DNA from: Paracidovorax avenae ATCC 19860
GTDB taxonomy: Bacteria; Pseudomonadota; Gammaproteobacteria; Burkholderiales; Burkholderiaceae_C
Length of the DNA: 64,000 nt
Direction: 5' to 3'
Assembly (NCBI RefSeq): GCF_000176855.2
Contig: NC_015138.1
Span: forward strand, 3,844,001-3,908,000
This document shows positions 1-64,000 of the stretch, piece by piece (the stretch's first letter is position 1; every line of letters begins with the position of its first letter). The notes under the pieces were generated by a model, which did not search any database, was not told where the DNA came from, and saw nothing but the letters and a program-made list of their open reading frames with translations. The translations under genes were made by a program, and so were the position numbers.

Positions 1-410
1 TACACCGGGGGCAACCGGTCCTGGCGGAAGGCGTCGTTCAGGTCCTTGAGCGCCATCTGCAGCGCCACGGCATACATGGCCGCGCGCTGTACGCCGCCCT
101 CGTCGCCCTTGCCATCGCCCTCCTGCTTGCCTTCTTCCGGCGGGAACAGCACCGCGGCGCCCTCGCCCGTCCAGTGGGCGAGCACGCCGCCATAGGCGGG
201 CAGCAGTCCGCGCAGGCAGCCGATCACGCGCTCCATCCAGTCGCGGGCCTGGGCAGGCGGCATCGACGAGGCCACCTGCGCGAAATCGCGGATGCCGGCC
301 TTGAGCAGCGTGACTTCGCGCTCCTGCAGGAAAGGTGTCCCGGTGACCGCGGACACGGGTGCGCCGGGCGCGGAAGGAGCGTCGGGGCCGGGAGCGGGAG
401 GAACAGGCAT
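1..410 (-). CDS. Class III nucleotidyl-cyclase-like protein, partial (3' end outside window)
   Basis: Reading from the ATG at 410 toward base 1, the frame stays open for 136 codons and leaves the window. After a Pro/Ala/Gly-rich head of about 25 residues, the segment with IRDFAQVASSM, LLPAYGG and HWTGEGAAVLFP aligns by eye with the class III adenylate/guanylate cyclase pattern (DIRGFT, then the EHGG and GDAIMAVF region). The usual first metal aspartate of DIRGFT reads G here (GIRDF), and the GD of the second motif reads GE, so this copy may be catalytically weak or regulatory. It lies downstream of urtE on the same strand with a 230-base spacer that holds no gene. Family call moderate; function not established. 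Confidence 0.6.
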   Translation of the reverse strand, partial: MPVPPAPGPDAPSAPGAPVSAVTGTPFLQEREVTLLKAGIRDFAQVASSMPPAQARDWMERVIGCLRGLLPAYGGVLAHWTGEGAAVLFPPEEGKQEGDGKGDEGGVQRAAMYAVALQMALKDLNDAFRQDRLPPV

Positions 411-640
411 AGAGGGCAAGGGCCGTGCGCGGGTCTCGGTGGATCGGTCCGTCGGGATTCGTCGCCGGGTGGCCCCGAGAGCGCAACCGGCATCCGGCAG
501 CATAGGCGGACGGCCGCTCGGCGGTCAAGCCGCGCGGCAGCCCCCTGCCCGTGCCACGGCCGGGCCGGCGTGGCTCCGTCGCTTCGGCGTCACACCCGGC
601 AGGCGCTCCCCGCGCACGCGCAGGCCGCCCGCCCGGCCCG

Positions 641-1345
641 TCAGATCGCGACCAGTTGCCGGATGCCCCGCGCCTGCATCTCGCTGCCGGGCCCGCGCGC
701 GATCACTTCGCCCCGCTCCATCACGAGGTACTCGTCGGCCAGCTCCTCGGCGAAGTCGTAGTACTGCTCGCACAGCAGCACGGACACCGGATGGCCGTCC
801 AGCCCCTCGTCCGCGAGGCGCCGGATCACCCGGCCGATGTCCTTGATGATGCTGGGCTGGATGCCTTCGGTCGGTTCGTCCAGGATCAGCAGCCGCGGGC
901 TGGGCGCGAGCGCCCGCGCGATCGCCAGTTGCTGCTGCTGCCCGCCCGACAGGTCCCCGCCGCGCCGGCCCAGCATCTGCCGCAGCACCGGGAACAGCGT
1001 GTAGAGATGCTCCGGCACGGGCGTGGAGCCGCTCTTGTAGGCCAGGCCCATGCGCAGGTTCTCTTCCACCGTCAGCCGGCCGAAGATCTCGCGGCCCTGC
1101 GGCACGAAGCCGATGCCGGCGCGGGCGCGCTCGTAGGGCGTGCGGCCCTGGATCGGCTGGCCCTCCCAGGTGATGGTTCCGCTGCGGATGGGCACCAGGC
1201 CCATGAGGCTCTTGAGCAGCGTGGTCTTGCCGACACCGTTGCGGCCGAGGAGGACCGTGACCTTGCCGGGGGCGGCGTCGAGGCTCACGTCGCGGAGGAT
1301 GTGGGAGCCGCCGTAGTACTGGTGGAGGTTGTGGACGGTGAGCAT
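641..1345 (-). CDS. urtE: Urea ABC transporter ATP-binding protein UrtE
   Basis: 234 aa, the normal size for UrtE. It is the second ATPase of the Urt urea importer and works at the inner face of the membrane with UrtD and the permeases UrtB and UrtC. Visible motifs are Walker A GRNGVGKTT near residue 35, the signature LSGGQQQQLAIARAL, and Walker B RLLILDEPTEGIQPSII; the GIQPSII stretch is typical of LivF/UrtE-type subunits. It ends the urtABCDE gene order, although 760 bases of repeat-rich spacer separate it from urtD. Expression is therefore either by read-through across that palindrome or from a local promoter. Confidence 0.93.
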   Translation of the reverse strand: MLTVHNLHQYYGGSHILRDVSLDAAPGKVTVLLGRNGVGKTTLLKSLMGLVPIRSGTITWEGQPIQGRTPYERARAGIGFVPQGREIFGRLTVEENLRMGLAYKSGSTPVPEHLYTLFPVLRQMLGRRGGDLSGGQQQQLAIARALAPSPRLLILDEPTEGIQPSIIKDIGRVIRRLADEGLDGHPVSVLLCEQYYDFAEELADEYLVMERGEVIARGPGSEMQARGIRQLVAI

Positions 1346-1396
1346 GTTTTAGGTTCTTTTTAAGGGCGGGGGCCGGGTCTCGCCCCGGCGGGCGAG

Positions 1397-2044
1397 GTAC
1401 TTTTCTTTGCTTCGCCAAAGAAAAGTACCCAAAAGAAAGGCGACCCTGCTGTCTGCGACCCCGTTCGCCCGCAGGGCGAACGGGGCAACCTGGGGTGCTC
1501 GGGGGTGGGGTGTGCCGTGGAACTCGCTGCGCGCACTCCGTGCGCTCCGCTCGGACAACCACGGCAAGTCAGTTCACGATGCGGGCGTGTCCTGCGGCAC
1601 GCCCGCCACCCCACCCCCTGCGCGCCCCAGGCGCATCCAGAAGGGGTGATACGGGCCTTCGCGTTGCTCGGCCTCCAAGCCATCGCTGCGCTCGGCAAAA
1701 GCACATGCGCTCTGCTCCCCAAAATACGTGCGCGGTGCGCAGCACTCGCGCACCCCAGGCCGAGCGAAGCAATGGCCCGTATGCTGCACCCCGCCCTCGT
1801 GGCTGCGCCGAGGAGCGCAGGAGGCAAGGCGCGCAGGCGTGCCGAAGGACACGCCTGCCTCGTGATCTGACTGGCTGCGGTTGTCCGAGCGGAGCGCGCC
1901 AGCGCGCAGCGAGTTCCGCAGCCGCGCCTTGCCTCCGAGCACCGCAGGCTGCCCCCTTCGCCCCTCCGGGGCGAAGGGGGACGCAGACACCAGGGCTCGC
2001 CTTTTCTTTGCCTACTTTCTTTTGGCGAAGCAAAAGAAAGTAGG
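1397..2044. repeat. Nested inverted-repeat element between urtD and urtE
   Basis: This stretch holds no credible gene. It is a large imperfect palindrome made of hairpins. The left end is a perfect 13-bp stem, GTACTTTTCTTTG with loop CTTCGC (1397-1428). The right end is a perfect 14-bp stem, CCTACTTTCTTTTG with loop GCGAAG (2011-2044), and the two loops are complementary. Inside lie CCCCGTTCGCCC/GCA loop (1459-1485, 12 bp) and CCCCCTTCGCCCC/TCC loop (1952-1980, 13 bp). Further in, the segment around 1510-1600 reappears inverted around 1840-1925, and the segment around 1645-1675 reappears inverted around 1762-1797. Long open frames on both strands here are by-products of GC bias and symmetry. 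Confidence 0.85.
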
Positions 2045-2105
2045 TGCGCCGCCGGGCGCACATCCCGGCCCCGAAAAACAAACGCCCAGCAACAACGAAA
2101 AGCCA

Positions 2106-2987
2106 TCACCGCCCCAAATACACCTCGATCACCCGCTCATCCCCCTGCACCTCGTCCAGCGTCCCCTCCGCCAGCACGGCCCCGTCGCACAGCACCGTCA
2201 CTTTCTCGGAGATCGCCCGGATGAACGACATATCGTGCTCCACCACCATCAGCGAATGCCGGCCCTTGAGCGAGAGGAACAGCTCCGCCGTGCGCGCCGT
2301 CTCTTCGTCGGTCATGCCTGCCACCGGTTCGTCGAGCAGCAGCAGCTTGGGGTCCTGCATGAGCAGCATGCCGATCTCCAGCCACTGTTTCTGCCCATGG
2401 CTCAGCTCGGCCGCGCGGCGAGCGGGCTGGTGCGCGAGGTGGATGGTGTGCAGCACCTCGGCGAGCCGGTCCTTCTGCGCCGAGTCGAGGCGGAAGAACA
2501 TGGAAGACGCGACGCCTTTGTGCGTCTTGAGGGCCAGCTCCAGGTTCTCGAACACCGTGAGCTGCTCGAACACCGTGGGTTTCTGGAACTTGCGGCCGAT
2601 GCCCAGTTGCGCGATGCCGGGCTCGTTGTGGCGCAGCAGGTCGATGGTGGAGCCGAAGTACACCGTGCCGCGGTCGGGCCGCGTCTTGCCGGTGATGATG
2701 TCCATCATCGTCGTCTTGCCCGCGCCGTTGGGGCCGATGATGCAGCGCAGCTCGCCGGGGGCGATGTCGAGGTTCAGGCCGTTGATGGCCTTGAAGCCGT
2801 CGAAGGCCACGTGCACGTCTTCCAGATAGAGGATGCGGCCGTGGGTCACGTCCACCTCGCCGGGCACGGCCACGCGCGAGAAGCCCGCGGCGCGGCCGCC
2901 GGATTCGGTGCCGTGGCCCGCTGCGGGTGCCGCGGAGCCGGCAGCGCCAGCGCGGCGCGCGCCTTCGTCCATGAGATCGGGGGTCAT
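2106..2987 (-). CDS. urtD: Urea ABC transporter ATP-binding protein UrtD
   Basis: 293 aa from the ATG at 2987, whose ATGA overlaps the urtC stop and suggests translational coupling. About 45 extra Ala/Gly-rich residues precede the ATPase core, longer than the usual 250-aa family size. Core motifs: Walker A GPNGAGKTT, signature LSHGQKQWLEIGMLL, Walker B LLLLDEPVAGMTDEE, and the H-loop VVEHDMSF. The AGMTDEET wording is characteristic of LivG/UrtD subunits. The gene couples ATP hydrolysis to urea import with UrtE. The frame continues open upstream into urtC sequence, so a longer start is formally possible but would overlap urtC heavily. Confidence 0.93.
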   Translation of the reverse strand: MTPDLMDEGARRAGAAGSAAPAAGHGTESGGRAAGFSRVAVPGEVDVTHGRILYLEDVHVAFDGFKAINGLNLDIAPGELRCIIGPNGAGKTTMMDIITGKTRPDRGTVYFGSTIDLLRHNEPGIAQLGIGRKFQKPTVFEQLTVFENLELALKTHKGVASSMFFRLDSAQKDRLAEVLHTIHLAHQPARRAAELSHGQKQWLEIGMLLMQDPKLLLLDEPVAGMTDEETARTAELFLSLKGRHSLMVVEHDMSFIRAISEKVTVLCDGAVLAEGTLDEVQGDERVIEVYLGR

Positions 2988-4141
2988 CGCGCGGCGCCTC
3001 CTTCTTCCTTGCGCAGGGCCTTGGCGATGCGGCCGCGCCATCCGCCCGGCGAGCGCAGCAGCCCCGCCACGCCCTGCGGCAGGAACAGCGTGACGGCGAT
3101 GAACAGCGCGCCCAGGAAATACAGCCAGAACTCCGGCGCCGTCACCGTCAGCCAGCTCTTCGCGCCATTGACGATGAAGGCCCCCGCGATCGGTCCGGCC
3201 AGCGTCGCGCGCCCGCCCACGGCCGCCCAGACGGCGATCTCGATGGAGTTGGCGGCGCTCATCTCGCCGGGGTTGATGATGCCCACCTGCGGCACGTAGA
3301 GCGCGCCGGCCACGCCGCACATCATGGCGCTGATGGTCCAGATGGCGAGCTTGTAGGGCAGCGGCGAGTAGCCTGAGAACATCACCCGGGTCTCCGCGTC
3401 GCGGATCGCCTGCAGCACCCGGCCGAACTTGGAGCCCACCAGCCAGCGGCCCAGGAGGAAGAAGCCGAGCAGCGCCAGCCCCGTGAGCACGAACAGCAGC
3501 ATGCGCATGTTCTGCGTGGCGATGGGCTGTCCCAGGATGCGCTTGAAGTCGGTGAAGCCGTTGTTGCCGCCGAAGCCCGTCTCGTTGCGGAAGAAGAGCA
3601 GCATGGCCGCGTACGTCATGGCCTGCGTGATGATCGAGAAATACACGCCCTTGATGCGCGAGCGGAAGGCGAAGTAGCCGAACACGAACGCCACCAGCCC
3701 CGGCACGGCCACGACCAGGACCAGCGTGGCGACGAAGCTGTCCGACAGCGCCCAGTGCCAGGGCAGGTCCTTCCAGTCCAGGAACACCATGAAATCGGGC
3801 AGGTCGCTCTTGTAGTTGCCGTCGCGGCCGATCTGGCGCATCAGATACATGCCCATCACGTAGCCGCCCAGCGCGAAAAAGAGCCCGTGGCCCAGGCTCA
3901 GGATGCCCGTGTAGCCCCAGATCAGGTCCATGGCCAGCGCACAGATGGCATAGCACATGATCTTGCCCAGCAGCGCCACGGCGTAGTCGGAGAGATGGAA
4001 GGCGCTGCCGGCCGGCACGAGCAGGTTCAGCGCCGGCGCCACCGCGCAGACCGCGATCAGCGCCACGATGAAGCCCGTCCACCCACCGCGCGTAAGCAGC
4101 GGTGCTGGTGCAGGCAATTGGATGGGTTTTGGAATGGTCAT
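2984..4141 (-). CDS. urtC: Urea ABC transporter permease UrtC
   Basis: 385 aa from ATG 4141 (MTIPKP); an in-frame earlier start at 4162 would only add seven unlikely residues. It is an inner-membrane permease of the LivM type with about ten hydrophobic segments. The motifs ALAMDLIWGYTGILSLGHGLFFALGGY and FRSRIKGVYFSIITQAMTYA are diagnostic of UrtC. It pairs with UrtB to form the channel. The stop overlaps the urtD start by four bases, while a 169-base spacer with a hairpin repeat separates it from urtB. Confidence 0.94.
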   Translation of the reverse strand: MTIPKPIQLPAPAPLLTRGGWTGFIVALIAVCAVAPALNLLVPAGSAFHLSDYAVALLGKIMCYAICALAMDLIWGYTGILSLGHGLFFALGGYVMGMYLMRQIGRDGNYKSDLPDFMVFLDWKDLPWHWALSDSFVATLVLVVAVPGLVAFVFGYFAFRSRIKGVYFSIITQAMTYAAMLLFFRNETGFGGNNGFTDFKRILGQPIATQNMRMLLFVLTGLALLGFFLLGRWLVGSKFGRVLQAIRDAETRVMFSGYSPLPYKLAIWTISAMMCGVAGALYVPQVGIINPGEMSAANSIEIAVWAAVGGRATLAGPIAGAFIVNGAKSWLTVTAPEFWLYFLGALFIAVTLFLPQGVAGLLRSPGGWRGRIAKALRKEEGGAAR

Positions 4142-4188
4142 ATTTTTCAGCGTTCGGCACAACGAGCGGCCGCAACGACCGCCACGGT

Positions 4189-4303
4189 CCAGGCCAGCAG
4201 CCGCCGCGCAAGGGCCGCCCCGCCGCGCCGGCGGCGTCCCCCCTCCCGCATGGCGCAGCCATGCGAGAGAGGGGGGAAGGAGCGAAGCGACACAGGGGGG
4301 CGT
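4189..4303 (-). repeat. Intra-operon hairpin repeat, copy A (urtB-urtC spacer)
   Basis: A GC-rich element just after the urtB stop. It shares with the element at 5972-6086 the blocks CCAGGCCAGCAG, CGCCGCG, the run of G's around GGGGGGAAG, and CAGGGGGG. Its core is a perfect hairpin GCATGGC-GCA-GCCATGC (4248-4264). The second copy has the same position and GCA loop but a different stem sequence. The element lies wholly in transcribed spacer and carries no open reading frame of note. Confidence 0.75.
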
Positions 4304-4310
4304 CCCATAG

Positions 4311-5891
4311 TTAGTCCGCAGTGCGGCCCTTGACCGCGAAGATGCCCTGCGGCCGCTTCTGGATGAAGACGATGATGAGCACCAGCACGGCGATCTTGGC
4401 CAGCACGGCCCCCGTCCAGCTTTCGAGGAACTTGTTCAGCACGCCCAGGCCCAGCGCCGCGTAGACGGTGCCGGCCAGCTGGCCCACGCCGCCCAGCACC
4501 ACCACCATGAACGAGTCCACGATGTAGCCCTGCCCCAGGTCCGGCCCCACGTTGCCGACCTGGCTCAGGGCGCAGCCCGCCAGCCCCGCGATGCCGGAGC
4601 CCAGCGCGAAGGCATAGGTATCGACGCGCGCGGTGTTCACGCCCATGCACGAGGCGATGGGCCGGTTCTGCGTCACGCCGCGCACGAACAGCCCCAGCCG
4701 CGTGCGGCCGATGAGGAAGGCCACGCCGCCCAGCACCGCGAACGCGAACGCCACGATCACCAGGCGGTTCCACGGCAGTTGCAGGTTCTCCAGCACCTGC
4801 ACGCCACCGCTCATCCAGGCGGGGTTCTCGACGCCCACGTTCTGCGCACCGAAGAGGCTGCGCACCAATTGCTGCAGCACCAGGCTGATGCCCCAGGTGG
4901 CCAGCAGGGTCTCCAGTGGCCGGCCGTAGAGGAAGCGGATCACGCCGCGCTCCAGCACCGCACCCATCAGCGCCGACGCGAGGAACGCCACCGGCACGGC
5001 CGCGACCAGGTACCAGTCGAATGCGCCGGGCAGGTATTTCTGGAACAGGCCCTGCACCACGTAGGTGGCATAGGCGCCGATCATCATCAGCTCGCCGTGC
5101 GCCATGTTGATAACGCCCATCAGCCCGTAGGTGATGGCCAGGCCCAGCGCGACCAGCAGCAGGATCGATCCCAGGCTGAGGCCCGAGAACAACGCGCCCA
5201 GGCGCTCGCCCCACTGCAGCCGCGCTTCCACGGCCTTCAGCCCGGAATCGAGGGCCGCGCGCACCTTCGGATCCTGCTCGTTGCGCAACTGCTCCAGCAG
5301 CACCGTGCGCGTGGCCGGGTTGCCACTGCCAGCCAGGGCCTGCGCCGCCAGCTGGCGCTGCGCCGGGTCGCTGGCCGAGAGCTGGATGCGCGCGCGGATC
5401 GCCTCGAGCCGCGCCTTGAGCCCCGGCTCGCGCTCGGCGGCCAGGGCCTTGTCGATCAGCGGCAGCCGCGCCTCGTCGCTCTCGTCCTTGAGCGCATCGA
5501 TCGCAGCGCGGCGCTGCGCCACATCCGGCGACATGAGCTGCAGCGAGGCCAGCGCGGTGTCGAACTCTCCGCGCATGCGGTTGTTGTTGACGATGTCCTC
5601 CGCGTCGTCCGGCACGCTCACCGGCGCACCGGTGACCGGATCGGCACCCTTGCCGTCCTTCACCACGATGGCCCGGCCGCCCGCGATCTTGACCGCATCG
5701 TCGGCCATCGCCCGGATGAAAGCCACCGTGGCCTCATCGGGCGTGGCAACGGCCTGCTGCAGCGCCGCGATCCGCTCGTCGGTATCGCCCGCGGCCATCG
5801 CCCGCGCCGCATCCGCCGTGAGCGCTTGCGCCTGCATCGCCGCGCACAGCAGCAGGCAGGCGATCAGGCGATGGAAAAAGGTGGTGGACAT
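4311..5891 (-). CDS. urtB: Urea ABC transporter permease UrtB
   Basis: 526 aa from ATG 5891 (MSTTFFHRL), with a cleavable-looking signal segment ending near AMQAQA. The first 230 residues form a soluble, helical, periplasmic domain with repeated Ala/Leu/Asp helices, typical of the long proteobacterial UrtB. The LivH-like permease follows with GLSLGSILLLVALGLAITYGLMGVINMAHGELMMIGAYATYVVQ. With UrtC it forms the urea channel. Hairpin repeats flank it on both sides within the operon. Confidence 0.94.
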   Translation of the reverse strand: MSTTFFHRLIACLLLCAAMQAQALTADAARAMAAGDTDERIAALQQAVATPDEATVAFIRAMADDAVKIAGGRAIVVKDGKGADPVTGAPVSVPDDAEDIVNNNRMRGEFDTALASLQLMSPDVAQRRAAIDALKDESDEARLPLIDKALAAEREPGLKARLEAIRARIQLSASDPAQRQLAAQALAGSGNPATRTVLLEQLRNEQDPKVRAALDSGLKAVEARLQWGERLGALFSGLSLGSILLLVALGLAITYGLMGVINMAHGELMMIGAYATYVVQGLFQKYLPGAFDWYLVAAVPVAFLASALMGAVLERGVIRFLYGRPLETLLATWGISLVLQQLVRSLFGAQNVGVENPAWMSGGVQVLENLQLPWNRLVIVAFAFAVLGGVAFLIGRTRLGLFVRGVTQNRPIASCMGVNTARVDTYAFALGSGIAGLAGCALSQVGNVGPDLGQGYIVDSFMVVVLGGVGQLAGTVYAALGLGVLNKFLESWTGAVLAKIAVLVLIIVFIQKRPQGIFAVKGRTAD

Positions 5892-5971
5892 GTGAAGGGA
5901 TGAAATCAACGGACGAAATGGCAAAGCCCGGCAACCTTTGCAAAAGCGCGTGGCGCACGCCATCGCGCGGC

Positions 5972-6086
5972 CCAGGCCAGCAGACGCCGCGGAACCGGCT
6001 CCGCCGGGCCGCTGGCGTCGTCCTCCTGCCCGCCGTGCGCAGCACGGCGAGAGCGGGGGGAAGGCGCGCAGCGCCTCAGGGGGGTG
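5972..6086 (-). repeat. Intra-operon hairpin repeat, copy B (urtA-urtB spacer)
   Basis: Second copy of the element at 4189-4303, located directly after the urtA stop. The core hairpin is CGCCGTGC-GCA-GCACGGCG (6031-6049). Its stem bases differ from copy A but remain fully paired around an identical GCA loop, followed by the same G-rich tail GGGGGGAAGG and CAGGGGGG. The covariation points to selection on the folded RNA or DNA rather than on sequence. Confidence 0.75.
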
Positions 6087-6087
6087 C

Positions 6088-7350
6088 TCACTTCTTCTCG
6101 GGCTCGTCCTTCTTCTTGTCGTTGCCCTCGATATACGGACTCCACGGCTTGGCCTTGACCGGGCCGGGCGTCTTCCACACCACGTTGAACTGGCCGTCGG
6201 CCTTGATCTCGCCGATGAACACGCTCTTGTGCAGGTGGTGGTTCTTCTCGTCCATCTTGCTGACGATGCCGCTGGGCGCCTGGAAGGTCTGGCCCGCCAT
6301 GGCGGCGATCACCTTGTCCACGTCGGTGCTCTTGGCCTTTTCCACGGCCTGCGCCCACATGTGCACGCCGATCCAGGTGGCTTCCATCGGGTCGTTGGTC
6401 AGCGGCTTGTCCTTGTGGCCGGGGATGTTGTTCTTCTTCGCGTAGTCGCTCCACTGCTTGATGAAGGCCGTGTTGGTCGGGTTCTTGATCGACATGAAGT
6501 AGTTCCATGCCGCCAGGTGGCCGACCAGGGGCTTGGTGTCCACGCCGCGCAGTTCCTCTTCGCCCACGCTGAAGGCGACGACCGGCACGTCCTTGGCCTT
6601 GAGGCCCGCGTTGCCCAGCTCTTTGTAGAAGGGCACGTTGGAGTCGCCGTTGATGGTGGAGACCACCGCCGTCTTGCCGCCCTGGCTGAACTTCTTGATG
6701 TCGGCCACGATGGTCTGGTAGTCGCTGTGGCCGAAGGGGGTGTACTTCTCGTCGATGTCGGAATCCTTCACGCCCTTGGATTTGAGGTAGGCGCGCAGGA
6801 TCTTGTTGGTGGTGCGGGGATAGACGTAGTCCGTGCCCAGCAGCACCCAGCGCTTGGCACCGCCGCCGTCCTTGCTCATGAGGTAGTCCACCGCGGGAAT
6901 GGCCTGCTGGTTGGGCGCGGCGCCGGTATAGAACACGTTCTTGGACAGTTCCTCGCCCTCGTACTGCACCGGGTAGAACAGCAGGCCGTTCATTTCCTCG
7001 ACCACCGGCAGCACGGACTTGCGGCTCACGCTGGTCCAGCAGCCGAAGATCACCGAGACCTTGTCCTGGCCCAGCAGCTGCTTGGTCTTCTCGGCAAACA
7101 GCGGCCAGTTGGAGGCCGGGTCCACCACCACGGGCTCGAGCTTCTTGCCCAGCACGCCGCCCTTGGCGTTGATGTCCTCGATGGCCATCAGCACCGTGTC
7201 TTTCAGCACCGTCTCGGAAATGGCCATCGTGCCCGAGAGGCTGTGCAGCACGCCGATCTTGATGGTGTCGGCAGCATGGGCGGGCAGCGCGGAGAGGCCG
7301 GCCAGAGCGGCGGCGGCGCACAGCGCCTGGAGGGTGAAGCGACGTTGCAT
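6088..7350 (-). CDS. urtA: Urea ABC transporter substrate-binding protein UrtA
   Basis: 420 aa from ATG 7350 (MQRRFTLQAL). A signal peptide ends at ALPAHA, and the mature protein starts ADTIKIGVLHSLSGTMAISE, the hallmark of UrtA. The text ASNWPLFAEKTKQLL and FGCWTSVSRKSVLPVVEE is also family-typical. The protein binds urea in the periplasm and delivers it to UrtBC. The long upstream extension of the open frame lacks a credible start and runs through the promoter region. It is the first gene of urtABCDE and is divergent from dctA. Confidence 0.95.
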   Translation of the reverse strand: MQRRFTLQALCAAAALAGLSALPAHAADTIKIGVLHSLSGTMAISETVLKDTVLMAIEDINAKGGVLGKKLEPVVVDPASNWPLFAEKTKQLLGQDKVSVIFGCWTSVSRKSVLPVVEEMNGLLFYPVQYEGEELSKNVFYTGAAPNQQAIPAVDYLMSKDGGGAKRWVLLGTDYVYPRTTNKILRAYLKSKGVKDSDIDEKYTPFGHSDYQTIVADIKKFSQGGKTAVVSTINGDSNVPFYKELGNAGLKAKDVPVVAFSVGEEELRGVDTKPLVGHLAAWNYFMSIKNPTNTAFIKQWSDYAKKNNIPGHKDKPLTNDPMEATWIGVHMWAQAVEKAKSTDVDKVIAAMAGQTFQAPSGIVSKMDEKNHHLHKSVFIGEIKADGQFNVVWKTPGPVKAKPWSPYIEGNDKKKDEPEKK

Positions 7351-7686
7351 GGTGTGGGCTCCGGAAAGGAAGGGGAAGGAGGAGGTCATCGGGAAATCGC
7401 TGGAACCGATTCTGCGGAGCCCGCCCCGTCCGTGAAATACGCCAACGGGCGTATGCCCTTCCCGCCTGCACCGTCGTGCGCCGCCACATGGCGGCGGTGT
7501 GCGCACGCCCCGTGCCGGCACGGCATGTGGGTATTCCCTCCGGTGTTTCCCACATGTTGGAATCAACGATGTGGTTTCCCACAATGTCCTGCGCGCGACA
7601 CGGCCTTACAGTGCGTCACCCGCACGACGGCAGCCTGTGGACAGGCGCCCGGTGCCCGCTCTTTTTAGTTGACGCAAGAGGCCTGC
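7351..7686. promoter_or_regulatory. Divergent urtA/dctA control region with inverted repeats
   Basis: No gene is seen in these 336 bases. An 8-bp perfect inverted repeat CATGTGGG...CCCACATG sits at 7524-7531 and 7549-7556. Close to it is TGTGGTTTCCCACA (7570-7583), so a GTGGGAAAC unit occurs twice in direct orientation on the minus strand. On the minus strand, GGCACG-N4-GTGC (7516 down to 7503) keeps the GG-N10-GC spacing of a sigma-54 promoter for urtA, with TTGC degraded to GTGC. For dctA, AAGAGG at 7676-7681 is a good ribosome-binding site before ATG 7687. The sigma-54 call is tentative. Confidence 0.4.
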
Positions 7687-9042
7687 ATGACCGCACACGC
7701 CCGCATTCCCGCCAGAAAACTCCCCCTCTACCGCTCGCTTTACGTGCAGGTGCTGTTCGCCGTCGTCGTGGGCGTGCTGCTCGGGCACTTCTACCCCGAG
7801 ATCGGCGAGAAGATGAAGCCCCTGGGCGATGGCTTCATCAAGCTCATCAAGATGATCATCGCGCCCATCATCTTCTGCACCGTGGTGGTCGGCATCGCGG
7901 GGATGGAAGACATGAAGAAGGTGGGCCGCACCGGCGGCCTCGCCCTGCTCTACTTCGAGATCGTGAGCAGCATCGCGCTGGTCATCGGCCTGATCGTCGT
8001 CAACGTGCTCCAGCCCGGCGCGGGCATGAACGTCGATGCCTCGGCCATCGACACCAAGTCCATCGCCGCCTACACGGCGCCCGGCAAGATGGGCACCACC
8101 ACCGACTTCCTGATGAACATCATCCCCACCACCGTGGTGGATGCGTTCGCCAAGGGCGAGATCCTGCAGGTGCTGCTCATCGCCGTGATGTTCGGCTTCG
8201 CGCTGCACCGCTTCGGCGGCCGCGGCACGCTGGTGTTCGACTTCATCGAGAAGACCTCGCACGTGCTGTTCACCATCGTGGGCTACATCATGAAGGTGGC
8301 CCCGATCGGCGCGTTCGGCGCCATGTCCTTCACCATCGGCAAGTACGGCGTGGGCTCGCTGCTGTCGCTGGGCAAGCTGATGGGCTCGTTCTACCTGACC
8401 TGCCTGCTGTTCGTCTTCGTCGTGCTGGGCCTGATCGCGCGCTTCCATGGCTTCTCGATCTGGAAGTTCGTGAAGTACATCAAGGAAGAACTCCTCATCG
8501 TGCTGGGCACCTCCTCCAGCGAATCGGTGCTGCCGCGCATGATGGAGAAGATGGAAAACCTGGGCGCCAAGAAGACCACCGTGGGCCTCGTGATCCCCAC
8601 CGGCTACTCCTTCAACCTGGACGGCACCTCCATTTACCTGACCATGGCCGCCGTGTTCATCGCCCAGGCCACGAACACGCCGCTGGACATCACGCACCAG
8701 ATCACCCTGCTGCTGGTGCTGCTGCTCACCTCCAAGGGCGCGGCCGGCATCACCGGCAGCGGCTTCATCGTGCTGGCGGCCACCCTCTCGGCCGTGGGCC
8801 ATGTGCCGGTGGCCGGCCTCGCGCTGATCCTGGGCATCGACCGCTTCATGTCCGAGGCACGCGCGCTCACCAACCTCGTAGGCAACGGCGTGGCCACCAT
8901 CGTCGTGGCCAAGTGGACGGGCGACCTCGACACCGAGCAGCTCAGGCAGCGCCTGGACAACCCGGACTGGGTGGCCGCGCAGGAGCCGGAAGCCATCCTG
9001 GACCACAAGACGGAGCACATGGACGTGTCGGGCACGCGCTGA
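7687..9042 (+). CDS. dctA: C4-dicarboxylate transporter DctA
   Basis: 451 aa from ATG 7687, chosen over the TTG at 7669 because AAGAGG lies five bases upstream. It is a DAACS-family symporter for succinate, fumarate and malate in the inner membrane. Visible family features are [21 protein letters not shown] at the start, the serine-rich [20 protein letters not shown] reentrant loop, and [23 protein letters not shown]. The length is normal. It is single-gene, divergent from urtA, and followed at once by a strong terminator. No dctBD regulators are present in the window. Confidence 0.95.
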
Positions 9043-9068
9043 GCGCGCGTTTCCTGCACCACGCACCG

Positions 9069-9093
9069 AGGCCGGCACATGCCGGCCTTTTTC
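9069..9093 (+). terminator. Rho-independent terminator after dctA
   Basis: AGGCCGGC-ACAT-GCCGGCCT, a perfect stem with a four-base loop, is followed by a run of T's. It begins 26 bases after the dctA stop. Confidence 0.9.
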
Positions 9094-9136
9094 TTTGCCG
9101 GGCAGGAGTGCTTCTTGCCAGGGGCCGACAAACCGC

Positions 9137-9161
9137 TTCGCAGGCTGGCTCGATGCTTCGT
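9137..9161 (+). promoter_or_regulatory. PIP box (HrpX-type site) upstream of phosphatase gene
   Basis: TTCGC-N15-TTCGT with exactly 15 bases between the halves fits the plant-inducible-promoter pattern TTCGB-N15-TTCGB bound by HrpX/HrpB-type AraC regulators. It lies 68 bases upstream of ATG 9230, in the same orientation, in a short intergenic region after a terminator. I could not place a clear -10 at the usual 30-32 bases; CAGACT at 9207-9212 is further away. Confidence 0.6.
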
Positions 9162-9229
9162 CCGTGAGAGACACCGCGCTGCCGCTTTTCCGACAGTCGA
9201 TGCATTCAGACTATTGGAAGAAAAAAACC

Positions 9230-10384
9230 ATGCCCCGTATCTCACTCCATTGCGGATTGTTCAAGTCCTGCCTGCCCTCAGGGGAACGTGACACCCCTGC
9301 ACCCGCCGCCGGCGGATCCCCGCCAGCTCCCGGTTCCAGCAGCAAATGCCTGGATGCCGCACGTTTCATCGGAATGCCTGCATCACGCCGCCGCAGGGAG
9401 GGAGTCGGTCCACAGGATGCGCCGCCGCCACGAAGCGCCGTTGCCGGCCCCTCCAACCACTCCGGACCGATCGGCAGGGGGCGGACCGCCTTGCTGCTGC
9501 GCCAGCCCGTTGCCGACACCGACCTGCGGCTCGCCTATGACACGGAGCCCCCGCAGCCGCCCGGGACCATGGCGTTTTTCCGGCATTCGGGCCAGGCAGC
9601 GGAGTTGCCGCCCGGCTTCGACACCCGCGGGCTGGAATCGCTCCAGCTCTCGGGAAGCGAACGCATCACCTCGGCAGAGCAAGTGCGCGCCATCCGCCAA
9701 GCCTACGGCGATGGCCCCGTGGTCGTGGTGGACCTGCGCCAGGAATCGCACGCGGTGGCCGATGGCCATTCGCTGACATGGCGCGGCACCAATGACTGGG
9801 GCAATGTGGGATTGGACACGGCTGCGACCATGGCGCGGGAAGCAGGACAGCTCGAGGAACTGCGCAGGCAGGGCAACGCAGTAGCGGTTCACGCAGAATA
9901 CGTGAAAGGGAAGATGGACGATCCGGCCCCGCGGCACCTGGCCACCACGCTCGCCTGTTCGGAACAGGAAATCGTGGAAACGGCGGGCGCCGAGTATCGC
10001 CGCATCGCCGTCACGGACCACATGCGCCCGTCTCGCGCGGAAGTGGACCAGTTCATCGAGCTGGTACGGGACCTGCCCGAAGGCACGGGCCTGCATGTGC
10101 ACTGCAACGGCGGCCGCGGAAGGACCACCACCTTCATGGTGCTCTACGACATGCTGCGCAATGCGCGGGAGGTCGGTGCCGACGCCATCATGGCCCGCCA
10201 GTCGAAACTGGGCATGGATTACAACCTGGCCGACCCCGGAACGGCCAAGAAAAGAAAGCAACTCTTCCACGCGGACAGGCTCGCCTTCCTCCATGAGTTC
10301 CACGCCTATGCGCGCGAAAACCCGGGAGGCCTGCCGCGGACATGGTCGCAATGGCGCAGCACCGACGCGGCGCAACCCACCTGA
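9230..10384 (+). CDS. PTP-like phytase/tyrosine phosphatase, candidate type III effector
   Basis: 384 aa from ATG 9230, with GGAAG nine bases upstream. The catalytic loop HCNGGRGRT is the CX5R signature with Cys292 and Arg298, followed by TTFMVLYDML as in PTP-like inositol-phosphate phosphatases. The general-acid motif RIAVTDHMRP puts Asp263 29 residues before the cysteine, the same spacing as in the Selenomonas phytase (D223/C252). The first 110 residues are low-complexity, rich in Ser, Pro, Gly and Arg, with no signal peptide, as in type III secretion leaders. With the upstream PIP box it resembles XopH/AvrBs1.1-type effectors. Substrate (inositol phosphate or phosphotyrosine) cannot be read from sequence. 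Confidence 0.8.
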   Translation: MPRISLHCGLFKSCLPSGERDTPAPAAGGSPPAPGSSSKCLDAARFIGMPASRRRREGVGPQDAPPPRSAVAGPSNHSGPIGRGRTALLLRQPVADTDLRLAYDTEPPQPPGTMAFFRHSGQAAELPPGFDTRGLESLQLSGSERITSAEQVRAIRQAYGDGPVVVVDLRQESHAVADGHSLTWRGTNDWGNVGLDTAATMAREAGQLEELRRQGNAVAVHAEYVKGKMDDPAPRHLATTLACSEQEIVETAGAEYRRIAVTDHMRPSRAEVDQFIELVRDLPEGTGLHVHCNGGRGRTTTFMVLYDMLRNAREVGADAIMARQSKLGMDYNLADPGTAKKRKQLFHADRLAFLHEFHAYARENPGGLPRTWSQWRSTDAAQPT

Positions 10385-10406
10385 GCGGCCGGCGGCCCGC
10401 AGGCAG

Positions 10407-11027
10407 TCAACCGGCCTGCGGGCACGCCACGAACGCGGGCAGCCGCTCGGCCGCCACGGCGAACGCCGCCAGTGACGGATGCGATGCATCCGCCACCCGG
10501 CCGGGCAGCACCAGGCCGGTGAACCCCCAGGCCACCGCCGCGGCGATGCCGCCATGGGTCAGGCCCGCCGTGTCCGGCTCGCTGCCCGCGCGGCCGATGG
10601 CCTCCTCCAGTTGCGCATAGGCGGCATCCAGCTGCAGGCCCACGCGCTCCAGCCAGGGCGCGTGCTGCTTGTCCTCGGGGCGCAGCCGCTGCTCATAGAC
10701 GATCTGCACCGTCTTCTCGCACGCGGCGAGCGCGAGGCCGGCGATGCGCAGGTCCTGCAGGCGGGCCGCGGGGTCCTCCGGCACGAGGCGGGCGGCGGCC
10801 TCGGGCGCGCAGGCATCGATCCACTGCAGGATCAGCGTCGAATCCATCAGCACCGTGCCGTCGTCCGCAACCAGCGTGGGCGCCTTCACCACCGGGTTGA
10901 CCGCGCGGAACGCGTCGAAGGTGCTGAACACGGACAGGGGCCGGTGCTCGAACGGCACGCCCAGGTGGCGCAGGGTCACGGCGACGCGGCGCACGTAGGG
11001 CGAGTCGAGCATTCCGAAGAGTTGCAT
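10407..11027 (-). CDS. Glutathione S-transferase family protein
   Basis: 206 aa from ATG 11027 (MQLFGMLDSPYVRRVAVTLRHLGV). The N-terminal thioredoxin fold has the SPYVRR segment at the catalytic serine position, followed by NPVVKAPTLV with the cis-proline region and DSTLILQWID with the glutathione-contacting D/S pair. The all-alpha C-terminal half follows. It probably conjugates or isomerises small electrophiles in the cytoplasm. It is divergent from an Lrp-type regulator, which may control it. Confidence 0.85.
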   Translation of the reverse strand: MQLFGMLDSPYVRRVAVTLRHLGVPFEHRPLSVFSTFDAFRAVNPVVKAPTLVADDGTVLMDSTLILQWIDACAPEAAARLVPEDPAARLQDLRIAGLALAACEKTVQIVYEQRLRPEDKQHAPWLERVGLQLDAAYAQLEEAIGRAGSEPDTAGLTHGGIAAAVAWGFTGLVLPGRVADASHPSLAAFAVAAERLPAFVACPQAG

Positions 11028-11188
11028 GGAGATCCTTCCTGGAAATGGTGCCGCCGGACGGCGGCGGTGCATGGAACCAGCCCTACGATAGGCGGGCGCG
11101 CCATGGGCGCACAGGGGCGGGCATCGGATAAAGCCCCCGCCCACCGATGAACCATCGGCCGCGGCGCCCTGCCCGGCCCCGACATTCC

Positions 11189-11647
11189 ATGCGAATCGAC
11201 AAGAAGGACTGGCTGATCCTGCAGGCCCTGCAGACCGACGCGCGGCAGAGCCTGGCCGCGCTGGGCAAGCGCATCGGCCTGTCGCAGCCCGCGATGAGCG
11301 AGCGCGTGCGCAAGCTGGAGGACGCCGGCATCATCGAAGGCTATGGCGCCCGGGTCCACCTGGGCCGCATCGGCGTGGGCCTCACGGCCATCATCCGCAT
11401 CGAGACCACGCACCGCGGCATCGCGCCCTACCTGGAATTGTTCGAGAGCATGCCCGAGGTGCTGGAGGCCGACCGGGTGACCGGGCAGGACTGCTTCATC
11501 GTGCGCTGCGCCATCGCGGAGCCGGCCGACCTGCAGCGCGTGGTGGATGCGCTGGCGGTGCATGGCTCGGTCACCACATCGCTGGTGCTCTCCAGCCCGG
11601 TGCGCAAGCACGCCACCGTGCAGGCAGTGCGGCCACCCGCGCGGTGA
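11189..11647 (+). CDS. Lrp/AsnC family transcriptional regulator
   Basis: 152 aa from ATG 11189 (MRIDKKDWLILQALQTDARQS); an in-frame ATG at 11147 would add 14 basic residues that the family lacks. Residues 1-60 are the AsnC winged helix-turn-helix (LAALGKRIGLSQPAMSERVRKLEDAGII). The rest is the RAM ligand domain (GLTAIIRIET, VTGQDCFIVRCAI). It likely senses an amino acid. The divergent GST gene is the natural target candidate. Confidence 0.85.
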   Translation: MRIDKKDWLILQALQTDARQSLAALGKRIGLSQPAMSERVRKLEDAGIIEGYGARVHLGRIGVGLTAIIRIETTHRGIAPYLELFESMPEVLEADRVTGQDCFIVRCAIAEPADLQRVVDALAVHGSVTTSLVLSSPVRKHATVQAVRPPAR

Positions 11648-11672
11648 GGAAATCCCGCCCCCGGGCACAACG

Positions 11673-11712
11673 AAAAAAGCCGCCGTCCGCGCAGGTGCGG
11701 AAGGCGGCGGCT
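11673..11712 (-). terminator. Rho-independent terminator after the first yceI gene
   Basis: On the minus strand a stem AGCCGCCGCC.../...GGCGGCT, interrupted by a small mismatch and a six-base loop, runs into a T tract (A6 on the plus strand at 11673-11678). It lies about 40 bases beyond the yceI stop. It could serve in both directions, but the T's favour the minus strand. Confidence 0.75.
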
Positions 11713-11752
11713 GCGCCGGCCCGCAGGCCGGTGCGGTGCGTCGCGGCAGGAA

Positions 11753-12328
11753 TTACTGCTTGACGGCCTCGACCTGGGCCACGATGCGCACGTTCTTGGG
11801 GAAGCCGTACTGCACGCCGTAGTCCAGGCCGAACAGGGTACGGTCGATGGTGGTCTCGAAGTCGCCGCCGCACACTTCGCGCTTGAGCATCGGGCTCTGG
11901 TAGCAGGCGAACTGGTTGGCCTTGAAGGTCGCGGGATGGGTCTGGCCCTTGAGGGTCAGGTTGCCGGCCACGGACACCAGCTTGTCGCCGTCGAAGGTGA
12001 ACTTGTCGCCCACGAAGCGTGCCGTGGGGTACTTGGCCGCGTCGAAGATGTCGGGGCTCTGCAGGTGCTTGTCGAAGGGCGGCGTGCCGGTGTTGATCGA
12101 GTTGATCTGGAAGGTGATGTCCACCTTGCCGGTCTTGGCGGCCTTGTCCAGCTCGATCGTGCCTTCCTTCTTGTCGAAGCGGCCGCGGTTCACGCTGGCG
12201 CCGAAGTGGCTGATCTCGAACGTGGCGAAGGTGTGCGTCGGCTCCACCGTGTACGTGGCGGTCTCGGCCTGGGCGGCACCGGCAACGAGGGCGGCCGCGG
12301 CGGCCAGGGCGAACAGGGATTTGCGCAT
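11753..12328 (-). CDS. YceI family periplasmic protein
   Basis: 191 aa with a signal peptide MRKSLFALAAAAALVAGAAQA. The mature part has the YceI lipocalin-like barrel pattern: YTVEPTHTFATFEISHFGASVNRGRFDKKEGTIELD, then IFDAAKYPTARFVGDKF and GNLTLKGQTHPATF. Two cysteines (ACYQS and EVCGG) may pair. YceI proteins bind polyprenoid-type lipids in the periplasm; a ligand here is unknown. It follows a second yceI and a cytochrome b561 gene in one cluster, a common grouping. Confidence 0.9.
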   Translation of the reverse strand: MRKSLFALAAAAALVAGAAQAETATYTVEPTHTFATFEISHFGASVNRGRFDKKEGTIELDKAAKTGKVDITFQINSINTGTPPFDKHLQSPDIFDAAKYPTARFVGDKFTFDGDKLVSVAGNLTLKGQTHPATFKANQFACYQSPMLKREVCGGDFETTIDRTLFGLDYGVQYGFPKNVRIVAQVEAVKQ

Positions 12329-12400
12329 GTCGGGATCTCCGGTTGAAAGAAAGGAAAAAGAAGGAAGGGAAAGGGAAGGCGCAGGACCGGCCGGGGGGCC

Positions 12401-12979
12401 TCAGAGCTTGCCCACGCCCGTGAGCGCGAGCTTGAACTTCACCTGCACGTCGTCGGCGACCATGGAGGTGTCGGCCCATTCGTTCTCGCCGATCTTGAAG
12501 GCCAGGCGCTTGATCGGGAAGCTGCCCGTGGCGATGGTGGTGGCGCCGTTCTGCGTGAGCGTGACGGGCGCGACCACGTCCTGCGTGGCGCCCTTGATGC
12601 TCAGCTTGCCGGCCACCTCGAACTTGCCCGGGCCGGTGGACTTGATCGCCGTGGACTGGAAGGTCGCCTGCGGGAACTTGGGCACGTTGAACCACGTGGC
12701 CTTGGGCAGTTCGGCGTCGGACTCCTTCACGCCCAGGGTGGCGCTGCCGGTGTCCACCGTGATCGTGACCTTGCTGGTGGCGAGCTTGGCCGGGTCGAAG
12801 GCGACCTGCGCGTCGAACTTCTTGAAGCGGCCCTCGACGGGCACGCCCATCTGCTTGCTCACGAAGGTGATCTCGCTCTGCTCGGGCACCAGCTTCTGCT
12901 GTGCGAAGGCGGGGGCTCCGGCCAGCAGCGCGGAGGATGCCAGCGCGAAGCCGGCGATGAGGGAGGTGGAAAATTTCAT
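12401..12979 (-). CDS. YceI family periplasmic protein
   Basis: 192 aa from ATG 12979 (MKFSTSLIAGFALASSALLAGAPAFAQ), which gives a clean signal peptide; the frame is open further upstream but without a better start. The mature protein has the family pattern SEITFVSKQMGVPVEGRFKKFDAQVAFDP and VAGKLSIKGATQDVVAPVTL. It is only distantly similar to the neighbouring YceI copy, so this looks like an old pair and not a recent duplication. It lies between cybB and the second yceI on the same strand. Confidence 0.88.
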   Translation of the reverse strand: MKFSTSLIAGFALASSALLAGAPAFAQQKLVPEQSEITFVSKQMGVPVEGRFKKFDAQVAFDPAKLATSKVTITVDTGSATLGVKESDAELPKATWFNVPKFPQATFQSTAIKSTGPGKFEVAGKLSIKGATQDVVAPVTLTQNGATTIATGSFPIKRLAFKIGENEWADTSMVADDVQVKFKLALTGVGKL

Positions 12980-13025
12980 GGATCGCTCCGTGGGTTCGGT
13001 ATTTCGAGGATTTGGTTGCAGGCGG

Positions 13026-13583
13026 TCAGGCACGGCCGGGCAGCATGCGGCCGATGAGGCCGTCTCTGTCGATGACCTGGTGCTTCAGCGCCGCGGCCAC
13101 GTGCAGCACGACGAGCACGGCCAGGGCATAGGCGGAGATCTGGTGCCAGGGCTTGATGGCCTCGGCCAGTTCGGGGCTCACCGGCACGAAGCTCGGCAGC
13201 GGCACGATGCCGAGGAACACGATGGGAAAGCCCGCGGCCGAGCTGTAGGCCCAGCCGATGAGGGGCACGGCGAAGAACAGCAGGTACATCAGGTGGTGGG
13301 TGCCGTGGTGCGCGGCGCGCTGCCATGCGGGCATCGCGGACTGCACGGCCGCGGGCAGCGCCGGCGGGCGGTGCGTCAGGCGCCAGAGCAGGCGCAGGGC
13401 CGACAGCGCCAGGATGGCCACTCCGGCCCACTTGTGCCAGTTGTAGAACTTCAGGCGCTGCGGCGAGAACGGCAGCCCCGTCATGTACAGGCCCAGCAGG
13501 AACACGGCGACGATGGCCAGGCCGAGCACCCAGTGCAGCAGGATGGCAGTGGCGGTATAGCGGGCCGGACGGGACGGGGTCAT
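13026..13583 (-). CDS. cybB: Cytochrome b561
   Basis: 185 aa from ATG 13583 (MTPSRPARYTATAILLHWVLG). It is a four-helix inner-membrane di-heme b protein. Conserved histidines appear in LLHWVLG, YNWHKWAG, HHGTHHLMY and VVLHVAAALKHQ, the family's heme-ligand and flanking positions. It likely passes electrons from quinol to periplasmic acceptors. It precedes two yceI genes on the same strand with a 46-base gap, suggesting an operon. Confidence 0.9.
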   Translation of the reverse strand: MTPSRPARYTATAILLHWVLGLAIVAVFLLGLYMTGLPFSPQRLKFYNWHKWAGVAILALSALRLLWRLTHRPPALPAAVQSAMPAWQRAAHHGTHHLMYLLFFAVPLIGWAYSSAAGFPIVFLGIVPLPSFVPVSPELAEAIKPWHQISAYALAVLVVLHVAAALKHQVIDRDGLIGRMLPGRA

Positions 13584-13673
13584 GGATCGGTGGGGCGATG
13601 GTCTTTTCGGGCGGCCGCGCATCGCGGCCGGGCTGGTGCGCCGCCAGTCTAGGGCCGATGCCTCCGTAAATCT

Positions 13674-14483
13674 TCAATCAAATTGATGCTTTGATTCAAT
13701 TTTTGTGAAGCCATTGGGGCTTGACTCGTCAGGCAGCAGCCCTTCGGCCAGCAGTGCCTGGCGGCTCGCGGCATACAGCGCGGGGTTGCCGCCGAACTCC
13801 GCGGTGGCCCGCCGGGCCCGGTCCATGAGCGCGAGCAGGGCCGCCCGGATCGCGGCAGCCTCCCCGAGGCGGGAAAGCGGCCCGGACACCGTCAGGGCGC
13901 CGCGAAGCTCTCCCTGCGCCCCGAACACCGGCACCGAGGCCGCCGCCGTCTCCCGGTCGCGCTCGCCGAACGAAGTCGCCCAGAGCCGGGCGCGCACCGT
14001 TTCATGGGCCGGGTCGCCTTCCGAGAACGCCAGCAGCACCTTCCCCGAGGCGCCGAGCTGCACGTCGAACGCCTCCCCCACCCGGATGGACACGCGCACC
14101 GCGCGCGACGGCTCGACGCGGCTGAGCACCATGCGCCGGTCCCCGGAGCGCACGTAGAACGACGCGGTTTCCCCCAGTTCGGCACTGAGTTCGCGCAGCA
14201 GCGGCTCCACGATGGAATCGATGCGCAGGCTGCGCTGGTAGATGGCGGCCAGCCGCACCGGCGCGGGCCCGATGCCGTACAGCCCGTCGTCCCACTTGCG
14301 GATGAAACCGCCGCTTTCCAGGGCGCCCAGCAGCCGCAGCACGGTGCTCTTGTAGAGCCCCGTGCGCCGGGACAGCTCCGTCAGCGTCAGCCGCTCGTCC
14401 TCCGGGGCGAATGCCCCCAGGAGGGCGAACGCGCGGTCCAGGACGGCGACCCCGCTGGAGGCCTCGGAAGATTCTTGTGTCAT
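13674..14483 (-). CDS. IclR family transcriptional regulator
   Basis: 269 aa from ATG 14483 (MTQESSEASSG), which removes a 28-residue upstream extension running over the operator. Residues 10-75 are the winged HTH (LDRAFALLGAFAPEDERLTLTELSRRTGLYKSTVLRLLGALESGGFI). The remainder is the IclR effector domain, with LGASGKVLLAFS typical of it. It is divergent from the transport/CoA-transferase/lyase operon. Three near-identical 17-bp palindromes lie between them, so it is very likely that operon's regulator and its own repressor. Confidence 0.9.
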   Translation of the reverse strand: MTQESSEASSGVAVLDRAFALLGAFAPEDERLTLTELSRRTGLYKSTVLRLLGALESGGFIRKWDDGLYGIGPAPVRLAAIYQRSLRIDSIVEPLLRELSAELGETASFYVRSGDRRMVLSRVEPSRAVRVSIRVGEAFDVQLGASGKVLLAFSEGDPAHETVRARLWATSFGERDRETAAASVPVFGAQGELRGALTVSGPLSRLGEAAAIRAALLALMDRARRATAEFGGNPALYAASRQALLAEGLLPDESSPNGFTKIESKHQFD

Positions 14484-14507
14484 CAGCGTCAGCAAGGTCA
14501 CGACTAT

Positions 14508-14524
14508 GTTCTGCTGAGTAGAAC
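14508..14524. promoter_or_regulatory. IclR-type operator, site 1
   Basis: GTTCTGCTGAGTAGAAC, 17 bp, with perfect GTTCT/AGAAC arms. It lies 25 bases upstream of the iclR-type start and matches the two sites at 14594-14630. Confidence 0.7.
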
Positions 14525-14593
14525 ACAGCGGCCGCAAGAGTCTGGCCGCTCCAGGGTTATCCCGCATGGTCCGCGCCAGCGCGCGCCACTAAA

Positions 14594-14630
14594 GTTCTTT
14601 TCTACAGAACACAGTTCTATTCAATAGAAC
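14594..14630. promoter_or_regulatory. IclR-type operator, tandem sites 2 and 3
   Basis: Two 17-bp palindromes, GTTCTTTTCTACAGAAC (14594-14610) and GTTCTATTCAATAGAAC (14614-14630), have centres 20 bp apart, about two helical turns. Both share GTTCT-N7-AGAAC with site 1. They end 16 bases before the solute-binding-protein start, so a bound regulator would control that promoter directly. Confidence 0.75.
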
Positions 14631-14646
14631 AACCCAAGGAGACACC

Positions 14647-15621
14647 ATGTCCTTTCTGCCTCGCTTGCTGGGTGGCTGCGCCCTCCTCTTCGCGTCCGCC
14701 GCGGCCCTGGCCCAGCCCGCGGACTATCCGACCCAATCCATCAAAGTGATCGTTCCCTTCCCGCCGGGTGGCGGCACGGACATCGTCGCCCGCATGGTGC
14801 TGGACAAGATCCGCGCATCCACCGGCTGGACGCTGGTGGTGGACAACAGGCCGGGCGCCGGCGGCAACATCGGGATGGACGCGGTCGCCAAGGCCGCGCC
14901 CGACGGCTACACCCTCGGCATGGGCCAGACGGCCAACCTGGCCATCAACCCGAGCCTGTACGCGAAGATGCCGTACGACGCGTCCAGGGCCTTCGTTCCC
15001 GTCGCCACCGTGGCGGGGCAACCCGTCGTGCTCGTCGTCAACGCCGCATCGCGCTTCAAGACCCTGGCCGACCTGGTGGCCGCCGCGAAGGCCAAGCCCG
15101 ACTCCCTGTCGATGGCCTCCGCAGGCAACGGCACCGTGGGCCACCTCACCGGCGAACTCTTCATCCGGCAGGCGGGCATCCGGACCAGCCACATCCCCTA
15201 CAAGGGCGCGGGCCCCGCGGCGACCGACCTGCTGGGCGGCCAGGTCGATTACTACTTCGCGACGCCCCAGACCGTGATCCCGTTCATCAAGGCGGGCAAG
15301 CTGCGCGCGCTGGCCGTCAGTTCCGCGAAGCGCCTGCCGGTGCTCCCCGACGTGCCCACGGTTGGCGAGTCCGGCTACAAGGGCTTCGACACCAGCGACT
15401 GGAAGATGCTGGTGGCCCCGGCCGGCACGCCGCCCGCCGTGCTCGCCCGGTGGCAGCAGGAAGTGGCCAGGGCCCTCGCGCGGCCGGACACCATCGCCAC
15501 GCTGCAGGCCGAGGGCAGCACGCCGATGGCGACCACGCCCCAGGAGGCCGCCGCCCTCATCCGCAGCGAGCAGCAGCGCTGGGGCGAGGTCATCCGCAGC
15601 GGCAACGTGAAGCTCGACTGA
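14647..15621 (+). CDS. Tripartite tricarboxylate transporter (Bug family) substrate-binding protein
   Basis: 324 aa, with AAGGAGA before the ATG at 14647 and a signal peptide ending at AAALAQP. The Bug-family wording is clear: DYPTQSIKVIVPFPPGGGTDIVARMVLDKI, VVDNRPGAGGNIGMDAVAKAAPDGYTLGMG, and HIPYKGAGPAATDLLGGQVDYYF. It binds a carboxylate in the periplasm. No TctA or TctB membrane subunits are nearby, as is common for this expanded family. It is the first gene of a three-gene operon with a CoA-transferase and a citryl-CoA-lyase-like enzyme. Confidence 0.92.
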   Translation: MSFLPRLLGGCALLFASAAALAQPADYPTQSIKVIVPFPPGGGTDIVARMVLDKIRASTGWTLVVDNRPGAGGNIGMDAVAKAAPDGYTLGMGQTANLAINPSLYAKMPYDASRAFVPVATVAGQPVVLVVNAASRFKTLADLVAAAKAKPDSLSMASAGNGTVGHLTGELFIRQAGIRTSHIPYKGAGPAATDLLGGQVDYYFATPQTVIPFIKAGKLRALAVSSAKRLPVLPDVPTVGESGYKGFDTSDWKMLVAPAGTPPAVLARWQQEVARALARPDTIATLQAEGSTPMATTPQEAAALIRSEQQRWGEVIRSGNVKLD

Positions 15622-15623
15622 CC

Positions 15624-16826
15624 ATGGCCCTCCCACCCCTGCACGGGGTCCGCGTGCTGGACCTCACCAATGTGCTCGCGGGCCCCTTCGCCTGCCACCA
15701 GCTCGCCCACATGGGCGCCGACGTGATCAAGGTCGAGGCCCGGCAGGGCGGCGACCTGGCGCGCCAGCTGGGCGCCGACCAGGACCTGAACCAGGCGGAC
15801 ATGGGCGTGTCGTTCCTCGCCCAGAACCCCGGCAAGCGCTCGATCACGCTCAACCTCAAGCACCCCCGGGGCAAGGAGGCCCTGCGCAGGCTGGTCCGCA
15901 CGGCCCAGGTGCTGGTGGAGAACTACCGGCCCGGGGTGATGCAGCGCCTCGGCCTGGGCTACGAGGAGCTCCTGAAGGAGAACCCACGGCTGATCTACTG
16001 CGCCATCTCCGGCTTCGGGCAGGACGGCCCGCTACGCGACCTGCCCGCCTATGACCAGATCATCCAGGGCATGTCCGGAATGATGAGCATCACGGGCGCG
16101 CCGGAGACGGCGCCCTACCGCGTGGGCTACCCCGTGGCGGACACGATCGGGGGCATCACCGCCGCATTCGCCGTGGCGTCCGCCCTGGCCGACCGCCACC
16201 GCACGGGCGGCGTCTTCATCGATGTCTCGATGCTCGAGGCCGCCGTGGCGACCATGGGCTGGGCGGTGTCCAACCACCTGATCGCGGGGCGCGAGCCCCG
16301 GCCCCTGGGCAACGACAACGTCACCGCCAGCCCGTCCGGCACTTTCCGGACCGGGGACGGCCTGCTCAACATCGCGGCCAACAAGCAGGAGCAGTTCGAG
16401 GCGGTGTGCGCGGTGCTCGGCCATCCGGAATGGACGGCGGACCCGCGATTCGCCGACCGCCACGGGCGGCTGCGGCACCGCGCCGAACTCACGGCCCTGA
16501 TGGAGGCAGCGCTGTCCGCCGGCACGGCCGACGACTGGTGGAAGCGGCTCAACGAGGCGGGCGTTCCTGCCGGGCCGGTGTACACGGTGCCCCAGGTGCT
16601 GGAGCACCCGCAGATCGCCGGCCGCGGAATGGTGGGCACCTTCAGTGATGTTCCCGGCGTCGGCCGCGACATCCGGGTCGTGCGCACGGGGTTCAAGTGG
16701 AACGGCGAGGCACCGGCCGTCGGCACCCCGCCGCCCCGGCTCGGCGAGCACACGGCGAGCATCCTGTCCGAGCTCGGCTACTCGCCATCGGACATCCAGG
16801 AACTGACACAGGAGCAGGCGATATGA
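15624..16826 (+). CDS. CaiB/BaiF family CoA-transferase
   Basis: 400 aa from ATG 15624, two bases after the previous stop. Family features are GVRVLDLTNVLAGPFACHQLAHMGADVIKVEA at the start, NPGKRSITLNLKHPRGKEALRRLV, and FGQDGPLRDLPAYDQIIQGMSG, in which the Asp of AYD is the catalytic carboxylate of class III CoA-transferases. It should move CoA between an acyl-CoA donor and a carboxylic acid. The neighbour at 16823 suggests that the acid is citrate or a related hydroxy-acid, which is inference. Confidence 0.9.
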   Translation: MALPPLHGVRVLDLTNVLAGPFACHQLAHMGADVIKVEARQGGDLARQLGADQDLNQADMGVSFLAQNPGKRSITLNLKHPRGKEALRRLVRTAQVLVENYRPGVMQRLGLGYEELLKENPRLIYCAISGFGQDGPLRDLPAYDQIIQGMSGMMSITGAPETAPYRVGYPVADTIGGITAAFAVASALADRHRTGGVFIDVSMLEAAVATMGWAVSNHLIAGREPRPLGNDNVTASPSGTFRTGDGLLNIAANKQEQFEAVCAVLGHPEWTADPRFADRHGRLRHRAELTALMEAALSAGTADDWWKRLNEAGVPAGPVYTVPQVLEHPQIAGRGMVGTFSDVPGVGRDIRVVRTGFKWNGEAPAVGTPPPRLGEHTASILSELGYSPSDIQELTQEQAI

Positions 16827-17641
16827 GCATCCATGATCCCCGCGTGAGCGACTGGTGGAAGACATCCATCATCGAAATGAGCCCCGGCGTCATCCGCTAC
16901 CGCGGATATGCCATCGAGGACCTGATCGGCCGCATCGGCTTCACGCAGATGATCTGGCTGATGACACGCGGCGAACTGCCCGGCGAACGCGAAAGCCGGC
17001 TGCTCGACGCCGCCCTGATGTCCGCGGTGGACCATGGCCCGCAGGCGCCCAGCATCGGCATCGCCCGCATGGCCGCGACCTGCGGCGTGGGGCTGAACAA
17101 CGCCATGGCCTCCGCGGTCAACGTGCTGGGCGACGTCCATGGCGGGGCCGGGGAACAGGCCATGGCCATGTACCTCGACATCGCGGCCCGGCAGGACGCG
17201 GGCGCAGCGCCCGGCGACGCGGTGCGCGGCGGGCTGGACGCGGCGATCGAGCGGCACGGCAAGTTCGTCTCGGGCTTCGGCCACCGCTTCCACCCCGTCG
17301 ATCCCCGTGCGCCGCGGCTGCTGGAGCTCGTGGATGAAGCCGCGCGCGAAGGCACCGTGAGCGGCCGGTTCGCTGCCATCGGGCGCGCCGTGGAAGAGGA
17401 ACTGGCGTCCCGCAGGAACGGCCGGCGCATTCCCATGAACATCGATGGCGCCACCGCCGTCATCTATGCGGAACTCGGCTTCCCGCCGCCGCTGGCGCGC
17501 GGCCTGTTCTGCCTGTCGCGCTCCGTCGGCATCCTGGCGCATGCCTGGGAACAGACCGGCCAGGGAGGCCGCAACAAGGGACCGATCCCGCGGGAATACC
17601 TGTGGACGTACGACGGCCCCGCGCCGCGGGAAGTGCCCTGA
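16823..17641 (+). CDS. Citryl-CoA lyase / citrate-synthase-like enzyme
   Basis: 272 aa from ATG 16823, whose ATGA overlaps the CoA-transferase stop. It is a short member of the citrate synthase superfamily (full synthases exceed 370 aa). The motifs NVLGDVHGGAGEQAM, SGFGHRFHPVDPRAPRLLEL and MNIDGATAVIYAELGFPPPLARGLFCLSR correspond to the active-site histidine and aspartate regions. It is expected to cleave or form a citryl-CoA-type thioester. With the CoA-transferase it would activate an imported acid and split it into acetyl-CoA and an oxo-acid. Confidence 0.82.
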   Translation: MSIHDPRVSDWWKTSIIEMSPGVIRYRGYAIEDLIGRIGFTQMIWLMTRGELPGERESRLLDAALMSAVDHGPQAPSIGIARMAATCGVGLNNAMASAVNVLGDVHGGAGEQAMAMYLDIAARQDAGAAPGDAVRGGLDAAIERHGKFVSGFGHRFHPVDPRAPRLLELVDEAAREGTVSGRFAAIGRAVEEELASRRNGRRIPMNIDGATAVIYAELGFPPPLARGLFCLSRSVGILAHAWEQTGQGGRNKGPIPREYLWTYDGPAPREVP

Positions 17642-17680
17642 GCGCCTCGCCGGACGGCACCATCAGGGGAACCAGCCGCC

Positions 17681-18004
17681 CTAGAGGCCGGCGCACGCGA
17701 TCGGCGGCACTTCGGGCGCGGCAACCGAGCGGCTGCCCGTATCGACCGCTAGCCTGACGCGCTCGATGCACGTGTACAGCACGGCGCCGTGCCTTTCCCG
17801 GCTGCAGTCCACGCCCTGCCCGGCATCCACCACCTGGCAGGAGAACCCCATGCCCGACAGGCTGGCCATGGCCGCCTCCAGGCGCGTGCCTGCCGGCACC
17901 ACGGCGGCCACGCGCTCGCCCAGCCGGGCCCGGTCGGGCGTGTAGCAACCGGCCAGGACGAGAGGGAGGGAGGCGGCGAGCAGGCCGTGCGCGAGTCTTT
18001 TCAT
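17681..18004 (-). CDS. Small lipoprotein, unknown function
   Basis: 107 aa from ATG 18004 (MKRLAHGLLAASLPLVLAGC). The lipobox LAGC marks a lipid-anchored protein; no Asp follows the cysteine (CYTPD), so outer-membrane sorting is likely. The mature part is about 88 residues with three further cysteines (SCQV, DCSRE and YTCIE) and a short SLSGMGFSC stretch. I do not recognise a family. It is convergent with the lyase operon, 39 bases away. Confidence 0.7.
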   Translation of the reverse strand: MKRLAHGLLAASLPLVLAGCYTPDRARLGERVAAVVPAGTRLEAAMASLSGMGFSCQVVDAGQGVDCSRERHGAVLYTCIERVRLAVDTGSRSVAAPEVPPIACAGL

Positions 18005-18173
18005 GGGCGCTACTGTCGCAGCATCGTCAATGAAATTGATGCACTGATTCACTTTCTTGCATCCATCAGGCCACGCAGCCGGCTCGACCATGGCTAGGAT
18101 CCGCCGGCGGCCCGCCGTGCTTGGCGCGCCCCCTCCTCCCACCCATCCTTCATCGGAAAGCGAGGCTAGTGCC

Positions 18174-18692
18174 TTGAAAAAAATGCTCTTGTCCCTGATG
18201 GCCTGCTCCATGGCCGCCATCGTCTCTGCGCAGGACGGCGGCGGCGCGCAGGCGCCCTCGGTCGCCGTGAACTTCGGCAAGCCCACCTTCACGCAGAAAC
18301 TCTTCTATGAGAAGCTGTACGAGAAGAAGCCGTTCGAGGACGCCACGCTGTACTACTACGACAACGGCGTGTACAAGATCATCTCCCCGGGCGAAGAGCA
18401 CTACGGCGTGTACGTGGTCCACGGCAAGATGACCGACGACGAGTACGCGGTGAACTTCATTTCCCTGCCCTCGACCGACTGGGGCGGCAAGACCGCCATG
18501 CACGCCCTGAAGTTCAACCGCAAGACCGGCAAGTTCACGCAGCAGGCCACGTGGGAGGACGATCCGAACATCGCCCCGCAGTACGGGCGGTTCAGCCAGG
18601 AGGCGAACACCATCGCCGATCCGCGGCCCGTCAACTGGGACAACCACAACACCACTCCCGGGCAGCGGACGGTCTGGCCGTTCAGCCGCTGA
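18174..18692 (+). CDS. Secreted hypothetical protein
   Basis: 172 aa from TTG 18174, chosen because GAGG lies eight bases upstream and because it supplies the KK of a normal signal peptide (MKKMLLSLMACSMAAIVSAQ); ATG 18183 is the alternative. The mature protein is rich in Tyr, Lys and Asp, with FYEKLYEKKPFEDATLYYYDNG and HYGVYVVHGKMTDDEYAVNFISLP. No cysteine remains after processing. I recognise no family. It is single, with no operon partner. Confidence 0.65.
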   Translation: MKKMLLSLMACSMAAIVSAQDGGGAQAPSVAVNFGKPTFTQKLFYEKLYEKKPFEDATLYYYDNGVYKIISPGEEHYGVYVVHGKMTDDEYAVNFISLPSTDWGGKTAMHALKFNRKTGKFTQQATWEDDPNIAPQYGRFSQEANTIADPRPVNWDNHNTTPGQRTVWPFSR

Positions 18693-18827
18693 CGCCGGGC
18701 CATCAGGCAAGTAACGGCTGGCGGCGCGGCTCCCCTGCGCTGCCGGGCCCGGACCACCCTCCGCGGGAGTGCCGGTGCAGCATGCGCCGCCTGTCCTGGC
18801 GTCCCGCGCGCAGCCGCGCAACGCGTA

Positions 18828-19292
18828 TTACCTGTCGCACTTCCCGGGCTGCGCCAGGCCGAGCTTGGCGATGTCGGTCTTGCCGCGCTCTTCCGTGACC
18901 TGGGCCAGTCCTGCGCCCGCCGTGAAGGCGCCCATGCGGATGTACTGCCGGACGTAGTAGTTCTTGCCGGCGTCCATGAACATCTCCAGCGTGCTGTCCG
19001 AGAACTCGGACTCCGTCTGCAGGGTGTGCTTCTTGCCGCCTTCCACCTGCGTGTAGAAGAACACGTCAGGGGCGCTTTCACCCAGGCATTTGCCATCGAC
19101 CAGGATGTCCTTCTTCAAGGCCTTGCCGATGAAGCTGTCACGGTAGACATACAGGCCGGCATTGCCCGTTGCCGGCGCATCGAATTGCTTGGCCTTGTCG
19201 GATTCGTCCTTGGAAGCCATGTTGACCGAAGCGCATCCGGTGAGAAACAGGGCGGAGAGCGCGAGCAAGGCGAGGGGGCGGCGGATATTCAT
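18828..19292 (-). CDS. DUF2846-like lipoprotein
   Basis: 154 aa with a lipoprotein signal MNIRRPLALLALSALFLTGC. The mature part reads GLYVYRDSFIGKALKKDILVDGKCLGESAPDVFFYTQVEGGKKHTLQTESEFS, the usual DUF2846 pattern (short beta-rich domain, YVYR...vDg...y..v.pGkHtl). A C-terminal CDR may disulphide-bond with the internal Cys. It is probably an envelope lipoprotein of unknown role and stands alone, divergent from the effector-like gene. Confidence 0.8.
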   Translation of the reverse strand: MNIRRPLALLALSALFLTGCASVNMASKDESDKAKQFDAPATGNAGLYVYRDSFIGKALKKDILVDGKCLGESAPDVFFYTQVEGGKKHTLQTESEFSDSTLEMFMDAGKNYYVRQYIRMGAFTAGAGLAQVTEERGKTDIAKLGLAQPGKCDR

Positions 19293-19514
19293 GTCGGTAT
19301 CAATTCCAAGGGGGCGTGGATGTCCGGGAGCCCGCGCAGCCTGAGCCGTCCGGCCTTCCGGCCCGCGACTGTCGAGCCGCAGGCGGGGCGATTATGCATG
19401 AATGTTTCAACACGTAACCGCTTCTTGGAAGGCATCCGACAAGGGTCGCCTCCATGCCTCCCCAAGCAACGGCCGAGTCCCGTGGCCTCTCCAGCAGCTT
19501 GTCCGGGCCTGGGT

Positions 19515-19539
19515 TTCGGCGGCCCGGCGAGCACTTCGT
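19515..19539 (+). promoter_or_regulatory. PIP box upstream of HExxH effector-like gene
   Basis: TTCGG-N15-TTCGT with exactly 15 bases between halves matches TTCGB-N15-TTCGB. It sits 98 bases before ATG 19638 within an otherwise gene-free stretch (19293-19637). That stretch also contains CTGGCGACACCAGG, a small inverted repeat at 19592-19605. The site is in the same orientation as the gene. It is the second such box in the window, 10.4 kb from the first. Confidence 0.6.
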
Positions 19540-19637
19540 TCGTACGCCTCGTACCTCCGGCCACCATGGTGAAATTCCTGAAAACAGCATCCTGGCGACA
19601 CCAGGATGTCCACTCAAACAGTCAGGAAAGATATCCC

Positions 19638-20276
19638 ATGGATCGTTACCCCAGCATTCAAGTCGGCAGTACTTCGCCCAGCTTCAGAAGAGACGTCAAG
19701 GAAGCCCTCGAGAAGATCGACAGCCGCCCTAGCGGCAGCCGCCTTCTCCAACAGATCGAAGGCCTGGCCACACGTGAAAAGAAAGTCACCATTGTCGAGG
19801 CGCAGGCCGGTCAGGCTCCGGTGGCGAGACCACGGCTCACGCCTTCACAGATACACAAGCTCCCTTCTTCGCCCACCCAGAGCCAATTCGAGGAAACGCT
19901 CCTGAAAAATGCTGGAGGAAGCAACTGGCGCAAAACGCGGGGAACCGCGTCGGAAATTCCCTGGAACAAGTACACGGCCGAACCGGAAGTCGATTCCCGG
20001 GGAGTCCCGATCGAGGGAGCCAATCCCGCCAATGCGTTCATCACCCTGGCACATGAACTGGTGCATGCAAAGCACCATCTCGCGGGAACCATGATGTATG
20101 GCGGAGGCCCCGTCACCCGGGAAGCCTCTTCCTCGCGAACCGACGCCGGCAGGGAGGAACTGCGCGCCGTGGGCCTCGGGGAATACGCCAGCACAGGCGA
20201 GCCGAGCGAGAACTCCATCCGCGCCGAGCATGGACTGCCACAGCGAACGAGCTATTCCCGCTCAGGCAACTGGTGA
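19638..20276 (+). CDS. NleD/HopH1/XopG-like zinc metalloprotease, candidate type III effector
   Basis: 212 aa from ATG 19638, with AGGAAAG eight bases upstream; the longer open frame upstream covers a divergent gene and the PIP box. The zinc motif HELVHAKHH places His139, Glu140 and His143, and the downstream [13 protein letters not shown] fits the second conserved block of the M91 family. Size matches NleD and HopH1 (about 220-230 aa). There is no signal peptide, and the first 60 residues are Ser/Arg/Lys-rich. Such effectors cleave host signalling proteins; the target here is unknown. Its last 25 bases overlap the convergent carboxylase gene. Confidence 0.8.
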
Positions 20277-22039
20277 GCAGTCGCGGCCTCTCCCAGCCCC
20301 ACTCGCGCCAGCGGCGTCCCCGCTGCCTGGTAGCTTCCCACGGCCGCGAGCCCGGTGATGCGCCCCGCGCGCGGCGCGGTGACCTGCATCTCCATCTTCA
20401 TCGCCTCCATCACGGCGACCACGTCGCCCTCGGCCACGGTGTCGCCCTCGGCCACCTTCCAGGCCTGCACCGTGCCGGCGACGGGCGCGGGCACCGTGCC
20501 CTCCTCCGCCGCGCTCCCGGTGCCGGCGGACTGCGCCGGGGCGCCGGCAGGCTGCACGCCCGCGCTGGCCTGCAGCCCCTCCTGCAGCAGCAGTGCCGGC
20601 AGCCCCAGGGCCACGCGGCGGCCGTCGATCTCGATGGCGGTGCGCACGAGCGCGGTATCGGCCGGCGGCTCGGCACGTGCGGCGGCGGCCAGGGGCTCGG
20701 CGAAATCGGTCTCGATCCAGCGGGTGTGCACGCGCAGGGCTTCGCCGTTCGTGAAATCCGGGTGCTCCATCACCGCGCGGTGGAAAGGCAGGACCGAGGC
20801 CACGCCGCCGATGCGGAACTCGCGCAGCGCGCGGCGCGCCCGGGCGATGGCCTGCTCGCGCGTGGCGCCCGAAACGATGAGCTTGGCCATGAGCGAATCG
20901 AAAGTACCCGGCACGATGGAGCCGGCCTGCACGCCGGTGTCCAGCCGCACGCCCGGGCCCGACGGCGGCTCGAACGCGGTCACGCCGCCCGGCGTGGGCA
21001 GGAAGCCGCGGCCCACGTCCTCCGCGTTGATGCGGAATTCGAAGGAGTGGCCCAGCGGTTCGGGCGTGCGCGTGATGCGCAGCGGCAGGCCCTCGGCGAT
21101 GCGGAACTGTTCCACCACCAAGTCGATGCCGGTCGTCTGCTCGGTGACGGGGTGCTCCACCTGCAGGCGCGTGTTCACTTCGAGGAACGAGATCGCTCCC
21201 GTGCCCGAGAGCAGGAACTCCACCGTGCCCGCGCTGGTGTAGCCGGCGGCGGCGCAGATGTCGCGCGCGGCGGTGTGGATGCGCTCGCGCTGCGCGGGCG
21301 TGAGGAAGGGCGCGGGCGCCTCCTCCACCAGCTTCTGGTTGCGGCGCTGCAGGGAACAGTCGCGCGTGCCCAGCACCACCACGTTGCCGTGCGTGTCGGC
21401 CAGCACCTGGGCCTCGATATGGCGCGGGCGGTCGAGGAACTGCTCCACGAAGCACTCGCCCCGGCCGAAGGCGGCCGTGGCCTCGCGCACGGCGGAGGCG
21501 TAGAGGTCTTCCACCTCGTCCATGCGCCACGCGATCTTCATGCCGCGCCCGCCGCCGCCGAAGGCCGCCTTGATGATGATCGGCAACCCGTGCTGTTCGG
21601 CGAAGGCGAGCACTTCGGAGACGTCCTGCACCGGGCCGGCGGTGCCTTGCACCAGCGGCGCGCCCACCTGCAGCGCCAGCCGGCGCGCCTCGACCTTGTC
21701 GCCCAGGCGCTCGATGGCCTCGGGCGGCGGGCCGATCCAGGTCAGACCCGCGCCGATCACCGCGCGCGCGAAGCCCGCGTTCTCGGACAGAAAGCCGTAG
21801 CCGGGGTGCACGGCATCGGCGCCGCTCCTGTGGGCGGCGTCCAGCAGCTTGTCGATGTGCAGGTAGGTGTCGGCCGGGCGGTCGCCGCCCAGGCCCCAGG
21901 CCTCGTCGGCCATGCGCACGTGCAGGGCGTCGATGTCGGCATCGGCATAGACGGCGACGGAGGCGAGGCCGTGGTCGGCGCAGGCGCGGGCAATGCGGAC
22001 GGCGATCTCGCCGCGGTTGGCAATCAGGACTTTCTTCAT
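20252..22039 (-). CDS. Biotin carboxylase with fused biotin-carrier domain
   Basis: 595 aa. Residues 1-450 form the biotin carboxylase: [32 protein letters not shown], the ATP-grasp glycine loop [13 protein letters not shown], and [16 protein letters not shown]. After an Ala/Gly linker, residues 520-590 form the carrier domain, with biotinyl Lys548 in EAMKMEM. It carboxylates biotin with bicarbonate and ATP. Its ATG overlaps the stop of the PxpB-PxpC fusion, whose domains are related to carboxyltransferases. Alternatives are a 3-methylcrotonyl-type subunit or a dedicated partner of the Pxp proteins; the neighbourhood favours the latter. Confidence 0.88.
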
Positions 22040-23664
22040 GGCATTCGGGAACGGGTGACAGGTTCGAAGGCGCGGATGGGTCGGAAGCGCACCCAGGCGT
22101 TCACGGGGATCTGGCCCGCCAGGTCCAGGTGATACGGAGCGACGGCGCCGATGACGGGATAGCCGCCGGTGAGGGGATGGTCGGCCAGGAACAGCACGGG
22201 CTGGCCGCTGGGCGGCACCTGGATGGCGCCGGCCACGGCACCTTCGCTGGGCAGTTCACCCTGCACGGCGCGCGCCAGCGGCGTATCGCCGGCCAGGCGC
22301 AGGCCCACGCGGTTGGATTGCGGCGTGACCTGCCAGCGCTGGGAGGCCAGCAGCGCCAGGGCCTCGGGCGTGAACCAGTCCGTGCGCGGACCCGGCACGC
22401 AATCGAGCACCACCTCGCGGCCGGCCCGTGGCAGCTCGCCGGGTGGGCACTCTGCCGCCCCGACGGCCGGCAGCCCCTGCGGCGCGCGCACGGGCAGCAC
22501 GTCGCCCGCGGCCACGGCCGGAGGACCCACGCGGGCCAGGGTGTCGGTGGCGCAGCTGCCCAGCACCGGCGCCACGCGAAAGCCGCCGCGCACCGCCACG
22601 TAGCAGCGCGTGCCGGCGAGCGGTTCGCCAATGGAGAGTTCATCGCCGTCCGCCAGCGCCACGGGCGCGTAGCGCGGCAACGGCCAGCGCCGTCCGTCCG
22701 CGGCCGTGCACCACAGGGGCGCCTCCGCGCCGGTCACGGCCACGACGGTCTCGCCCTGGCTGCACAGGCGCAGGCCGCCCTGCACGGTCTCCAGGCAGGC
22801 GGCATCGGAGGGATTGCCCACGAGCCGGTTGGCGGCGCGGCAGGCGGCCCGGTCCATGGCGCCGGAGGCCGAGACGCCCTGCCCCGCGTGGCCATGGCGG
22901 CCCAGGTCCTGGAACAGGGTCTGCAGGCCCGCGGACAGCACGCGCAGCGCAGGCCCTGGCGCGCCGGCGTCCGGCGCGGCGGATGTGGATGCAGGCGCGG
23001 GGGGCGCCGCAGGCTCCATCGCCTCCAGGGCCTCCCGCGCAGATGCCGGCAGCGTGGCGATGTCCACGAAGCGCACGCGCGCGCCGGGCTGCAGGAGTGC
23101 GGGTGGATCGCGGTCGATGTCCCACATCGCCACGGGCGTGGTGCCGATGATCTGCCAGCCGCCCGGGCTGGCCTGCGGATACACGCCGCTGAAGGTGCCG
23201 GCCAGGCCCACGGCGCCGGCCGGGATGCGCGTGCGCGGCGTGGTGCGCCGCGGCACGTCCAGGAACGGATCACCGCCGGCCAGGTAGCCGAAGCCGGGCG
23301 CGAAGCCCGTGAAGGCCACGGTGTATTCGCTGCCGGTATGGCGGCGCACCACCTCGTCGGGGGTGATGCCCAGCCGCTGCGCCACCTCGGCCAGGTCCTC
23401 GCCGTCGTAGCGCACGGGAATCTCCACCAGGGTCTCGCTGCGCTGCGCCGTGCCACGCACGTCGCGCCGGGCGATCGCTTCGACCAGGGCGGCGAAGCCC
23501 TGCGCCGCAGGCCGGTAGCGGACCAGCACCGTGCGCGCGGCCGGCACCAGTTCTTCGATGCCGGCGATGGGGTCGCGCAGCAGCGAGGCATGCAGCGCGA
23601 GGGTCTGCGGCAGGTCGTCCAGCTCGACCAGCAGGGCGTCCAGGTTGACGGGAAGGAAGCGCAA
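22036..23664 (-). CDS. PxpB-PxpC fusion (5-oxoprolinase / carboxyltransferase-like)
   Basis: 542 aa from a TTG at 23664 ([16 protein letters not shown]), the only sensible start before the hydro-lyase stop. Residues 1-225 are PxpB/KipI-like: [38 protein letters not shown] and PGGWQIIG. A Pro/Ala linker of about 25 residues follows. Residues 255-542 are PxpC/KipA-like: [31 protein letters not shown] and SNRVGLRL. Together with PxpA such proteins hydrolyse 5-oxoproline with ATP. The same fold pair forms the carboxyltransferase of urea carboxylase, so the coupled biotin carboxylase offers a second reading. Confidence 0.85.
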
Positions 23665-23675
23665 TCGAAACTCCG

Positions 23676-24485
23676 TCAGACGTGGTAGGTGCTGTCGGGC
23701 ACGTCGGTGATGAACATGTGGCCCGGCGCATGGGTGACGGCGAAGGGCACGCCCGACGCCATCACGGCCGCCTGGGGCGTGACGCCGCAGGCCCAGAACA
23801 CGGGCACCTCGCCGGGGCGGATCTCCACCGGGTCGCCGAAGTCGGGCCGCGCCAGGTCGGCAATGCCCAGCGCCGCCGGATCGCCCACGTGCACGGGCGC
23901 GCCGTGCACGGACGGAAAGCGGCCCGAGATGGAGACCGCATCGGCCACCCGGTCGGCCGGAACGGGCCGCATCGACACCACCAGCTCGCCGCGCAGGCGG
24001 CCGGCCGGCCGGCACATGCGCTGCGTGCGGTACATGGGCACGTTGCAGCCCTGGGCGATGTGGCGCACCTCGATGCCGGCCTCCTGCAGCGGCGTCTCGA
24101 AGGTGAAGCTGCAGCCGATCAGGAAGGTGACGAGGTCGGGATGCTGCGCCCAGAGCGCGCTGGCGTCGGCCACCTCCTCGGCCAGCTGTCCATCACGCCA
24201 GACGCGGTAGAGGGGAATGTCGGTGCGCAGGTCGGCGCCTTCGGCGAGCACGGTGGCATGGCTGCCGGCCTCGATCACGTCCAGCACCGGGCAGGGCTTG
24301 GGATTGCGCTGCGCATAGAGCAGGAAATCCCAGGCCCACTCGCGGGGCAGGGCGATCATGTTGGCCTGGGTCATGCCCGGGGCACGGCCGGCGGTGGGCT
24401 CCACCAGGCCGTTGCGGTAGCGGGTACGGGCTTCGCGCGCGGCCTGGATGGCGGCGGCGCGGGCAGCTGCGAGTGACGAATTCAT
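23676..24485 (-). CDS. Putative hydro-lyase (DUF1445 / D-glutamate cyclase-like)
   Basis: 269 aa from ATG 24485 ([14 protein letters not shown]). The family text is clear: [65 protein letters not shown], and [31 protein letters not shown]. Members are called putative hydro-lyases, and a mammalian relative acts on D-glutamate/5-oxo-D-proline, which fits its place between pxpA and pxpBC. It is cytoplasmic and in the operon, 11 bases before the next start and 25 after pxpA. Confidence 0.85.
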
Positions 24486-24510
24486 CGGTGGCTCCGTTCG
24501 GTGATGCCGG

Positions 24511-25275
24511 TCATGCCGTTCCTGCAAAGGCGCGCAGGGCGATGCCCTCGCGCTCCAGCGCCTCGCGCACGGCGCGGGCCATGTCCACGGCGCCGGGGCT
24601 GTCGCCATGCACGCAGATGGAATCGGCGCGCACGCGGGTGGTGCTGCCGTCGATGGCCTGCACCGTGCCTTCGCGCACCAGCTGCAGCATGCGGCGGGCG
24701 ACCTCGCCGGCATCGTGCAGCACGGCGCCGGGCTCGCGCCGCGACACCAGCGTGCCCTGGGGCGTGTAGGCGCGGTCGGCAAAGGCCTCGGCCACCACGC
24801 GCAGGCCGGCATCGGCAGCCCAGCGCTCCAGCGGCGAGCCGGCCAGCACCACCAGCGCGAGCGACGGGTCGATGGCACGGATGGCGGCGATCACGTCGCC
24901 CGCTTGGCGCTGGTCGTGGGCGATGGTGTTGTAGAGCGCGCCGTGCGGCTTCACGTAGGTCACGCGCGTGCCGGCGGCCGTGGCCAGGCCCTGCAGCGCG
25001 CCGATCTGGTAGATGACATCGGCGACGAGATCGCTGCTGGCCACGTCCATGTTGCGGCGGCCGAAGCCGGCCAGGTCGCGATAGGCCACATGGGCACCCA
25101 CCGCCACGCCGCGCTCCTTCGCGCCGCGCAGCGTGGCCAGGATGCCCGCTGCATCGCCGGCATGGAAGCCGCAGGCCACGTTGGCGCTGGTGACGATGCC
25201 GAGCATGGCGGTATCGTCGCCCATCTGCCAGGCGCCCAGGCTTTCGCCCAGGTCGCTGTTCAGGTCGATTTGCAT
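24511..25275 (-). CDS. pxpA: 5-oxoprolinase subunit PxpA (LamB/YcsF family)
   Basis: 254 aa, the usual length. Typical motifs are [16 protein letters not shown] at the N-terminus, [40 protein letters not shown], and [23 protein letters not shown] at the end. PxpA forms the ATP-dependent 5-oxoprolinase with PxpB and PxpC, returning 5-oxoproline to glutamate. It is in a minus-strand operon between an MFS transporter and a DUF1445 gene, all presumably under the divergent GntR regulator. Confidence 0.92.
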
Positions 25276-25335
25276 AGGAAAGAAAAAGGATGTCGAGGAA
25301 TGGAGCGCCGGCAGGAAACCTGAAGACAGCCCTGG

Positions 25336-26583
25336 TCAGGCCGCCGCGTCGGTGCTGGCGGAGAGTTCGCGCCCCTGGGTTTCCGGCAGCAGCAGGCAGG
25401 CGATGACGACGATCAGGTACGCGCCCGCGGCCATGTAGCCGATGGAGACGCCCAGCGGCATGCTGGCGCTCATGTGGCCGATCATCGCCGGAAACACCGA
25501 GCCCACGGCGCGGCCGAAGTTGTAGCAAAAGCCCTGGCCCGAGCCGCGGATGTGGCTGGGGAACAGCTCGGACAGGTAGGCGCCCATGCCCGAGAAAATG
25601 CCCGAGAGGAAGAAGCCCAGCGGAAAGCCCAGCACCATCATGGCCGCGTCGGTGATGGGCAGCTGCGTGTAGCAGGTCACCAGCACGCCCGCGCAGACGG
25701 CGAACAGGATGAAGCAGCGGCGCCGGCCCAGGCGGTCGGACAGCCAGGCGCTGGTGAGGTAGCCGGCGAAGGAGCCGAAGATCAGCACCATCAGGTAGCC
25801 GCTGGTGCCCAGCACCGACAGGTTGCGCTCCATCTTCAGGTAGGTGGGCAGCCAGGTGGTGACCGCGTAATAGGCGCCCTGCATGCCGGTGGCCAGCAGG
25901 CTGGCGAACACCGTGGTGCGCAGCACGCCCGGCTTGAAGATCAGCCAGAAGCTGGCGCTCTGCCCCGTGCGGGCCAGCTCGGCCTTGGTTTCACGATAGA
26001 CGGCCGGCTCGCTGATGTTGCGGCGGATGTAGAGGATGAACAGCGCCGGCAGCGCGCCCAGCCAGAACAGCACGCGCCAGGCGTATTGCTGCTCCAGCAG
26101 CGCATAGACGGCCCAGAAGGCGACGGCCGACAGGCCCCAGCCCACCGCCCAGCTGCTCTGCACGAGGCCCACGGCCTTGCCGCGGTGGCGGGCGCGGATC
26201 ATCTCGGCGATCAGCACCGAGCCCACCGACCATTCGCCGCCGAACCCCAGGCCCTGCAGCATGCGGGTGATGAAGAGCTGTTCGGCCGACTGGGTGAAGC
26301 CGCTCAGGAAGGTGAAGAAGCTGAACCACAGCACCGTCAGCTGCAGGATGCGCACGCGGCCGTAGCGGTCGGCCAGGATGCCCGCCAGCCAGCCACCGAT
26401 GGCCGAACTGATGAGCGCGCCGGTGGCGATGTAGCCCGCCTCGGCCTTGGTCATGCCCCAGACCAGGATGAAGGTCGGGATCATGAACGTATAGATCATG
26501 TAGTCGAACGCATCGACGCCATAGCCGACGAAGGCGGCGAAGAGCGTCTTGCGCTCTTCCTTGCTGGTTTCCTTGAGCCACAT
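25336..26583 (-). CDS. MFS transporter (carboxylate/sialate-type)
   Basis: 415 aa with about 12 membrane helices. The MFS loop motif appears as GILADRYGRVRILQL after helix 2, and its second-half counterpart as AWLSDRLGRRRC. GFGGEWSVGSVLIAEMIRARHRGKAVGLVQSSWAVGWG is typical of the sialate/lactate-proton symporter group. It is the first gene of the pxp-like operon, so 5-oxoproline or a related acid is a plausible substrate, though this is inference. A clear ATG is at 26583 (MWLKETSKEERK). Confidence 0.88.
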   Translation of the reverse strand: MWLKETSKEERKTLFAAFVGYGVDAFDYMIYTFMIPTFILVWGMTKAEAGYIATGALISSAIGGWLAGILADRYGRVRILQLTVLWFSFFTFLSGFTQSAEQLFITRMLQGLGFGGEWSVGSVLIAEMIRARHRGKAVGLVQSSWAVGWGLSAVAFWAVYALLEQQYAWRVLFWLGALPALFILYIRRNISEPAVYRETKAELARTGQSASFWLIFKPGVLRTTVFASLLATGMQGAYYAVTTWLPTYLKMERNLSVLGTSGYLMVLIFGSFAGYLTSAWLSDRLGRRRCFILFAVCAGVLVTCYTQLPITDAAMMVLGFPLGFFLSGIFSGMGAYLSELFPSHIRGSGQGFCYNFGRAVGSVFPAMIGHMSASMPLGVSIGYMAAGAYLIVVIACLLLPETQGRELSASTDAAA

Positions 26584-26657
26584 GGTGCGTGTTCCGTTTC
26601 TGCGAAGGGAAGAAGACCCCTGGCACGGAGCAATTACCGCGCCAACGTCTCATCAAA

Positions 26658-26702
26658 GATTCGTCTATTGATGAATCATCTGGATAAATTGTTGAACAAT
26701 TT
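26658..26702. promoter_or_regulatory. GntR-type operator candidates in the MFS/gntR divergent region
   Basis: Within the gene-free stretch 26584-26897, an AT-rich island contains AAATTGTTGAACAATTT (26686-26702), a perfect 8+1+8 palindrome. Just before it is GATTC...GAATC (26658-26677), a 20-bp imperfect palindrome with most bases paired. These are 75-105 bases upstream of the MFS start and the only clear dyads in the divergent region. The remaining bases, 26750-26897, are GC-rich with no gene evident. Confidence 0.55.
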
Positions 26703-26897
26703 GATTTTGATCGTTGATGGGGATTACCCGCATGCGGTTGGTGCGGCCACTGCACGGGCATGGTGCCTCCGGGCGCGGCGCCCGCCCCCGCCGGAGGCTC
26801 GCCGCCCGATACACTGGGGCTCCGGACGTCCGCCCTCGCCCGCCCCGCCCCGCCCCGCCGCGACGCCCCGCCCCCTTTTTTTGCCTGCCCGCCGCCG

Positions 26898-27578
26898 ATG
26901 AGTGAATCCCCCGCCCAGAACCTGACGGACCGCGTCAGCGACCAGATCCGCCGCCGCATCGTGGCCGGCGAGCTGGCCCCGGGCCAGCGCCTGTCCGAGG
27001 CCGCGCTGGCCGAGAGCCTGGAGATTTCGCGCAACACCCTGCGCGAGGTGTTCCGGCTGCTCACCAAGGAGGGCCTGCTCCGGCACGAACCCAACCGCGG
27101 CGTGTCGGTGGCGGTGCCCAGCATCGCTTCCATCATCGACATCTACCGCGTGCGCCGGCTCATCGAATGCCAGGCGCTGGCCCAGGCCTATCCGCGCCAC
27201 CCCGCCAAGAAGCACCTGCGCGAGGCGGTGGACACTGCCCTGCGCTGCCGCGACGCGGGCGACTGGCAGGGCGCGGGCACGGCGAACATGGAGTTCCACA
27301 TGGCCGTGGTGGAACTGGCCGACAGCGAGCGCCTCAACGTGATGTTCTCCCACCTGCTGGCCGAGCTGCGCCTGGCCTTCGGGCTGCTCAAGGACGCGGA
27401 ATTCCTGCATGCGCCCTACGTGGAAATGAACGTGAAGATCGTCGAGCTGTTCGAGGCCGGCCGGCTGCAGGAAGCCTCGGCCGCCCTGCACGACTACCTG
27501 GTGCATTCGGAGCGCATCGTGCTGGCCGTGTACGCGCGGCGGATCTCGGAACCCGGGCTGGAACGCGGCACCCGCTGA
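26898..27578 (+). CDS. GntR family regulator (FadR/FCD subfamily)
   Basis: 226 aa from ATG 26898 (MSESPAQNLTDRVSDQIRRRIVAGELAPGQRLSEAALAESL); the longer frame would add 46 Pro/Ala/Arg residues. Residues 8-75 are the GntR winged helix (ISRNTLREVFRLLTKEGLLRHEPNRGVSV). The rest is the FCD ligand domain, with metal-type residues in EFHMAVVELADSERL and LHDYLVHSERIVL. It is divergent from the MFS-pxp operon, which it probably represses until a carboxylate ligand binds. Confidence 0.88.
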   Translation: MSESPAQNLTDRVSDQIRRRIVAGELAPGQRLSEAALAESLEISRNTLREVFRLLTKEGLLRHEPNRGVSVAVPSIASIIDIYRVRRLIECQALAQAYPRHPAKKHLREAVDTALRCRDAGDWQGAGTANMEFHMAVVELADSERLNVMFSHLLAELRLAFGLLKDAEFLHAPYVEMNVKIVELFEAGRLQEASAALHDYLVHSERIVLAVYARRISEPGLERGTR

Positions 27579-27716
27579 TCCGCGCTCCGGCGGCCCGCAC
27601 CACGGGACGGCCCGGGGCCCGCGCGGGCCGATGCCGCGCTACACTGCAGGCGGCCGGGCCCCTGCCCTGCCGCCAGCCCTTCCCACGCCCCCGCCACGAC
27701 CGCAGCACGCATCTCC

Positions 27717-28412
27717 ATGAGCACGCCCGACAAGATCGCCCCCACCTACGGCACCGAAGACCTGCTGATCAGCCTGTGCAACTCCGTCACGCGGGTGCTG
27801 AGCGTGGCCACGCAGACGCAGCTGCACTACTCCGGCATGGTGCAGCGCATCACCAAGACCTGCCTGCGCCCCGACATCGGCTGCTTCGTGCTGTTCGACG
27901 GCGGTTTCTCCGGGCTGGTCATCATCAACCTCAGCAAGGAGGCGGCGATGGAGATCTACCAGACCTACCTGCTGAGCATGGGCATGTCGCAGGACGACCT
28001 CGCGAGTTCCTACACCTCCGACGAGGTGGCCAACGTGATGGGCGAACTCATGAACCAGGTGGTGGGCGACTTCACCGGCAAGGTGCGCCGCGAGCTGCAG
28101 ACGCACATCACGCAGAACCAGCCCAAGATGCTGGCGCTGAACAAGCAGGTGATGCTGAGCGTGGACGCCAACCTCGACCAGCCCGAGGCGCGCCGCGTGA
28201 CCTTCTACACGGCCAAGAACCACATCTTCTACCTCGAGCTGGCCATCGACCGCACCGAGTTCATCAAGCTCTACGACTTCGAGCCGCAGGAAGCACCGGA
28301 CCCGGACGCGCTGCTGGCCCAGGCCGGCAAGGGCGACGCGCCCGCCTCCGCGCCGCCGGCCGCGGGCACCGACAGCGACACCGACGACCTGCTCAAGTCG
28401 CTGGGCATGTGA
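27717..28412 (+). CDS. DUF3334 family protein (CheX-like fold suspected)
   Basis: 231 aa. The sequence has alternating helix/strand text similar to CheX/CheC-type proteins: NSVTRVLSVATQTQLHYSG, CFVLFDGGFSGLVIINLSKEAAMEIYQTYL, and SDEVANVMGELMNQVVGDFTGKVRRELQ. The helix with E-x2-N spacing (VMGELMNQVVG) recalls the CheX/CheC phosphatase helix. The C-terminus is a flexible Pro/Ala tail ending DDLLKSLGM. It is cytoplasmic with no membrane segment. The role is unknown; the CheX relation is inference from pattern only. Confidence 0.65.
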   Translation: MSTPDKIAPTYGTEDLLISLCNSVTRVLSVATQTQLHYSGMVQRITKTCLRPDIGCFVLFDGGFSGLVIINLSKEAAMEIYQTYLLSMGMSQDDLASSYTSDEVANVMGELMNQVVGDFTGKVRRELQTHITQNQPKMLALNKQVMLSVDANLDQPEARRVTFYTAKNHIFYLELAIDRTEFIKLYDFEPQEAPDPDALLAQAGKGDAPASAPPAAGTDSDTDDLLKSLGM

Positions 28413-28455
28413 TCTTTCCCCGCGAAGGCGGCCCGTCCCGCCGCCCGCCTTTGCC

Positions 28456-28947
28456 ATGCAACGCTTCACCATTTCGCTCGACGACGAACTGGCCCTCCAG
28501 TTCGATGCGTTCATTGCCCGGAAGGGCTATGGCAACCGTTCCGAGGCTGTCCGCGACCTGATCCGCTCCAGGCTGGGCTGCGACTCCCTGGGCGAGGCGG
28601 CATCCGGCGCGCGCCGGCATGGCAGGGACGGCAGTTGGTGCGTTGCCAGCGTCAGCTACGTGTACGACCACCACGAGCAGACGGTCACAAGCCGCGTGCT
28701 GGATCTGCAGCATGACCACCACGACCTGGTCATCACCAGCCTGCACACCCACCTCGACCACGACAACTGCCTGGAGACCGTGGTGCTCCGCGGGCCGACG
28801 GCGGCCGTGAGGGAATGCGCCGAACGGCTGGTGGCCCTGCGTGGCGTACGCCATGGCAACGTGCACCTCGTGCCGCTGGAGCCCCACGGCGACAGGCACT
28901 CGCACGGCAGCACGGGCGCCCATACGCACCTCAAGCCGCGCAACTGA
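28456..28947 (+). CDS. nikR: Nickel-responsive regulator NikR
   Basis: 163 aa. The N-terminal ribbon-helix-helix reads MQRFTISLDDELALQFDAFIARKGYGNRSEAVRDLIRSRL. The ACT-like C-terminal domain has the nickel ligands in YDHHEQ, LHTHLDHDNC and nearby residues. A His-rich tail (HGDRHSHGSTGAHTHL) is an extra metal-buffering feature. NikR represses nickel uptake genes when nickel is sufficient. The TonB receptor begins 90 bases downstream and is the likely target or co-transcribed partner, supplying nickel for the urease encoded 19 kb away. Confidence 0.93.
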   Translation: MQRFTISLDDELALQFDAFIARKGYGNRSEAVRDLIRSRLGCDSLGEAASGARRHGRDGSWCVASVSYVYDHHEQTVTSRVLDLQHDHHDLVITSLHTHLDHDNCLETVVLRGPTAAVRECAERLVALRGVRHGNVHLVPLEPHGDRHSHGSTGAHTHLKPRN

Positions 28948-29037
28948 AACGCAACGCTGCGCCGAACGGCGTATGGCATGCAGGCCGGGATGTATGAAGA
29001 ATCAGGAATTCCTCACACCATCACGACCGGAACCTGC

Positions 29038-31119
29038 ATGCCATCCCACATCTCCCGCCGCCTGCTCTGTTGCGCGCTGCTCGGCAGCGCGGCCGTCCGG
29101 GCGCAAACCTCGCATCTGCCCGAGATCCAGGTCGCCGGCCCCAGGGACGCCTCCATCGGCACGGCAGACAGCGCCAGTGAAGGCGCCGTGGAGCGTGGGT
29201 CCTACCAATCGCGCCCCAAGCTGCGGCCCGGCGACATCGTCGAGGCAGTGCCCGGCGTGGTGGCCACGCAGCACTCGGGTGACGGCAAGGCCAACCAGTA
29301 TTTCCTGCGTGGGTTCAACCTCGACCACGGCACCGACTTCGCGGTGACGGTGGATGGCATGCCCGTCAACATGCCGACGCACGGCCACGGGCAGGGCTAT
29401 GCCGACCTGAACTTCCTGATTCCCGAGCTGGTATCGGGTGTGCGCTACCGCAAAGGGCCTTACTTCGCGCAAAGCGGCGACTTCTCGCTCGCGGGCAGTG
29501 CGGCCCTTGACTACTTCGGCGCGCTGGAAGCGCCCTTCGTCGAGGCCAGCGCCGGCTCACACGGCTTCAGGCGGCTGCTGGCGGCGGGATCCCGCACCGT
29601 GGCCGACCAGACCTGGCTCGGTGCCATCGAGGTCGAAGGCAACGACGGCCCCTGGGACGTGCCCGAGCACCTCAGGAAGGTGAATGCCGTCCTGCGCTAC
29701 TCGCAGGGTTCGCCGGCGCACGGCTTCGGCATCACCGCCATGGCCTACAAGAGCCAGTGGACCTCGACCGACCAGGTGCCGCAACGGGCCATCGACAGCG
29801 GGCAGATCGGCCGCTTCGGCAGCATGAATCCCACCGACGGAGGCAAGACCCAGCGCATCAGCCTGTCGGGCAAATGGTTCGACAAGGGGCCGGATGGCGA
29901 CACCGAGATCAGCGCCTATGCCATCGATTACCGCTTCGACCTGTTCTCGGACTTCACCTACTTCCTGAACCATCCCGTCAACGGGGACCAGTTCGAGCAG
30001 ACCGACCGGCGCAGGGTGTACGGCGTGCAGGCATCGCAGGCCGTGGGCAACCGGATCGGCGGCCTCGACGGCGTGTTCAGCTTCGGCGCGCAGTGGCGCG
30101 GTGACCGCATCGGCGAGGTCGGGCTGTACGACACGGAGGTCCGCCAACGGCTCGGCACGGTGCGCGATGACAAGGTCTCGCAGGACCTGTTCTCCCTGTA
30201 CGCACAGCAGCTGGTCCACTTCAACGACCAGTGGCGCGGGTACCTGGGCCTGCGCGGCGATGCACTGCGCTACGAGGTGACCGGCCGTGCGCCGGCGGTC
30301 GGTCCGCTCAACGGCGGCAAGGGCCGTGGCGCCGTCGCCAGCCCCAAGTTCGGCCTGGCCTTCACGCCGGAGCCTGCCCACGAGATCTACATCAACGGCG
30401 GCGCCGGCTTCCACAGCAACGACGTACGCGGCGCCACCATCACCACCGACCCGAAGACCGGAGACCCTGCGGATCGTGTCCCGGCGTTGGTGAAAGGCCG
30501 CGGCGCCGAGATCGGATGGCGCTTCCAGCCGGACGAGGACCTGACAACGACGCTGGCGCTGTGGAGGCTCGACCTTGACTCGGAACTGGTCTACGCGGGT
30601 GATGCGGGCACCACGGAGCCGGGCCGGGCCAGTACACGGCGCGGCGCCGAGGCCACGCTGCGGTGGAAGTTCGATCCCGCATGGCGCATCGAACTCGACG
30701 GAGCCCTGTCGCGCGCCCGCTTCCGCGGCCTGGCGCCCGCCGGTGAAGGCAACTACGTGGACAACGCCGTAGAGCGCGTGTTCGCGGCGGGGCTGACCTA
30801 CATCGACGGGCCCTGGACCGCGTCGTTGCGGCTGCGCCATCTCGGCCCGCGCGCGCTGGATACGCTGGACAGCGTGCGTTCGCGCTCCACGACGCTGCTG
30901 AACTTCGGCGCGCGCTACGCCGTGAACAGGCACGTGACCCTGGGCCTGGACGTGTTCAACCTGGCAGGAAACCGAGGCAACGACATCGAGTACTACTACG
31001 CGTCGTGCACTGCGGGCGAGGTCGCGAGAGGAAGCTGCCACAGTGGCGTGAACGACCGCCACATCCACCCGATGGAGACGCGCAGCGTTCGGCTCAGTGT
31101 GCGCTATGCGTTCAGGTGA
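29038..31119 (+). CDS. TonB-dependent outer-membrane receptor, probable nickel uptake
   Basis: 693 aa from ATG 29038 (MPSHISRRLLCCALLGSAAVRAQ), which gives a signal peptide that the upstream in-frame start would bury. Plug domain: LRPGDIVEAVPGVVATQHSGDGKANQYFLRGFNLDHGTDFAVTVDG. The barrel follows, with many aromatic-ended strands, and closes with ETRSVRLSVRYAFR. Near the end it has His/Cys residues (CTAGEVARGSCHSGVNDRHIHP). The neighbouring nikR argues for nickel or another divalent metal complex as cargo; sequence alone cannot prove the substrate. No extended N-terminal signalling domain is present. Confidence 0.85.
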   Translation: MPSHISRRLLCCALLGSAAVRAQTSHLPEIQVAGPRDASIGTADSASEGAVERGSYQSRPKLRPGDIVEAVPGVVATQHSGDGKANQYFLRGFNLDHGTDFAVTVDGMPVNMPTHGHGQGYADLNFLIPELVSGVRYRKGPYFAQSGDFSLAGSAALDYFGALEAPFVEASAGSHGFRRLLAAGSRTVADQTWLGAIEVEGNDGPWDVPEHLRKVNAVLRYSQGSPAHGFGITAMAYKSQWTSTDQVPQRAIDSGQIGRFGSMNPTDGGKTQRISLSGKWFDKGPDGDTEISAYAIDYRFDLFSDFTYFLNHPVNGDQFEQTDRRRVYGVQASQAVGNRIGGLDGVFSFGAQWRGDRIGEVGLYDTEVRQRLGTVRDDKVSQDLFSLYAQQLVHFNDQWRGYLGLRGDALRYEVTGRAPAVGPLNGGKGRGAVASPKFGLAFTPEPAHEIYINGGAGFHSNDVRGATITTDPKTGDPADRVPALVKGRGAEIGWRFQPDEDLTTTLALWRLDLDSELVYAGDAGTTEPGRASTRRGAEATLRWKFDPAWRIELDGALSRARFRGLAPAGEGNYVDNAVERVFAAGLTYIDGPWTASLRLRHLGPRALDTLDSVRSRSTTLLNFGARYAVNRHVTLGLDVFNLAGNRGNDIEYYYASCTAGEVARGSCHSGVNDRHIHPMETRSVRLSVRYAFR

Positions 31120-31161
31120 TGACGAAGCATCCGCTCAAATCGCAGGGCATGTGGGGCCGGC

Positions 31162-31647
31162 CTAGTACTTGACGAAGAGCGGCCTGGAGCATTCGACGAA
31201 CAGCACCGAGCACTTCGATCCCGCTTTCTTCTCGCAGGACTCCACGGCCCGCTGGCTGGCCACGCTTTCGTCCTTGCCGGTATCGATGCTGCCGGCCTTG
31301 CCGCCGTTCGCTCCGGCGACGGCCGCGCACTGGTTGAAATAAGCCATGTCCACCACGCAGTCGCGCACGCCGGTGGCACGGCACTTTCCCAGCGCATCCT
31401 CGCGAGCGGCTTCCTCGGTCGTCTTGCCCGAAGAGGTCCAGGCGCCGCGCCCTGCATTGGAGCTCACCATGGCGCCCCAGGTCTTCACCCACTCTCCCGT
31501 GGGCCGCGGCGGTGCGGCCGCCTCGTCGTCCGGAAGGCATTGCGCGCCGCCGGCCTGAACGCCCGAGGGGCAGCGCGTCTGGGCCGCCGCACCGGCCGAG
31601 CCCATCGAAGCCGCCAGCCACACCGCGAGAAAAACAGTCGTCTTCAT
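31162..31647 (-). CDS. DUF4189-domain secreted protein
   Basis: 161 aa from ATG 31647, with AGGAGG six bases upstream (a GTG at 31650 is too close to it). Signal peptide MKTTVFLAVWLAASMGSAGAAAQ. The mature part has WGAMVSSNAGRGAWTSSGKTTEEAAREDALGKCRATGVRDCVVDMAYFNQCAAVAG, the DUF4189 pattern of small exported proteins with spaced cysteines that likely form disulphides. Function unknown. It is convergent with the TonB receptor and downstream of lldD on the same strand. Confidence 0.8.
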   Translation of the reverse strand: MKTTVFLAVWLAASMGSAGAAAQTRCPSGVQAGGAQCLPDDEAAAPPRPTGEWVKTWGAMVSSNAGRGAWTSSGKTTEEAAREDALGKCRATGVRDCVVDMAYFNQCAAVAGANGGKAGSIDTGKDESVASQRAVESCEKKAGSKCSVLFVECSRPLFVKY

Positions 31648-31731
31648 CACGAACCTCCTGGAGGAAATTTATATACCAGGAAGGCAGAGGGAACCGTGTA
31701 CCCCCCCGCGCGTGGGGGTACGTTCAGGCAT

Positions 31732-32868
31732 TCAGGCCTTCACCAGCAGGTCGCCCGTGATGTCGGAGACCTTCGCCACGCTGGTGAGCGTCATCGCCAC
31801 GCGCATTTCCTTTTCGAGCAGCTCCAGCACGTGCTTCACGCCGGCCTCGCCCGCCGCGGCCAGCGCGTAGATGAAGGCGCGGCCGATCATCGCGGCGTCG
31901 GCGCCGAGCGCGATGGTGCGCACCACGTCCAGGCCGTTGCGGATGCCCGAGTCGGCCAGGATCTTGATCTGGCCCTTCACCGCATCGGCGATGGGCGGCA
32001 GCGCATGCGCCGAGGAGAGCACGCCGTCGAGCTGGCGACCGCCGTGGTTGGAGACGATGATGCCGTCCGCGCCGAAGCGCACGGCGTCCTTCGCGTCCTC
32101 CGGGTCCAGGATGCCCTTGATGATCATGGGCCCCTTCCAGAACGCGCGGATCCATTCCAGGTCCTTCCACGAGATGGACGGATCGAAATTCGCGCCCAGG
32201 TAGCCCATGTAGTCGGCCAGGCCCGTGGGCTTGCCGAGGTAGGCAGAGATGTTGCCCAGGTCGTGCGGACGGCCCAGCGCGCCCACGTCCCAGGCCCAGC
32301 GCGGGTGCATGGCGGCCTGCCAGTAGCGGCGCAGCGCGGCGTTGGGGCCGCTCATGCCGGAATGCGCGTCGCGGTAGCGCGCGCCCGGCACGGGCATGTC
32401 CACGGTGAACACCAGTGCCGTGCAGCCCGCCGCCTGGGCGCGCTCCAGCGCGTTCTTCATGAAGCCGCGGTCCTTGAGCACGTAGAGCTGGAACCACATC
32501 GGCCGGCCGAGCTTCGGCGCCACCTCCTCGATCGGGCAGACCGACACACTGGACATGGTGAACGGCACGCCGTGCCGGTCGGCCGCGCGCGCGGCCTGCA
32601 CTTCGCCGCGCCGCGCGTACATGCCCGTCAGCCCCACGGGCGCCAGCGCCACGGGGATGGAGAGCTTCTCGCCGAACAGCTCGATGCTGGTGTCGAGGCG
32701 GCTCATGTCCTTGAGCACGCGCTGGCGCAGCGCGACCGCGGCCAGGTCCTCGACGTTGCGGCGCAGAGTCTGCTCGGCATAGGCGCCGCCGTCGATGTAG
32801 TGGAACAGGAAAGGCGGCAGGCGCTTGCGCGCGGCTTCGCGGTAGTCGGCGGTGGAAGAGATGATCAT
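31732..32868 (-). CDS. lldD: L-lactate dehydrogenase (quinone) LldD
   Basis: 378 aa, a normal FMN-dependent alpha-hydroxy-acid dehydrogenase. N-terminal [32 protein letters not shown] is typical of LldD. The active-site histidine lies in [12 protein letters not shown], and FMN-binding text in [14 protein letters not shown] and [23 protein letters not shown]. It oxidises L-lactate to pyruvate at the inner membrane and feeds the quinone pool. It is the last gene of lldP-lldR-lldD, ten bases after lldR. Confidence 0.94.
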
Positions 32869-32878
32869 GGTTTTCGGG

Positions 32879-33658
32879 TCAATGGGGGGGCAGCAGCGGC
32901 GCGGGGCCCGCGTCCACGGGCATGCGCGTGGAGCGCTCGCGGCGGGCGCGGTCCTCGTCCAGGCGCTGGATGGTGGCGCGCACGTGCTCCAGGTGCTCGC
33001 CGATGCACTGGCGGGCCCGCTGCGGATCGCTGTCGAGAATGGCCTGCATGAGGCCCTGGTGCTGCGCGGTGAGCGCCTGCATGGTGACGGGCTCGCTCAG
33101 GCGGAACATGTCGTGGCGGTTGCGCTCGACGGTGGACAGCACCATGGTGAACAGGCTGTGCATCACCTGCACCAGCACCAGGTTGTGCGAGGCTTCGGCG
33201 ATCGCCAGGTGGAATTGCGCATCGGCGCGCGCCGCCAGCTCGGCATTGCCGCTCTGCTGGTGCTGCATCATCACGTCGAAGCAGCGCCGGATGCGGTCCT
33301 TGTCCTCGGCGGTGGCGCGCTGGGCGGCCAGCCAGGCGGTGCTGCTTTCCAGCGCATGGCGGGTCTCGAGCACGTCGTAGCGGTAGTGCGGATCGGACTC
33401 CATCAGCCGCGTGAGCGGCGCCACCGCGGGCTGCAGCCACTCCGCCGAGCCGCCCGCCTGCACATACGTGCCGTCGCCGCGCCGGCTGGCCAGCACGCCC
33501 TGGCTCACGAGCTTCTGTATCGCCTCGCGCAGGGAGGTGCGCGACACGCCCAGCTCGTCCGCCAGCTGCCGCTCGGCAGGCAGCCGCTGCCCGGCCTGCA
33601 GCCCGCGGGACTGCACCAGGGCAAGCAGTTTCTCGACGACGTGATCGGCCAGGCGCAT
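32879..33658 (-). CDS. lldR: Lactate-responsive GntR regulator LldR
   Basis: 259 aa. The winged HTH is at the N-terminus ([47 protein letters not shown]), followed by the FCD domain with [17 protein letters not shown] and [25 protein letters not shown]. It controls the lld operon in response to lactate. Two ATTGGT-N3-ACCAAT sites upstream of lldP, of LldR/PdhR type, support the name. It sits between lldP and lldD. Confidence 0.92.
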
Positions 33659-33679
33659 GTCAAACCTCGGAGGGTGGTG

Positions 33680-35377
33680 TCAATGGCCGGGGATCATCCA
33701 CGGAAAAACGTACGCTTGCAGGGTAGTCATCACTCCGATGATGGCCGCGAAGACCAGGCTGTGCTTCACCGTGAAGCGGAACAGGTCCGACTCGCGCCCG
33801 GCCAGGCCCACCGCCGCACAGGCGATGGCGATGGACTGCGGCGAGATCATCTTGCCCGTGACGCCGCCCGTGGTGTTGGCCGCCACCGTGAGCACCTGCG
33901 GCAGGCCGAGCTGCTGCGCGGTGGTGGCCTGCAGCGCGGCGAACAGCGCGTTGGCCGACGTGTCCGAGCCGGTCAGGAACACCCCGATCCAGCCGAGGAA
34001 CGGCGAGAAGAAGGTGAAGGCATGGCCCGTGTGCGCCAGGGCCAGCGCCAGCGTGGCAGACAGGCCGGAGTAGTTGGCAATGAAGGCGAAGGCCAGCACC
34101 ATGCCGATGGAATAGATCGGCACGGCCAGCTCCCTGAACGTCTCGCCGAGCGTCGCCACGGCCCTGGCCGGGGACAGGCGCGTGAAAGCGATCGTGACCA
34201 GCGCGGCGATCAGGATGGCCGTGCCCGTGGCGGACAGCCAGTTGAAGGTGTACACCGCGCCGTAGGGCGCTGCCGATGCGACCACGGGAGGCACCTTCTC
34301 GACCAGGTTGTGCAGGAAGGGCACCGGGATGTTGACCACGGTGGAGGCCAGCGCGCCTTGCGCCGCAAACAGCGCCTTGAAGGGCTTGAGGCTCCAGAGC
34401 GTGACCACGGCGGTGAGGATGATGAAGGGAGACCAGGCCTTGAACACCGCGCCGGCCGTGAGCGGCGCGCCGCTGGAGACACCGGTGGCTGCGGACTGGC
34501 CGCGGGCTGCAGGCCGTGCGCCGGGCGCCGTGGGCTCCTCCTCGAAGCGGAAGATGCGCCGGGGCTGCCACACTTTCAGGAACAGCGTCAGCGCCACCAG
34601 CGAGACGATGGCGGAGGTGATGTCCGGCAGTTCGGGACCGACGTAGTTGGCCGTCAGGAACTGCATGCCGGCGAAGGTGCCGCCGCCCACCAGCACGGCG
34701 GGCCAGGTCTCCTTCACGCCGCGCCATCCGTCCATGATCGCCATGATCCAGAACAGCACGATCACCGTCATGAACGGCAACTGGCGGCCGGCCATCTGGC
34801 CGATGGCGAAGGCGTCCACGCCCGACACCTGGCCCGCCACGATGATCGGGATGCCCATCGCGCCGAACGCCACCGGGGCCGTGTTGGCGATCAGGCACAG
34901 GCCGGCGGCGTAGAGCGGCTTGAAGCCGAGTCCCACCAGCAGCGCCGCGGTGATGGCCACCGGCGCGCCGAAGCCCGCAGCCCCCTCCAGGAATGCCCCG
35001 AAGCAGAAGCCCACCAGGATGAGCTGCAGCCGCTGGTCCTCCGTGACGGAGAGGATCGACGAACGGATGACGGCGAACTGCCCCGTCGCCACCGAAATCT
35101 TGTAGAGGAACACCGCGGCCACGATGATCCAGGCGATCGGCCACAGGCCGTAGAGGAAGCCGTACACGGCCGAGGCCAGCGCGGCGCTCGCCGGCATCCG
35201 GTAGAAGAGCAGCGCCACGGCCAGCGACAGCAGCACGGTGATGGTGCCCGCCTGGTAGCCCTTCAGGCGCAGGCGGGTCAGTGCGAGGAAGAAGAAGACG
35301 ATGGGAATGAGCGCCACCAGCGCGGAAATCCAGATGTTTCCGGCGGGGTCGTAGTTCTGCTGCCAGAGGGTTTGCAT
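33680..35377 (-). CDS. lldP: L-lactate permease LldP
   Basis: 565 aa from ATG 35377 ([26 protein letters not shown]), the classical LldP opening; the longer frame covers the operator. It has about 14 membrane segments. Family text: [47 protein letters not shown] [15 protein letters not shown], and [19 protein letters not shown]. It imports L-lactate with protons. It is the first gene of the lld operon. Confidence 0.94.
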
Positions 35378-35439
35378 GGCGGGTCGGTGTGGAATGGGAA
35401 AGAGAAGACTCCGTTGCAATGGGTCTGCAAACGCAGCAA

Positions 35440-35454
35440 ATTGGTATGACCAAT
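35440..35454. promoter_or_regulatory. LldR-type operator, proximal
   Basis: ATTGGTATGACCAAT, a palindrome with perfect ATTGGT/ACCAAT arms, 62 bases upstream of lldP. It matches the known LldR/PdhR-type pattern ATTGGT-N3-ACCAAT. Confidence 0.8.
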
Positions 35455-35554
35455 AAAACCAATCAACGCAACGGAGCGAATTCTCGAAGACGCAAGACAC
35501 CTCGACAAACAGGGTAAACCCGCGAGCAACGGTAAATCATACAGCATCAGCGAG

Positions 35555-35571
35555 AATTGGTACTACCAATT
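35555..35571. promoter_or_regulatory. LldR-type operator, distal
   Basis: AATTGGTACTACCAATT, 17 bp, with perfect outer arms. Its centre is 116 bp from that of the proximal site, about eleven helical turns, an arrangement compatible with DNA looping as in the E. coli lld promoter. Confidence 0.8.
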
Positions 35572-35611
35572 TCGCACAACCCCATTCCGACCGCCGGCGT
35601 CTGCTGCAGCG

Positions 35612-36085
35612 TCACCAGGCACCCACCGGCTTGCTCACCATGAACCAGAAGATGGCGAGGAAGGCCACCAATGCCGGCACGCCCAGCACCACCCAGGCGA
35701 TGAAGAAGCGCCACAGCGCGGGCCACGCATCCGGATGGCCGGCCTGCGCACGCGCTGCCTCGTCGCGCATGCGCACCTGGATCCAGACCACCGGCAGCCA
35801 GCAGGCCATGGCCAGGGCATACAGGCCCAGCGACCGCGCCAGCCAGGGCGTGCTCCACGGCAGCCCCAACAGGTGCACCAGCCACCAGCCGGTGAGCGGC
35901 TGCAGCACCGCCGTGGTCCCGGTGAACAGCCAGTCCGCGCGCACCACCCAGCGCGTCATGGGCACGATGAAGCGCAGGTCGCGGCCCAGCATCGCCACCA
36001 GCAGGTAGAACGCCGTTCCGATGCCCGTGCCGAACAGGACCGTGGACGAGAGGATATGCAGCCACTTGGCGACGAAATACTCCAT
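35612..36085 (-). CDS. DUF2269 family membrane protein
   Basis: 157 aa from ATG 36085 (MEYFVAKWLHILSSTVLFGTGIGTAFYLLVAM). There are four hydrophobic segments, and the KxLHILsstvLfGtGiG opening is the DUF2269 hallmark. A basic loop RMRDEAARAQAG lies between helices three and four. Function unknown; integral inner-membrane protein. Divergent from the gene at 36186. The open frame upstream of 36085 is antisense to that gene and is not used. Confidence 0.8.
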   Translation of the reverse strand: MEYFVAKWLHILSSTVLFGTGIGTAFYLLVAMLGRDLRFIVPMTRWVVRADWLFTGTTAVLQPLTGWWLVHLLGLPWSTPWLARSLGLYALAMACWLPVVWIQVRMRDEAARAQAGHPDAWPALWRFFIAWVVLGVPALVAFLAIFWFMVSKPVGAW

Positions 36086-36185
36086 GGAAACCTTTCGCGT
36101 GAATGCATGCGCCTGCATGCGGTTGCCGTGCCCTCCGACACGCGGTCCGGCGCGCGGGTGGCGATGATGTGCGCAGGAGGTCCCC

Positions 36186-36671
36186 ATGCCCATCGACTGG
36201 AAACGCGCCGTGCGCGAAGGCGCCATCGCCGGCAGCTGCGCCAGCGTGCTCTCCGCCCTGGCCCTGCTGTGGGCGGGACGGCGCCAGGCCCGCGCCGCCA
36301 TCACGCCCGTCAACGCCGTGAGCCACTGGATCTGGGGCGACCCGGCATTGCGCGAACACCGCCCGAGACTCTCCCACACCCTGCCCGGCTATGCCATCCA
36401 CCACGGCGCCTCCGTGTTCTGGGCCACGGCCAGCGCCGCCGCCCGGGATGCCGCGCGCTGTGCGCCCGAGGCCTCCTGGCCGGCGGCCTGCCGTCGCGCG
36501 GCGGCCACCTCTGCCGTGGCCTGCTGGGTCGATTTCCAGCTCACCCCGCGCCGTTTCACGCCCGGCTTCGAGCACCACCTGGGACATGGCGCACTGGCCG
36601 GCGTGTACCTGGCGTTCGGTGCGGGACTGGCCCTGGGCACCCTGCTCGTGCAGCGCTCCGGGCGGTCCTGA
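36186..36671 (+). CDS. Hypothetical membrane protein
   Basis: 161 aa from ATG 36186, with AGGAGG eight bases upstream (36177-36182 region). Hydrophobic segments occur near residues 13-32, 70-90, 105-120 and 138-155, with an extended His-containing loop (LPGYAIHHGASVFW). FTPGFEHHLGHGALAGVYLAFGAGLALG suggests a helix-rich inner-membrane protein. I recognise no named family. It is divergent from the DUF2269 gene. Confidence 0.65.
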   Translation: MPIDWKRAVREGAIAGSCASVLSALALLWAGRRQARAAITPVNAVSHWIWGDPALREHRPRLSHTLPGYAIHHGASVFWATASAAARDAARCAPEASWPAACRRAAATSAVACWVDFQLTPRRFTPGFEHHLGHGALAGVYLAFGAGLALGTLLVQRSGRS

Positions 36672-36853
36672 CAGGCCCACTGCGGCGCACGACGCGCACA
36701 CCCTACGGCATGGCAAACCGCGTTCCCTGCACGCGGTGCCGCGTCCTACGGCGGCAAGCCTGTGACGCCGACATGCACGCAGCACCGCAGGCCGTCAGAT
36801 AGCGCATGGGTTTTCCCAGCTTTCATTTTTCCGACAACGCCAAGGAGTCCACC

Positions 36854-37180
36854 ATGCCCCGAGCCGCCTGGAGCGACAAGCGCGAGCGCCAGTACGAACA
36901 CATCAAGGACAGCGTCAAGCAACGTGGCCGCAGCGAAAAGACGGCCGAGCAGATCGCGGCGCGCACCGTCAACAAGGAGCGCGCCCAGCACGGCGAGGCG
37001 AAGAAGGCCAACCCCAAGACCATGCACGACACGCCCGCACCCGTGCGCGGCGGCCAGCGCTCGCATACCGGCGCGCAGGGCCGCACGCGCGAGCAGCTCT
37101 ACGAGGAGGCACGCAGGAAGAACATTGCCGGCCGCTCGAAGATGAACAAGGCCGAGCTGGAAAAGGCCGTGGGGCGCTGA
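36854..37180 (+). CDS. Small basic protein with Rho_N/SAP-like C-terminus
   Basis: 108 aa from ATG 36854, with AAGGAG six bases upstream. The N-terminal half is highly charged (WSDKRERQYEHIKDSVKQRGRSEKTAEQIAARTVNKERAQ), a pattern commonly labelled plasmid stabilisation protein though no plasmid role is implied here. The C-terminal REQLYEEARRKNIAGRSKMNKAELEKAV resembles the Rho N-terminal/SAP nucleic-acid-binding helix pair. It is probably a small DNA- or RNA-binding protein, possibly stress-related. It is convergent with the GGDEF/EAL gene. Confidence 0.65.
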   Translation: MPRAAWSDKRERQYEHIKDSVKQRGRSEKTAEQIAARTVNKERAQHGEAKKANPKTMHDTPAPVRGGQRSHTGAQGRTREQLYEEARRKNIAGRSKMNKAELEKAVGR

Positions 37181-37202
37181 GGGCCAGCGTGCCCGGCGCC
37201 GG

Positions 37203-39821
37203 TCAGGCGTCTGTGACAGAACCGGGCCCGGAAGCCGCAGCAGCTCCCCACAGCCGTCCCAGTTGCCCGGGCGGCAACGCATCGCTGAAATGGAAGCCCT
37301 GCACCTCGTCGCAGGGCTGGCGCATGAGGCAATCGAGCTGCGCACGCGTTTCCACGCCTTCCGCCCGCACCGACACGCCGAGCGCATGCGCGAGCGCGCC
37401 CACGGCCTGCACGATGGCCCGGTCCTGCGCGCGCTCGGGCAATTGCGCGACGAAGCCGCGGCCGATCTTGATGCCGTCGGGCAGCAGGTGGCGCAGGCAG
37501 GCCAGTGACGAATAGCCCGAGGCGAAGTCGGCCAGCGTCAGCCACACCCCCTGCTGCTTGAGCGCCGCCAGGGCCCGCAGGGCCTCGTCGCCATGGGTGA
37601 GCAGGATGCCTTCGTTGATCTCCAGCTCCAGCCGGCGGGCCGGCAGGCCGCTTTCCCGCAGGGCCTCGGCCACCACGGACGGCAGGTCGGCCGCCTGCGG
37701 GCCGGCACTGCCGAACTGGCCGGCAGACAGGTTGACCGACACGCGCACGCCGGAGGGCCAGCCCGCGGCATCGCGGCACGCCGTGTGCAGCACCCATTCG
37801 CCCAGCGGGCGGATCAGCCCGGTTTCCTGCGCCAGGGGCAGGAACTCCTCGGGCTGCAGCATTCCGCGCACGGGATGCTGCCACCTTACCAGCGCCTCCA
37901 GGCTGCGCAGCGCTCCGCCGTCCACCGCATAGCAGGGCTGGTAATGCAGGCGCATCTGCCCGGTGCGCAGCGCCATGCGCAGGTCCTGCTCCATCTGCAG
38001 GCGCGCGGCGGCCTGCGCATCCAGGGCATCGGTGTAGCAGCGCCAGGTGTTGCGGCCGGCCGCCTTGGCGTCGTAGAGCGCGATGTCGCCCTTGCGCAGC
38101 AGCTCCTGCGCGGTACGCGCATGCAGCGGCGCCTGCACCACGCCGATGCTGGTGCCGATGCAGACGGTCTGGCCGTCGAAGGCGAAAGGCTCGCACAGCG
38201 CGGCCACCACGGCGGCGCAGCGGCGGCCGATGTCGCCGGGGTCCTGCGCGCCGGCCAGCACCAGTACGAACTCGTCCCCGCCCAGCCGCGCGGCGATGTC
38301 CTGCGGCCCCAGCAGCGCCTGCAGGCGCCGGGCCACCTCCTGCAGCACCCGGTCGCCCAGGGCGTGGCCGAGCGCATCGTTGATGGGCTTGAAGCGGTCG
38401 AGGTCCAGGCACAGCAGCGCCAGCGGCTCCGCCGGACCGTCCGACTCCAGGAGCGTGGCCAGGAACTGGTGCAGCCGCCGGCGGTTGGGCAGGCCGGTGA
38501 GCGTGTCGTGCAGCGAGAGGTGCCGCACCCGGGCCTGCGCCTGCCATTCGTCGGTCAGGTCCGTGGCGGTGCCGCGGAAGCCCTGCCCCTCCCCGATCGC
38601 TCGCGCCGTAACGCGGCAGATGCGCTGCAGGCCGGCGCGATCGTCGATGCGGCACAGCAGGGTGCCACGCGCTGCACCTTCGGCATCGGCAGGCCCCTGC
38701 CCGTCCGCGCGCTCCAGCCAGGGGTGCAGCGGCTGCCCGCCCTCCGGCCGCAGCAGGTCGGCCAGCGGCCTTCCCAGCCAGTCGCTGCGGCGGTGCCCGG
38801 TGACCTGCAGGAAGCGGTCGGAGAGGTACGTCAGCCGCCCCTGCGCATCCGCCTCCCACAGCCAGTCGGAAGAGGTTTCCGCCATGTCGCGGAAGCGCCG
38901 CTCGCTGCCCTGGAGTTCGGCCTGGCTGGCCTGCAGGGCCTGCAACTGCGCATCGATCTGCCGGGCCGATGCGAGCGCGTTGCGCAGCAGCAGCACCAGC
39001 ACGCCCAGCATCAGCAGCACGCCCCCCGCGAACAGCGGCAGGGTCTGGCGCAGCAGGTCGCGGCCCGGCTGGGGCGGATGCCAGTTCAGGTGGATGGACG
39101 GCGAATCGAGCAGCGGCATCGATTCGTGGCCCGGCAGCGGCCCGCGCGAGGCGGTGAGCGCGGGCACGCCGTATTGCTCGCTCAGCCGCGCGAGCCACGC
39201 CGGGTCCAGCACGGTGACGAACATCATCACCGACGGTGTGCCCGGCGCGACGGGGATGGAGGAATCCCAGCCCGGCGTGATGGTGGCCGCCGCGGCGATC
39301 GCCGGCAGCCCGCCCACTTCCAGCGCGCGCACCACGCTGCCGTCCTGCACGTCGCTTTCCCGCGCCGCCGCCAGCAGGCCGGCCACGTCGCCCTGCAGCC
39401 AGTCGGTGATCCGCCGCGGCGTCGGTTTGCCGTCGATGACGCCATACACCGTGCGGCCCGCGCCATCGACGACCCACACGCCGTTGTAGCCGTAGAGATC
39501 GAAAGGGATGTCGCCCACGTTGCGGTGGTCGTCCGCCCAGACCTTGTCCACCGTCAGGTGCAGGTGCCGGTACGCCTCGCCCCACTTGCTGTAGTTGATG
39601 ATGTTGCGGCCCACCTCGTTGCGCTGCTGCTCCAGGCTGCGGGCGATGAAGGTGCGCGAGCGCGCCTGCACGTCGGCATCCTGGCTCAGCGCATTGGTGA
39701 CCAGCAGGTAGGCCCCGAGCCCGATGAGCACCAGCAGCGCCGCGATGGCGGGCAGCAGGCGCCGCAGCAGCGAGCGGCCGCGGCGCGGGAAAGCCCGGTG
39801 CAGGGGAGCAGGATCGTTCAT
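37203..39821 (-). CDS. CHASE4-PAS-GGDEF-EAL protein (cyclic-di-GMP signalling)
   Basis: 872 aa from ATG 39821. Two membrane helices (about 20-45 and 265-290) enclose a CHASE4-like periplasmic sensor (ARSLEQQRNEVGRNIINYSKWGEAY). Then follow PAS (FRDMAETSSDWLWEADAQGRLTYLS), GGDEF at 514-518 (RLGGDEF intact) and EAL at 642-644. The product-inhibition RxxD before GGDEF reads GPQD, so feedback inhibition is probably lost. In the EAL domain the DDFGTGYS motif reads ADFASGYS and KIDRSF reads KIGRGF, so metal binding is doubtful and diguanylate cyclase activity should dominate. It lies 80 bases after a two-component pair. Confidence 0.9.
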   Translation of the reverse strand: MNDPAPLHRAFPRRGRSLLRRLLPAIAALLVLIGLGAYLLVTNALSQDADVQARSRTFIARSLEQQRNEVGRNIINYSKWGEAYRHLHLTVDKVWADDHRNVGDIPFDLYGYNGVWVVDGAGRTVYGVIDGKPTPRRITDWLQGDVAGLLAAARESDVQDGSVVRALEVGGLPAIAAAATITPGWDSSIPVAPGTPSVMMFVTVLDPAWLARLSEQYGVPALTASRGPLPGHESMPLLDSPSIHLNWHPPQPGRDLLRQTLPLFAGGVLLMLGVLVLLLRNALASARQIDAQLQALQASQAELQGSERRFRDMAETSSDWLWEADAQGRLTYLSDRFLQVTGHRRSDWLGRPLADLLRPEGGQPLHPWLERADGQGPADAEGAARGTLLCRIDDRAGLQRICRVTARAIGEGQGFRGTATDLTDEWQAQARVRHLSLHDTLTGLPNRRRLHQFLATLLESDGPAEPLALLCLDLDRFKPINDALGHALGDRVLQEVARRLQALLGPQDIAARLGGDEFVLVLAGAQDPGDIGRRCAAVVAALCEPFAFDGQTVCIGTSIGVVQAPLHARTAQELLRKGDIALYDAKAAGRNTWRCYTDALDAQAAARLQMEQDLRMALRTGQMRLHYQPCYAVDGGALRSLEALVRWQHPVRGMLQPEEFLPLAQETGLIRPLGEWVLHTACRDAAGWPSGVRVSVNLSAGQFGSAGPQAADLPSVVAEALRESGLPARRLELEINEGILLTHGDEALRALAALKQQGVWLTLADFASGYSSLACLRHLLPDGIKIGRGFVAQLPERAQDRAIVQAVGALAHALGVSVRAEGVETRAQLDCLMRQPCDEVQGFHFSDALPPGQLGRLWGAAAASGPGSVTDA

Positions 39822-39901
39822 CGGGAAAAAGCGGGAAACCAGCGGTCGGGCGGTCGCGGATTGTCCCAGAAGGGGCCCGAAACTGCGTTCCGCTGCCCGG
39901 A

Positions 39902-40987
39902 CTACCCTTCGAATTGCGGGTGTGTCTGCCGGATGCGCGCCATGGCGATGCCCGCGGCGGCGGTGCGGGTTTCCACGCCCAGTTTCACATACACGCGCTC
40001 CAGGTGCTTCTTCACCGTGGCGGGGCTCGATCCCAGGATGTCGCCGATGTCGCGGTTGGTCTTGCCCTTGAGCAGCCAGTAGAGCACCTCGGCCTCGCGT
40101 GCCGTGAGCCGGAAGCCCAGCGCCAGCGCCTCGATCACCGCCGCGTCGGACACCTCGCGCATCACGATCAGCCAGTCGCCGCCGCCCTCGCTGTCGCCGG
40201 TCTGCTGGTGCAGGCTGAACGACAGGCGCCGCGCGCCGCGCTCCACCACCAGGCGCGGCGGCTCGATCTGCTGCGCCGCGAATGCCGGCACCTGCGGCAG
40301 CTGGGCCCGCAGCCATTCGGCCACGGGCAACGGCACGGCCACCGGATCGGCAGCGGCCTCCTCCGCGCCCTCCCCGCCCTGCGCGCCTTCCGTGCTGAAA
40401 TATTCGCGCAGCAGCGTGCGCGCCAGCGCCGTCTGCCACATCAGCCGCCCGTCGCTCGCGCGCACGGTGATGCTGGCGTAGCCGAAGGCATCCAGCGCAT
40501 TGCGCGCCTGGCCCGCCTGGCGCATGTCCTGCCGGGCCCGCCGCGCGCCCTGCAGGTGGACATGCATGCGCGCCAGCACCTCGCGCGGCTTGATGGGCTT
40601 GGTCACGTAATCCACGCCGCCGGCGGCCAGGGCCGCCTCCAGGTGCTCGGTCTCGGTGAGGCCGGTCATGAAGATGATGGGAATGTGCGCGGTGGCCGGC
40701 TGGGCTTTCAGGCGGCGCGCGACCTCGAAGCCATCCATGCCGGGCATCATGGCGTCGAGCAGCACCACGTCGGGCATGGCCTGGGCGGCGCGGGCCAATG
40801 CGGTCTCGCCGCTGGTGGCCACCAGCACCGTGTAGCCGGATTCGTCCAGCGCATCGTGCAGCACGGCCAGGTTGTCGGGCACGTCGTCCACGACCAGCAC
40901 CAGGCCGGCGCTGTCGCTGTCCATCAGCGGCGCGGCGCGGCCGGCGGCCGGGGCATGGGGGGCGAAAGGCGAAGGCAGGTCGGTCAT
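39902..40987 (-). CDS. LuxR-type response regulator
   Basis: 361 aa from ATG 40987. Residues 27-145 form a receiver (LVVDDVPDNLAVLHDALDESGY, phospho-acceptor Asp78 in VVLLDAMMPGMDGF, Lys in VTKPIKP). A middle region of about 140 residues (DAFGYASITVRASDGRLMWQTALARTLLREYF) resembles a PAS-like input domain. The LuxR HTH (LTAREAEVLYWLLKGKTNRDIGDILGSSPATVKKHLERVYVKL) ends the protein. It starts five bases after the stop of the permease-kinase and is its evident partner. Confidence 0.9.
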   Translation of the reverse strand: MTDLPSPFAPHAPAAGRAAPLMDSDSAGLVLVVDDVPDNLAVLHDALDESGYTVLVATSGETALARAAQAMPDVVLLDAMMPGMDGFEVARRLKAQPATAHIPIIFMTGLTETEHLEAALAAGGVDYVTKPIKPREVLARMHVHLQGARRARQDMRQAGQARNALDAFGYASITVRASDGRLMWQTALARTLLREYFSTEGAQGGEGAEEAAADPVAVPLPVAEWLRAQLPQVPAFAAQQIEPPRLVVERGARRLSFSLHQQTGDSEGGGDWLIVMREVSDAAVIEALALGFRLTAREAEVLYWLLKGKTNRDIGDILGSSPATVKKHLERVYVKLGVETRTAAAGIAMARIRQTHPQFEG

Positions 40988-40992
40988 CGGGA

Positions 40993-43900
40993 TCAGGAGG
41001 ATGCCATGAGGCGGGCCAGCGCCTCGAACTGGAACTGCCGCGCCAACGCGCGTGCGCCGGCCACCCAGCCGGCGCATTCGGGCTGCGCAGCCTCGATCTC
41101 CGCCAGCTGGGCCATCACGCCCCGGTAGTAGCCCAGCTCCACGGCCTCGGCCAGCGTCGCGAGCCGCGCGGCATCGGGCAGGGCCGCGCCGGGGCCGGCG
41201 GCCGGGGGCGGCGCAGCGGGGGGCGCGGCCTTTTCTTCCAGCCACTGCAGGGCCAGGCGCCGCTCCAGCCAGTCCAGCAACTCGGTGTGGCGCACGGGCT
41301 TGACGATGAAATCCTCGGGCTTGATGCCCACGTCGTTCTCCAGCCCCTTGTCGAAGGCATTGGCCGAGACCACGGCCACGTGCGCCTGCGTGTGGCCGGC
41401 CGCACGCAGGCGGCGGATGGTCTCCCAGCCGTCGATGCCGGGCATGGCCAGGTCCATGAAGACCACGTCGGGCCGGTAGCCGGCGGCCAGCAGGTCCAGC
41501 GCGTCGTGCCCGCTGGCGGCGGTGCGCAGCTCGAAGCCCAGCGGCGCCAGCAGCTGCACCAGCAGTTCGCGGTCGGGCTCTTCGTTGTCCACCACCAGCA
41601 GCCGGCGGCGCGGGCCGGCATAGCCGCGCCGTGCAGGCCGCGGGCCGGCGGCACGCTGCTCGGCCGCGCCCAGGGCGCCGGGGTGCACTTCGGGCAGGAA
41701 GAGCCGGATGCGGAACAGCGCGCCGGCACCGGGGGTGCTGGTCACGGTCATCTCGCCGCCCATCAGCTCGGTCAGCATCTTGGCGATGGTCAGCCCCAGC
41801 CCTGCGCCGGGCGCCGCGCCCTGGCTGCTGGCCGCACCGCGCTCGAAGGGCTCGAAGATGCTGGCGCGCTCGGCCTCGGTCAGGCCCGGGCCGCTGTCCT
41901 CGATCTCGATCAGGGCCAGTTCGCGCGCATGCCGCACGCCCAGGCGCACATGCCCCGCGGCGGTGAACTTGATGGCGTTGCCGATCAGGTTGATGAGGAT
42001 CTGCCGCACGCGCTTGTCGTCGCCGCGCACCACTTCGGGCAGCACGCCCTGCGGATCGAAGCGGAACGCCAGCCCCTTGGCGCGGGCCTGGGGCTCGAAC
42101 ATCTCGACCATCTCGTGCAGGCAGTCGGCGAAGCGCATGGGCCGTACCTGCAGCGTGAGCTTGCCGCTCTCGATGCGGGCGATGTCCAGCGTGCCCTCGA
42201 TCAGCGTCAGCAGGTGCTCGCCGCCGCGCCGGATCACGCCCACGGCCTGCCGGCGGTGCGGCGGCACCGAGGCGTCCTCGCCCATCAACTGCGCGTAGCC
42301 CAGGATGCTGTTGAGCGGCGTGCGCAGCTCATGGCTGATGGCGCTGATGTAGCGGCTCTTGGCCTGGTTGGCCTGGTCGGCCAGGCGCCGGGCCTGCTCG
42401 GCCTCCTCGCGCGCCTCCTCGGCCACGCCGCGCGCCTGTTCGGCGGTGCGACGGGCTTCCTGCAGCGCCTGGTCGGTCTGCCGGTGCAGCGCGATCTCGC
42501 GCTGCAGCAGGTGGGTCTGCCGGTTCGACTCCTCCTGCGCCACCTTGCGGCTCTTGTGGGCCAGCACCAGCCACCAGGCCACGATCCCCGAGATGACCAG
42601 CAGCGCCAGGTAGGCCTTGAGCAGCCCCGAGCGCAGCGGCGCCGCGCCGGTGCCCGGCACGCCCAGGACCTGCGTCTCCTGGTGGTAGAAAAGCCCGAAC
42701 ACCGCCGCCAGCAGCGGCGCGATCACCAGCATCAGCAGCAGGAAGTGCCCCAGCCCGGAATCCAGCAGCCGCCATGCGCTGCGCGGCAGCAGCCAGCGCA
42801 GCGCCCCGGCCCACTGCACCGCCAGGTGCGCGTGGGGCTTGCACATGTCGCCGCAGCGCGCATCCAGCGTGCAGCACAGCGAGCAGATGTGGCCACGGTA
42901 GGCGGGGCAGTGCGCCATGTCGGGCGCCTCGTATTCGCGCTCGCAGACCACGCAGCGCAGCATGGCGGGCAGCGCGGCCGTGGCTGAAGCAGCGGCAGGG
43001 GCGGCTCCACCGCCGCTGCAGCCTTCGCAGCCCCCCGTGCCGCAGGCCCGCGGCGCCGCCGTGCGGGCCAGGTAGTAGCGCCCGCCCGTGGCCCAGGCGA
43101 TGGCGGGCGCCGCGACGAAGGCCGTCACCATCGCGATCACCGCCGAGAAGGCCTGTGCGGTCGGCCCGAACAGCCCCAGGTGCGCCACCACCGACAGCAG
43201 CGAGGCCAGCGCCATCGCGCCCACGCCCACCGGGTTGACGTCGTACAGGTGCGCGCGCTTGAACTCGATGCCCGGCGGCGACAGCCCCAGCGGCTTGTTC
43301 ACCACCAGGTCGGCCACCACGGCCATCATCCAGGCGATGGCGATGTTGGAATACAGCCCCAGCACCTGCCCCAGCGCGGTGAACACGTTCATCTCCATCA
43401 GCATGAAGGCGATGAGCGTGTTGAACACCACCCACACCACGCGCCCCGGGTGGCTGTGCGTGAGCCGCGAGAAGAAATTGCTCCACGCGAGCGAGCCCGC
43501 ATAGGCGTTGGTCACGTTGATCTTGATCTGCGACACCACCACGAAAATCGCCGTGGCCGCCACGGCCCAGCGGTAATCCGCGAACACGTAGCCGTAGGCC
43601 GCCAGATACATCTGGTTGGGGTCCACGGCCCGCTCGGGGGGCACGCTCAGGGTGATCGCCAGGTAGGCCAGCAGCGCGCCGCCCAGCATCTTGAACACGC
43701 CCAGCACCACCCAGCCCGGCCCGCCGGCCAGCACCCCGGCCCACCACCGCCACCGGTTCGCGCGCGTGCGCGCCGGCATGAAGCGCAGGTAGTCGGCCTG
43801 CTCCCCCATCTGGGTGATGAGGGCGATGCCCACCGTGAGCGCCGCCCCAAAAAGGTGCAGATCGAACGCCGCCGAGCCGCCACGATCCCCGGAATAGTGC

Positions 43901-44583
43901 GCGATGCCCGCGAATGCACCAGGATCGCGCGCCAGCACGTAGCCGAACGGCACCAGCAGCATCACCAGCCAGACCGGCTGCGTCCACACCTGCAGCCGGC
44001 TGATGGCCGACACCCCGTGCGTCACCAGCGGAATCACCACCAGCGCGCAGAGCACGTAGCCCCAGGCGGGCGGAATGTCCAGCGCCAGCTCCAGCGCATA
44101 GGCCATCACGGCGGCCTCCAGCGCGAAGAAGACGAAGGTGAAGCTCGCGTAGATCAGCGAGGTGATGGTCGAGCCGATGTAGCCGAAGCCCGCCCCGCGC
44201 GTGAGCAGGTCCATGTCCACCCCGTAGCGCGCCGCACAGGCGCTGATGGGCATGCCGGCCAGGAAGATGATGAGCCCCGTCGCCAGGATGGCCCAGAAGG
44301 CGTTGGCGAAGCCGTACTGCACCAGCAGTGTGGCGCCCACCGCCTCCAGGATCAGGAACGAGGCCGCGCCGAAAGCCGTGTTGGCCACCCGCCAGGCGGA
44401 CCACTTGCGAAATCGCTGCGGCGTGAAGCGCAGCGCATAGTCCTCCAGCGTCTCGCTGCCCACCCAGCTGTTGTAGTCGCGGCGCACCTTGACGATGCGC
44501 TGCGGCGCCTCGCCTTCTGCGGCGTCATGCGGTGGCAGGGAAGTGGAAACGGGGGCGGATGGCACGCCCCGCAGGTGCAGCAT
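40993..44583 (-). CDS. NCS1 permease-hybrid histidine kinase fusion
   Basis: 1196 aa. Residues about 35-515 form an NCS1 (purine/allantoin/cytosine-type) permease with about 12 helices: DYALRFTPQRFRKWSAWRVANTAFGAASFLILEAVGA, and DPNQMYLAAYGYVFADYRWAV. A cysteine cluster follows at 544-581 (CVVC, HCPAY, ICSLCC, CGDMC), likely zinc-binding. Then two helices, a coiled coil (about 695-740), HisKA with His751 (AISHELRTPLNS), HATPase (NLIGNAIKFTAAG, DSGPG, GAGLGLTIAKML), and a receiver with Asp1044 (VVFMDLAMPG). The transporter part probably senses a nucleobase-like ligand during binding or transport. The partner regulator is directly downstream. Confidence 0.88.
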   Translation of the reverse strand: MLHLRGVPSAPVSTSLPPHDAAEGEAPQRIVKVRRDYNSWVGSETLEDYALRFTPQRFRKWSAWRVANTAFGAASFLILEAVGATLLVQYGFANAFWAILATGLIIFLAGMPISACAARYGVDMDLLTRGAGFGYIGSTITSLIYASFTFVFFALEAAVMAYALELALDIPPAWGYVLCALVVIPLVTHGVSAISRLQVWTQPVWLVMLLVPFGYVLARDPGAFAGIAHYSGDRGGSAAFDLHLFGAALTVGIALITQMGEQADYLRFMPARTRANRWRWWAGVLAGGPGWVVLGVFKMLGGALLAYLAITLSVPPERAVDPNQMYLAAYGYVFADYRWAVAATAIFVVVSQIKINVTNAYAGSLAWSNFFSRLTHSHPGRVVWVVFNTLIAFMLMEMNVFTALGQVLGLYSNIAIAWMMAVVADLVVNKPLGLSPPGIEFKRAHLYDVNPVGVGAMALASLLSVVAHLGLFGPTAQAFSAVIAMVTAFVAAPAIAWATGGRYYLARTAAPRACGTGGCEGCSGGGAAPAAASATAALPAMLRCVVCEREYEAPDMAHCPAYRGHICSLCCTLDARCGDMCKPHAHLAVQWAGALRWLLPRSAWRLLDSGLGHFLLLMLVIAPLLAAVFGLFYHQETQVLGVPGTGAAPLRSGLLKAYLALLVISGIVAWWLVLAHKSRKVAQEESNRQTHLLQREIALHRQTDQALQEARRTAEQARGVAEEAREEAEQARRLADQANQAKSRYISAISHELRTPLNSILGYAQLMGEDASVPPHRRQAVGVIRRGGEHLLTLIEGTLDIARIESGKLTLQVRPMRFADCLHEMVEMFEPQARAKGLAFRFDPQGVLPEVVRGDDKRVRQILINLIGNAIKFTAAGHVRLGVRHARELALIEIEDSGPGLTEAERASIFEPFERGAASSQGAAPGAGLGLTIAKMLTELMGGEMTVTSTPGAGALFRIRLFLPEVHPGALGAAEQRAAGPRPARRGYAGPRRRLLVVDNEEPDRELLVQLLAPLGFELRTAASGHDALDLLAAGYRPDVVFMDLAMPGIDGWETIRRLRAAGHTQAHVAVVSANAFDKGLENDVGIKPEDFIVKPVRHTELLDWLERRLALQWLEEKAAPPAAPPPAAGPGAALPDAARLATLAEAVELGYYRGVMAQLAEIEAAQPECAGWVAGARALARQFQFEALARLMASS

Positions 44584-44620
44584 TCATGCCACCTGTCCTC
44601 GCCCGCGGCGCTGCACGCCT

Positions 44621-45955
44621 TCAGCGCGCAGGGGGCATGCGGCCGGCGTAGGCCTTGTCGGTCAGGCTGCGCAGGAAGGCCACGAGGTCGTCGATCTCCG
44701 CGTCGGACAGCGCCGCCGCGGTGCCGGCACGCCGGTTCATCGGCGGCGAATTGACGTTGACATTGCCGCGGCATGCCTGCGGCACGTCGTCGAAGGGCCG
44801 GCCGCCGGCGTACCAGTGGGCGGGGTCGGTAGAGCGCGTGTTGTAGAACGCCACCGCGTCGCGCAGGTCGCCGAACACCGCGTTGTGCATGAAACGCTGG
44901 CGCACCGCCACGTTGCGCAGCCCCGGCGTGCGCAGGTAGGCGCACCACTGCCCCGGCTCCGGCCAGCCCAGGCGCCGCGCCGTGGCATCCAGCCCGGTAT
45001 CGAAATGGCGCGGATCGCGGTTGTCCGCCAGCCGCCGGTTGCGCGGCACGGCGATCGCGTCGTACCCGAAATCGGTGAACAGCGACCGCTCGGACCGCGA
45101 CGCCGTCTCCGCCATGGTGTGGCAGGAGGCGCAGTTGCCCTTGTCCGGGTTGCGGAACAGCGCCAGCCCGCGCTGCTCGGCCGGCGACAACGTGCCCTGG
45201 CCGCGCAGGTAGTCGTCGAAGCGCGAACTGAACGGCGCCATGGCGTCGCTCTGCAGGAAGGCCTGCAATGCGGCCCCCAGGGCGCGCAGCAGCGCCTCGG
45301 GGTCGCGCTGCACCGCGGCGCCGAAGCGCGGCGCCAGCTCCGCCGCCAAACCGCTGCGCTGCGCCGAGCGCAGCAATTGCCCCGGGGTGCCGTTGTTCAT
45401 CTCGCGCGGGTCCAGCAAGGGGCCGCGGATCTGCTCGGCCAGCGTGTCGGCCCGCCCGTCGGCGAACAGGCCGCCGAAGGGCGAGGCGAAGGGCGCATCG
45501 TCGTCCTGGTAGAAATGGCGGCGCGGCACGTAGCGCACGTAGAGCAGCGAGGGCGCCGTGCGCGCGCCGAAGTGCCCGGGCCGGCTGCCTTCGGAGGTGC
45601 CCGGCCCGGCCAGCGCACGGGGCGTGGCCAGGCTGGGCCCGAAGGCCTGCCCCGGGTCGTGGCAGGCCGCGCACGACATGCCGCGCGGCCGCGACAGCCG
45701 CGGGTCGTTGAACAGCCTCTCGCCCAGGTGCACCAGTTCCGGATCGGGAGCAAACACGGCCCGGGTCGGGTCCACCCGCGAGGCCACCTGGGGCGTGCGC
45801 CCCACCCAGCCCACCACCGCCTGGGCCGGCACGCCCGCCAGCAGCACGACCTGCGTCTCGGGCACACCAGCCGCACCGGGCGCAGCGGCAGCCGCCGCCA
45901 GGGGCAGCCACGCCAGCGCGACGGCCGCCAGCCGGCTCCGCCAGCCTGCCGTCAC
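44621..45955 (-). CDS. Di-heme cytochrome c peroxidase / MauG-like protein
   Basis: 444 aa from GTG 45955; its GTGA overlaps the stop of the metallophosphatase gene. Signal peptide ([17 protein letters not shown]). Two c-type heme motifs, CAACH and CASCH, and [25 protein letters not shown] are typical of the CcpA/MauG superfamily. The C-terminal [19 protein letters not shown] is the usual closing helix. It is periplasmic and either reduces peroxide or oxidises a protein or cofactor. Coupling to the phosphatase gene hints at a shared role that I cannot name. Confidence 0.88.
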
Positions 45956-47427
45956 GGCGCCAGGAAGCCGGTCTTGTCGCACGCCAGCGTGCGGCCGGAC
46001 TGCTGGCAGGTGGCCAGCAGCTTGCCGGTGGTCGTGTAGGCCTTGAAGGTCCAGCCGGTGGCGGGCGACGCGCGGCGCTCCATCATCGCGAAGCCGAAGC
46101 TCGCGTGGTGCGTGATGCGGTCGATGGTGGTGCCCGGCGCGGGCGAAGCGCTGGCCGGCAGCGGATCGGACAGCGCCACGTCGAGGTTGTCGCCTGCGTT
46201 GCCGGTCACCAGCGTCGCCGGATGGCCCGAGGCGAAGTTGATGGCCTGGAAGTCGTGCACGTGGCCGTGGAGCGCGACGTGCACGCCCGGCGGATAGTAG
46301 GCCTGCTGGTAGAGGCCCACCATGGCCGACTGCAGCGCCGCATTGCCCGGTGCGGGCGTGCTGCCGGCCACCGGCGCGAAGGCCAGGATCGGGTGGTGGT
46401 TGGTGAAGATGTTCGTCGCCACGCCGGCCTTGGCCGCCAGCGCGGCCACGCTCTGGAACTGCTTCTGGTAGATGCCGAACTGCAGGTCCGTGCTCTTGAG
46501 CGCCGTCTTGCCCGTCTTGGCCGAATCGAACACGATCACCTGCGTATCCCCGCCCAGGGCCACCGCATAGGGCTCGGAATAGTTGCCCACGTTGTCGTTG
46601 GCCGGCAGGTTGCAGGAGCTCTGCTCGCTGTAGGCGCGCGGGTCCAGGAAGCGGAACCAGCCCTGCCCGGCGCGCGCGCACTCCTCATGGTTGCCGCGCG
46701 CCATGATCCAGGGCGCGCCGGCCAGCAGCGGCGCCGCGGGCTTGAAGAAGTCCGCCTGCCAGGTGTCCCAGCCATAGCCCCAGGGGCTGCCCTTGCAGCC
46801 CGCCACATCGCCCGGGCAGGCGTTTTCGCGGTAGTGGTAGTCGCCGATGTGCAGCACCAGGTCCGGCGCCATGGCGGCGGCCGTCGCGGCGACGGTCGCG
46901 AAGGGCCACGCCACGGGATCGCTGCAGGGCTGCCAGGCGTTGTCCGCCTTCTTGAGGCGGCAGCCCGTGTCGGCGATCAGCAGCACGCGCTGCGGCTGCG
47001 CCTTCGGCAGCGGCAGGGTGCGGTCGGCCACGGTGGCCTGGCGGGCCGAATCGGGCAGCACCGTCTCGCAGACCGACACGGGAAACTCCGAAGGCTTCGA
47101 GTCGGACGGATCGCTCGCGGTGGTCCGCTGCGCCACCGTGCCGGCGGCCACGCGCAGCGCCATGCGGCTGGGCTGGTTGTCCACCACGATCCGGGGGCAG
47201 ACGCTGGCGTCCGCGGCCGAGCCGGCGGGCAGCGTGTAGCTGGTGATCACCCGGGCAGTGGCATGGCTGCCTTCGCCCACCACCACCCAGGCGGCCTGGA
47301 TGTTGGCGGGTGCGCTCGCGGCATCGGCCGTGATGCCGGAGCCGCCGCCGTCGCAGCCGGACAGGGTGAGCGCGCCGCCGATGGCGAGCGCCGCTCCGAA
47401 GGGAGAAATCCAGCGGGATGCCTGCAT
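45952..47427 (-). CDS. Metallophosphoesterase lipoprotein
   Basis: 491 aa from ATG 47427 ([25 protein letters not shown]). The lipobox LSGC is followed by a Gly/Ala-rich tether. The calcineurin-like core shows the metal-ligand motifs [29 protein letters not shown] and ALHGHVHDF in order. It is an extracytoplasmic phosphatase or nuclease of unknown substrate. Three TGTNAC repeats upstream resemble a Pho box, consistent with phosphate scavenging. The downstream di-heme gene overlaps its stop. Confidence 0.88.
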
Positions 47428-47479
47428 GTCGTGTGTCTTTCTTTCAAGCGGGCCGGTCGTCGGGCCGGGCCGCATCCTA

Positions 47480-47506
47480 GTAACAGCGGGTTACATCCAC
47501 GTGACA
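47480..47506 (-). promoter_or_regulatory. Pho-box-like direct repeats upstream of metallophosphoesterase
   Basis: On the minus strand TGTCAC (47506-47501), TGTAAC (47495-47490) and TGTTAC (47485-47480) repeat at 11- and 10-base steps, the spacing of PhoB half-sites (CTGTCAT-type). They lie 53-79 bases upstream of the phosphatase ATG. The same spacer serves as upstream region for ureA on the other strand. Confidence 0.55.
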
Positions 47507-47580
47507 CCTCCAGCCGTTCCCGCTGGCAAGGTTCCTGCTTTACGATGTCTGCCCAGTTGAGGCGACCGACGGAACCACCC

Positions 47581-47883
47581 ATGGAACTGACCCCCCGGGA
47601 AAAAGACAAGCTGCTTCTCTTCACCGCCGCGCTGCTGGCCGAACGCCGCAAGGCGCGCGGCCTCAAGCTCAACTACCCGGAGGCGGTAGCACTGATCTCC
47701 GCGGCCGTGCTGGAAGGCGCCCGCGACGGCAAGACCGTGGCCCAGCTCATGAGCGAGGGCCGCGAAGTCCTCACGCGCGACGACGTGATGGACGGCGTGC
47801 CGGAAATGATCTCGGACATCCAGGTCGAAGCCACCTTCCCGGACGGCACCAAGCTCGTCACCGTCCACCAGCCCATCGCCTGA
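47581..47883 (+). CDS. ureA: Urease gamma subunit UreA
   Basis: 100 aa, the exact family length ([41 protein letters not shown]...[12 protein letters not shown]). It is the smallest structural subunit of the nickel enzyme urease, which hydrolyses urea to ammonia and carbamate in the cytoplasm. The long frame upstream is antisense to the phosphatase gene and is not part of the protein. It is first in the operon ureA-J-B-C-GNAT-E-F-G. No ureD precedes it. Confidence 0.97.
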
Positions 47884-47936
47884 AGGCGACCGCGGACTGC
47901 CCCGCCCCCCTTCTCTCTCTGCCCACGGAGCCTCCC

Positions 47937-48530
47937 ATGCGCATTGCCCGTTCCCTCCTGCCCGCACTGCTTGCCGCCGCCGCGCTGCCGGCGCTGGCCC
48001 ATACCGGTGCGGATGCCGGCCACCACCACGGCTTCACCGCCGGGTTCCTGCACCCGCTCACCGGCATGGACCACCTGGCCGCGATGGTGGCCGTGGGCCT
48101 GTGGAGCGCCCTGGCCGCGCGCAGCCGCCGCGAACTGCTGGCAGCGCCCCTGGGCTTCGCCGGCATGCTGCTGGCGGGCGCGCTCGCGGGCCTCGCGGGC
48201 CTGTCGCTGCCCGCGGTGGAGCCCATGATCGCCGCCTCGCTGCTGGTGCTGGGCCTGCTGGTGGCCACGCAGCGCCGCCTGCCCGCGCCCGCCGCCGCGG
48301 CGCTGGTCGGCGTCTTCGCCGTGTTCCACGGCATCGCCCACGGCCACGAACTGGCCGGCGACGGTGCCGCCCTGCCCACGCTGGCCGGCATGCTCGCCGC
48401 CACCGTGGCCCTGCATGCCGGCGGCATCGGCCTGGGCGTGGCCCTGCGCGGCGCCAACCGCTGGCTGCCGCGTGCGGCCGGCGCCGCCGTCGGCCTCTTC
48501 GGCCTCGCCCTGCTGGGCGGCCTGGCCTGA
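47937..48530 (+). CDS. ureJ: HupE/UreJ family nickel permease-like protein
   Basis: 197 aa with a signal-like start (MRIARSLLPALLAAAALPALAHTGADAGHHHGFTAGFLHPLTGMDHLAAMVAVGLW). The HPxxGxDH motif is the HupE/UreJ signature and likely binds nickel; a second conserved block is VFHGIAHGHEL. Six hydrophobic segments suggest an inner-membrane channel or secondary permease that supplies nickel for urease maturation. It sits between ureA and ureB, as in many beta-proteobacteria. Confidence 0.93.
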   Translation: MRIARSLLPALLAAAALPALAHTGADAGHHHGFTAGFLHPLTGMDHLAAMVAVGLWSALAARSRRELLAAPLGFAGMLLAGALAGLAGLSLPAVEPMIAASLLVLGLLVATQRRLPAPAAAALVGVFAVFHGIAHGHELAGDGAALPTLAGMLAATVALHAGGIGLGVALRGANRWLPRAAGAAVGLFGLALLGGLA

Positions 48531-48551
48531 ACACGAACCGAGGAGCGCACC

Positions 48552-48902
48552 ATGGTCCCGGGCGAACTGCTGGTCGATGACGGCGAGCACCCACTCAACC
48601 CCTGCCGGCGCACCGTCACCCTGGTGGTGCGCAACAGCGCCGACCGGCCCATCCAGGTCGGCTCGCACTACCACTTCGCCGAAACCAACGGCGCGCTCGA
48701 TTTCGACCGCGCGGCCGCGCGCGGCATGCGGCTGAACATCACCTCGGGCACCGCGGTGCGCTTCGAGCCCGGCCAGCAGCGCACCGTCGAACTGGTGGAC
48801 TACGCCGGCAGCCGCACCGTGTACGGCTTCCGCGGCGACACCCAGGGCCCGCTGGACGTGCCCCCCGCGGAAGCCGCACCCGGCCTGCCGCAGCAGCCCT
48901 GA
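48552..48902 (+). CDS. ureB: Urease beta subunit UreB
   Basis: 116 aa. It opens [53 protein letters not shown], the standard UreB text, with [25 protein letters not shown]. The usual length is near 101-105 aa; the extra C-terminal tail ([13 protein letters not shown]) is proline-rich and not conserved. It is a structural subunit of the (UreABC)3 enzyme. It starts 21 bases after ureJ. Confidence 0.96.
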
Positions 48903-48959
48903 TCCGCCCCGCCCCTTCACGCACCACGCCCACAGCCACCGGAAAGGCAAGACCACACC

Positions 48960-50678
<1,719 letters not shown>

Positions 50679-50686
50679 GCCGGCCG

Positions 50687-51187
50687 ATGGACGCACGCCC
50701 CGACGCGGCCACGGCCGCCCTGCGCATCCGCCTGGACGACCTGGGCGACCCGCGCATCGCCGTCTTCCTGGAGGAGCACCTGGCCGACATGCGCCGCGTC
50801 TCGCCCCCCGAGAGCGTGCACGCGCTCGACCTGGACGGCCTGCGCCGCCCGGAAATCCGCTTCTGGAGCGCCTGGCTGGAAACGCCGCACGGCGACCAAC
50901 TGGCCGGCACCGTCGCGCTCAAGCGGCTGGACGCCGGCCATGCGGAACTCAAGTCGATGCGCACGGCCGCCGCCCTGCGCGGCCAGGGCATCGCCGCCCG
51001 CATGCTGGCCCACGCCCTTGCCGAGGCCCGCGCCGCAGGCCACGCGCGCATCAGCCTGGAGACGGGCAGCCAGCCCTTTTTCGCGCCGGCCCGCGCGCTC
51101 TATGCACGCCACGGCTTCGAGGACTGCGCGCCGTTCGGCAGCTACGGCCCCGACCCGGCCAGCCACTTCATGACACGCGCGCTCTGA
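50687..51187 (+). CDS. GNAT family N-acetyltransferase within the urease operon
   Basis: 166 aa from ATG 50687, only eight bases after ureC. The acetyl-CoA-binding motif A reads LKSMRTAAALRGQGIAARMLAHALAEARAAGHARISLETG, and the C-terminal ALYARHGFEDCAPFGSYGPDPASHFM is typical of GNAT acetyltransferases of the YitI/PA4534 kind. It is not a known urease accessory protein; location suggests co-transcription. The substrate is unknown. Confidence 0.88.
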   Translation: MDARPDAATAALRIRLDDLGDPRIAVFLEEHLADMRRVSPPESVHALDLDGLRRPEIRFWSAWLETPHGDQLAGTVALKRLDAGHAELKSMRTAAALRGQGIAARMLAHALAEARAAGHARISLETGSQPFFAPARALYARHGFEDCAPFGSYGPDPASHFMTRAL

Positions 51188-51284
51188 CGCACACGCATCC
51201 GCCAGGCGCCCGCCGGCCGGCCCCACGCTCCCAGGACGGGCCGCCAGGCCGCAGAATGGCGTTTTCGCCGCCCAGGACCCCGAC

Positions 51285-51986
51285 ATGCTGACCGCCAACA
51301 AACTCCTCCCCCAGGGCCACGGCCTCGCCCCCGTCCTGCTCAAGCGCGCCGCCACCGTCGAACTCGACTGGGACGTGCGCCAGAAAAGCCGCTTCGCCGC
51401 CACCGATTCCACCGGGCGCGAACTGGGCGTCTTCCTGCCCCGCGGCACCGTCGTGCGCGGCGGCGACGTGCTCGTGGCCGAGGACGGCAGCATGGTCCGC
51501 GTGCTCGCCGCGCCCCAGGCCGTGCTGCGCATCACCCACTGCACGCAGCACGGCACGCCCTTCGACCTCATCCGCGCCGCCTACCACCTCGGCAACCGCC
51601 ACGTGCCGATCGAGCTGCGCCCGGACCACCTTCAGATCGAGCCCGACCACGTGCTCGCCGACATGCTGCGCGCCATGCACCTCATCGTCACCGAGCAGCA
51701 GGCGCCCTTCGAGCCCGAAGGCGGCGCGTATGCCGCGGGCGGGCACGGACACGGCCATGCGCACGGACACGGCCACGGACATGCGGCCCACAGCCACGGG
51801 CACGATCACGGCCATGACCATGGGCATGGCCACGCGCACGCGCACAGCCACGACCACGGCACGCACGCACCAGGCCATGAGCACGACCACGAAGCCGAAG
51901 GCTGCGACCACGATCACGACTGCGGCCACCACCATGACCACGGCCAGGACCATGGCCACGCCCATCCGCATTCCCTCGCCCGCTGA
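51285..51986 (+). CDS. ureE: Urease accessory protein UreE (nickel metallochaperone)
   Basis: 233 aa. Residues 1-145 are the UreE fold: peptide-binding N-terminal domain ([47 protein letters not shown]) and the metal-binding domain with [11 protein letters not shown]. The last 80 or so residues hold 33 histidines in GH/AH/DH repeats plus two cysteines (EGCDH, HDCGH), a far larger nickel-binding tail than usual. UreE delivers nickel to UreG. It starts 97 bases after the GNAT gene. Confidence 0.95.
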
Positions 51987-51993
51987 AGCGCGC

Positions 51994-52749
51994 ATGGCGC
52001 CTGCACCCGATTCCGCCCCTTCCGGTCCTGCAGCGCCCGGTCCGGCATCGATGCCACAAGCCCTGCCCGCGGCCAGCCTGCTGCAGCTCATCTGGCTCGC
52101 TTCGCCCGCCCTGCCCGTGGGCGGTTTCTCGTACTCCGAAGGGCTGGAGATCGCCGTCGAATGCGCGGGCGTCACCACCGAAGCCACGGCCGCCGCCTGG
52201 CTGCAGGAACAGCTGATGCTCACCCAGGCCCGCGGCGACCTCGCCGTCGTCCACCAGGCCCTCACCGCCTGGCGCGCGGGCGACGCGGAGCGCGTGCGCG
52301 CCCTCAACGACTGGGTGCTGCACACCCGCGAGACCAGCGAGTTGCGCCTGCAGACCGAGCAGATGGGCCGCTCCCTCGCCGACTGGCTGCGCAACCAGCA
52401 CACGGGTGATCCGGAGGCCCTGGCCGACGTCGCGCGCCTCGCCGCCCTGCCACCCACCTATCCCGTCGCCTTCGCCCTGGCCGCCGCGCGCACCCAGGCA
52501 CGCTCCGAAGACGTGCTGCTCGCCTGCGCCTTCGGCTGGGCCGAGAACATGGTCCAGGCCGCCATCAAGGCCGTGCCCCTGGGCCAGAGCGCCGGCCAGC
52601 GCATCCTCGCGCGGCTCGCCGCCGCCATCCCCGGCGCCGTGGCCCACGCCATGCAACTGGGCGACGCGGAGCGCCAGGCCTTCTCCCCCATGCTGGCCGT
52701 GCTCTCGGCCCGGCATGAAACGCAGTATTCCCGCCTTTTCCGCTCATGA
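51994..52749 (+). CDS. ureF: Urease accessory protein UreF
   Basis: 251 aa from ATG 51994, seven bases after ureE; an internal ATG at 52051 ([33 protein letters not shown]) could be the true start, since the first 19 residues are Pro/Ala-rich. The core is all-helical, with [19 protein letters not shown] and [46 protein letters not shown]. UreF acts in the UreDFG complex that activates urease. Its stop overlaps the ureG start (ATGA). Confidence 0.94.
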
Positions 52750-53438
52750 CCGCCATGACCATGAACATGAACGCCACCACCAACACCTCGCCCCTGCACC
52801 ACGTCCCGAACCGCACCAAGCCCCTGCCCCCGCTGCGCGTGGGCATCGGCGGCCCCGTCGGCTCCGGCAAGACCACCATCCTGGAGATGCTCTGCAAGGC
52901 CATGCGCGACCAATACGACCTCGTCGCCATCACCAACGACATCTACACCAAGGAAGACCAGCGCCTGCTCACCGTCAGCGGCGCCCTGCCCGCCGAACGC
53001 ATCATGGGCGTGGAAACCGGCGGCTGCCCCCACACCGCCATCCGCGAGGACTGCTCCATCAACCTCGAGGCCATCGACCGCATGCTGGCCCAGTACCCCG
53101 ATGCCGACATCGTCTTCGTCGAAAGCGGCGGCGACAACCTGGCCGCCACCTTCAGCCCCGAGCTGAGCGACCTCACCATCTACGTGATCGACGTCGCCGC
53201 CGGCGAGAAGATCCCCCGCAAGGGCGGCCCCGGCATCACCAAGAGCGATCTCTTCGTCATCAACAAGACCGACCTCGCACCCCACGTGGGTGCGAACCTG
53301 GACGTGATGGAGGCCGACACGCGCCGCATGCGGGGTAGCAAACCCTTCGTGATGACCAACCTGAAGACGCAGCAGGGGCTGGACGGAGTGATCGAGTTCA
53401 TCGAGAAGAAGGGGTTGCTGCAGGCGGGGCGGGCTTGA
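52746..53438 (+). CDS. ureG: Urease accessory GTPase UreG
   Basis: 230 aa; the start overlaps ureF by four bases. P-loop [12 protein letters not shown], the metal motif [17 protein letters not shown] (Cys-Pro-His), [14 protein letters not shown], and the guanine motif [16 protein letters not shown] are all present. About 20 extra N-terminal residues ([15 protein letters not shown]) exceed the usual UreG. It uses GTP to insert nickel into urease with UreE, UreF and UreD. It is the last gene of the operon. Confidence 0.97.
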
Positions 53439-53480
53439 GGGGCTGCCCCACGCGGCTAGAATGCGGCTCCTGCAGCCTGC

Positions 53481-53568
53481 GGAGACTTGGGTGAGCGGTT
53501 TAAACCAGCAGTCTTGAAAACTGCCGACGGGCAACCGTCCGTGAGTTCGAATCTCACAGTCTCCGCCA
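53481..53568 (+). tRNA. tRNA-Ser (anticodon TGA)
   Basis: 88 bases including an encoded CCA. The acceptor stem is GGAGACT/AGTCTCC, discriminator G, followed by CCA. The anticodon arm is GCAGT-CTTGAAA-ACTGC with anticodon TGA at 53515-53517. A long variable arm (CGACGGGCAACCGTCCG region) and T-loop GTTCGAATC are typical of serine tRNA. An integrase remnant begins 187 bases downstream, so the tRNA 3' end is a probable integration site. Confidence 0.95.
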
Positions 53569-53581
53569 GACCCACCAAACA

Positions 53582-53607
53582 AGCGCCCTCGTCAGGGCGC
53601 TTTTTTT
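53582..53607 (+). terminator. Rho-independent terminator after tRNA-Ser
   Basis: AGCGCCCT-CGTC-AGGGCGCT, a perfect stem, is followed by T7. It ends tRNA-Ser transcription 13 bases after its CCA. Confidence 0.92.
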
Positions 53608-53754
53608 CGCGCTGATGGCGGCATTGATCATGAAATATCAACGGATTACGCTTGATAGCATGGTGTTATATACAGCATTCGTGCAGCGGCCATGCACCCG
53701 CTCATCACGCGCACTCCAATTTTTGACCTACTGGATGGCCTACGGAAATCGCTG

Positions 53755-54504
53755 ATGCCGAAGCGTGCGCGCGAGCTGACGGCGTTAGAGGTGTCGCGGC
53801 TCAAGGCGGAGGGGTCGCACGCCGTGGGCGGCGCGAGTGGGCTGTACCTACGGATCGAAGGCGGCTCCCGCTCTTGGGTTCTGCGGTACGTTTTCGCGCG
53901 TGCCCGCCGGCGCATGGGTTTGGGCAGCTACCCCGGCGTTTCGCTCGCGGCGTCCCGCGATGACGCACGGGCCGCGCTCAAGCTGCGCGACTCGGGTAAA
54001 GATCCGCTCGTAATGCGTGATGCCGAGCGCGAGACGGTGCGGCTCGCCGCGGCCCAGCGGGTGCCTTTCGACGAGGCCGCCGCCGAATACATCCGCGAGC
54101 ACGAATCGATATGGCGCAGCCTCAAGCACACCCAACAGTGGCGCAGCACTCTCGCCACCTACGCTTCACCCCACTTCGGCCACGTCCCCGTTTCGGAGAT
54201 GGATCAAGCTCGGGTGCTGCGCGCGCTGGCACCGATCTGGAAGGTGAAGACGGAAACCGCGACCCGGCTGCGAGGCCGCATCGAACAGATTCTGGACTGG
54301 GCAACCGCCCATGGTTACCGCACGGGCACGAATCCAACGCGATGGCGCGGACAGTTGGAACACATCCTGGCCGACCCGTCGAAGGTGGCTCCCGAGGCAC
54401 CACCCTGCCGTGGACCGGCGCGGGATATGCTGGAGAAGCGTGGTGTCATCATGCAGGACCGGGCAGATTTCGCAACGCGCATCTCGAATGAAAAACGATT
54501 GTAG
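53755..54504 (+). pseudogene. Truncated P4-type tyrosine integrase
   Basis: The frame of 249 codons from ATG 53755 (MPKRARELTALEVSRLKAEGSHAVGG) matches the N-terminal arm-binding domain (LYLRIEGGSRSWVLRYVFARARRRMGLGSYPGVSLAASRDDARAALKL) and the core-binding domain (FDEAAAEYIREHESIWRSLKHTQQWRSTLATYASPHFGHVPV) of P4-like integrases. After about residue 220 the family text HHPALPW is split among frames, and the catalytic domain with R...HxxR...Y is absent; normal length is about 400 aa. It is therefore broken. It lies just downstream of tRNA-Ser, as expected for an island integrase. Confidence 0.85.
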
Positions 54505-54524
54505 GAATTTAAAGAAGGCCACAC

Positions 54525-55691
54525 ATGACGCAGCTTCTTGGAAAAATTCACACCCAAGACCGAATTCTAGATTCGATGATATGCATTGATTCTGATTTAA
54601 AAACAGAAGCTGCAATTCACTGGTGGGAATACCCCCTCAATAATCCCCGGATGATCATAGTGGAGCTTGATTGGGAAGGCAATCAAGCCAAAATGACCCC
54701 TCGGGTTATGCTTGACACTGATTCGCAATATGGGAGTATTTTCATAAAGCAACTAACCGGCAAGGAGCTGACTGACTTTTTAAGTTATCGAGGAACCTTA
54801 ATCCGCCACCCCGATACATCTATGACCGCGGTATGGGAGGGGGCCAATTGGGATCGAGGGACGGCAGAGTGGGCTCCAAGGAAATCCGGAGCAACCGTTA
54901 AGCTCAGCAAATGCAATACTTGGGATGAGTTCACCAACTGGGCCACGCGAGTCAAAAAAGAATACGGTGCCCAACTTTTTCGGGGTCATGGTAGCAACAA
55001 GTTCAAACTCTCTACCACATTCCATCGTCAAAATAGAGCGAGACTGGAGCGCTACACGGAGAACACTTTACAAGATTTTCGCCTTCACGCAGAAGCTGTA
55101 ACTGGTTTACGCTTTAATATGCGCGATGGCGACGAATACGGAATTCTTCTGGGATTGGCCCAACATCATGGGCTCCCTACCCCTCTTCTGGATTGGACGA
55201 TGTCACCGTACATCGCAGCTTTTTTTGCTTTTTCAGACGCTCTGGAGAACTCTAGAATTGATGCCACTCATGTTCGTGTCTATTGCCTCACCCGTGAGTT
55301 CCTAAAAATCACTAGTCCGTACGTTATAAACATAGCTAGCATGGTGCCTTATATATCTATGCTATCGATTTCAGCTCGCCACAATCCGCGCCTGCATGCT
55401 CAGCAAGGAAGGTTCATGGTGACAAACGTTGAGGAAATTGAAGAGGCAATTTGCTATTGGCAAGTCACTAGTACCCGGCCATATTTGCTCGCCGCTGACA
55501 TTCCTATAGACTGCGCTCGTGAAGCGCTGGAAGACCTCGCGTACATGGGAATCACCCCGGCAACACTTTTCCCTGGTCTGGATGGGGTGTGTAGGACACT
55601 GAAACATCAAATGATGTTCGCCAATTTGTTACCCGCAGAGGGCAGTAGCGACCCCGCACCCATTCCTATCAGTACGAAGCCGGTAAATTAA
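54525..55691 (+). CDS. FRG-domain protein
   Basis: 388 aa from ATG 54525, 20 bases after the integrase frame. The name motif appears as LFRGHGSNKFKLSTTFHR with Phe152-Arg153-Gly154. The downstream text LGLAQHHGLPTPLLDWTMSPYIAAFFAFS is the second FRG hallmark (QHxGxPTxLLDWT). Residues 1-130 have no recognised domain. Base composition is visibly more AT-rich, and codon use is unlike the neighbours, so transfer is likely. FRG proteins occur in mobile and defence-related loci; the biochemical role here is unknown. Confidence 0.85.
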   Translation: MTQLLGKIHTQDRILDSMICIDSDLKTEAAIHWWEYPLNNPRMIIVELDWEGNQAKMTPRVMLDTDSQYGSIFIKQLTGKELTDFLSYRGTLIRHPDTSMTAVWEGANWDRGTAEWAPRKSGATVKLSKCNTWDEFTNWATRVKKEYGAQLFRGHGSNKFKLSTTFHRQNRARLERYTENTLQDFRLHAEAVTGLRFNMRDGDEYGILLGLAQHHGLPTPLLDWTMSPYIAAFFAFSDALENSRIDATHVRVYCLTREFLKITSPYVINIASMVPYISMLSISARHNPRLHAQQGRFMVTNVEEIEEAICYWQVTSTRPYLLAADIPIDCAREALEDLAYMGITPATLFPGLDGVCRTLKHQMMFANLLPAEGSSDPAPIPISTKPVN

Positions 55692-55729
55692 ACGTCTGAT
55701 TGACCCCATGCAGTTGGGCACCCTCGCAG

Positions 55730-55882
55730 TCAGTTCAACACGTCAGAAACGAGCCAGAAGGGCTTCGCGCCCATCTTGCGCGTGCGGGGAAACCCGCGCT
55801 GCTCGATTAGTGCGCGAAGGGTGTTTTCCACTATGCCGAGCTCTTCCAATAGCTGGGCTTTGTTGAAAATCAATTTCTTCAT
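55730..55882 (-). CDS. AlpA/excisionase-like small DNA-binding protein
   Basis: 50 aa from ATG 55882. The text KAQLLEELGIVENTLRALIEQ, then RGFPRTRKMGAKPFW and DVLN, fits the AlpA/MerR-like winged helix used by phage and island excisionases (helix-turn-helix, RGFP.P.k.G.r..W, then an Asp-Val helix). It is the last of four overlapping small genes; its ATG overlaps the previous stop by one base (TGATG). It was probably part of the same mobile element as the integrase remnant. Confidence 0.65.
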   Translation of the reverse strand: MKKLIFNKAQLLEELGIVENTLRALIEQRGFPRTRKMGAKPFWLVSDVLN

Positions 55883-55998
55883 CAGGCCCCCGCCTGGAAT
55901 GCGGAAATCACCTGTACGAACAGCATGGCCGCGGGCGGATCAATCGGAGCGATTGCGTGGCGGCTGTCCACCGCCTCGATGTTGTGGGCCGCGCTCAT
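55882..55998 (-). CDS. Very small hypothetical protein (38 aa)
   Basis: 38 codons from ATG 55998, which overlaps the stop of the 90-aa gene (ATGA), and ending in TGATG with the next start. The product (MSAAHNIEAVDSRHAI...VISAFQAGA) has no recognised motif. The overlaps at both ends, and not its sequence, are the support for it being translated. Confidence 0.4.
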   Translation of the reverse strand: MSAAHNIEAVDSRHAIAPIDPPAAMLFVQVISAFQAGA

Positions 55999-56267
55999 GC
56001 TGCACCGCCGATCAGCAGCGCGCCGACAGCGGCGGGTTTGAGCCAGTATCCGGTGCAGTAGTCGCCCTCGCAGCGCTCACAGTGGGCGCAGTTGCAGCCG
56101 AGGTCGGTTTCCAACAGCCAGTGGCGACCGTCCTCCGCCACGAACTCGTGCGGGCCGTCGTGCCCCTCGGGCAGCACGCATCCGTACTTGTCCCTCGCGG
56201 CCGGGTGTCCGTCGCTGTGGATGTTGGCGTTGCGCAGGCTGATGATGCTCTTTGTACATACGCTCAT
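55995..56267 (-). CDS. Small Cys-rich hypothetical protein (phage-like)
   Basis: 90 aa from ATG 56267. The middle reads HPAARDKYGCVLPEGHDGPHEFVAEDGRHWLLETDLGCNCAHCERCEGDYCTGYW. Five cysteines in CNCAHCERCEGDYC plus nearby histidines suggest a small zinc-binding fold. The CxLPxGHxGPHE pattern occurs in short prophage proteins. Both ends overlap neighbouring frames by four bases. Function unknown. Confidence 0.6.
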   Translation of the reverse strand: MSVCTKSIISLRNANIHSDGHPAARDKYGCVLPEGHDGPHEFVAEDGRHWLLETDLGCNCAHCERCEGDYCTGYWLKPAAVGALLIGGAA

Positions 56268-56374
56268 CCGTGCAGCCGGCGCCTTCGCAGGATGTGGTTT
56301 TTCTTCTTCGGCACGCCGCCCCGGATGCGGCCCTGCTCGGAGCGCGCTGCGGCCAGGGCATCACTCCAGCTCAT
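56264..56374 (-). CDS. Very small basic protein (36 aa)
   Basis: 36 codons from ATG 56374, whose first bases overlap the stop of the SnoaL-like gene (ATGA); its own stop overlaps the ATG of the 90-aa gene. The product (MSWSDALAAARSEQGRIRGG, then VPKKKNHILRRRRLHG) is strongly basic at the C-terminus. It could be a nucleic-acid-binding phage peptide or a leader for the downstream genes. Support is positional only. Confidence 0.4.
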   Translation of the reverse strand: MSWSDALAAARSEQGRIRGGVPKKKNHILRRRRLHG

Positions 56375-56760
56375 GCAAGTTGCGCTTCAATCGCCGACTT
56401 GTCGATAACGGACCAGACCCGGGCGATCTTGCCATCGCGCAGTTCGTAGAACACGTTCTCCGAAAACACGACCCTCTTGCCATTCACCGGCAGGCCCAGG
56501 AACTCGCCCTGGGGCGAGCAGTTGAACCCCAGCCGGCTCCCCACACAATCCACATCGGCGACCAGCAACTCCACTTCGTAGCGAAGATCCGGAATCGTGG
56601 CGAAGTCGTTTTCCAGCATCGCCCGATAGCCCGCCAGGCCGAGCGGGCGGTGGTTGTGGTGCACGTCGGCGTGAACGAAGTCGCCCAGCCGGGACCAGTC
56701 CTGCGCGTTGAGGCAGGCGATGTATGCGAGGTAGAAGTCTTTGATGCGGGTCGCCTGCAA
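56371..56760 (-). CDS. SnoaL-like / ester cyclase family protein
   Basis: 129 aa from TTG 56760, supported by GGAGAG five bases upstream. The NTF2-like fold reads FYLAYIACLNAQDWSRLGDFVHADVHHNHRPLGLAGYRAMLENDFATIPDLRYEVELLVADVDCVGSRLGFNC, followed by GKRVVFSENVFYELRDGKIARVWSVIDKSAIEAQL. This is the usual ester-cyclase/polyketide-cyclase wording. The substrate is unknown. It marks the right border of the island-like segment, since the genes beyond it are standard chromosomal transport genes. Confidence 0.85.
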   Translation of the reverse strand: MQATRIKDFYLAYIACLNAQDWSRLGDFVHADVHHNHRPLGLAGYRAMLENDFATIPDLRYEVELLVADVDCVGSRLGFNCSPQGEFLGLPVNGKRVVFSENVFYELRDGKIARVWSVIDKSAIEAQLA

Positions 56761-56858
56761 TTGCGCTCTCCAAAGCGTTTTCGTTCATCTCACTGATCCA
56801 TCTTCGCACCGGATCGCATGGCGTCCCGGCGGGCTCAAGATGACTTGGGCGAACGCAT

Positions 56859-58490
56859 CTACATCCTCAACTCTGCCAGCAAATCACTGGTCGTCGCCGC
56901 CTCCAGCAGCTCGCGCGTGTAGGGCTGCTGCGGCCGGTCGAAGATGTCGGCCACGCTGCCTTCTTCGATGATGCGGCCGTTTGCCATCACGACGATGCGG
57001 TCGGCGATCTCGGACACCACGGCCAGGTTGTGCGAGATGAACAGGCAGCCGAAGCCGCGCTCGGCCTGCAGGCGCCTGAAAAGCTCCAGCACCTGCTTCT
57101 GGATGGTCATGTCCAGGGCCGACACGGGCTCGTCGGCCACCACGAAGGCGGGCTTGCGCACCAGGGCGCGCGCAATCGCCACGCGCTGGCGCTGGCCGCC
57201 CGAGAGCGCATGCGGAAAGCGCTCGCCAAACCCTGCCAGGCCCACCTCGGCCAGCATGGCATCCACCGTGACCTGCAGCGCGCCCTGCGTGAGCGGCGGG
57301 CCGTGGCGCAGCGGTTCGGCCACGATGTCGCGCACGCGCTGCCGTGGATCCAGCGAAGAATACGGGTCCTGGAACACCAGCTGGCAGGCCAGGCGGAATT
57401 CGCGCCGGCCCGCGGCATGGCCCCCTCCCAGCGGCGTGCCACGAAAGCACACTTCGCCGCCCGCGATGGGCAGCAGGCCGATCATGGCGCGGCCCAGCGT
57501 GGTCTTGCCCGAGCCCGATCCGCCCACCACCGCCACCACCTCGCCCGGCTGGATGGCCAGCGATACACCGCGCACCGCCAGCTTGGGCACGGACTTGGAC
57601 AGCCAGCCCTGGCGAGTGCCCGGAAAGCTCACCTGCACATCCCTCGCCTCGATCAGCGGCGCCTGCGCCGGCCGCGCAGGGCGCGGGGCGCTGCGCTGGG
57701 GCAAGGCATCGATCAGGCTCTTCGTGTAGGTCTCGCGCGGTGCAGTGAGCACGCTGCGCACGGGGCCGGACTCGACCAGGCGGCCCTTTTCCAGCACCAC
57801 CACGGACTGCGCATAGCGGGCCACCAGCCCCAGGTCGTGCGTGATGAGCAGTACGGCCGTGCCCTCGGTGCGCGTAAGTTCGGCCATGATCTCCATCACC
57901 TCGCGCTGGCTCAGCGAATCGAGCGCCGTGGTGGGTTCGTCGGCGATCAGCAGGCGCGGCTTGAGCAGCATGACCGAGGCCAGCATGATGCGCTGGCGCA
58001 TGCCCCCCGAGAATTGGTGCGGGTAAGAGGCCAGGCAGCGTTCGGGATCGGCGATCTGCACGCGGCGCAGCATGGCGATGGCGCGCTCGCGTGCCTGGGC
58101 CGTGGTCACCTTCTCGTGCAGGCGCAGGCCCTCGAACAACTGCTCGGCGATGGTCATGGCCGGGTTGAGCGACACCATAGGCTCCTGGAACACCATGCCC
58201 ACATCGCAGCCGCGCAGCGCACGCAGCGACGGGGCCGGCAGCGTGCCCACGTCGCGGCCCTGCAGCAGCACGCGGCCGCCGCTCTGGCGCACCTGGGGCG
58301 GCAGCAGGCCGAGCACGGCACGCCCCGCCATGGTCTTGCCGCTGCCCGATTCGCCCACCAGGGCCACCACGCCGCCGGCAGGCACATCGAAGGAGACGGC
58401 ATCGAGCAGCGGGCGCTCCAGCGGGCCGTGCACGGTGAGTTCGCGCACAGACAGCAGCAGCGGCGGCGGGTTCTTCTCGGTCGTCGTCAT
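56859..58490 (-). CDS. Peptide-type ABC transporter, fused dual ATP-binding protein
   Basis: 543 aa from ATG 58490 (GGAAAG six bases upstream); ATG 58529, overlapping the previous stop as TGATG and with GGAG upstream, would add 13 residues. It carries two complete Opp/Dpp ATPase domains: GESGSGKT, LSGGM-type FSGGMRQRIMLASVML and LLIADEPTTALD in the first; GGSGSGKTT, LSGGQRQRVAIARAL and FVVADEPVSALD in the second. The fused DppD-DppF layout is the GsiA type. It energises uptake by the adjacent permeases. Confidence 0.9.
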   Translation of the reverse strand: MTTTEKNPPPLLLSVRELTVHGPLERPLLDAVSFDVPAGGVVALVGESGSGKTMAGRAVLGLLPPQVRQSGGRVLLQGRDVGTLPAPSLRALRGCDVGMVFQEPMVSLNPAMTIAEQLFEGLRLHEKVTTAQARERAIAMLRRVQIADPERCLASYPHQFSGGMRQRIMLASVMLLKPRLLIADEPTTALDSLSQREVMEIMAELTRTEGTAVLLITHDLGLVARYAQSVVVLEKGRLVESGPVRSVLTAPRETYTKSLIDALPQRSAPRPARPAQAPLIEARDVQVSFPGTRQGWLSKSVPKLAVRGVSLAIQPGEVVAVVGGSGSGKTTLGRAMIGLLPIAGGEVCFRGTPLGGGHAAGRREFRLACQLVFQDPYSSLDPRQRVRDIVAEPLRHGPPLTQGALQVTVDAMLAEVGLAGFGERFPHALSGGQRQRVAIARALVRKPAFVVADEPVSALDMTIQKQVLELFRRLQAERGFGCLFISHNLAVVSEIADRIVVMANGRIIEEGSVADIFDRPQQPYTRELLEAATTSDLLAELRM

Positions 58491-58528
58491 GTCGTTTCTT
58501 TCCGCCACGGTAGGAATCGAGGGGCGCA

Positions 58529-59362
58529 TCAGCGGTGCTCCATGCGCGGGTCGAGCCAGTCGCGCAGCGCATCGCCCAGCAGGTTCACGCCGAGCAGGGT
58601 GATTGCGATGCAGGCGCCGGGCGCAATGCCCAGCCAGGCGGCGGTCTCGATGTAGGGCCGGCCCGAGGCCAGCATGTTGCCCCAGGTGGGCGCTGGCGGC
58701 GGAACGCCCAGGCCCAGGAAGCTGAGCGCGCTTTCGGCCAGGATGACCCAGCCGAACATCGACGTGGCCAGCACCACCAGGGGCGCCACGCAGTTGGGCA
58801 GGATGTGCGCGAACACCGTGCGCAGGCCCGAGTTACCGATCACCTCCGAGGCCTCGATGTACTCCTTCTCGCGCAGCGAAAGCACCGAGCCGCGCACCAC
58901 GCGCACCGCCGTGGGCGCATAGGCCAGGCCCAGCGCTACGATGATGCCCCATTGGTTGGCGCCCACGATGACCATCACCCCCAGGGCCAGCAAAATGCCG
59001 GGAAAGGCCAGCAGGGCATCGTTGAAGACCATCAGTACCCTATCGAGCCAGCCGCGGAAGTAGCCGGCCACCAGGCCGATCAACACGCCCAGTACCAGGG
59101 CCAGGGCCACCGTGAGCGCGGCCACCACCAGGCTGGTGCCCGCTCCGGCCATCAGGCGCGAAAGGATGTCGCGGCCGAACTCGTCGGTGCCCAGCAGGTA
59201 GGCGCCCGAGGGTGGCTGCAGGCGCTGGCGCAGGGCCACCCCCATGGGGTTGTAGGGTGTCCAGACAATGGACAGCAGCGCCATGGCTCCGACCAGGCCG
59301 ACCAGCAGGCCGCCGACCAGGGCATTGGCGCGCAGGCGTTTCATCAGGCGCTGGATCATCAT
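58529..59362 (-). CDS. Peptide-type ABC transporter permease (DppC-like)
   Basis: 277 aa from ATG 59362, overlapping the previous stop by ATGA. Six membrane segments. The N-terminal OppC-type domain and text YLLGTDEFGRDILSRLMAGAGTSLVV, and the EAA loop EASEVIGNSGLRTVFAHILPNCVAPLVVLATSMFGWVILAESALSFLGLGVPPPAPTWGNML, are diagnostic. It forms the channel with the DppB-like permease. Confidence 0.93.
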   Translation of the reverse strand: MMIQRLMKRLRANALVGGLLVGLVGAMALLSIVWTPYNPMGVALRQRLQPPSGAYLLGTDEFGRDILSRLMAGAGTSLVVAALTVALALVLGVLIGLVAGYFRGWLDRVLMVFNDALLAFPGILLALGVMVIVGANQWGIIVALGLAYAPTAVRVVRGSVLSLREKEYIEASEVIGNSGLRTVFAHILPNCVAPLVVLATSMFGWVILAESALSFLGLGVPPPAPTWGNMLASGRPYIETAAWLGIAPGACIAITLLGVNLLGDALRDWLDPRMEHR

Positions 59363-60327
59363 GATGCGGACACCCGGGGATCGAACAAGGGGTAGCACAG
59401 GTCCACCACGAGGTTGACCAGCACGTAGATGGCGGCCATGAACAGCAGGCAGCCCTGCACGACGGGGTAGTCGCGCGCGAAGATCGCATCCACCAGCAGG
59501 CGGCCCAGGCCGGGCAGCGTGAACACCGTCTCCAGCACGGCGATGCCGCCCAACAGGTTGCCCAGCACCAGTCCGATCATGGTCCAGGTGGGAGCGAAGG
59601 CATTGGGCAGCACATGGCGCAGCAGCACGCGGCGCTCGGCAAGGCCCTTGGCCCGCGCATGCGTCACGTACTCCAGGCGCAGTACCTCCACGGCGCTGGC
59701 GCGCGCCATGCGGGTGAGGATGCCCAGTTCGATCAGCGCCAGCGTGATGGTCGGCAGGATGAGGAAGCTGAGCGCCGAGCGCCAGTCCTCGCTGAAGGGC
59801 ACGTAGCCCACCACCGGCACCAGCCCGAGCTTGAGCCCGACGAAAAGAAGCAGCAGCAATCCCAGCCAGAAGCTCGGTATGGACAGGAAGAAGGTGGCGG
59901 CGGCCACCACCATGGTGTCGAGCACGCTGTTCTGCTTCCACGCGGCCAGCAGGCCCGCGGGCACTGCCAGCAGCGCGGCCAGGGCCACGGCCACGAGCAC
60001 GATGGCAGCGCTCACCTGGAAGCGTTCGAGCAGCAGCGGCAGCACGGCCTCTCCGCTGGTGATGGAATGGCCCAGGTCGCCCTGCAGCACCCGGCCGAGC
60101 CAGAGCGTGAACTGCACGGGGATGGGCCGGTCGAGACCGAACTGCGCATGCAGGTCGGCCAGTTGCCCGGGCGTGGCGCCGTCCCCCAGGATGAGCAGCG
60201 CCGGATCGCCCGGCACCAGGCGCATGAGCACGAAGACCATCAGGCTCACGAGGAACAGGGTCGGCAGCGTCCACAGCAGGCGCCGGCCCAGATAGGCTGG
60301 AAAGGAAGAACCCATGGCGGTTGTCAT
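59359..60327 (-). CDS. Peptide-type ABC transporter permease (DppB-like)
   Basis: 322 aa. It opens YLGRRLLWTLPTLFLVSLMVFVLMRLVPGDPA, the DppB/OppB hallmark, then has FGLDRPIPVQFTLWLGRVLQGDLGHSI. The EAA loop appears as EYVTHARAKGLAERRVLLRHVLPNAFAPTWTMIGLVLGNLLGGIAVLETVFTLPGLG. Six membrane helices. It starts 30 bases after the solute-binding protein gene and overlaps the next permease. Confidence 0.93.
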   Translation of the reverse strand: MTTAMGSSFPAYLGRRLLWTLPTLFLVSLMVFVLMRLVPGDPALLILGDGATPGQLADLHAQFGLDRPIPVQFTLWLGRVLQGDLGHSITSGEAVLPLLLERFQVSAAIVLVAVALAALLAVPAGLLAAWKQNSVLDTMVVAAATFFLSIPSFWLGLLLLLFVGLKLGLVPVVGYVPFSEDWRSALSFLILPTITLALIELGILTRMARASAVEVLRLEYVTHARAKGLAERRVLLRHVLPNAFAPTWTMIGLVLGNLLGGIAVLETVFTLPGLGRLLVDAIFARDYPVVQGCLLFMAAIYVLVNLVVDLCYPLFDPRVSAS

Positions 60328-60357
60328 TGGATCGTCGGTTCAGCTACGCCATGCCGG

Positions 60358-61929
60358 TCACGGCGTGCGCAGCGACACACCCCATGCACGCGGCGTGCCC
60401 AGCGCCCAGCCCTTGTAGCCTTTGGCATACGAACGGGCAGCACTGGTGTTCACGGCCGAGTACATGAAGATCGCGGGCACGTCTTCGCGCATGCGGGCTT
60501 CGAGCTTGTCGAACAGCGCCTGGCGCTGGGCCGTGTCGGTGATCTCCATGCTCCTGGCCAGCAGTTCGTGGGCCTGCGGGTCGTCCCACACCTTGCGCGG
60601 CTGCTTGTCCTTGGAGCCCGTGACCATCTCGTACGACAGGGCGGGGTCCATCCGTGCCGAGAAGGTGAACGCCATGGCCTGGTAGTTGCCCTTGTTGTAG
60701 CGGTCCAGCAGCGTGGCCCAGTCGAGCACCTCGACCTCGGCCTTGATGCCGGCCTCCTGCACCATGGCCTGGGTCAGCACGGCGATGTTGAAGACGCTGT
60801 TGTAGCGCCTGGTGGCCAGGATCTTGATGGTTTCGCCCTTGTAGCCGGCCTCGGCCAGCAGCTTCCTGGCCTGCGCCAGGTTGCGCGCGGGCACCGCGGC
60901 CTGCGGCTTCTTGTAGAAGGCGCTGGGCGTGGGCACGATCGAGCGGCTCGGTGGCGCATTGCCCGAGGTGACGGCGGCCACCAGCTCGGGCATGTCCAAT
61001 GCCAGCGCGATGGCGCGGCGGATGCGCGCGTCCTTGAGCAGCGGGTCGCGCGTCTGGAACAGCAGGCCCTGCACGTTCATGGAGGCCTGGGTTTCCATGA
61101 GGATGTCCTTGCGGCCCTTGTACTCGGCCGTGTCTTCGTCGTTGATGTCGTAGTTCAGGTCGATGCCGCCCGAGAACAGCGCGGCCTTGGCGGCCGAGGC
61201 ATCGGGGATGATGATGAAGCGCACCTTGGGCGTCTCGGCGATCCTGGCGCCGGTGTTGCCGTCGCGCGGGCCGGGCAGCGCGGCGTAGGCGTCGTTGCGC
61301 AAGAGCTCGATGTACTGGCCGCGCTTCCACTCGCCCAGCTTGTAGGGGCCGGTGGCCACGGGCTCGCGCCACTTGCCATCGGCGTCGAGCGAGCTGCGGT
61401 GGTAGATGCCGGTGCCGCCGCAGTCCACACGCGCCAGCGTGACCAGGAACAGGGCCGAGGGTTTGTCCAGCGTATAGACCACGGTGGCCGCGTCGGGCGC
61501 CTCCACCTTGACCACCTTGGCCAGGCCGCGCCCGTCGAACTCGGCCAGGCAGCGCCAGTTGTTGGCCGGTGCCATGTAGCGGTTCCAGGCGAAGAGGACG
61601 TCGTCGGCCGTCAGCGGCGCGCCGTTGTGGAACCTGACGCCCTGGCGCAGCTTGAAGGTGTAGGTCTTGCCGTCGGCCGAGGTGCTGACCGACTGGGCCA
61701 GCAGCGGCGCCACGGACGCATCCTCGCGGTAGGCCACCAGGCCTTCGACCACATGCATCATCACCGCGTCGGTATTGTTGTCGCGGTTGATGCCGGGGTC
61801 GGTCGAGCGGATGTCGGCGTTCAGCCGGATGCGCAGCGTGTCGGGCTGCGGCTGGGCATGGGCGACGAAGCACAGGCCGGCCAGCAAGGCCAGCCCACTG
61901 GACAGCCAGCGCGAGGGGGCAACAGTCAT
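60358..61929 (-). CDS. Peptide-type ABC transporter substrate-binding protein (family 5)
   Basis: 523 aa from ATG 61929, with a signal peptide (MTVAPSRWLSSGLALLAGLCFVAHAQ). SBP family 5 text: DIRSTDPGINRDNNTDAVMMHVVEGLVAY, YTFKLRQGVRFHNGAPLTADDVLFAWNRYM, and VATGPYKLGEWKRGQYIELLRNDAY. It binds a peptide-like or amide ligand in the periplasm. The neighbouring acyltransferase-type hydrolase suggests a small N-acyl compound, an inference from context. Confidence 0.92.
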   Translation of the reverse strand: MTVAPSRWLSSGLALLAGLCFVAHAQPQPDTLRIRLNADIRSTDPGINRDNNTDAVMMHVVEGLVAYREDASVAPLLAQSVSTSADGKTYTFKLRQGVRFHNGAPLTADDVLFAWNRYMAPANNWRCLAEFDGRGLAKVVKVEAPDAATVVYTLDKPSALFLVTLARVDCGGTGIYHRSSLDADGKWREPVATGPYKLGEWKRGQYIELLRNDAYAALPGPRDGNTGARIAETPKVRFIIIPDASAAKAALFSGGIDLNYDINDEDTAEYKGRKDILMETQASMNVQGLLFQTRDPLLKDARIRRAIALALDMPELVAAVTSGNAPPSRSIVPTPSAFYKKPQAAVPARNLAQARKLLAEAGYKGETIKILATRRYNSVFNIAVLTQAMVQEAGIKAEVEVLDWATLLDRYNKGNYQAMAFTFSARMDPALSYEMVTGSKDKQPRKVWDDPQAHELLARSMEITDTAQRQALFDKLEARMREDVPAIFMYSAVNTSAARSYAKGYKGWALGTPRAWGVSLRTP

Positions 61930-61967
61930 CTCGGGGTCCTTTCTTCGTGGGGCAGGCAGAGGCAGCG

Positions 61968-63128
61968 TCAGGCCAGCGCCAGCTGGCGCTCCAGGTCCAG
62001 GCTGTAGGTCTGGAAGCTGCGGCTGAGCGCGGGCAGCATGGCTACCTCCATCTCGCCCAGGGCGGGCTCCATCACCACCATGGCCACGGTGGCCGAGAGG
62101 TTGCTGCTGCTGTTGGGGCGCGGCGGGCGGCACACCGACCAGGGCGACTGGAAATCGTCGAACAGCGCGGCCTTGATGTGCTCGCGCGTCAGCGCGCCAA
62201 TGTGCGGCTCCACCAGCGCGCGCACGCGCAGGTCGCGGTACAGCGAGTCGGGGGTGTTCACGACGCCCATGTCGCGGACCTTGCCCAGCGCGATGGGGCT
62301 CTGGAAGTGGTTGGCATGCACGATGACGCCACGCTCGGGGTGGACCTGGAAGGTCTCGTCGGGCGCGCACTCGAAGTCGACGGCAACCCCGGTCGCATGC
62401 GAGACCATCACGTTGTTGGAAGCCGACTTGGGTGTGCAGTAGACGATGCGCATGGCCAGGGCCAGCTGCACCTGCTCCAGGGCCTTGCGGCGCAGCAGCG
62501 CGAGGGGGACGCCGAGCTGGCGGTAGTCACGGTCGGACTCCAGGTAGTTGGCGGTGATGGAAATGCCCGCAGCATTCATGCCCGAACGGGCCAGGCCTCC
62601 GGCCTCGGTGAAGGTCAGGATGTCGGGGCCGTCCTCGCGCAGCACGCGCAGCACGATGGCCGTCTCGGCGCACTCGGCCTTCCAGTCCCAGTTCTGGGCA
62701 TGGATGACGCGGCCCGAGGCAGTTGCATCGGGCATGGCGACCACGCCCGTGCAGCCATCGGGATCGATCTGCGCGGGCTGGCCCTTGCGGCGGCGGTCGG
62801 CGAGCTTCAGGATCTCGGTACGGGCATTGAGCATCACCACGGCTTCATACGAGACCCCGGCGCCTTCGGCAATGCCACGCATCTCATCGAGGTAGGCCGC
62901 CTCGAAGGCCTCGATGGTGGGCTCGAAGGTCTTCACCAGCGTGCCGATCTCGGGCCAGCCGAGTTTGCTGGCTTCGAGCTGGGAGGAGTAATGTTCGATG
63001 CCCCGCAGGATGCGGGCCCTGGCCTGTTCGCCATACTGGCGGCCCCGCTCGCGCGGTGCGCCGCTGATCTCGATCAGGGGGCAGGAGGGAATGGGCTGGT
63101 CGGTGCCCCAGGGAAAGGTCTGGTCCAT
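61968..63128 (-). CDS. C45 family acyltransferase/peptidase (Ntn hydrolase)
   Basis: 386 aa. It resembles acyl-CoA:6-aminopenicillanic acid acyltransferase and its bacterial relatives: GAPRERGRQYGEQARARIL at the start, DGCTGVVAMPDATASGRVIHAQNWDWKAECAE, and AGGLARSGMNAAGISITANYL. Cys126 in DGC is the expected N-terminal nucleophile after self-cleavage. The family hydrolyses or transfers acyl groups on small amides. It lies between an SBP gene (38-base gap) and a divergent GntR-type regulator, so it likely processes the imported ligand. Confidence 0.88.
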   Translation of the reverse strand: MDQTFPWGTDQPIPSCPLIEISGAPRERGRQYGEQARARILRGIEHYSSQLEASKLGWPEIGTLVKTFEPTIEAFEAAYLDEMRGIAEGAGVSYEAVVMLNARTEILKLADRRRKGQPAQIDPDGCTGVVAMPDATASGRVIHAQNWDWKAECAETAIVLRVLREDGPDILTFTEAGGLARSGMNAAGISITANYLESDRDYRQLGVPLALLRRKALEQVQLALAMRIVYCTPKSASNNVMVSHATGVAVDFECAPDETFQVHPERGVIVHANHFQSPIALGKVRDMGVVNTPDSLYRDLRVRALVEPHIGALTREHIKAALFDDFQSPWSVCRPPRPNSSSNLSATVAMVVMEPALGEMEVAMLPALSRSFQTYSLDLERQLALA

Positions 63129-63209
63129 GGCGAAGAGTGGAGTAAGCGATCAGGCGATCGATGAATAAATTGTATTTTGTGGAATAAAAAACATCAATAT
63201 TTTCCAATC

Positions 63210-64000
63210 ATGGTTTCTACCCCCCTGCATCTCGAACTGGCAGACCGCATCAGCCGCCTCATCCACGAGGACGGCCTGACGGCGGGCGCGCGGCTCAATG
63301 AGAACCAGCTCGCCGAGCGCCTGGGCGTCTCGCGCACTCCCGTGCGCGCCGCGCTCGACCACCTGGCGCAACAGGGCTTCACCGAGCGCAAGCCGCACCG
63401 CGGCGTGGAGCTGCTGCGCGTGCCGCCCCTGCCCTCGGCCGCGCGCGAGCCGGCCGAAGACAGCGACCACTTGCTGCGCCGCATTGCCTTCGACCGCCAG
63501 CGCGGCAACCTGGGCGAGTACGTGTCGGAAAAGGAACTGATGGAGGCCTACGGCCTGGCCCGCCCTGCCATCCGCAACGCACTGGAACGCCTGGCCGATC
63601 TGGGCGCCATCGAGCCCAAGCTGGGCTATGGCTGGCGCTTCTCCACCGGGGCCTGGGACGCCAGCGTGCGCAACGAAAGCTACCGCTACCGCATGGTGAT
63701 CGAGCCTGCGGCCATCCGGGAGCCCGGCTTTGCGCTGCCGCCGGCCTGGGCGCAGGACATGCGCCACCAGCACGAGGAGTTTCTGCGCCATCTGACAGAG
63801 GACTCGTCGAGCATCGCCTTCTTCGAGATGAATGCGGCCTTCCACGAAGGGGTCGCCGCCGCTTCGGGCAATCGCTTCTTCCACATGGACATCCAGCGCC
63901 AGAACCGGCTGCGCCGCCTGTCCAACTACGACTGGAAGTACGGCCGCGAGCGCATGGAGGTGAACTGCCGCGAGCACCTGGAGATGCTGGACCGCATGCA
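63210..64000 (+). CDS. GntR family regulator with two winged helices, partial
   Basis: 263 codons from ATG 63210 to the window edge, with no stop. Residues 1-70 are a GntR winged helix (LIHEDGLTAGARLNENQLAERLGVSRTPVRAALDHLAQQGF). A second winged-helix-like unit occupies about 95-150 (EYVSEKELMEAYGLARPAIRNALERLADLGAIEPKLGYGWRF). An FCD-type ligand domain follows (YRMVIEPAAIREPGF, NAAFHEGVAAASGNRFFHMDIQRQNRLRRLSNYDW). It is divergent from the acyltransferase/ABC operon with an 81-base AT-rich spacer and is its probable regulator. Confidence 0.85.
   Translation, partial: MVSTPLHLELADRISRLIHEDGLTAGARLNENQLAERLGVSRTPVRAALDHLAQQGFTERKPHRGVELLRVPPLPSAAREPAEDSDHLLRRIAFDRQRGNLGEYVSEKELMEAYGLARPAIRNALERLADLGAIEPKLGYGWRFSTGAWDASVRNESYRYRMVIEPAAIREPGFALPPAWAQDMRHQHEEFLRHLTEDSSSIAFFEMNAAFHEGVAAASGNRFFHMDIQRQNRLRRLSNYDWKYGRERMEVNCREHLEMLDRM

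Follow-up and report, generated by a model that had tools for sequence, protein, structure and literature searches.

An NCS1-like sensor kinase with an eight-cysteine module is linked to urea and amide genes and is a candidate regulator of urtABCDE

The window, a stretch of 64,000 nucleotides from the 5.48 Mb genome of Paracidovorax avenae ATCC 19860, encodes a hybrid sensor kinase of 1196 residues (40993..44583, minus strand), which shows 98% identity to a Paracidovorax avenae protein. The first-pass annotation of this DNA had described a permease-like domain joined to a cysteine cluster and a histidine kinase, and our analysis confirmed this arrangement. The protein begins with an NCS1-like (LeuT-fold) domain, residues about 48-504 (43072..44442), in which 12 transmembrane helices were read from an AlphaFold2 model. 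This is followed by an eight-cysteine (8-Cys) module, residues 544-581 (42841..42954), with the pattern C-x2-C-x11-C-x7-C-x2-C-C-x5-C-x3-C, and by two hydrophobic helices identified from hydropathy, residues 606-635 and 650-678 (42550..42768). C-terminal to the carrier domain Pfam recognizes a HisKA domain (741-807; 42163..42363) with the presumed phospho-acceptor His751 in SHELRTP, a HATPase_c domain (854-963; 41695..42024) and a receiver domain (996-1105; 41269..41598) with the presumed phospho-acceptor Asp1044. The domains and the His and Asp sites of a HisKA-type hybrid histidine kinase are thus all present, and a helical tail completes the protein. A response regulator gene (39902..40987) begins 5 nt past the kinase stop on the same strand and encodes a receiver, with Asp78 as presumed phospho-acceptor, and a LuxR-type DNA-binding domain. 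The proposal that this is the cognate regulator is supported by a homolog within 500 nt of the sensor in 56 of 58 relatives described below.

Urease genes lie on the plus strand, divergent from the kinase (ureA 47581-47883, ureB 48552-48902 and ureC 48960-50678, together 47581..50678), and are followed by ureG (52746..53438, plus strand; TIGR00101). A UreE-like protein with a very His-rich C-terminus, named by eye, is encoded at 51285-51986. In the window the head-to-head pair of kinase and ureA is split by genes for a di-haem peroxidase and a metallophosphatase (44621-47427), and homologs of these two genes were found in one of the 151 loci searched (L059). On the minus strand we found the predicted target operon, consisting of urtA (6088..7389; TIGR03407 above cut-off) and urtB, urtC and urtE (641..5891; TIGR03409, TIGR03410 and TIGR03408), with urtD assigned between them from position only. 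The palindrome ATACGCCAACGGGCGTAT (7437..7454) is located 48-65 nt upstream of the start called for urtA; it is the only TACG-N8-CGTA in the window and is the site that we propose for the regulator. A GGDEF/EAL gene next door had also been suggested as an output of the system. We found some match to it in 16 of 151 loci (L034-L129, L160-L214) and an orthologue-level match in only one (L202, from the same genus), and we therefore dropped it as a conserved output.

We asked whether the N-terminal domain is indeed NCS1. Pfam PF02133 (NCS1) did not match the N-terminal 531 residues at E<=10, nor was it found there in a whole-genome search. A direct search of the PDB with the N-terminal sequence returned nothing at E<=1, and a search with its profile returned only RING fingers at E of about 8. 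However, comparison by hhalign with eight aligned NCS1-type proteins gave a probability of 97.6% (E 2.8e-12) over 424 columns, and one protein (L049) is intermediate, matching PF02133 as well as the N-terminal family of the sensor. Using Foldseek and VIA-align we found that the best PDB matches of the AlphaFold2 model are CodB and Mhp1, and in the structure comparison NCS1 structures outscore every SLC5-type chain listed. No SLC5 Pfam match was found in the kinase. Because of the profile homology, the intermediate protein and the CodB and Mhp1 matches of the model, the domain is best described, from profiles and predicted structure, as a distant NCS1 subfamily. The earlier assignment to NCS1 is therefore upheld, though PF02133 misses the domain.

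To place the sensor residues on the known structures we used profile alignments to Mhp1 and CodB, which share about 16% identity with it. CodB stacks the base between Trp108 and Phe204, two aromatics described as conserved throughout NCS1, and binds sodium through Thr278 and Thr279 among others (PMC9379551). We found that the TM6 position of CodB Phe204 and Mhp1 Trp220 is Leu255 in 135 of 137 sensors, the other two having Met, and in 120/120 of the best permease-sized relatives. The TM3 position of CodB Trp108 is Phe152 in 129/137 sensors. Thr278 and Thr279 in TM8 (the Na2 site) correspond to position 353, which is mostly Leu, Ile, Val or Met, and to Lys354, which is present in all 257 proteins (137 sensors and the best 120 permease-sized relatives). 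By alignment mapping, then, neither the full pair of stacking aromatics of NCS1 nucleobase carriers nor the Na2-site hydroxyls on TM8 are found here. Gln258, Asn356 and Asn359 are invariant in the same 257 proteins, Asn359 being the position of Mhp1 Asn318; Glu156 is found in 135/137 sensors and 120/120 of the best permease-sized relatives, and Glu261, also in the pocket region, is near-invariant. As mapped, these residues fit a small polar amide ligand bound without sodium coupling. The sensor thus shares its fold and profile homology with CodB and Mhp1, including the Asn318 equivalent, but differs from them in the missing PF02133 match, in the replaced TM6 aromatic and Na2 threonine, and in the added C-terminal 8-Cys module and fused kinase.

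The permease-sized relatives are the best 120 matches listed for one kinase-less permease and are close to that query. They have no kinase, and in TM1 they carry Asp79/Gln80 where the sensors carry Leu79/Glu80, a contrast drawn against a permease sample that forms one clade. The TM1 difference may be a signature of the change from transporter to sensor. Seventeen positions in all, for example Leu79/Asp, Ala362/Ser and Ala366/Ser, separate sensors from permease-sized relatives (>90% within each group). In a tree of sensors and permeases, with the permeases sampled from one clade, the outgroup branch is very long.

All eight cysteines of the cluster are invariant in 17/17 relatives. When the cysteine module by itself was searched against 398 genomes of the phylum, we obtained 58 matches in 52 genomes, and in this set the cysteines are present by construction, since the loci were found and parsed by them. 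The fair test of conservation is therefore a second set of 80 loci, found through N-terminal words only, in which 79 carry the eight cysteines; the sole exception (L096) stops at a contig end. The cysteines are thus conserved in orthologues, a point on which the first-pass annotation had said that its reading could fail. The 38-residue Cys span is kept in 135 of 137 parsed sensors and is slightly longer in the other two, and Asp555 within the module is invariant. We considered whether the module is a general finger of other kinases and rejected this, as an NCS1-like N-terminus is present in 58/58 matches from the 398 genomes.

The linker between carrier and kinase has no Pfam match, and its position is occupied by the 8-Cys module and the TM pair. 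The module had been viewed as an element set between carrier and kinase. This view did not survive, because 119 of the best 120 permease-sized relatives carry the eight cysteines at their C-terminus and end 3-24 residues after the last Cys, although one of them (P0229) is named a partial kinase and not all need be free-standing. Judged by these sequences, the 8-Cys module is a feature of the carrier subfamily itself. Modelled alone, the module consists of strands plus a short helix; confidence is good for the first 40 residues, but the pTM is only 0.56. Its PDB matches are weak and many of them are treble-clef zinc domains (FYVE, RING, PHD, ZZ). A treble-clef-like, double-zinc fold is a reasonable guess from this model.

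The Acidihalobacter proteins annotated as "purine-cytosine permease family" have the same permease and 8-Cys domains, as do 119 of the best 120 permease-sized relatives. In three Acidihalobacter-type genomes (L038, L317, L318) a copy of the palindrome separates the kinase from a free-standing 8-Cys permease, which precedes fmdA and amiE and occupies the place that urtA has elsewhere. The free-standing form behind the same palindrome is probably an amide permease. L318 has two further palindrome copies. In a different setting, L316:8869-12121 encodes a divergent kinase-less 8-Cys permease followed directly by an amidase-signature amidase, and its surroundings include an allophanate hydrolase-like gene, an adenosine deaminase, an M20 hydrolase and a Bmp-type binding protein.

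We next examined the gene neighbourhoods of the sensor using urt genes, formamidase/aliphatic amidase genes (fmdA/amiE) and urease genes as markers. For the 58 relatives mostly about 10 kb was fetched on each side. We found urt genes in 48 loci, fmdA/amiE in 38 and urease genes in 13; these counts, like those below, were made in genomes that are related to one another and so do not represent independent events, and the neighbourhood counts cover sensor loci rather than a comparison with matched random loci. At least one urea or amide marker is present in 56/58 loci, and the other two (L167, L176) are at contig ends. Where urtA lies within 3 kb, 43 of 44 sensors are divergent from it. UrtA is present in 51/52 sensor genomes compared with 118/346 other genomes.

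The 80 loci are the named loci that best match the sequence of the window itself, and they are hence biased towards close relatives (mostly betaproteobacterial by title). A marker gene was found in 64/80 and urt genes in 30, and fmdA/amiE in 0/80. The ureA gene is present in 56 loci, always divergent, and in 49 of these it is within 400 nt of kinase codon 28. No marker gene was found in 16/80 loci; of the 54 loci with a length above 20 kb, ten (L059, L091, L092, L094, L102, L111, L115, L116, L127, L128) belong to this group. The window itself is a poor example for urtA by the measure used for this set, with urtA 33 kb away. The same genome carries a paralogous sensor (L040, at 258 kb) which adjoins genes of the UrtA type and for FmdA (formamidase). 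We propose that the window copy is the urea version and the 258 kb paralogue the amide version. In the accessible text of two papers, the second urt-like cluster of Bradyrhizobium was argued in an earlier computational study to carry amides rather than urea (PMC3098086), and a formamidase-linked urtABCDE was suggested to take up formamide (PMC13209695).

We derived TACG-N8-CGTA from the 58 relatives by counting pairs of words upstream of the kinase, where it is present in 30/57 of these loci. This count overlaps that for urtA, because kinase and urtA share a divergent promoter. Of the 84 distinct urtA genes that lie in sensor loci, 68 carry the palindrome no more than 330 nt upstream, compared with 0.4% in shuffles. 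By set, it is at 36/46 urtA genes of the 58 relatives, 28/30 of the 80 loci (whose sequences took no part in its derivation), 3/7 of the first class sample and 1/1 in the window. The 16 urtA promoters of the 84 that have no exact copy are mostly from gammaproteobacterial loci. The 57 loci contain 51 exact copies. At a distance of up to 450 nt, 42 of them are close to the start of a urtA match, 7 to that of an fmdA match and 1 to that of the kinase only; the last copy is elsewhere. In sensor-less genomes the exact palindrome was found at 0/40 urtA promoters, and with one mismatch at 3/40; these 40 were hand-picked from 118 genomes, five being from the same family or order as the window genome.

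We then looked, in genomes with a sensor, at urtA copies remote from it. Of 20 hand-picked copies, 16 are without the palindrome and four have it, namely L280-L282, from genomes with a urease-linked sensor, and the irregular copy L279. From this spread each sensor type seems to be paired with its own urt operon. In the window genome there are five TACGYN6RCGTA sites, two of them at urtA promoters: one at the urtA of the window, the other at the promoter that the paralogous kinase shares with its own urtA. UrtA-type matches number three in this genome, and the palindrome and sensor therefore explain at most two of them. Three further sites (G000:C1:1815666, 1855389, 4962453) lie between called genes, as judged with a simple gene finder, and could be more targets or chance. 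Upstream of the kinase in the 80 loci the palindrome was found in 0/78; the rate with one mismatch was 14% compared with 6.5% in shuffled sequence, and with two mismatches 41% compared with 55%. Since the palindrome is missing from this urease-side promoter, direct control of urease by the regulator is unsupported. We infer the link between regulator and palindrome from their co-occurrence.

Taken together, our data make it probable that the protein is an NCS1-fold transceptor which detects urea and/or short-chain amides (formamide, acetamide) and acts through its regulator on urtABCDE by way of TACG-N8-CGTA. Binding of the ligand to the carrier-like domain would alter whether that domain faces inward or outward. 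The 8-Cys module, cytoplasmic and probably holding two metal ions, and the TM pair would relay this change to the kinase. Phosphate would then pass from His751 to Asp78 of the LuxR-type regulator, with Asp1044 of the fused receiver serving as a relay or a brake, and the regulator would bind the palindrome and switch on urtABCDE. In sister systems its target would be fmdA or the free-standing permease.

The sensor could instead respond to a urea product or to nitrogen status. A sensor that reports ammonium or general nitrogen status rather than a substrate would agree with the release of ammonia by the linked enzymes, and also with the fmd genes of M. methylotrophus, which are induced by formamide and urea and repressed by high ammonia, with only a putative regulator named in the text available (PMC10781810). 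We consider this unlikely, as a permease-like input suggests substrate specificity and one genome holds both a urease-linked and an amide-linked version with palindromes at different urtA promoters. The sensor family could also supply the formamide/urea sensor of the M. methylotrophus type.

A second possibility is that the NCS1-like domain is a mere membrane anchor and that the 8-Cys module senses redox or a metal, such as nickel for urease. Formamidase and AmiE are not known to need nickel, and 45/58 loci have no urease gene within the fetched stretch, although one group of sensors is linked to the nickel-dependent urease and the eight cysteines are invariant. The near-invariance of Glu156, Gln258, Glu261, Asn356 and Asn359 is not expected of an anchor, and the permease-sized relatives carry the same module. 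This explanation is improbable.

A sensor for nucleobases, hydantoin or allantoin, linked to urea genes through urea from nucleobase breakdown, would agree with the family of carriers to which the NCS1 fold belongs, with the purine-cytosine permease-like label in several source records and with the adenosine deaminase and M20 hydrolase near L316, but we rejected this earlier suggestion as very improbable because urea/amide genes (the markers searched) are near 56/58 relatives, the other two being at contig ends, 38/58 are near formamidase/aliphatic amidase genes, whose substrates are not known as nucleobase breakdown products, the palindrome marks urtA and fmdA, and the TM6 aromatic of the base sandwich is Leu255, all of which point to urea or short-chain amides.

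The proposed urea/amide transceptor resembles the SLC5/STAC kinases (CbrA, CrbS, RpuS), which likewise consist of a LeuT-type carrier, a small linker domain and a histidine kinase, and several of which control uptake or use of a nutrient, according to the available parts of two papers (PMC9100948, PMC13022988). In contrast to these, the carrier here is of the NCS1 type, the place of the four-helix STAC bundle appears to be taken by the 8-Cys module and TM pair, and the linked genes and predicted ligand are urea and amides. The SLC5/STAC linker domain packs under the carrier and was proposed, in the portion of the paper available, to relay its motion (PMC13022988). By analogy we propose that the 8-Cys module may do the same. 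The carrier fold of another kinase, the ammonium sensor Ks-Amt5, is not known to be related to NCS1. Ks-Amt5 likewise joins the carrier fold for a nitrogen source to a histidine kinase, and the accessible text on it does not mention an 8-Cys module (PMC5764959). Among open-licence papers we found no dedicated urea/formamide sensor of this type. The available part of a genome paper lists a hybrid kinase and a LuxR-type regulator beside a second urtABCDE operon (PMC13296017); as far as their accessible text goes, work on GrtK, which is PilS-like (PMC12918730), and PMC9062700 have no direct bearing on the sensor.

The family is common, with at least 8000 proteins, and is often labelled purine-cytosine permease-like, and its function may therefore be misread across Proteobacteria. 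It adds to SLC5 and Amt another carrier type in which transport can be separated from signalling; the free-standing permeases provide natural controls for this, and the palindrome gives reporters a defined promoter site. More tentatively, we lean towards a broader view in which a carrier of NCS1 fold, having lost the sodium site and stacking pair, became a urea/small-amide receptor, with the permease-borne 8-Cys module as metal coupler, and serves as a portable input in a large undescribed class. The NCS1 and 8-Cys input is joined to hybrid kinases, plain kinases and PAS-kinases. At L043:8352-12020 (minus strand) it is fused to PAS-GGDEF-EAL, a c-di-GMP output with no kinase.
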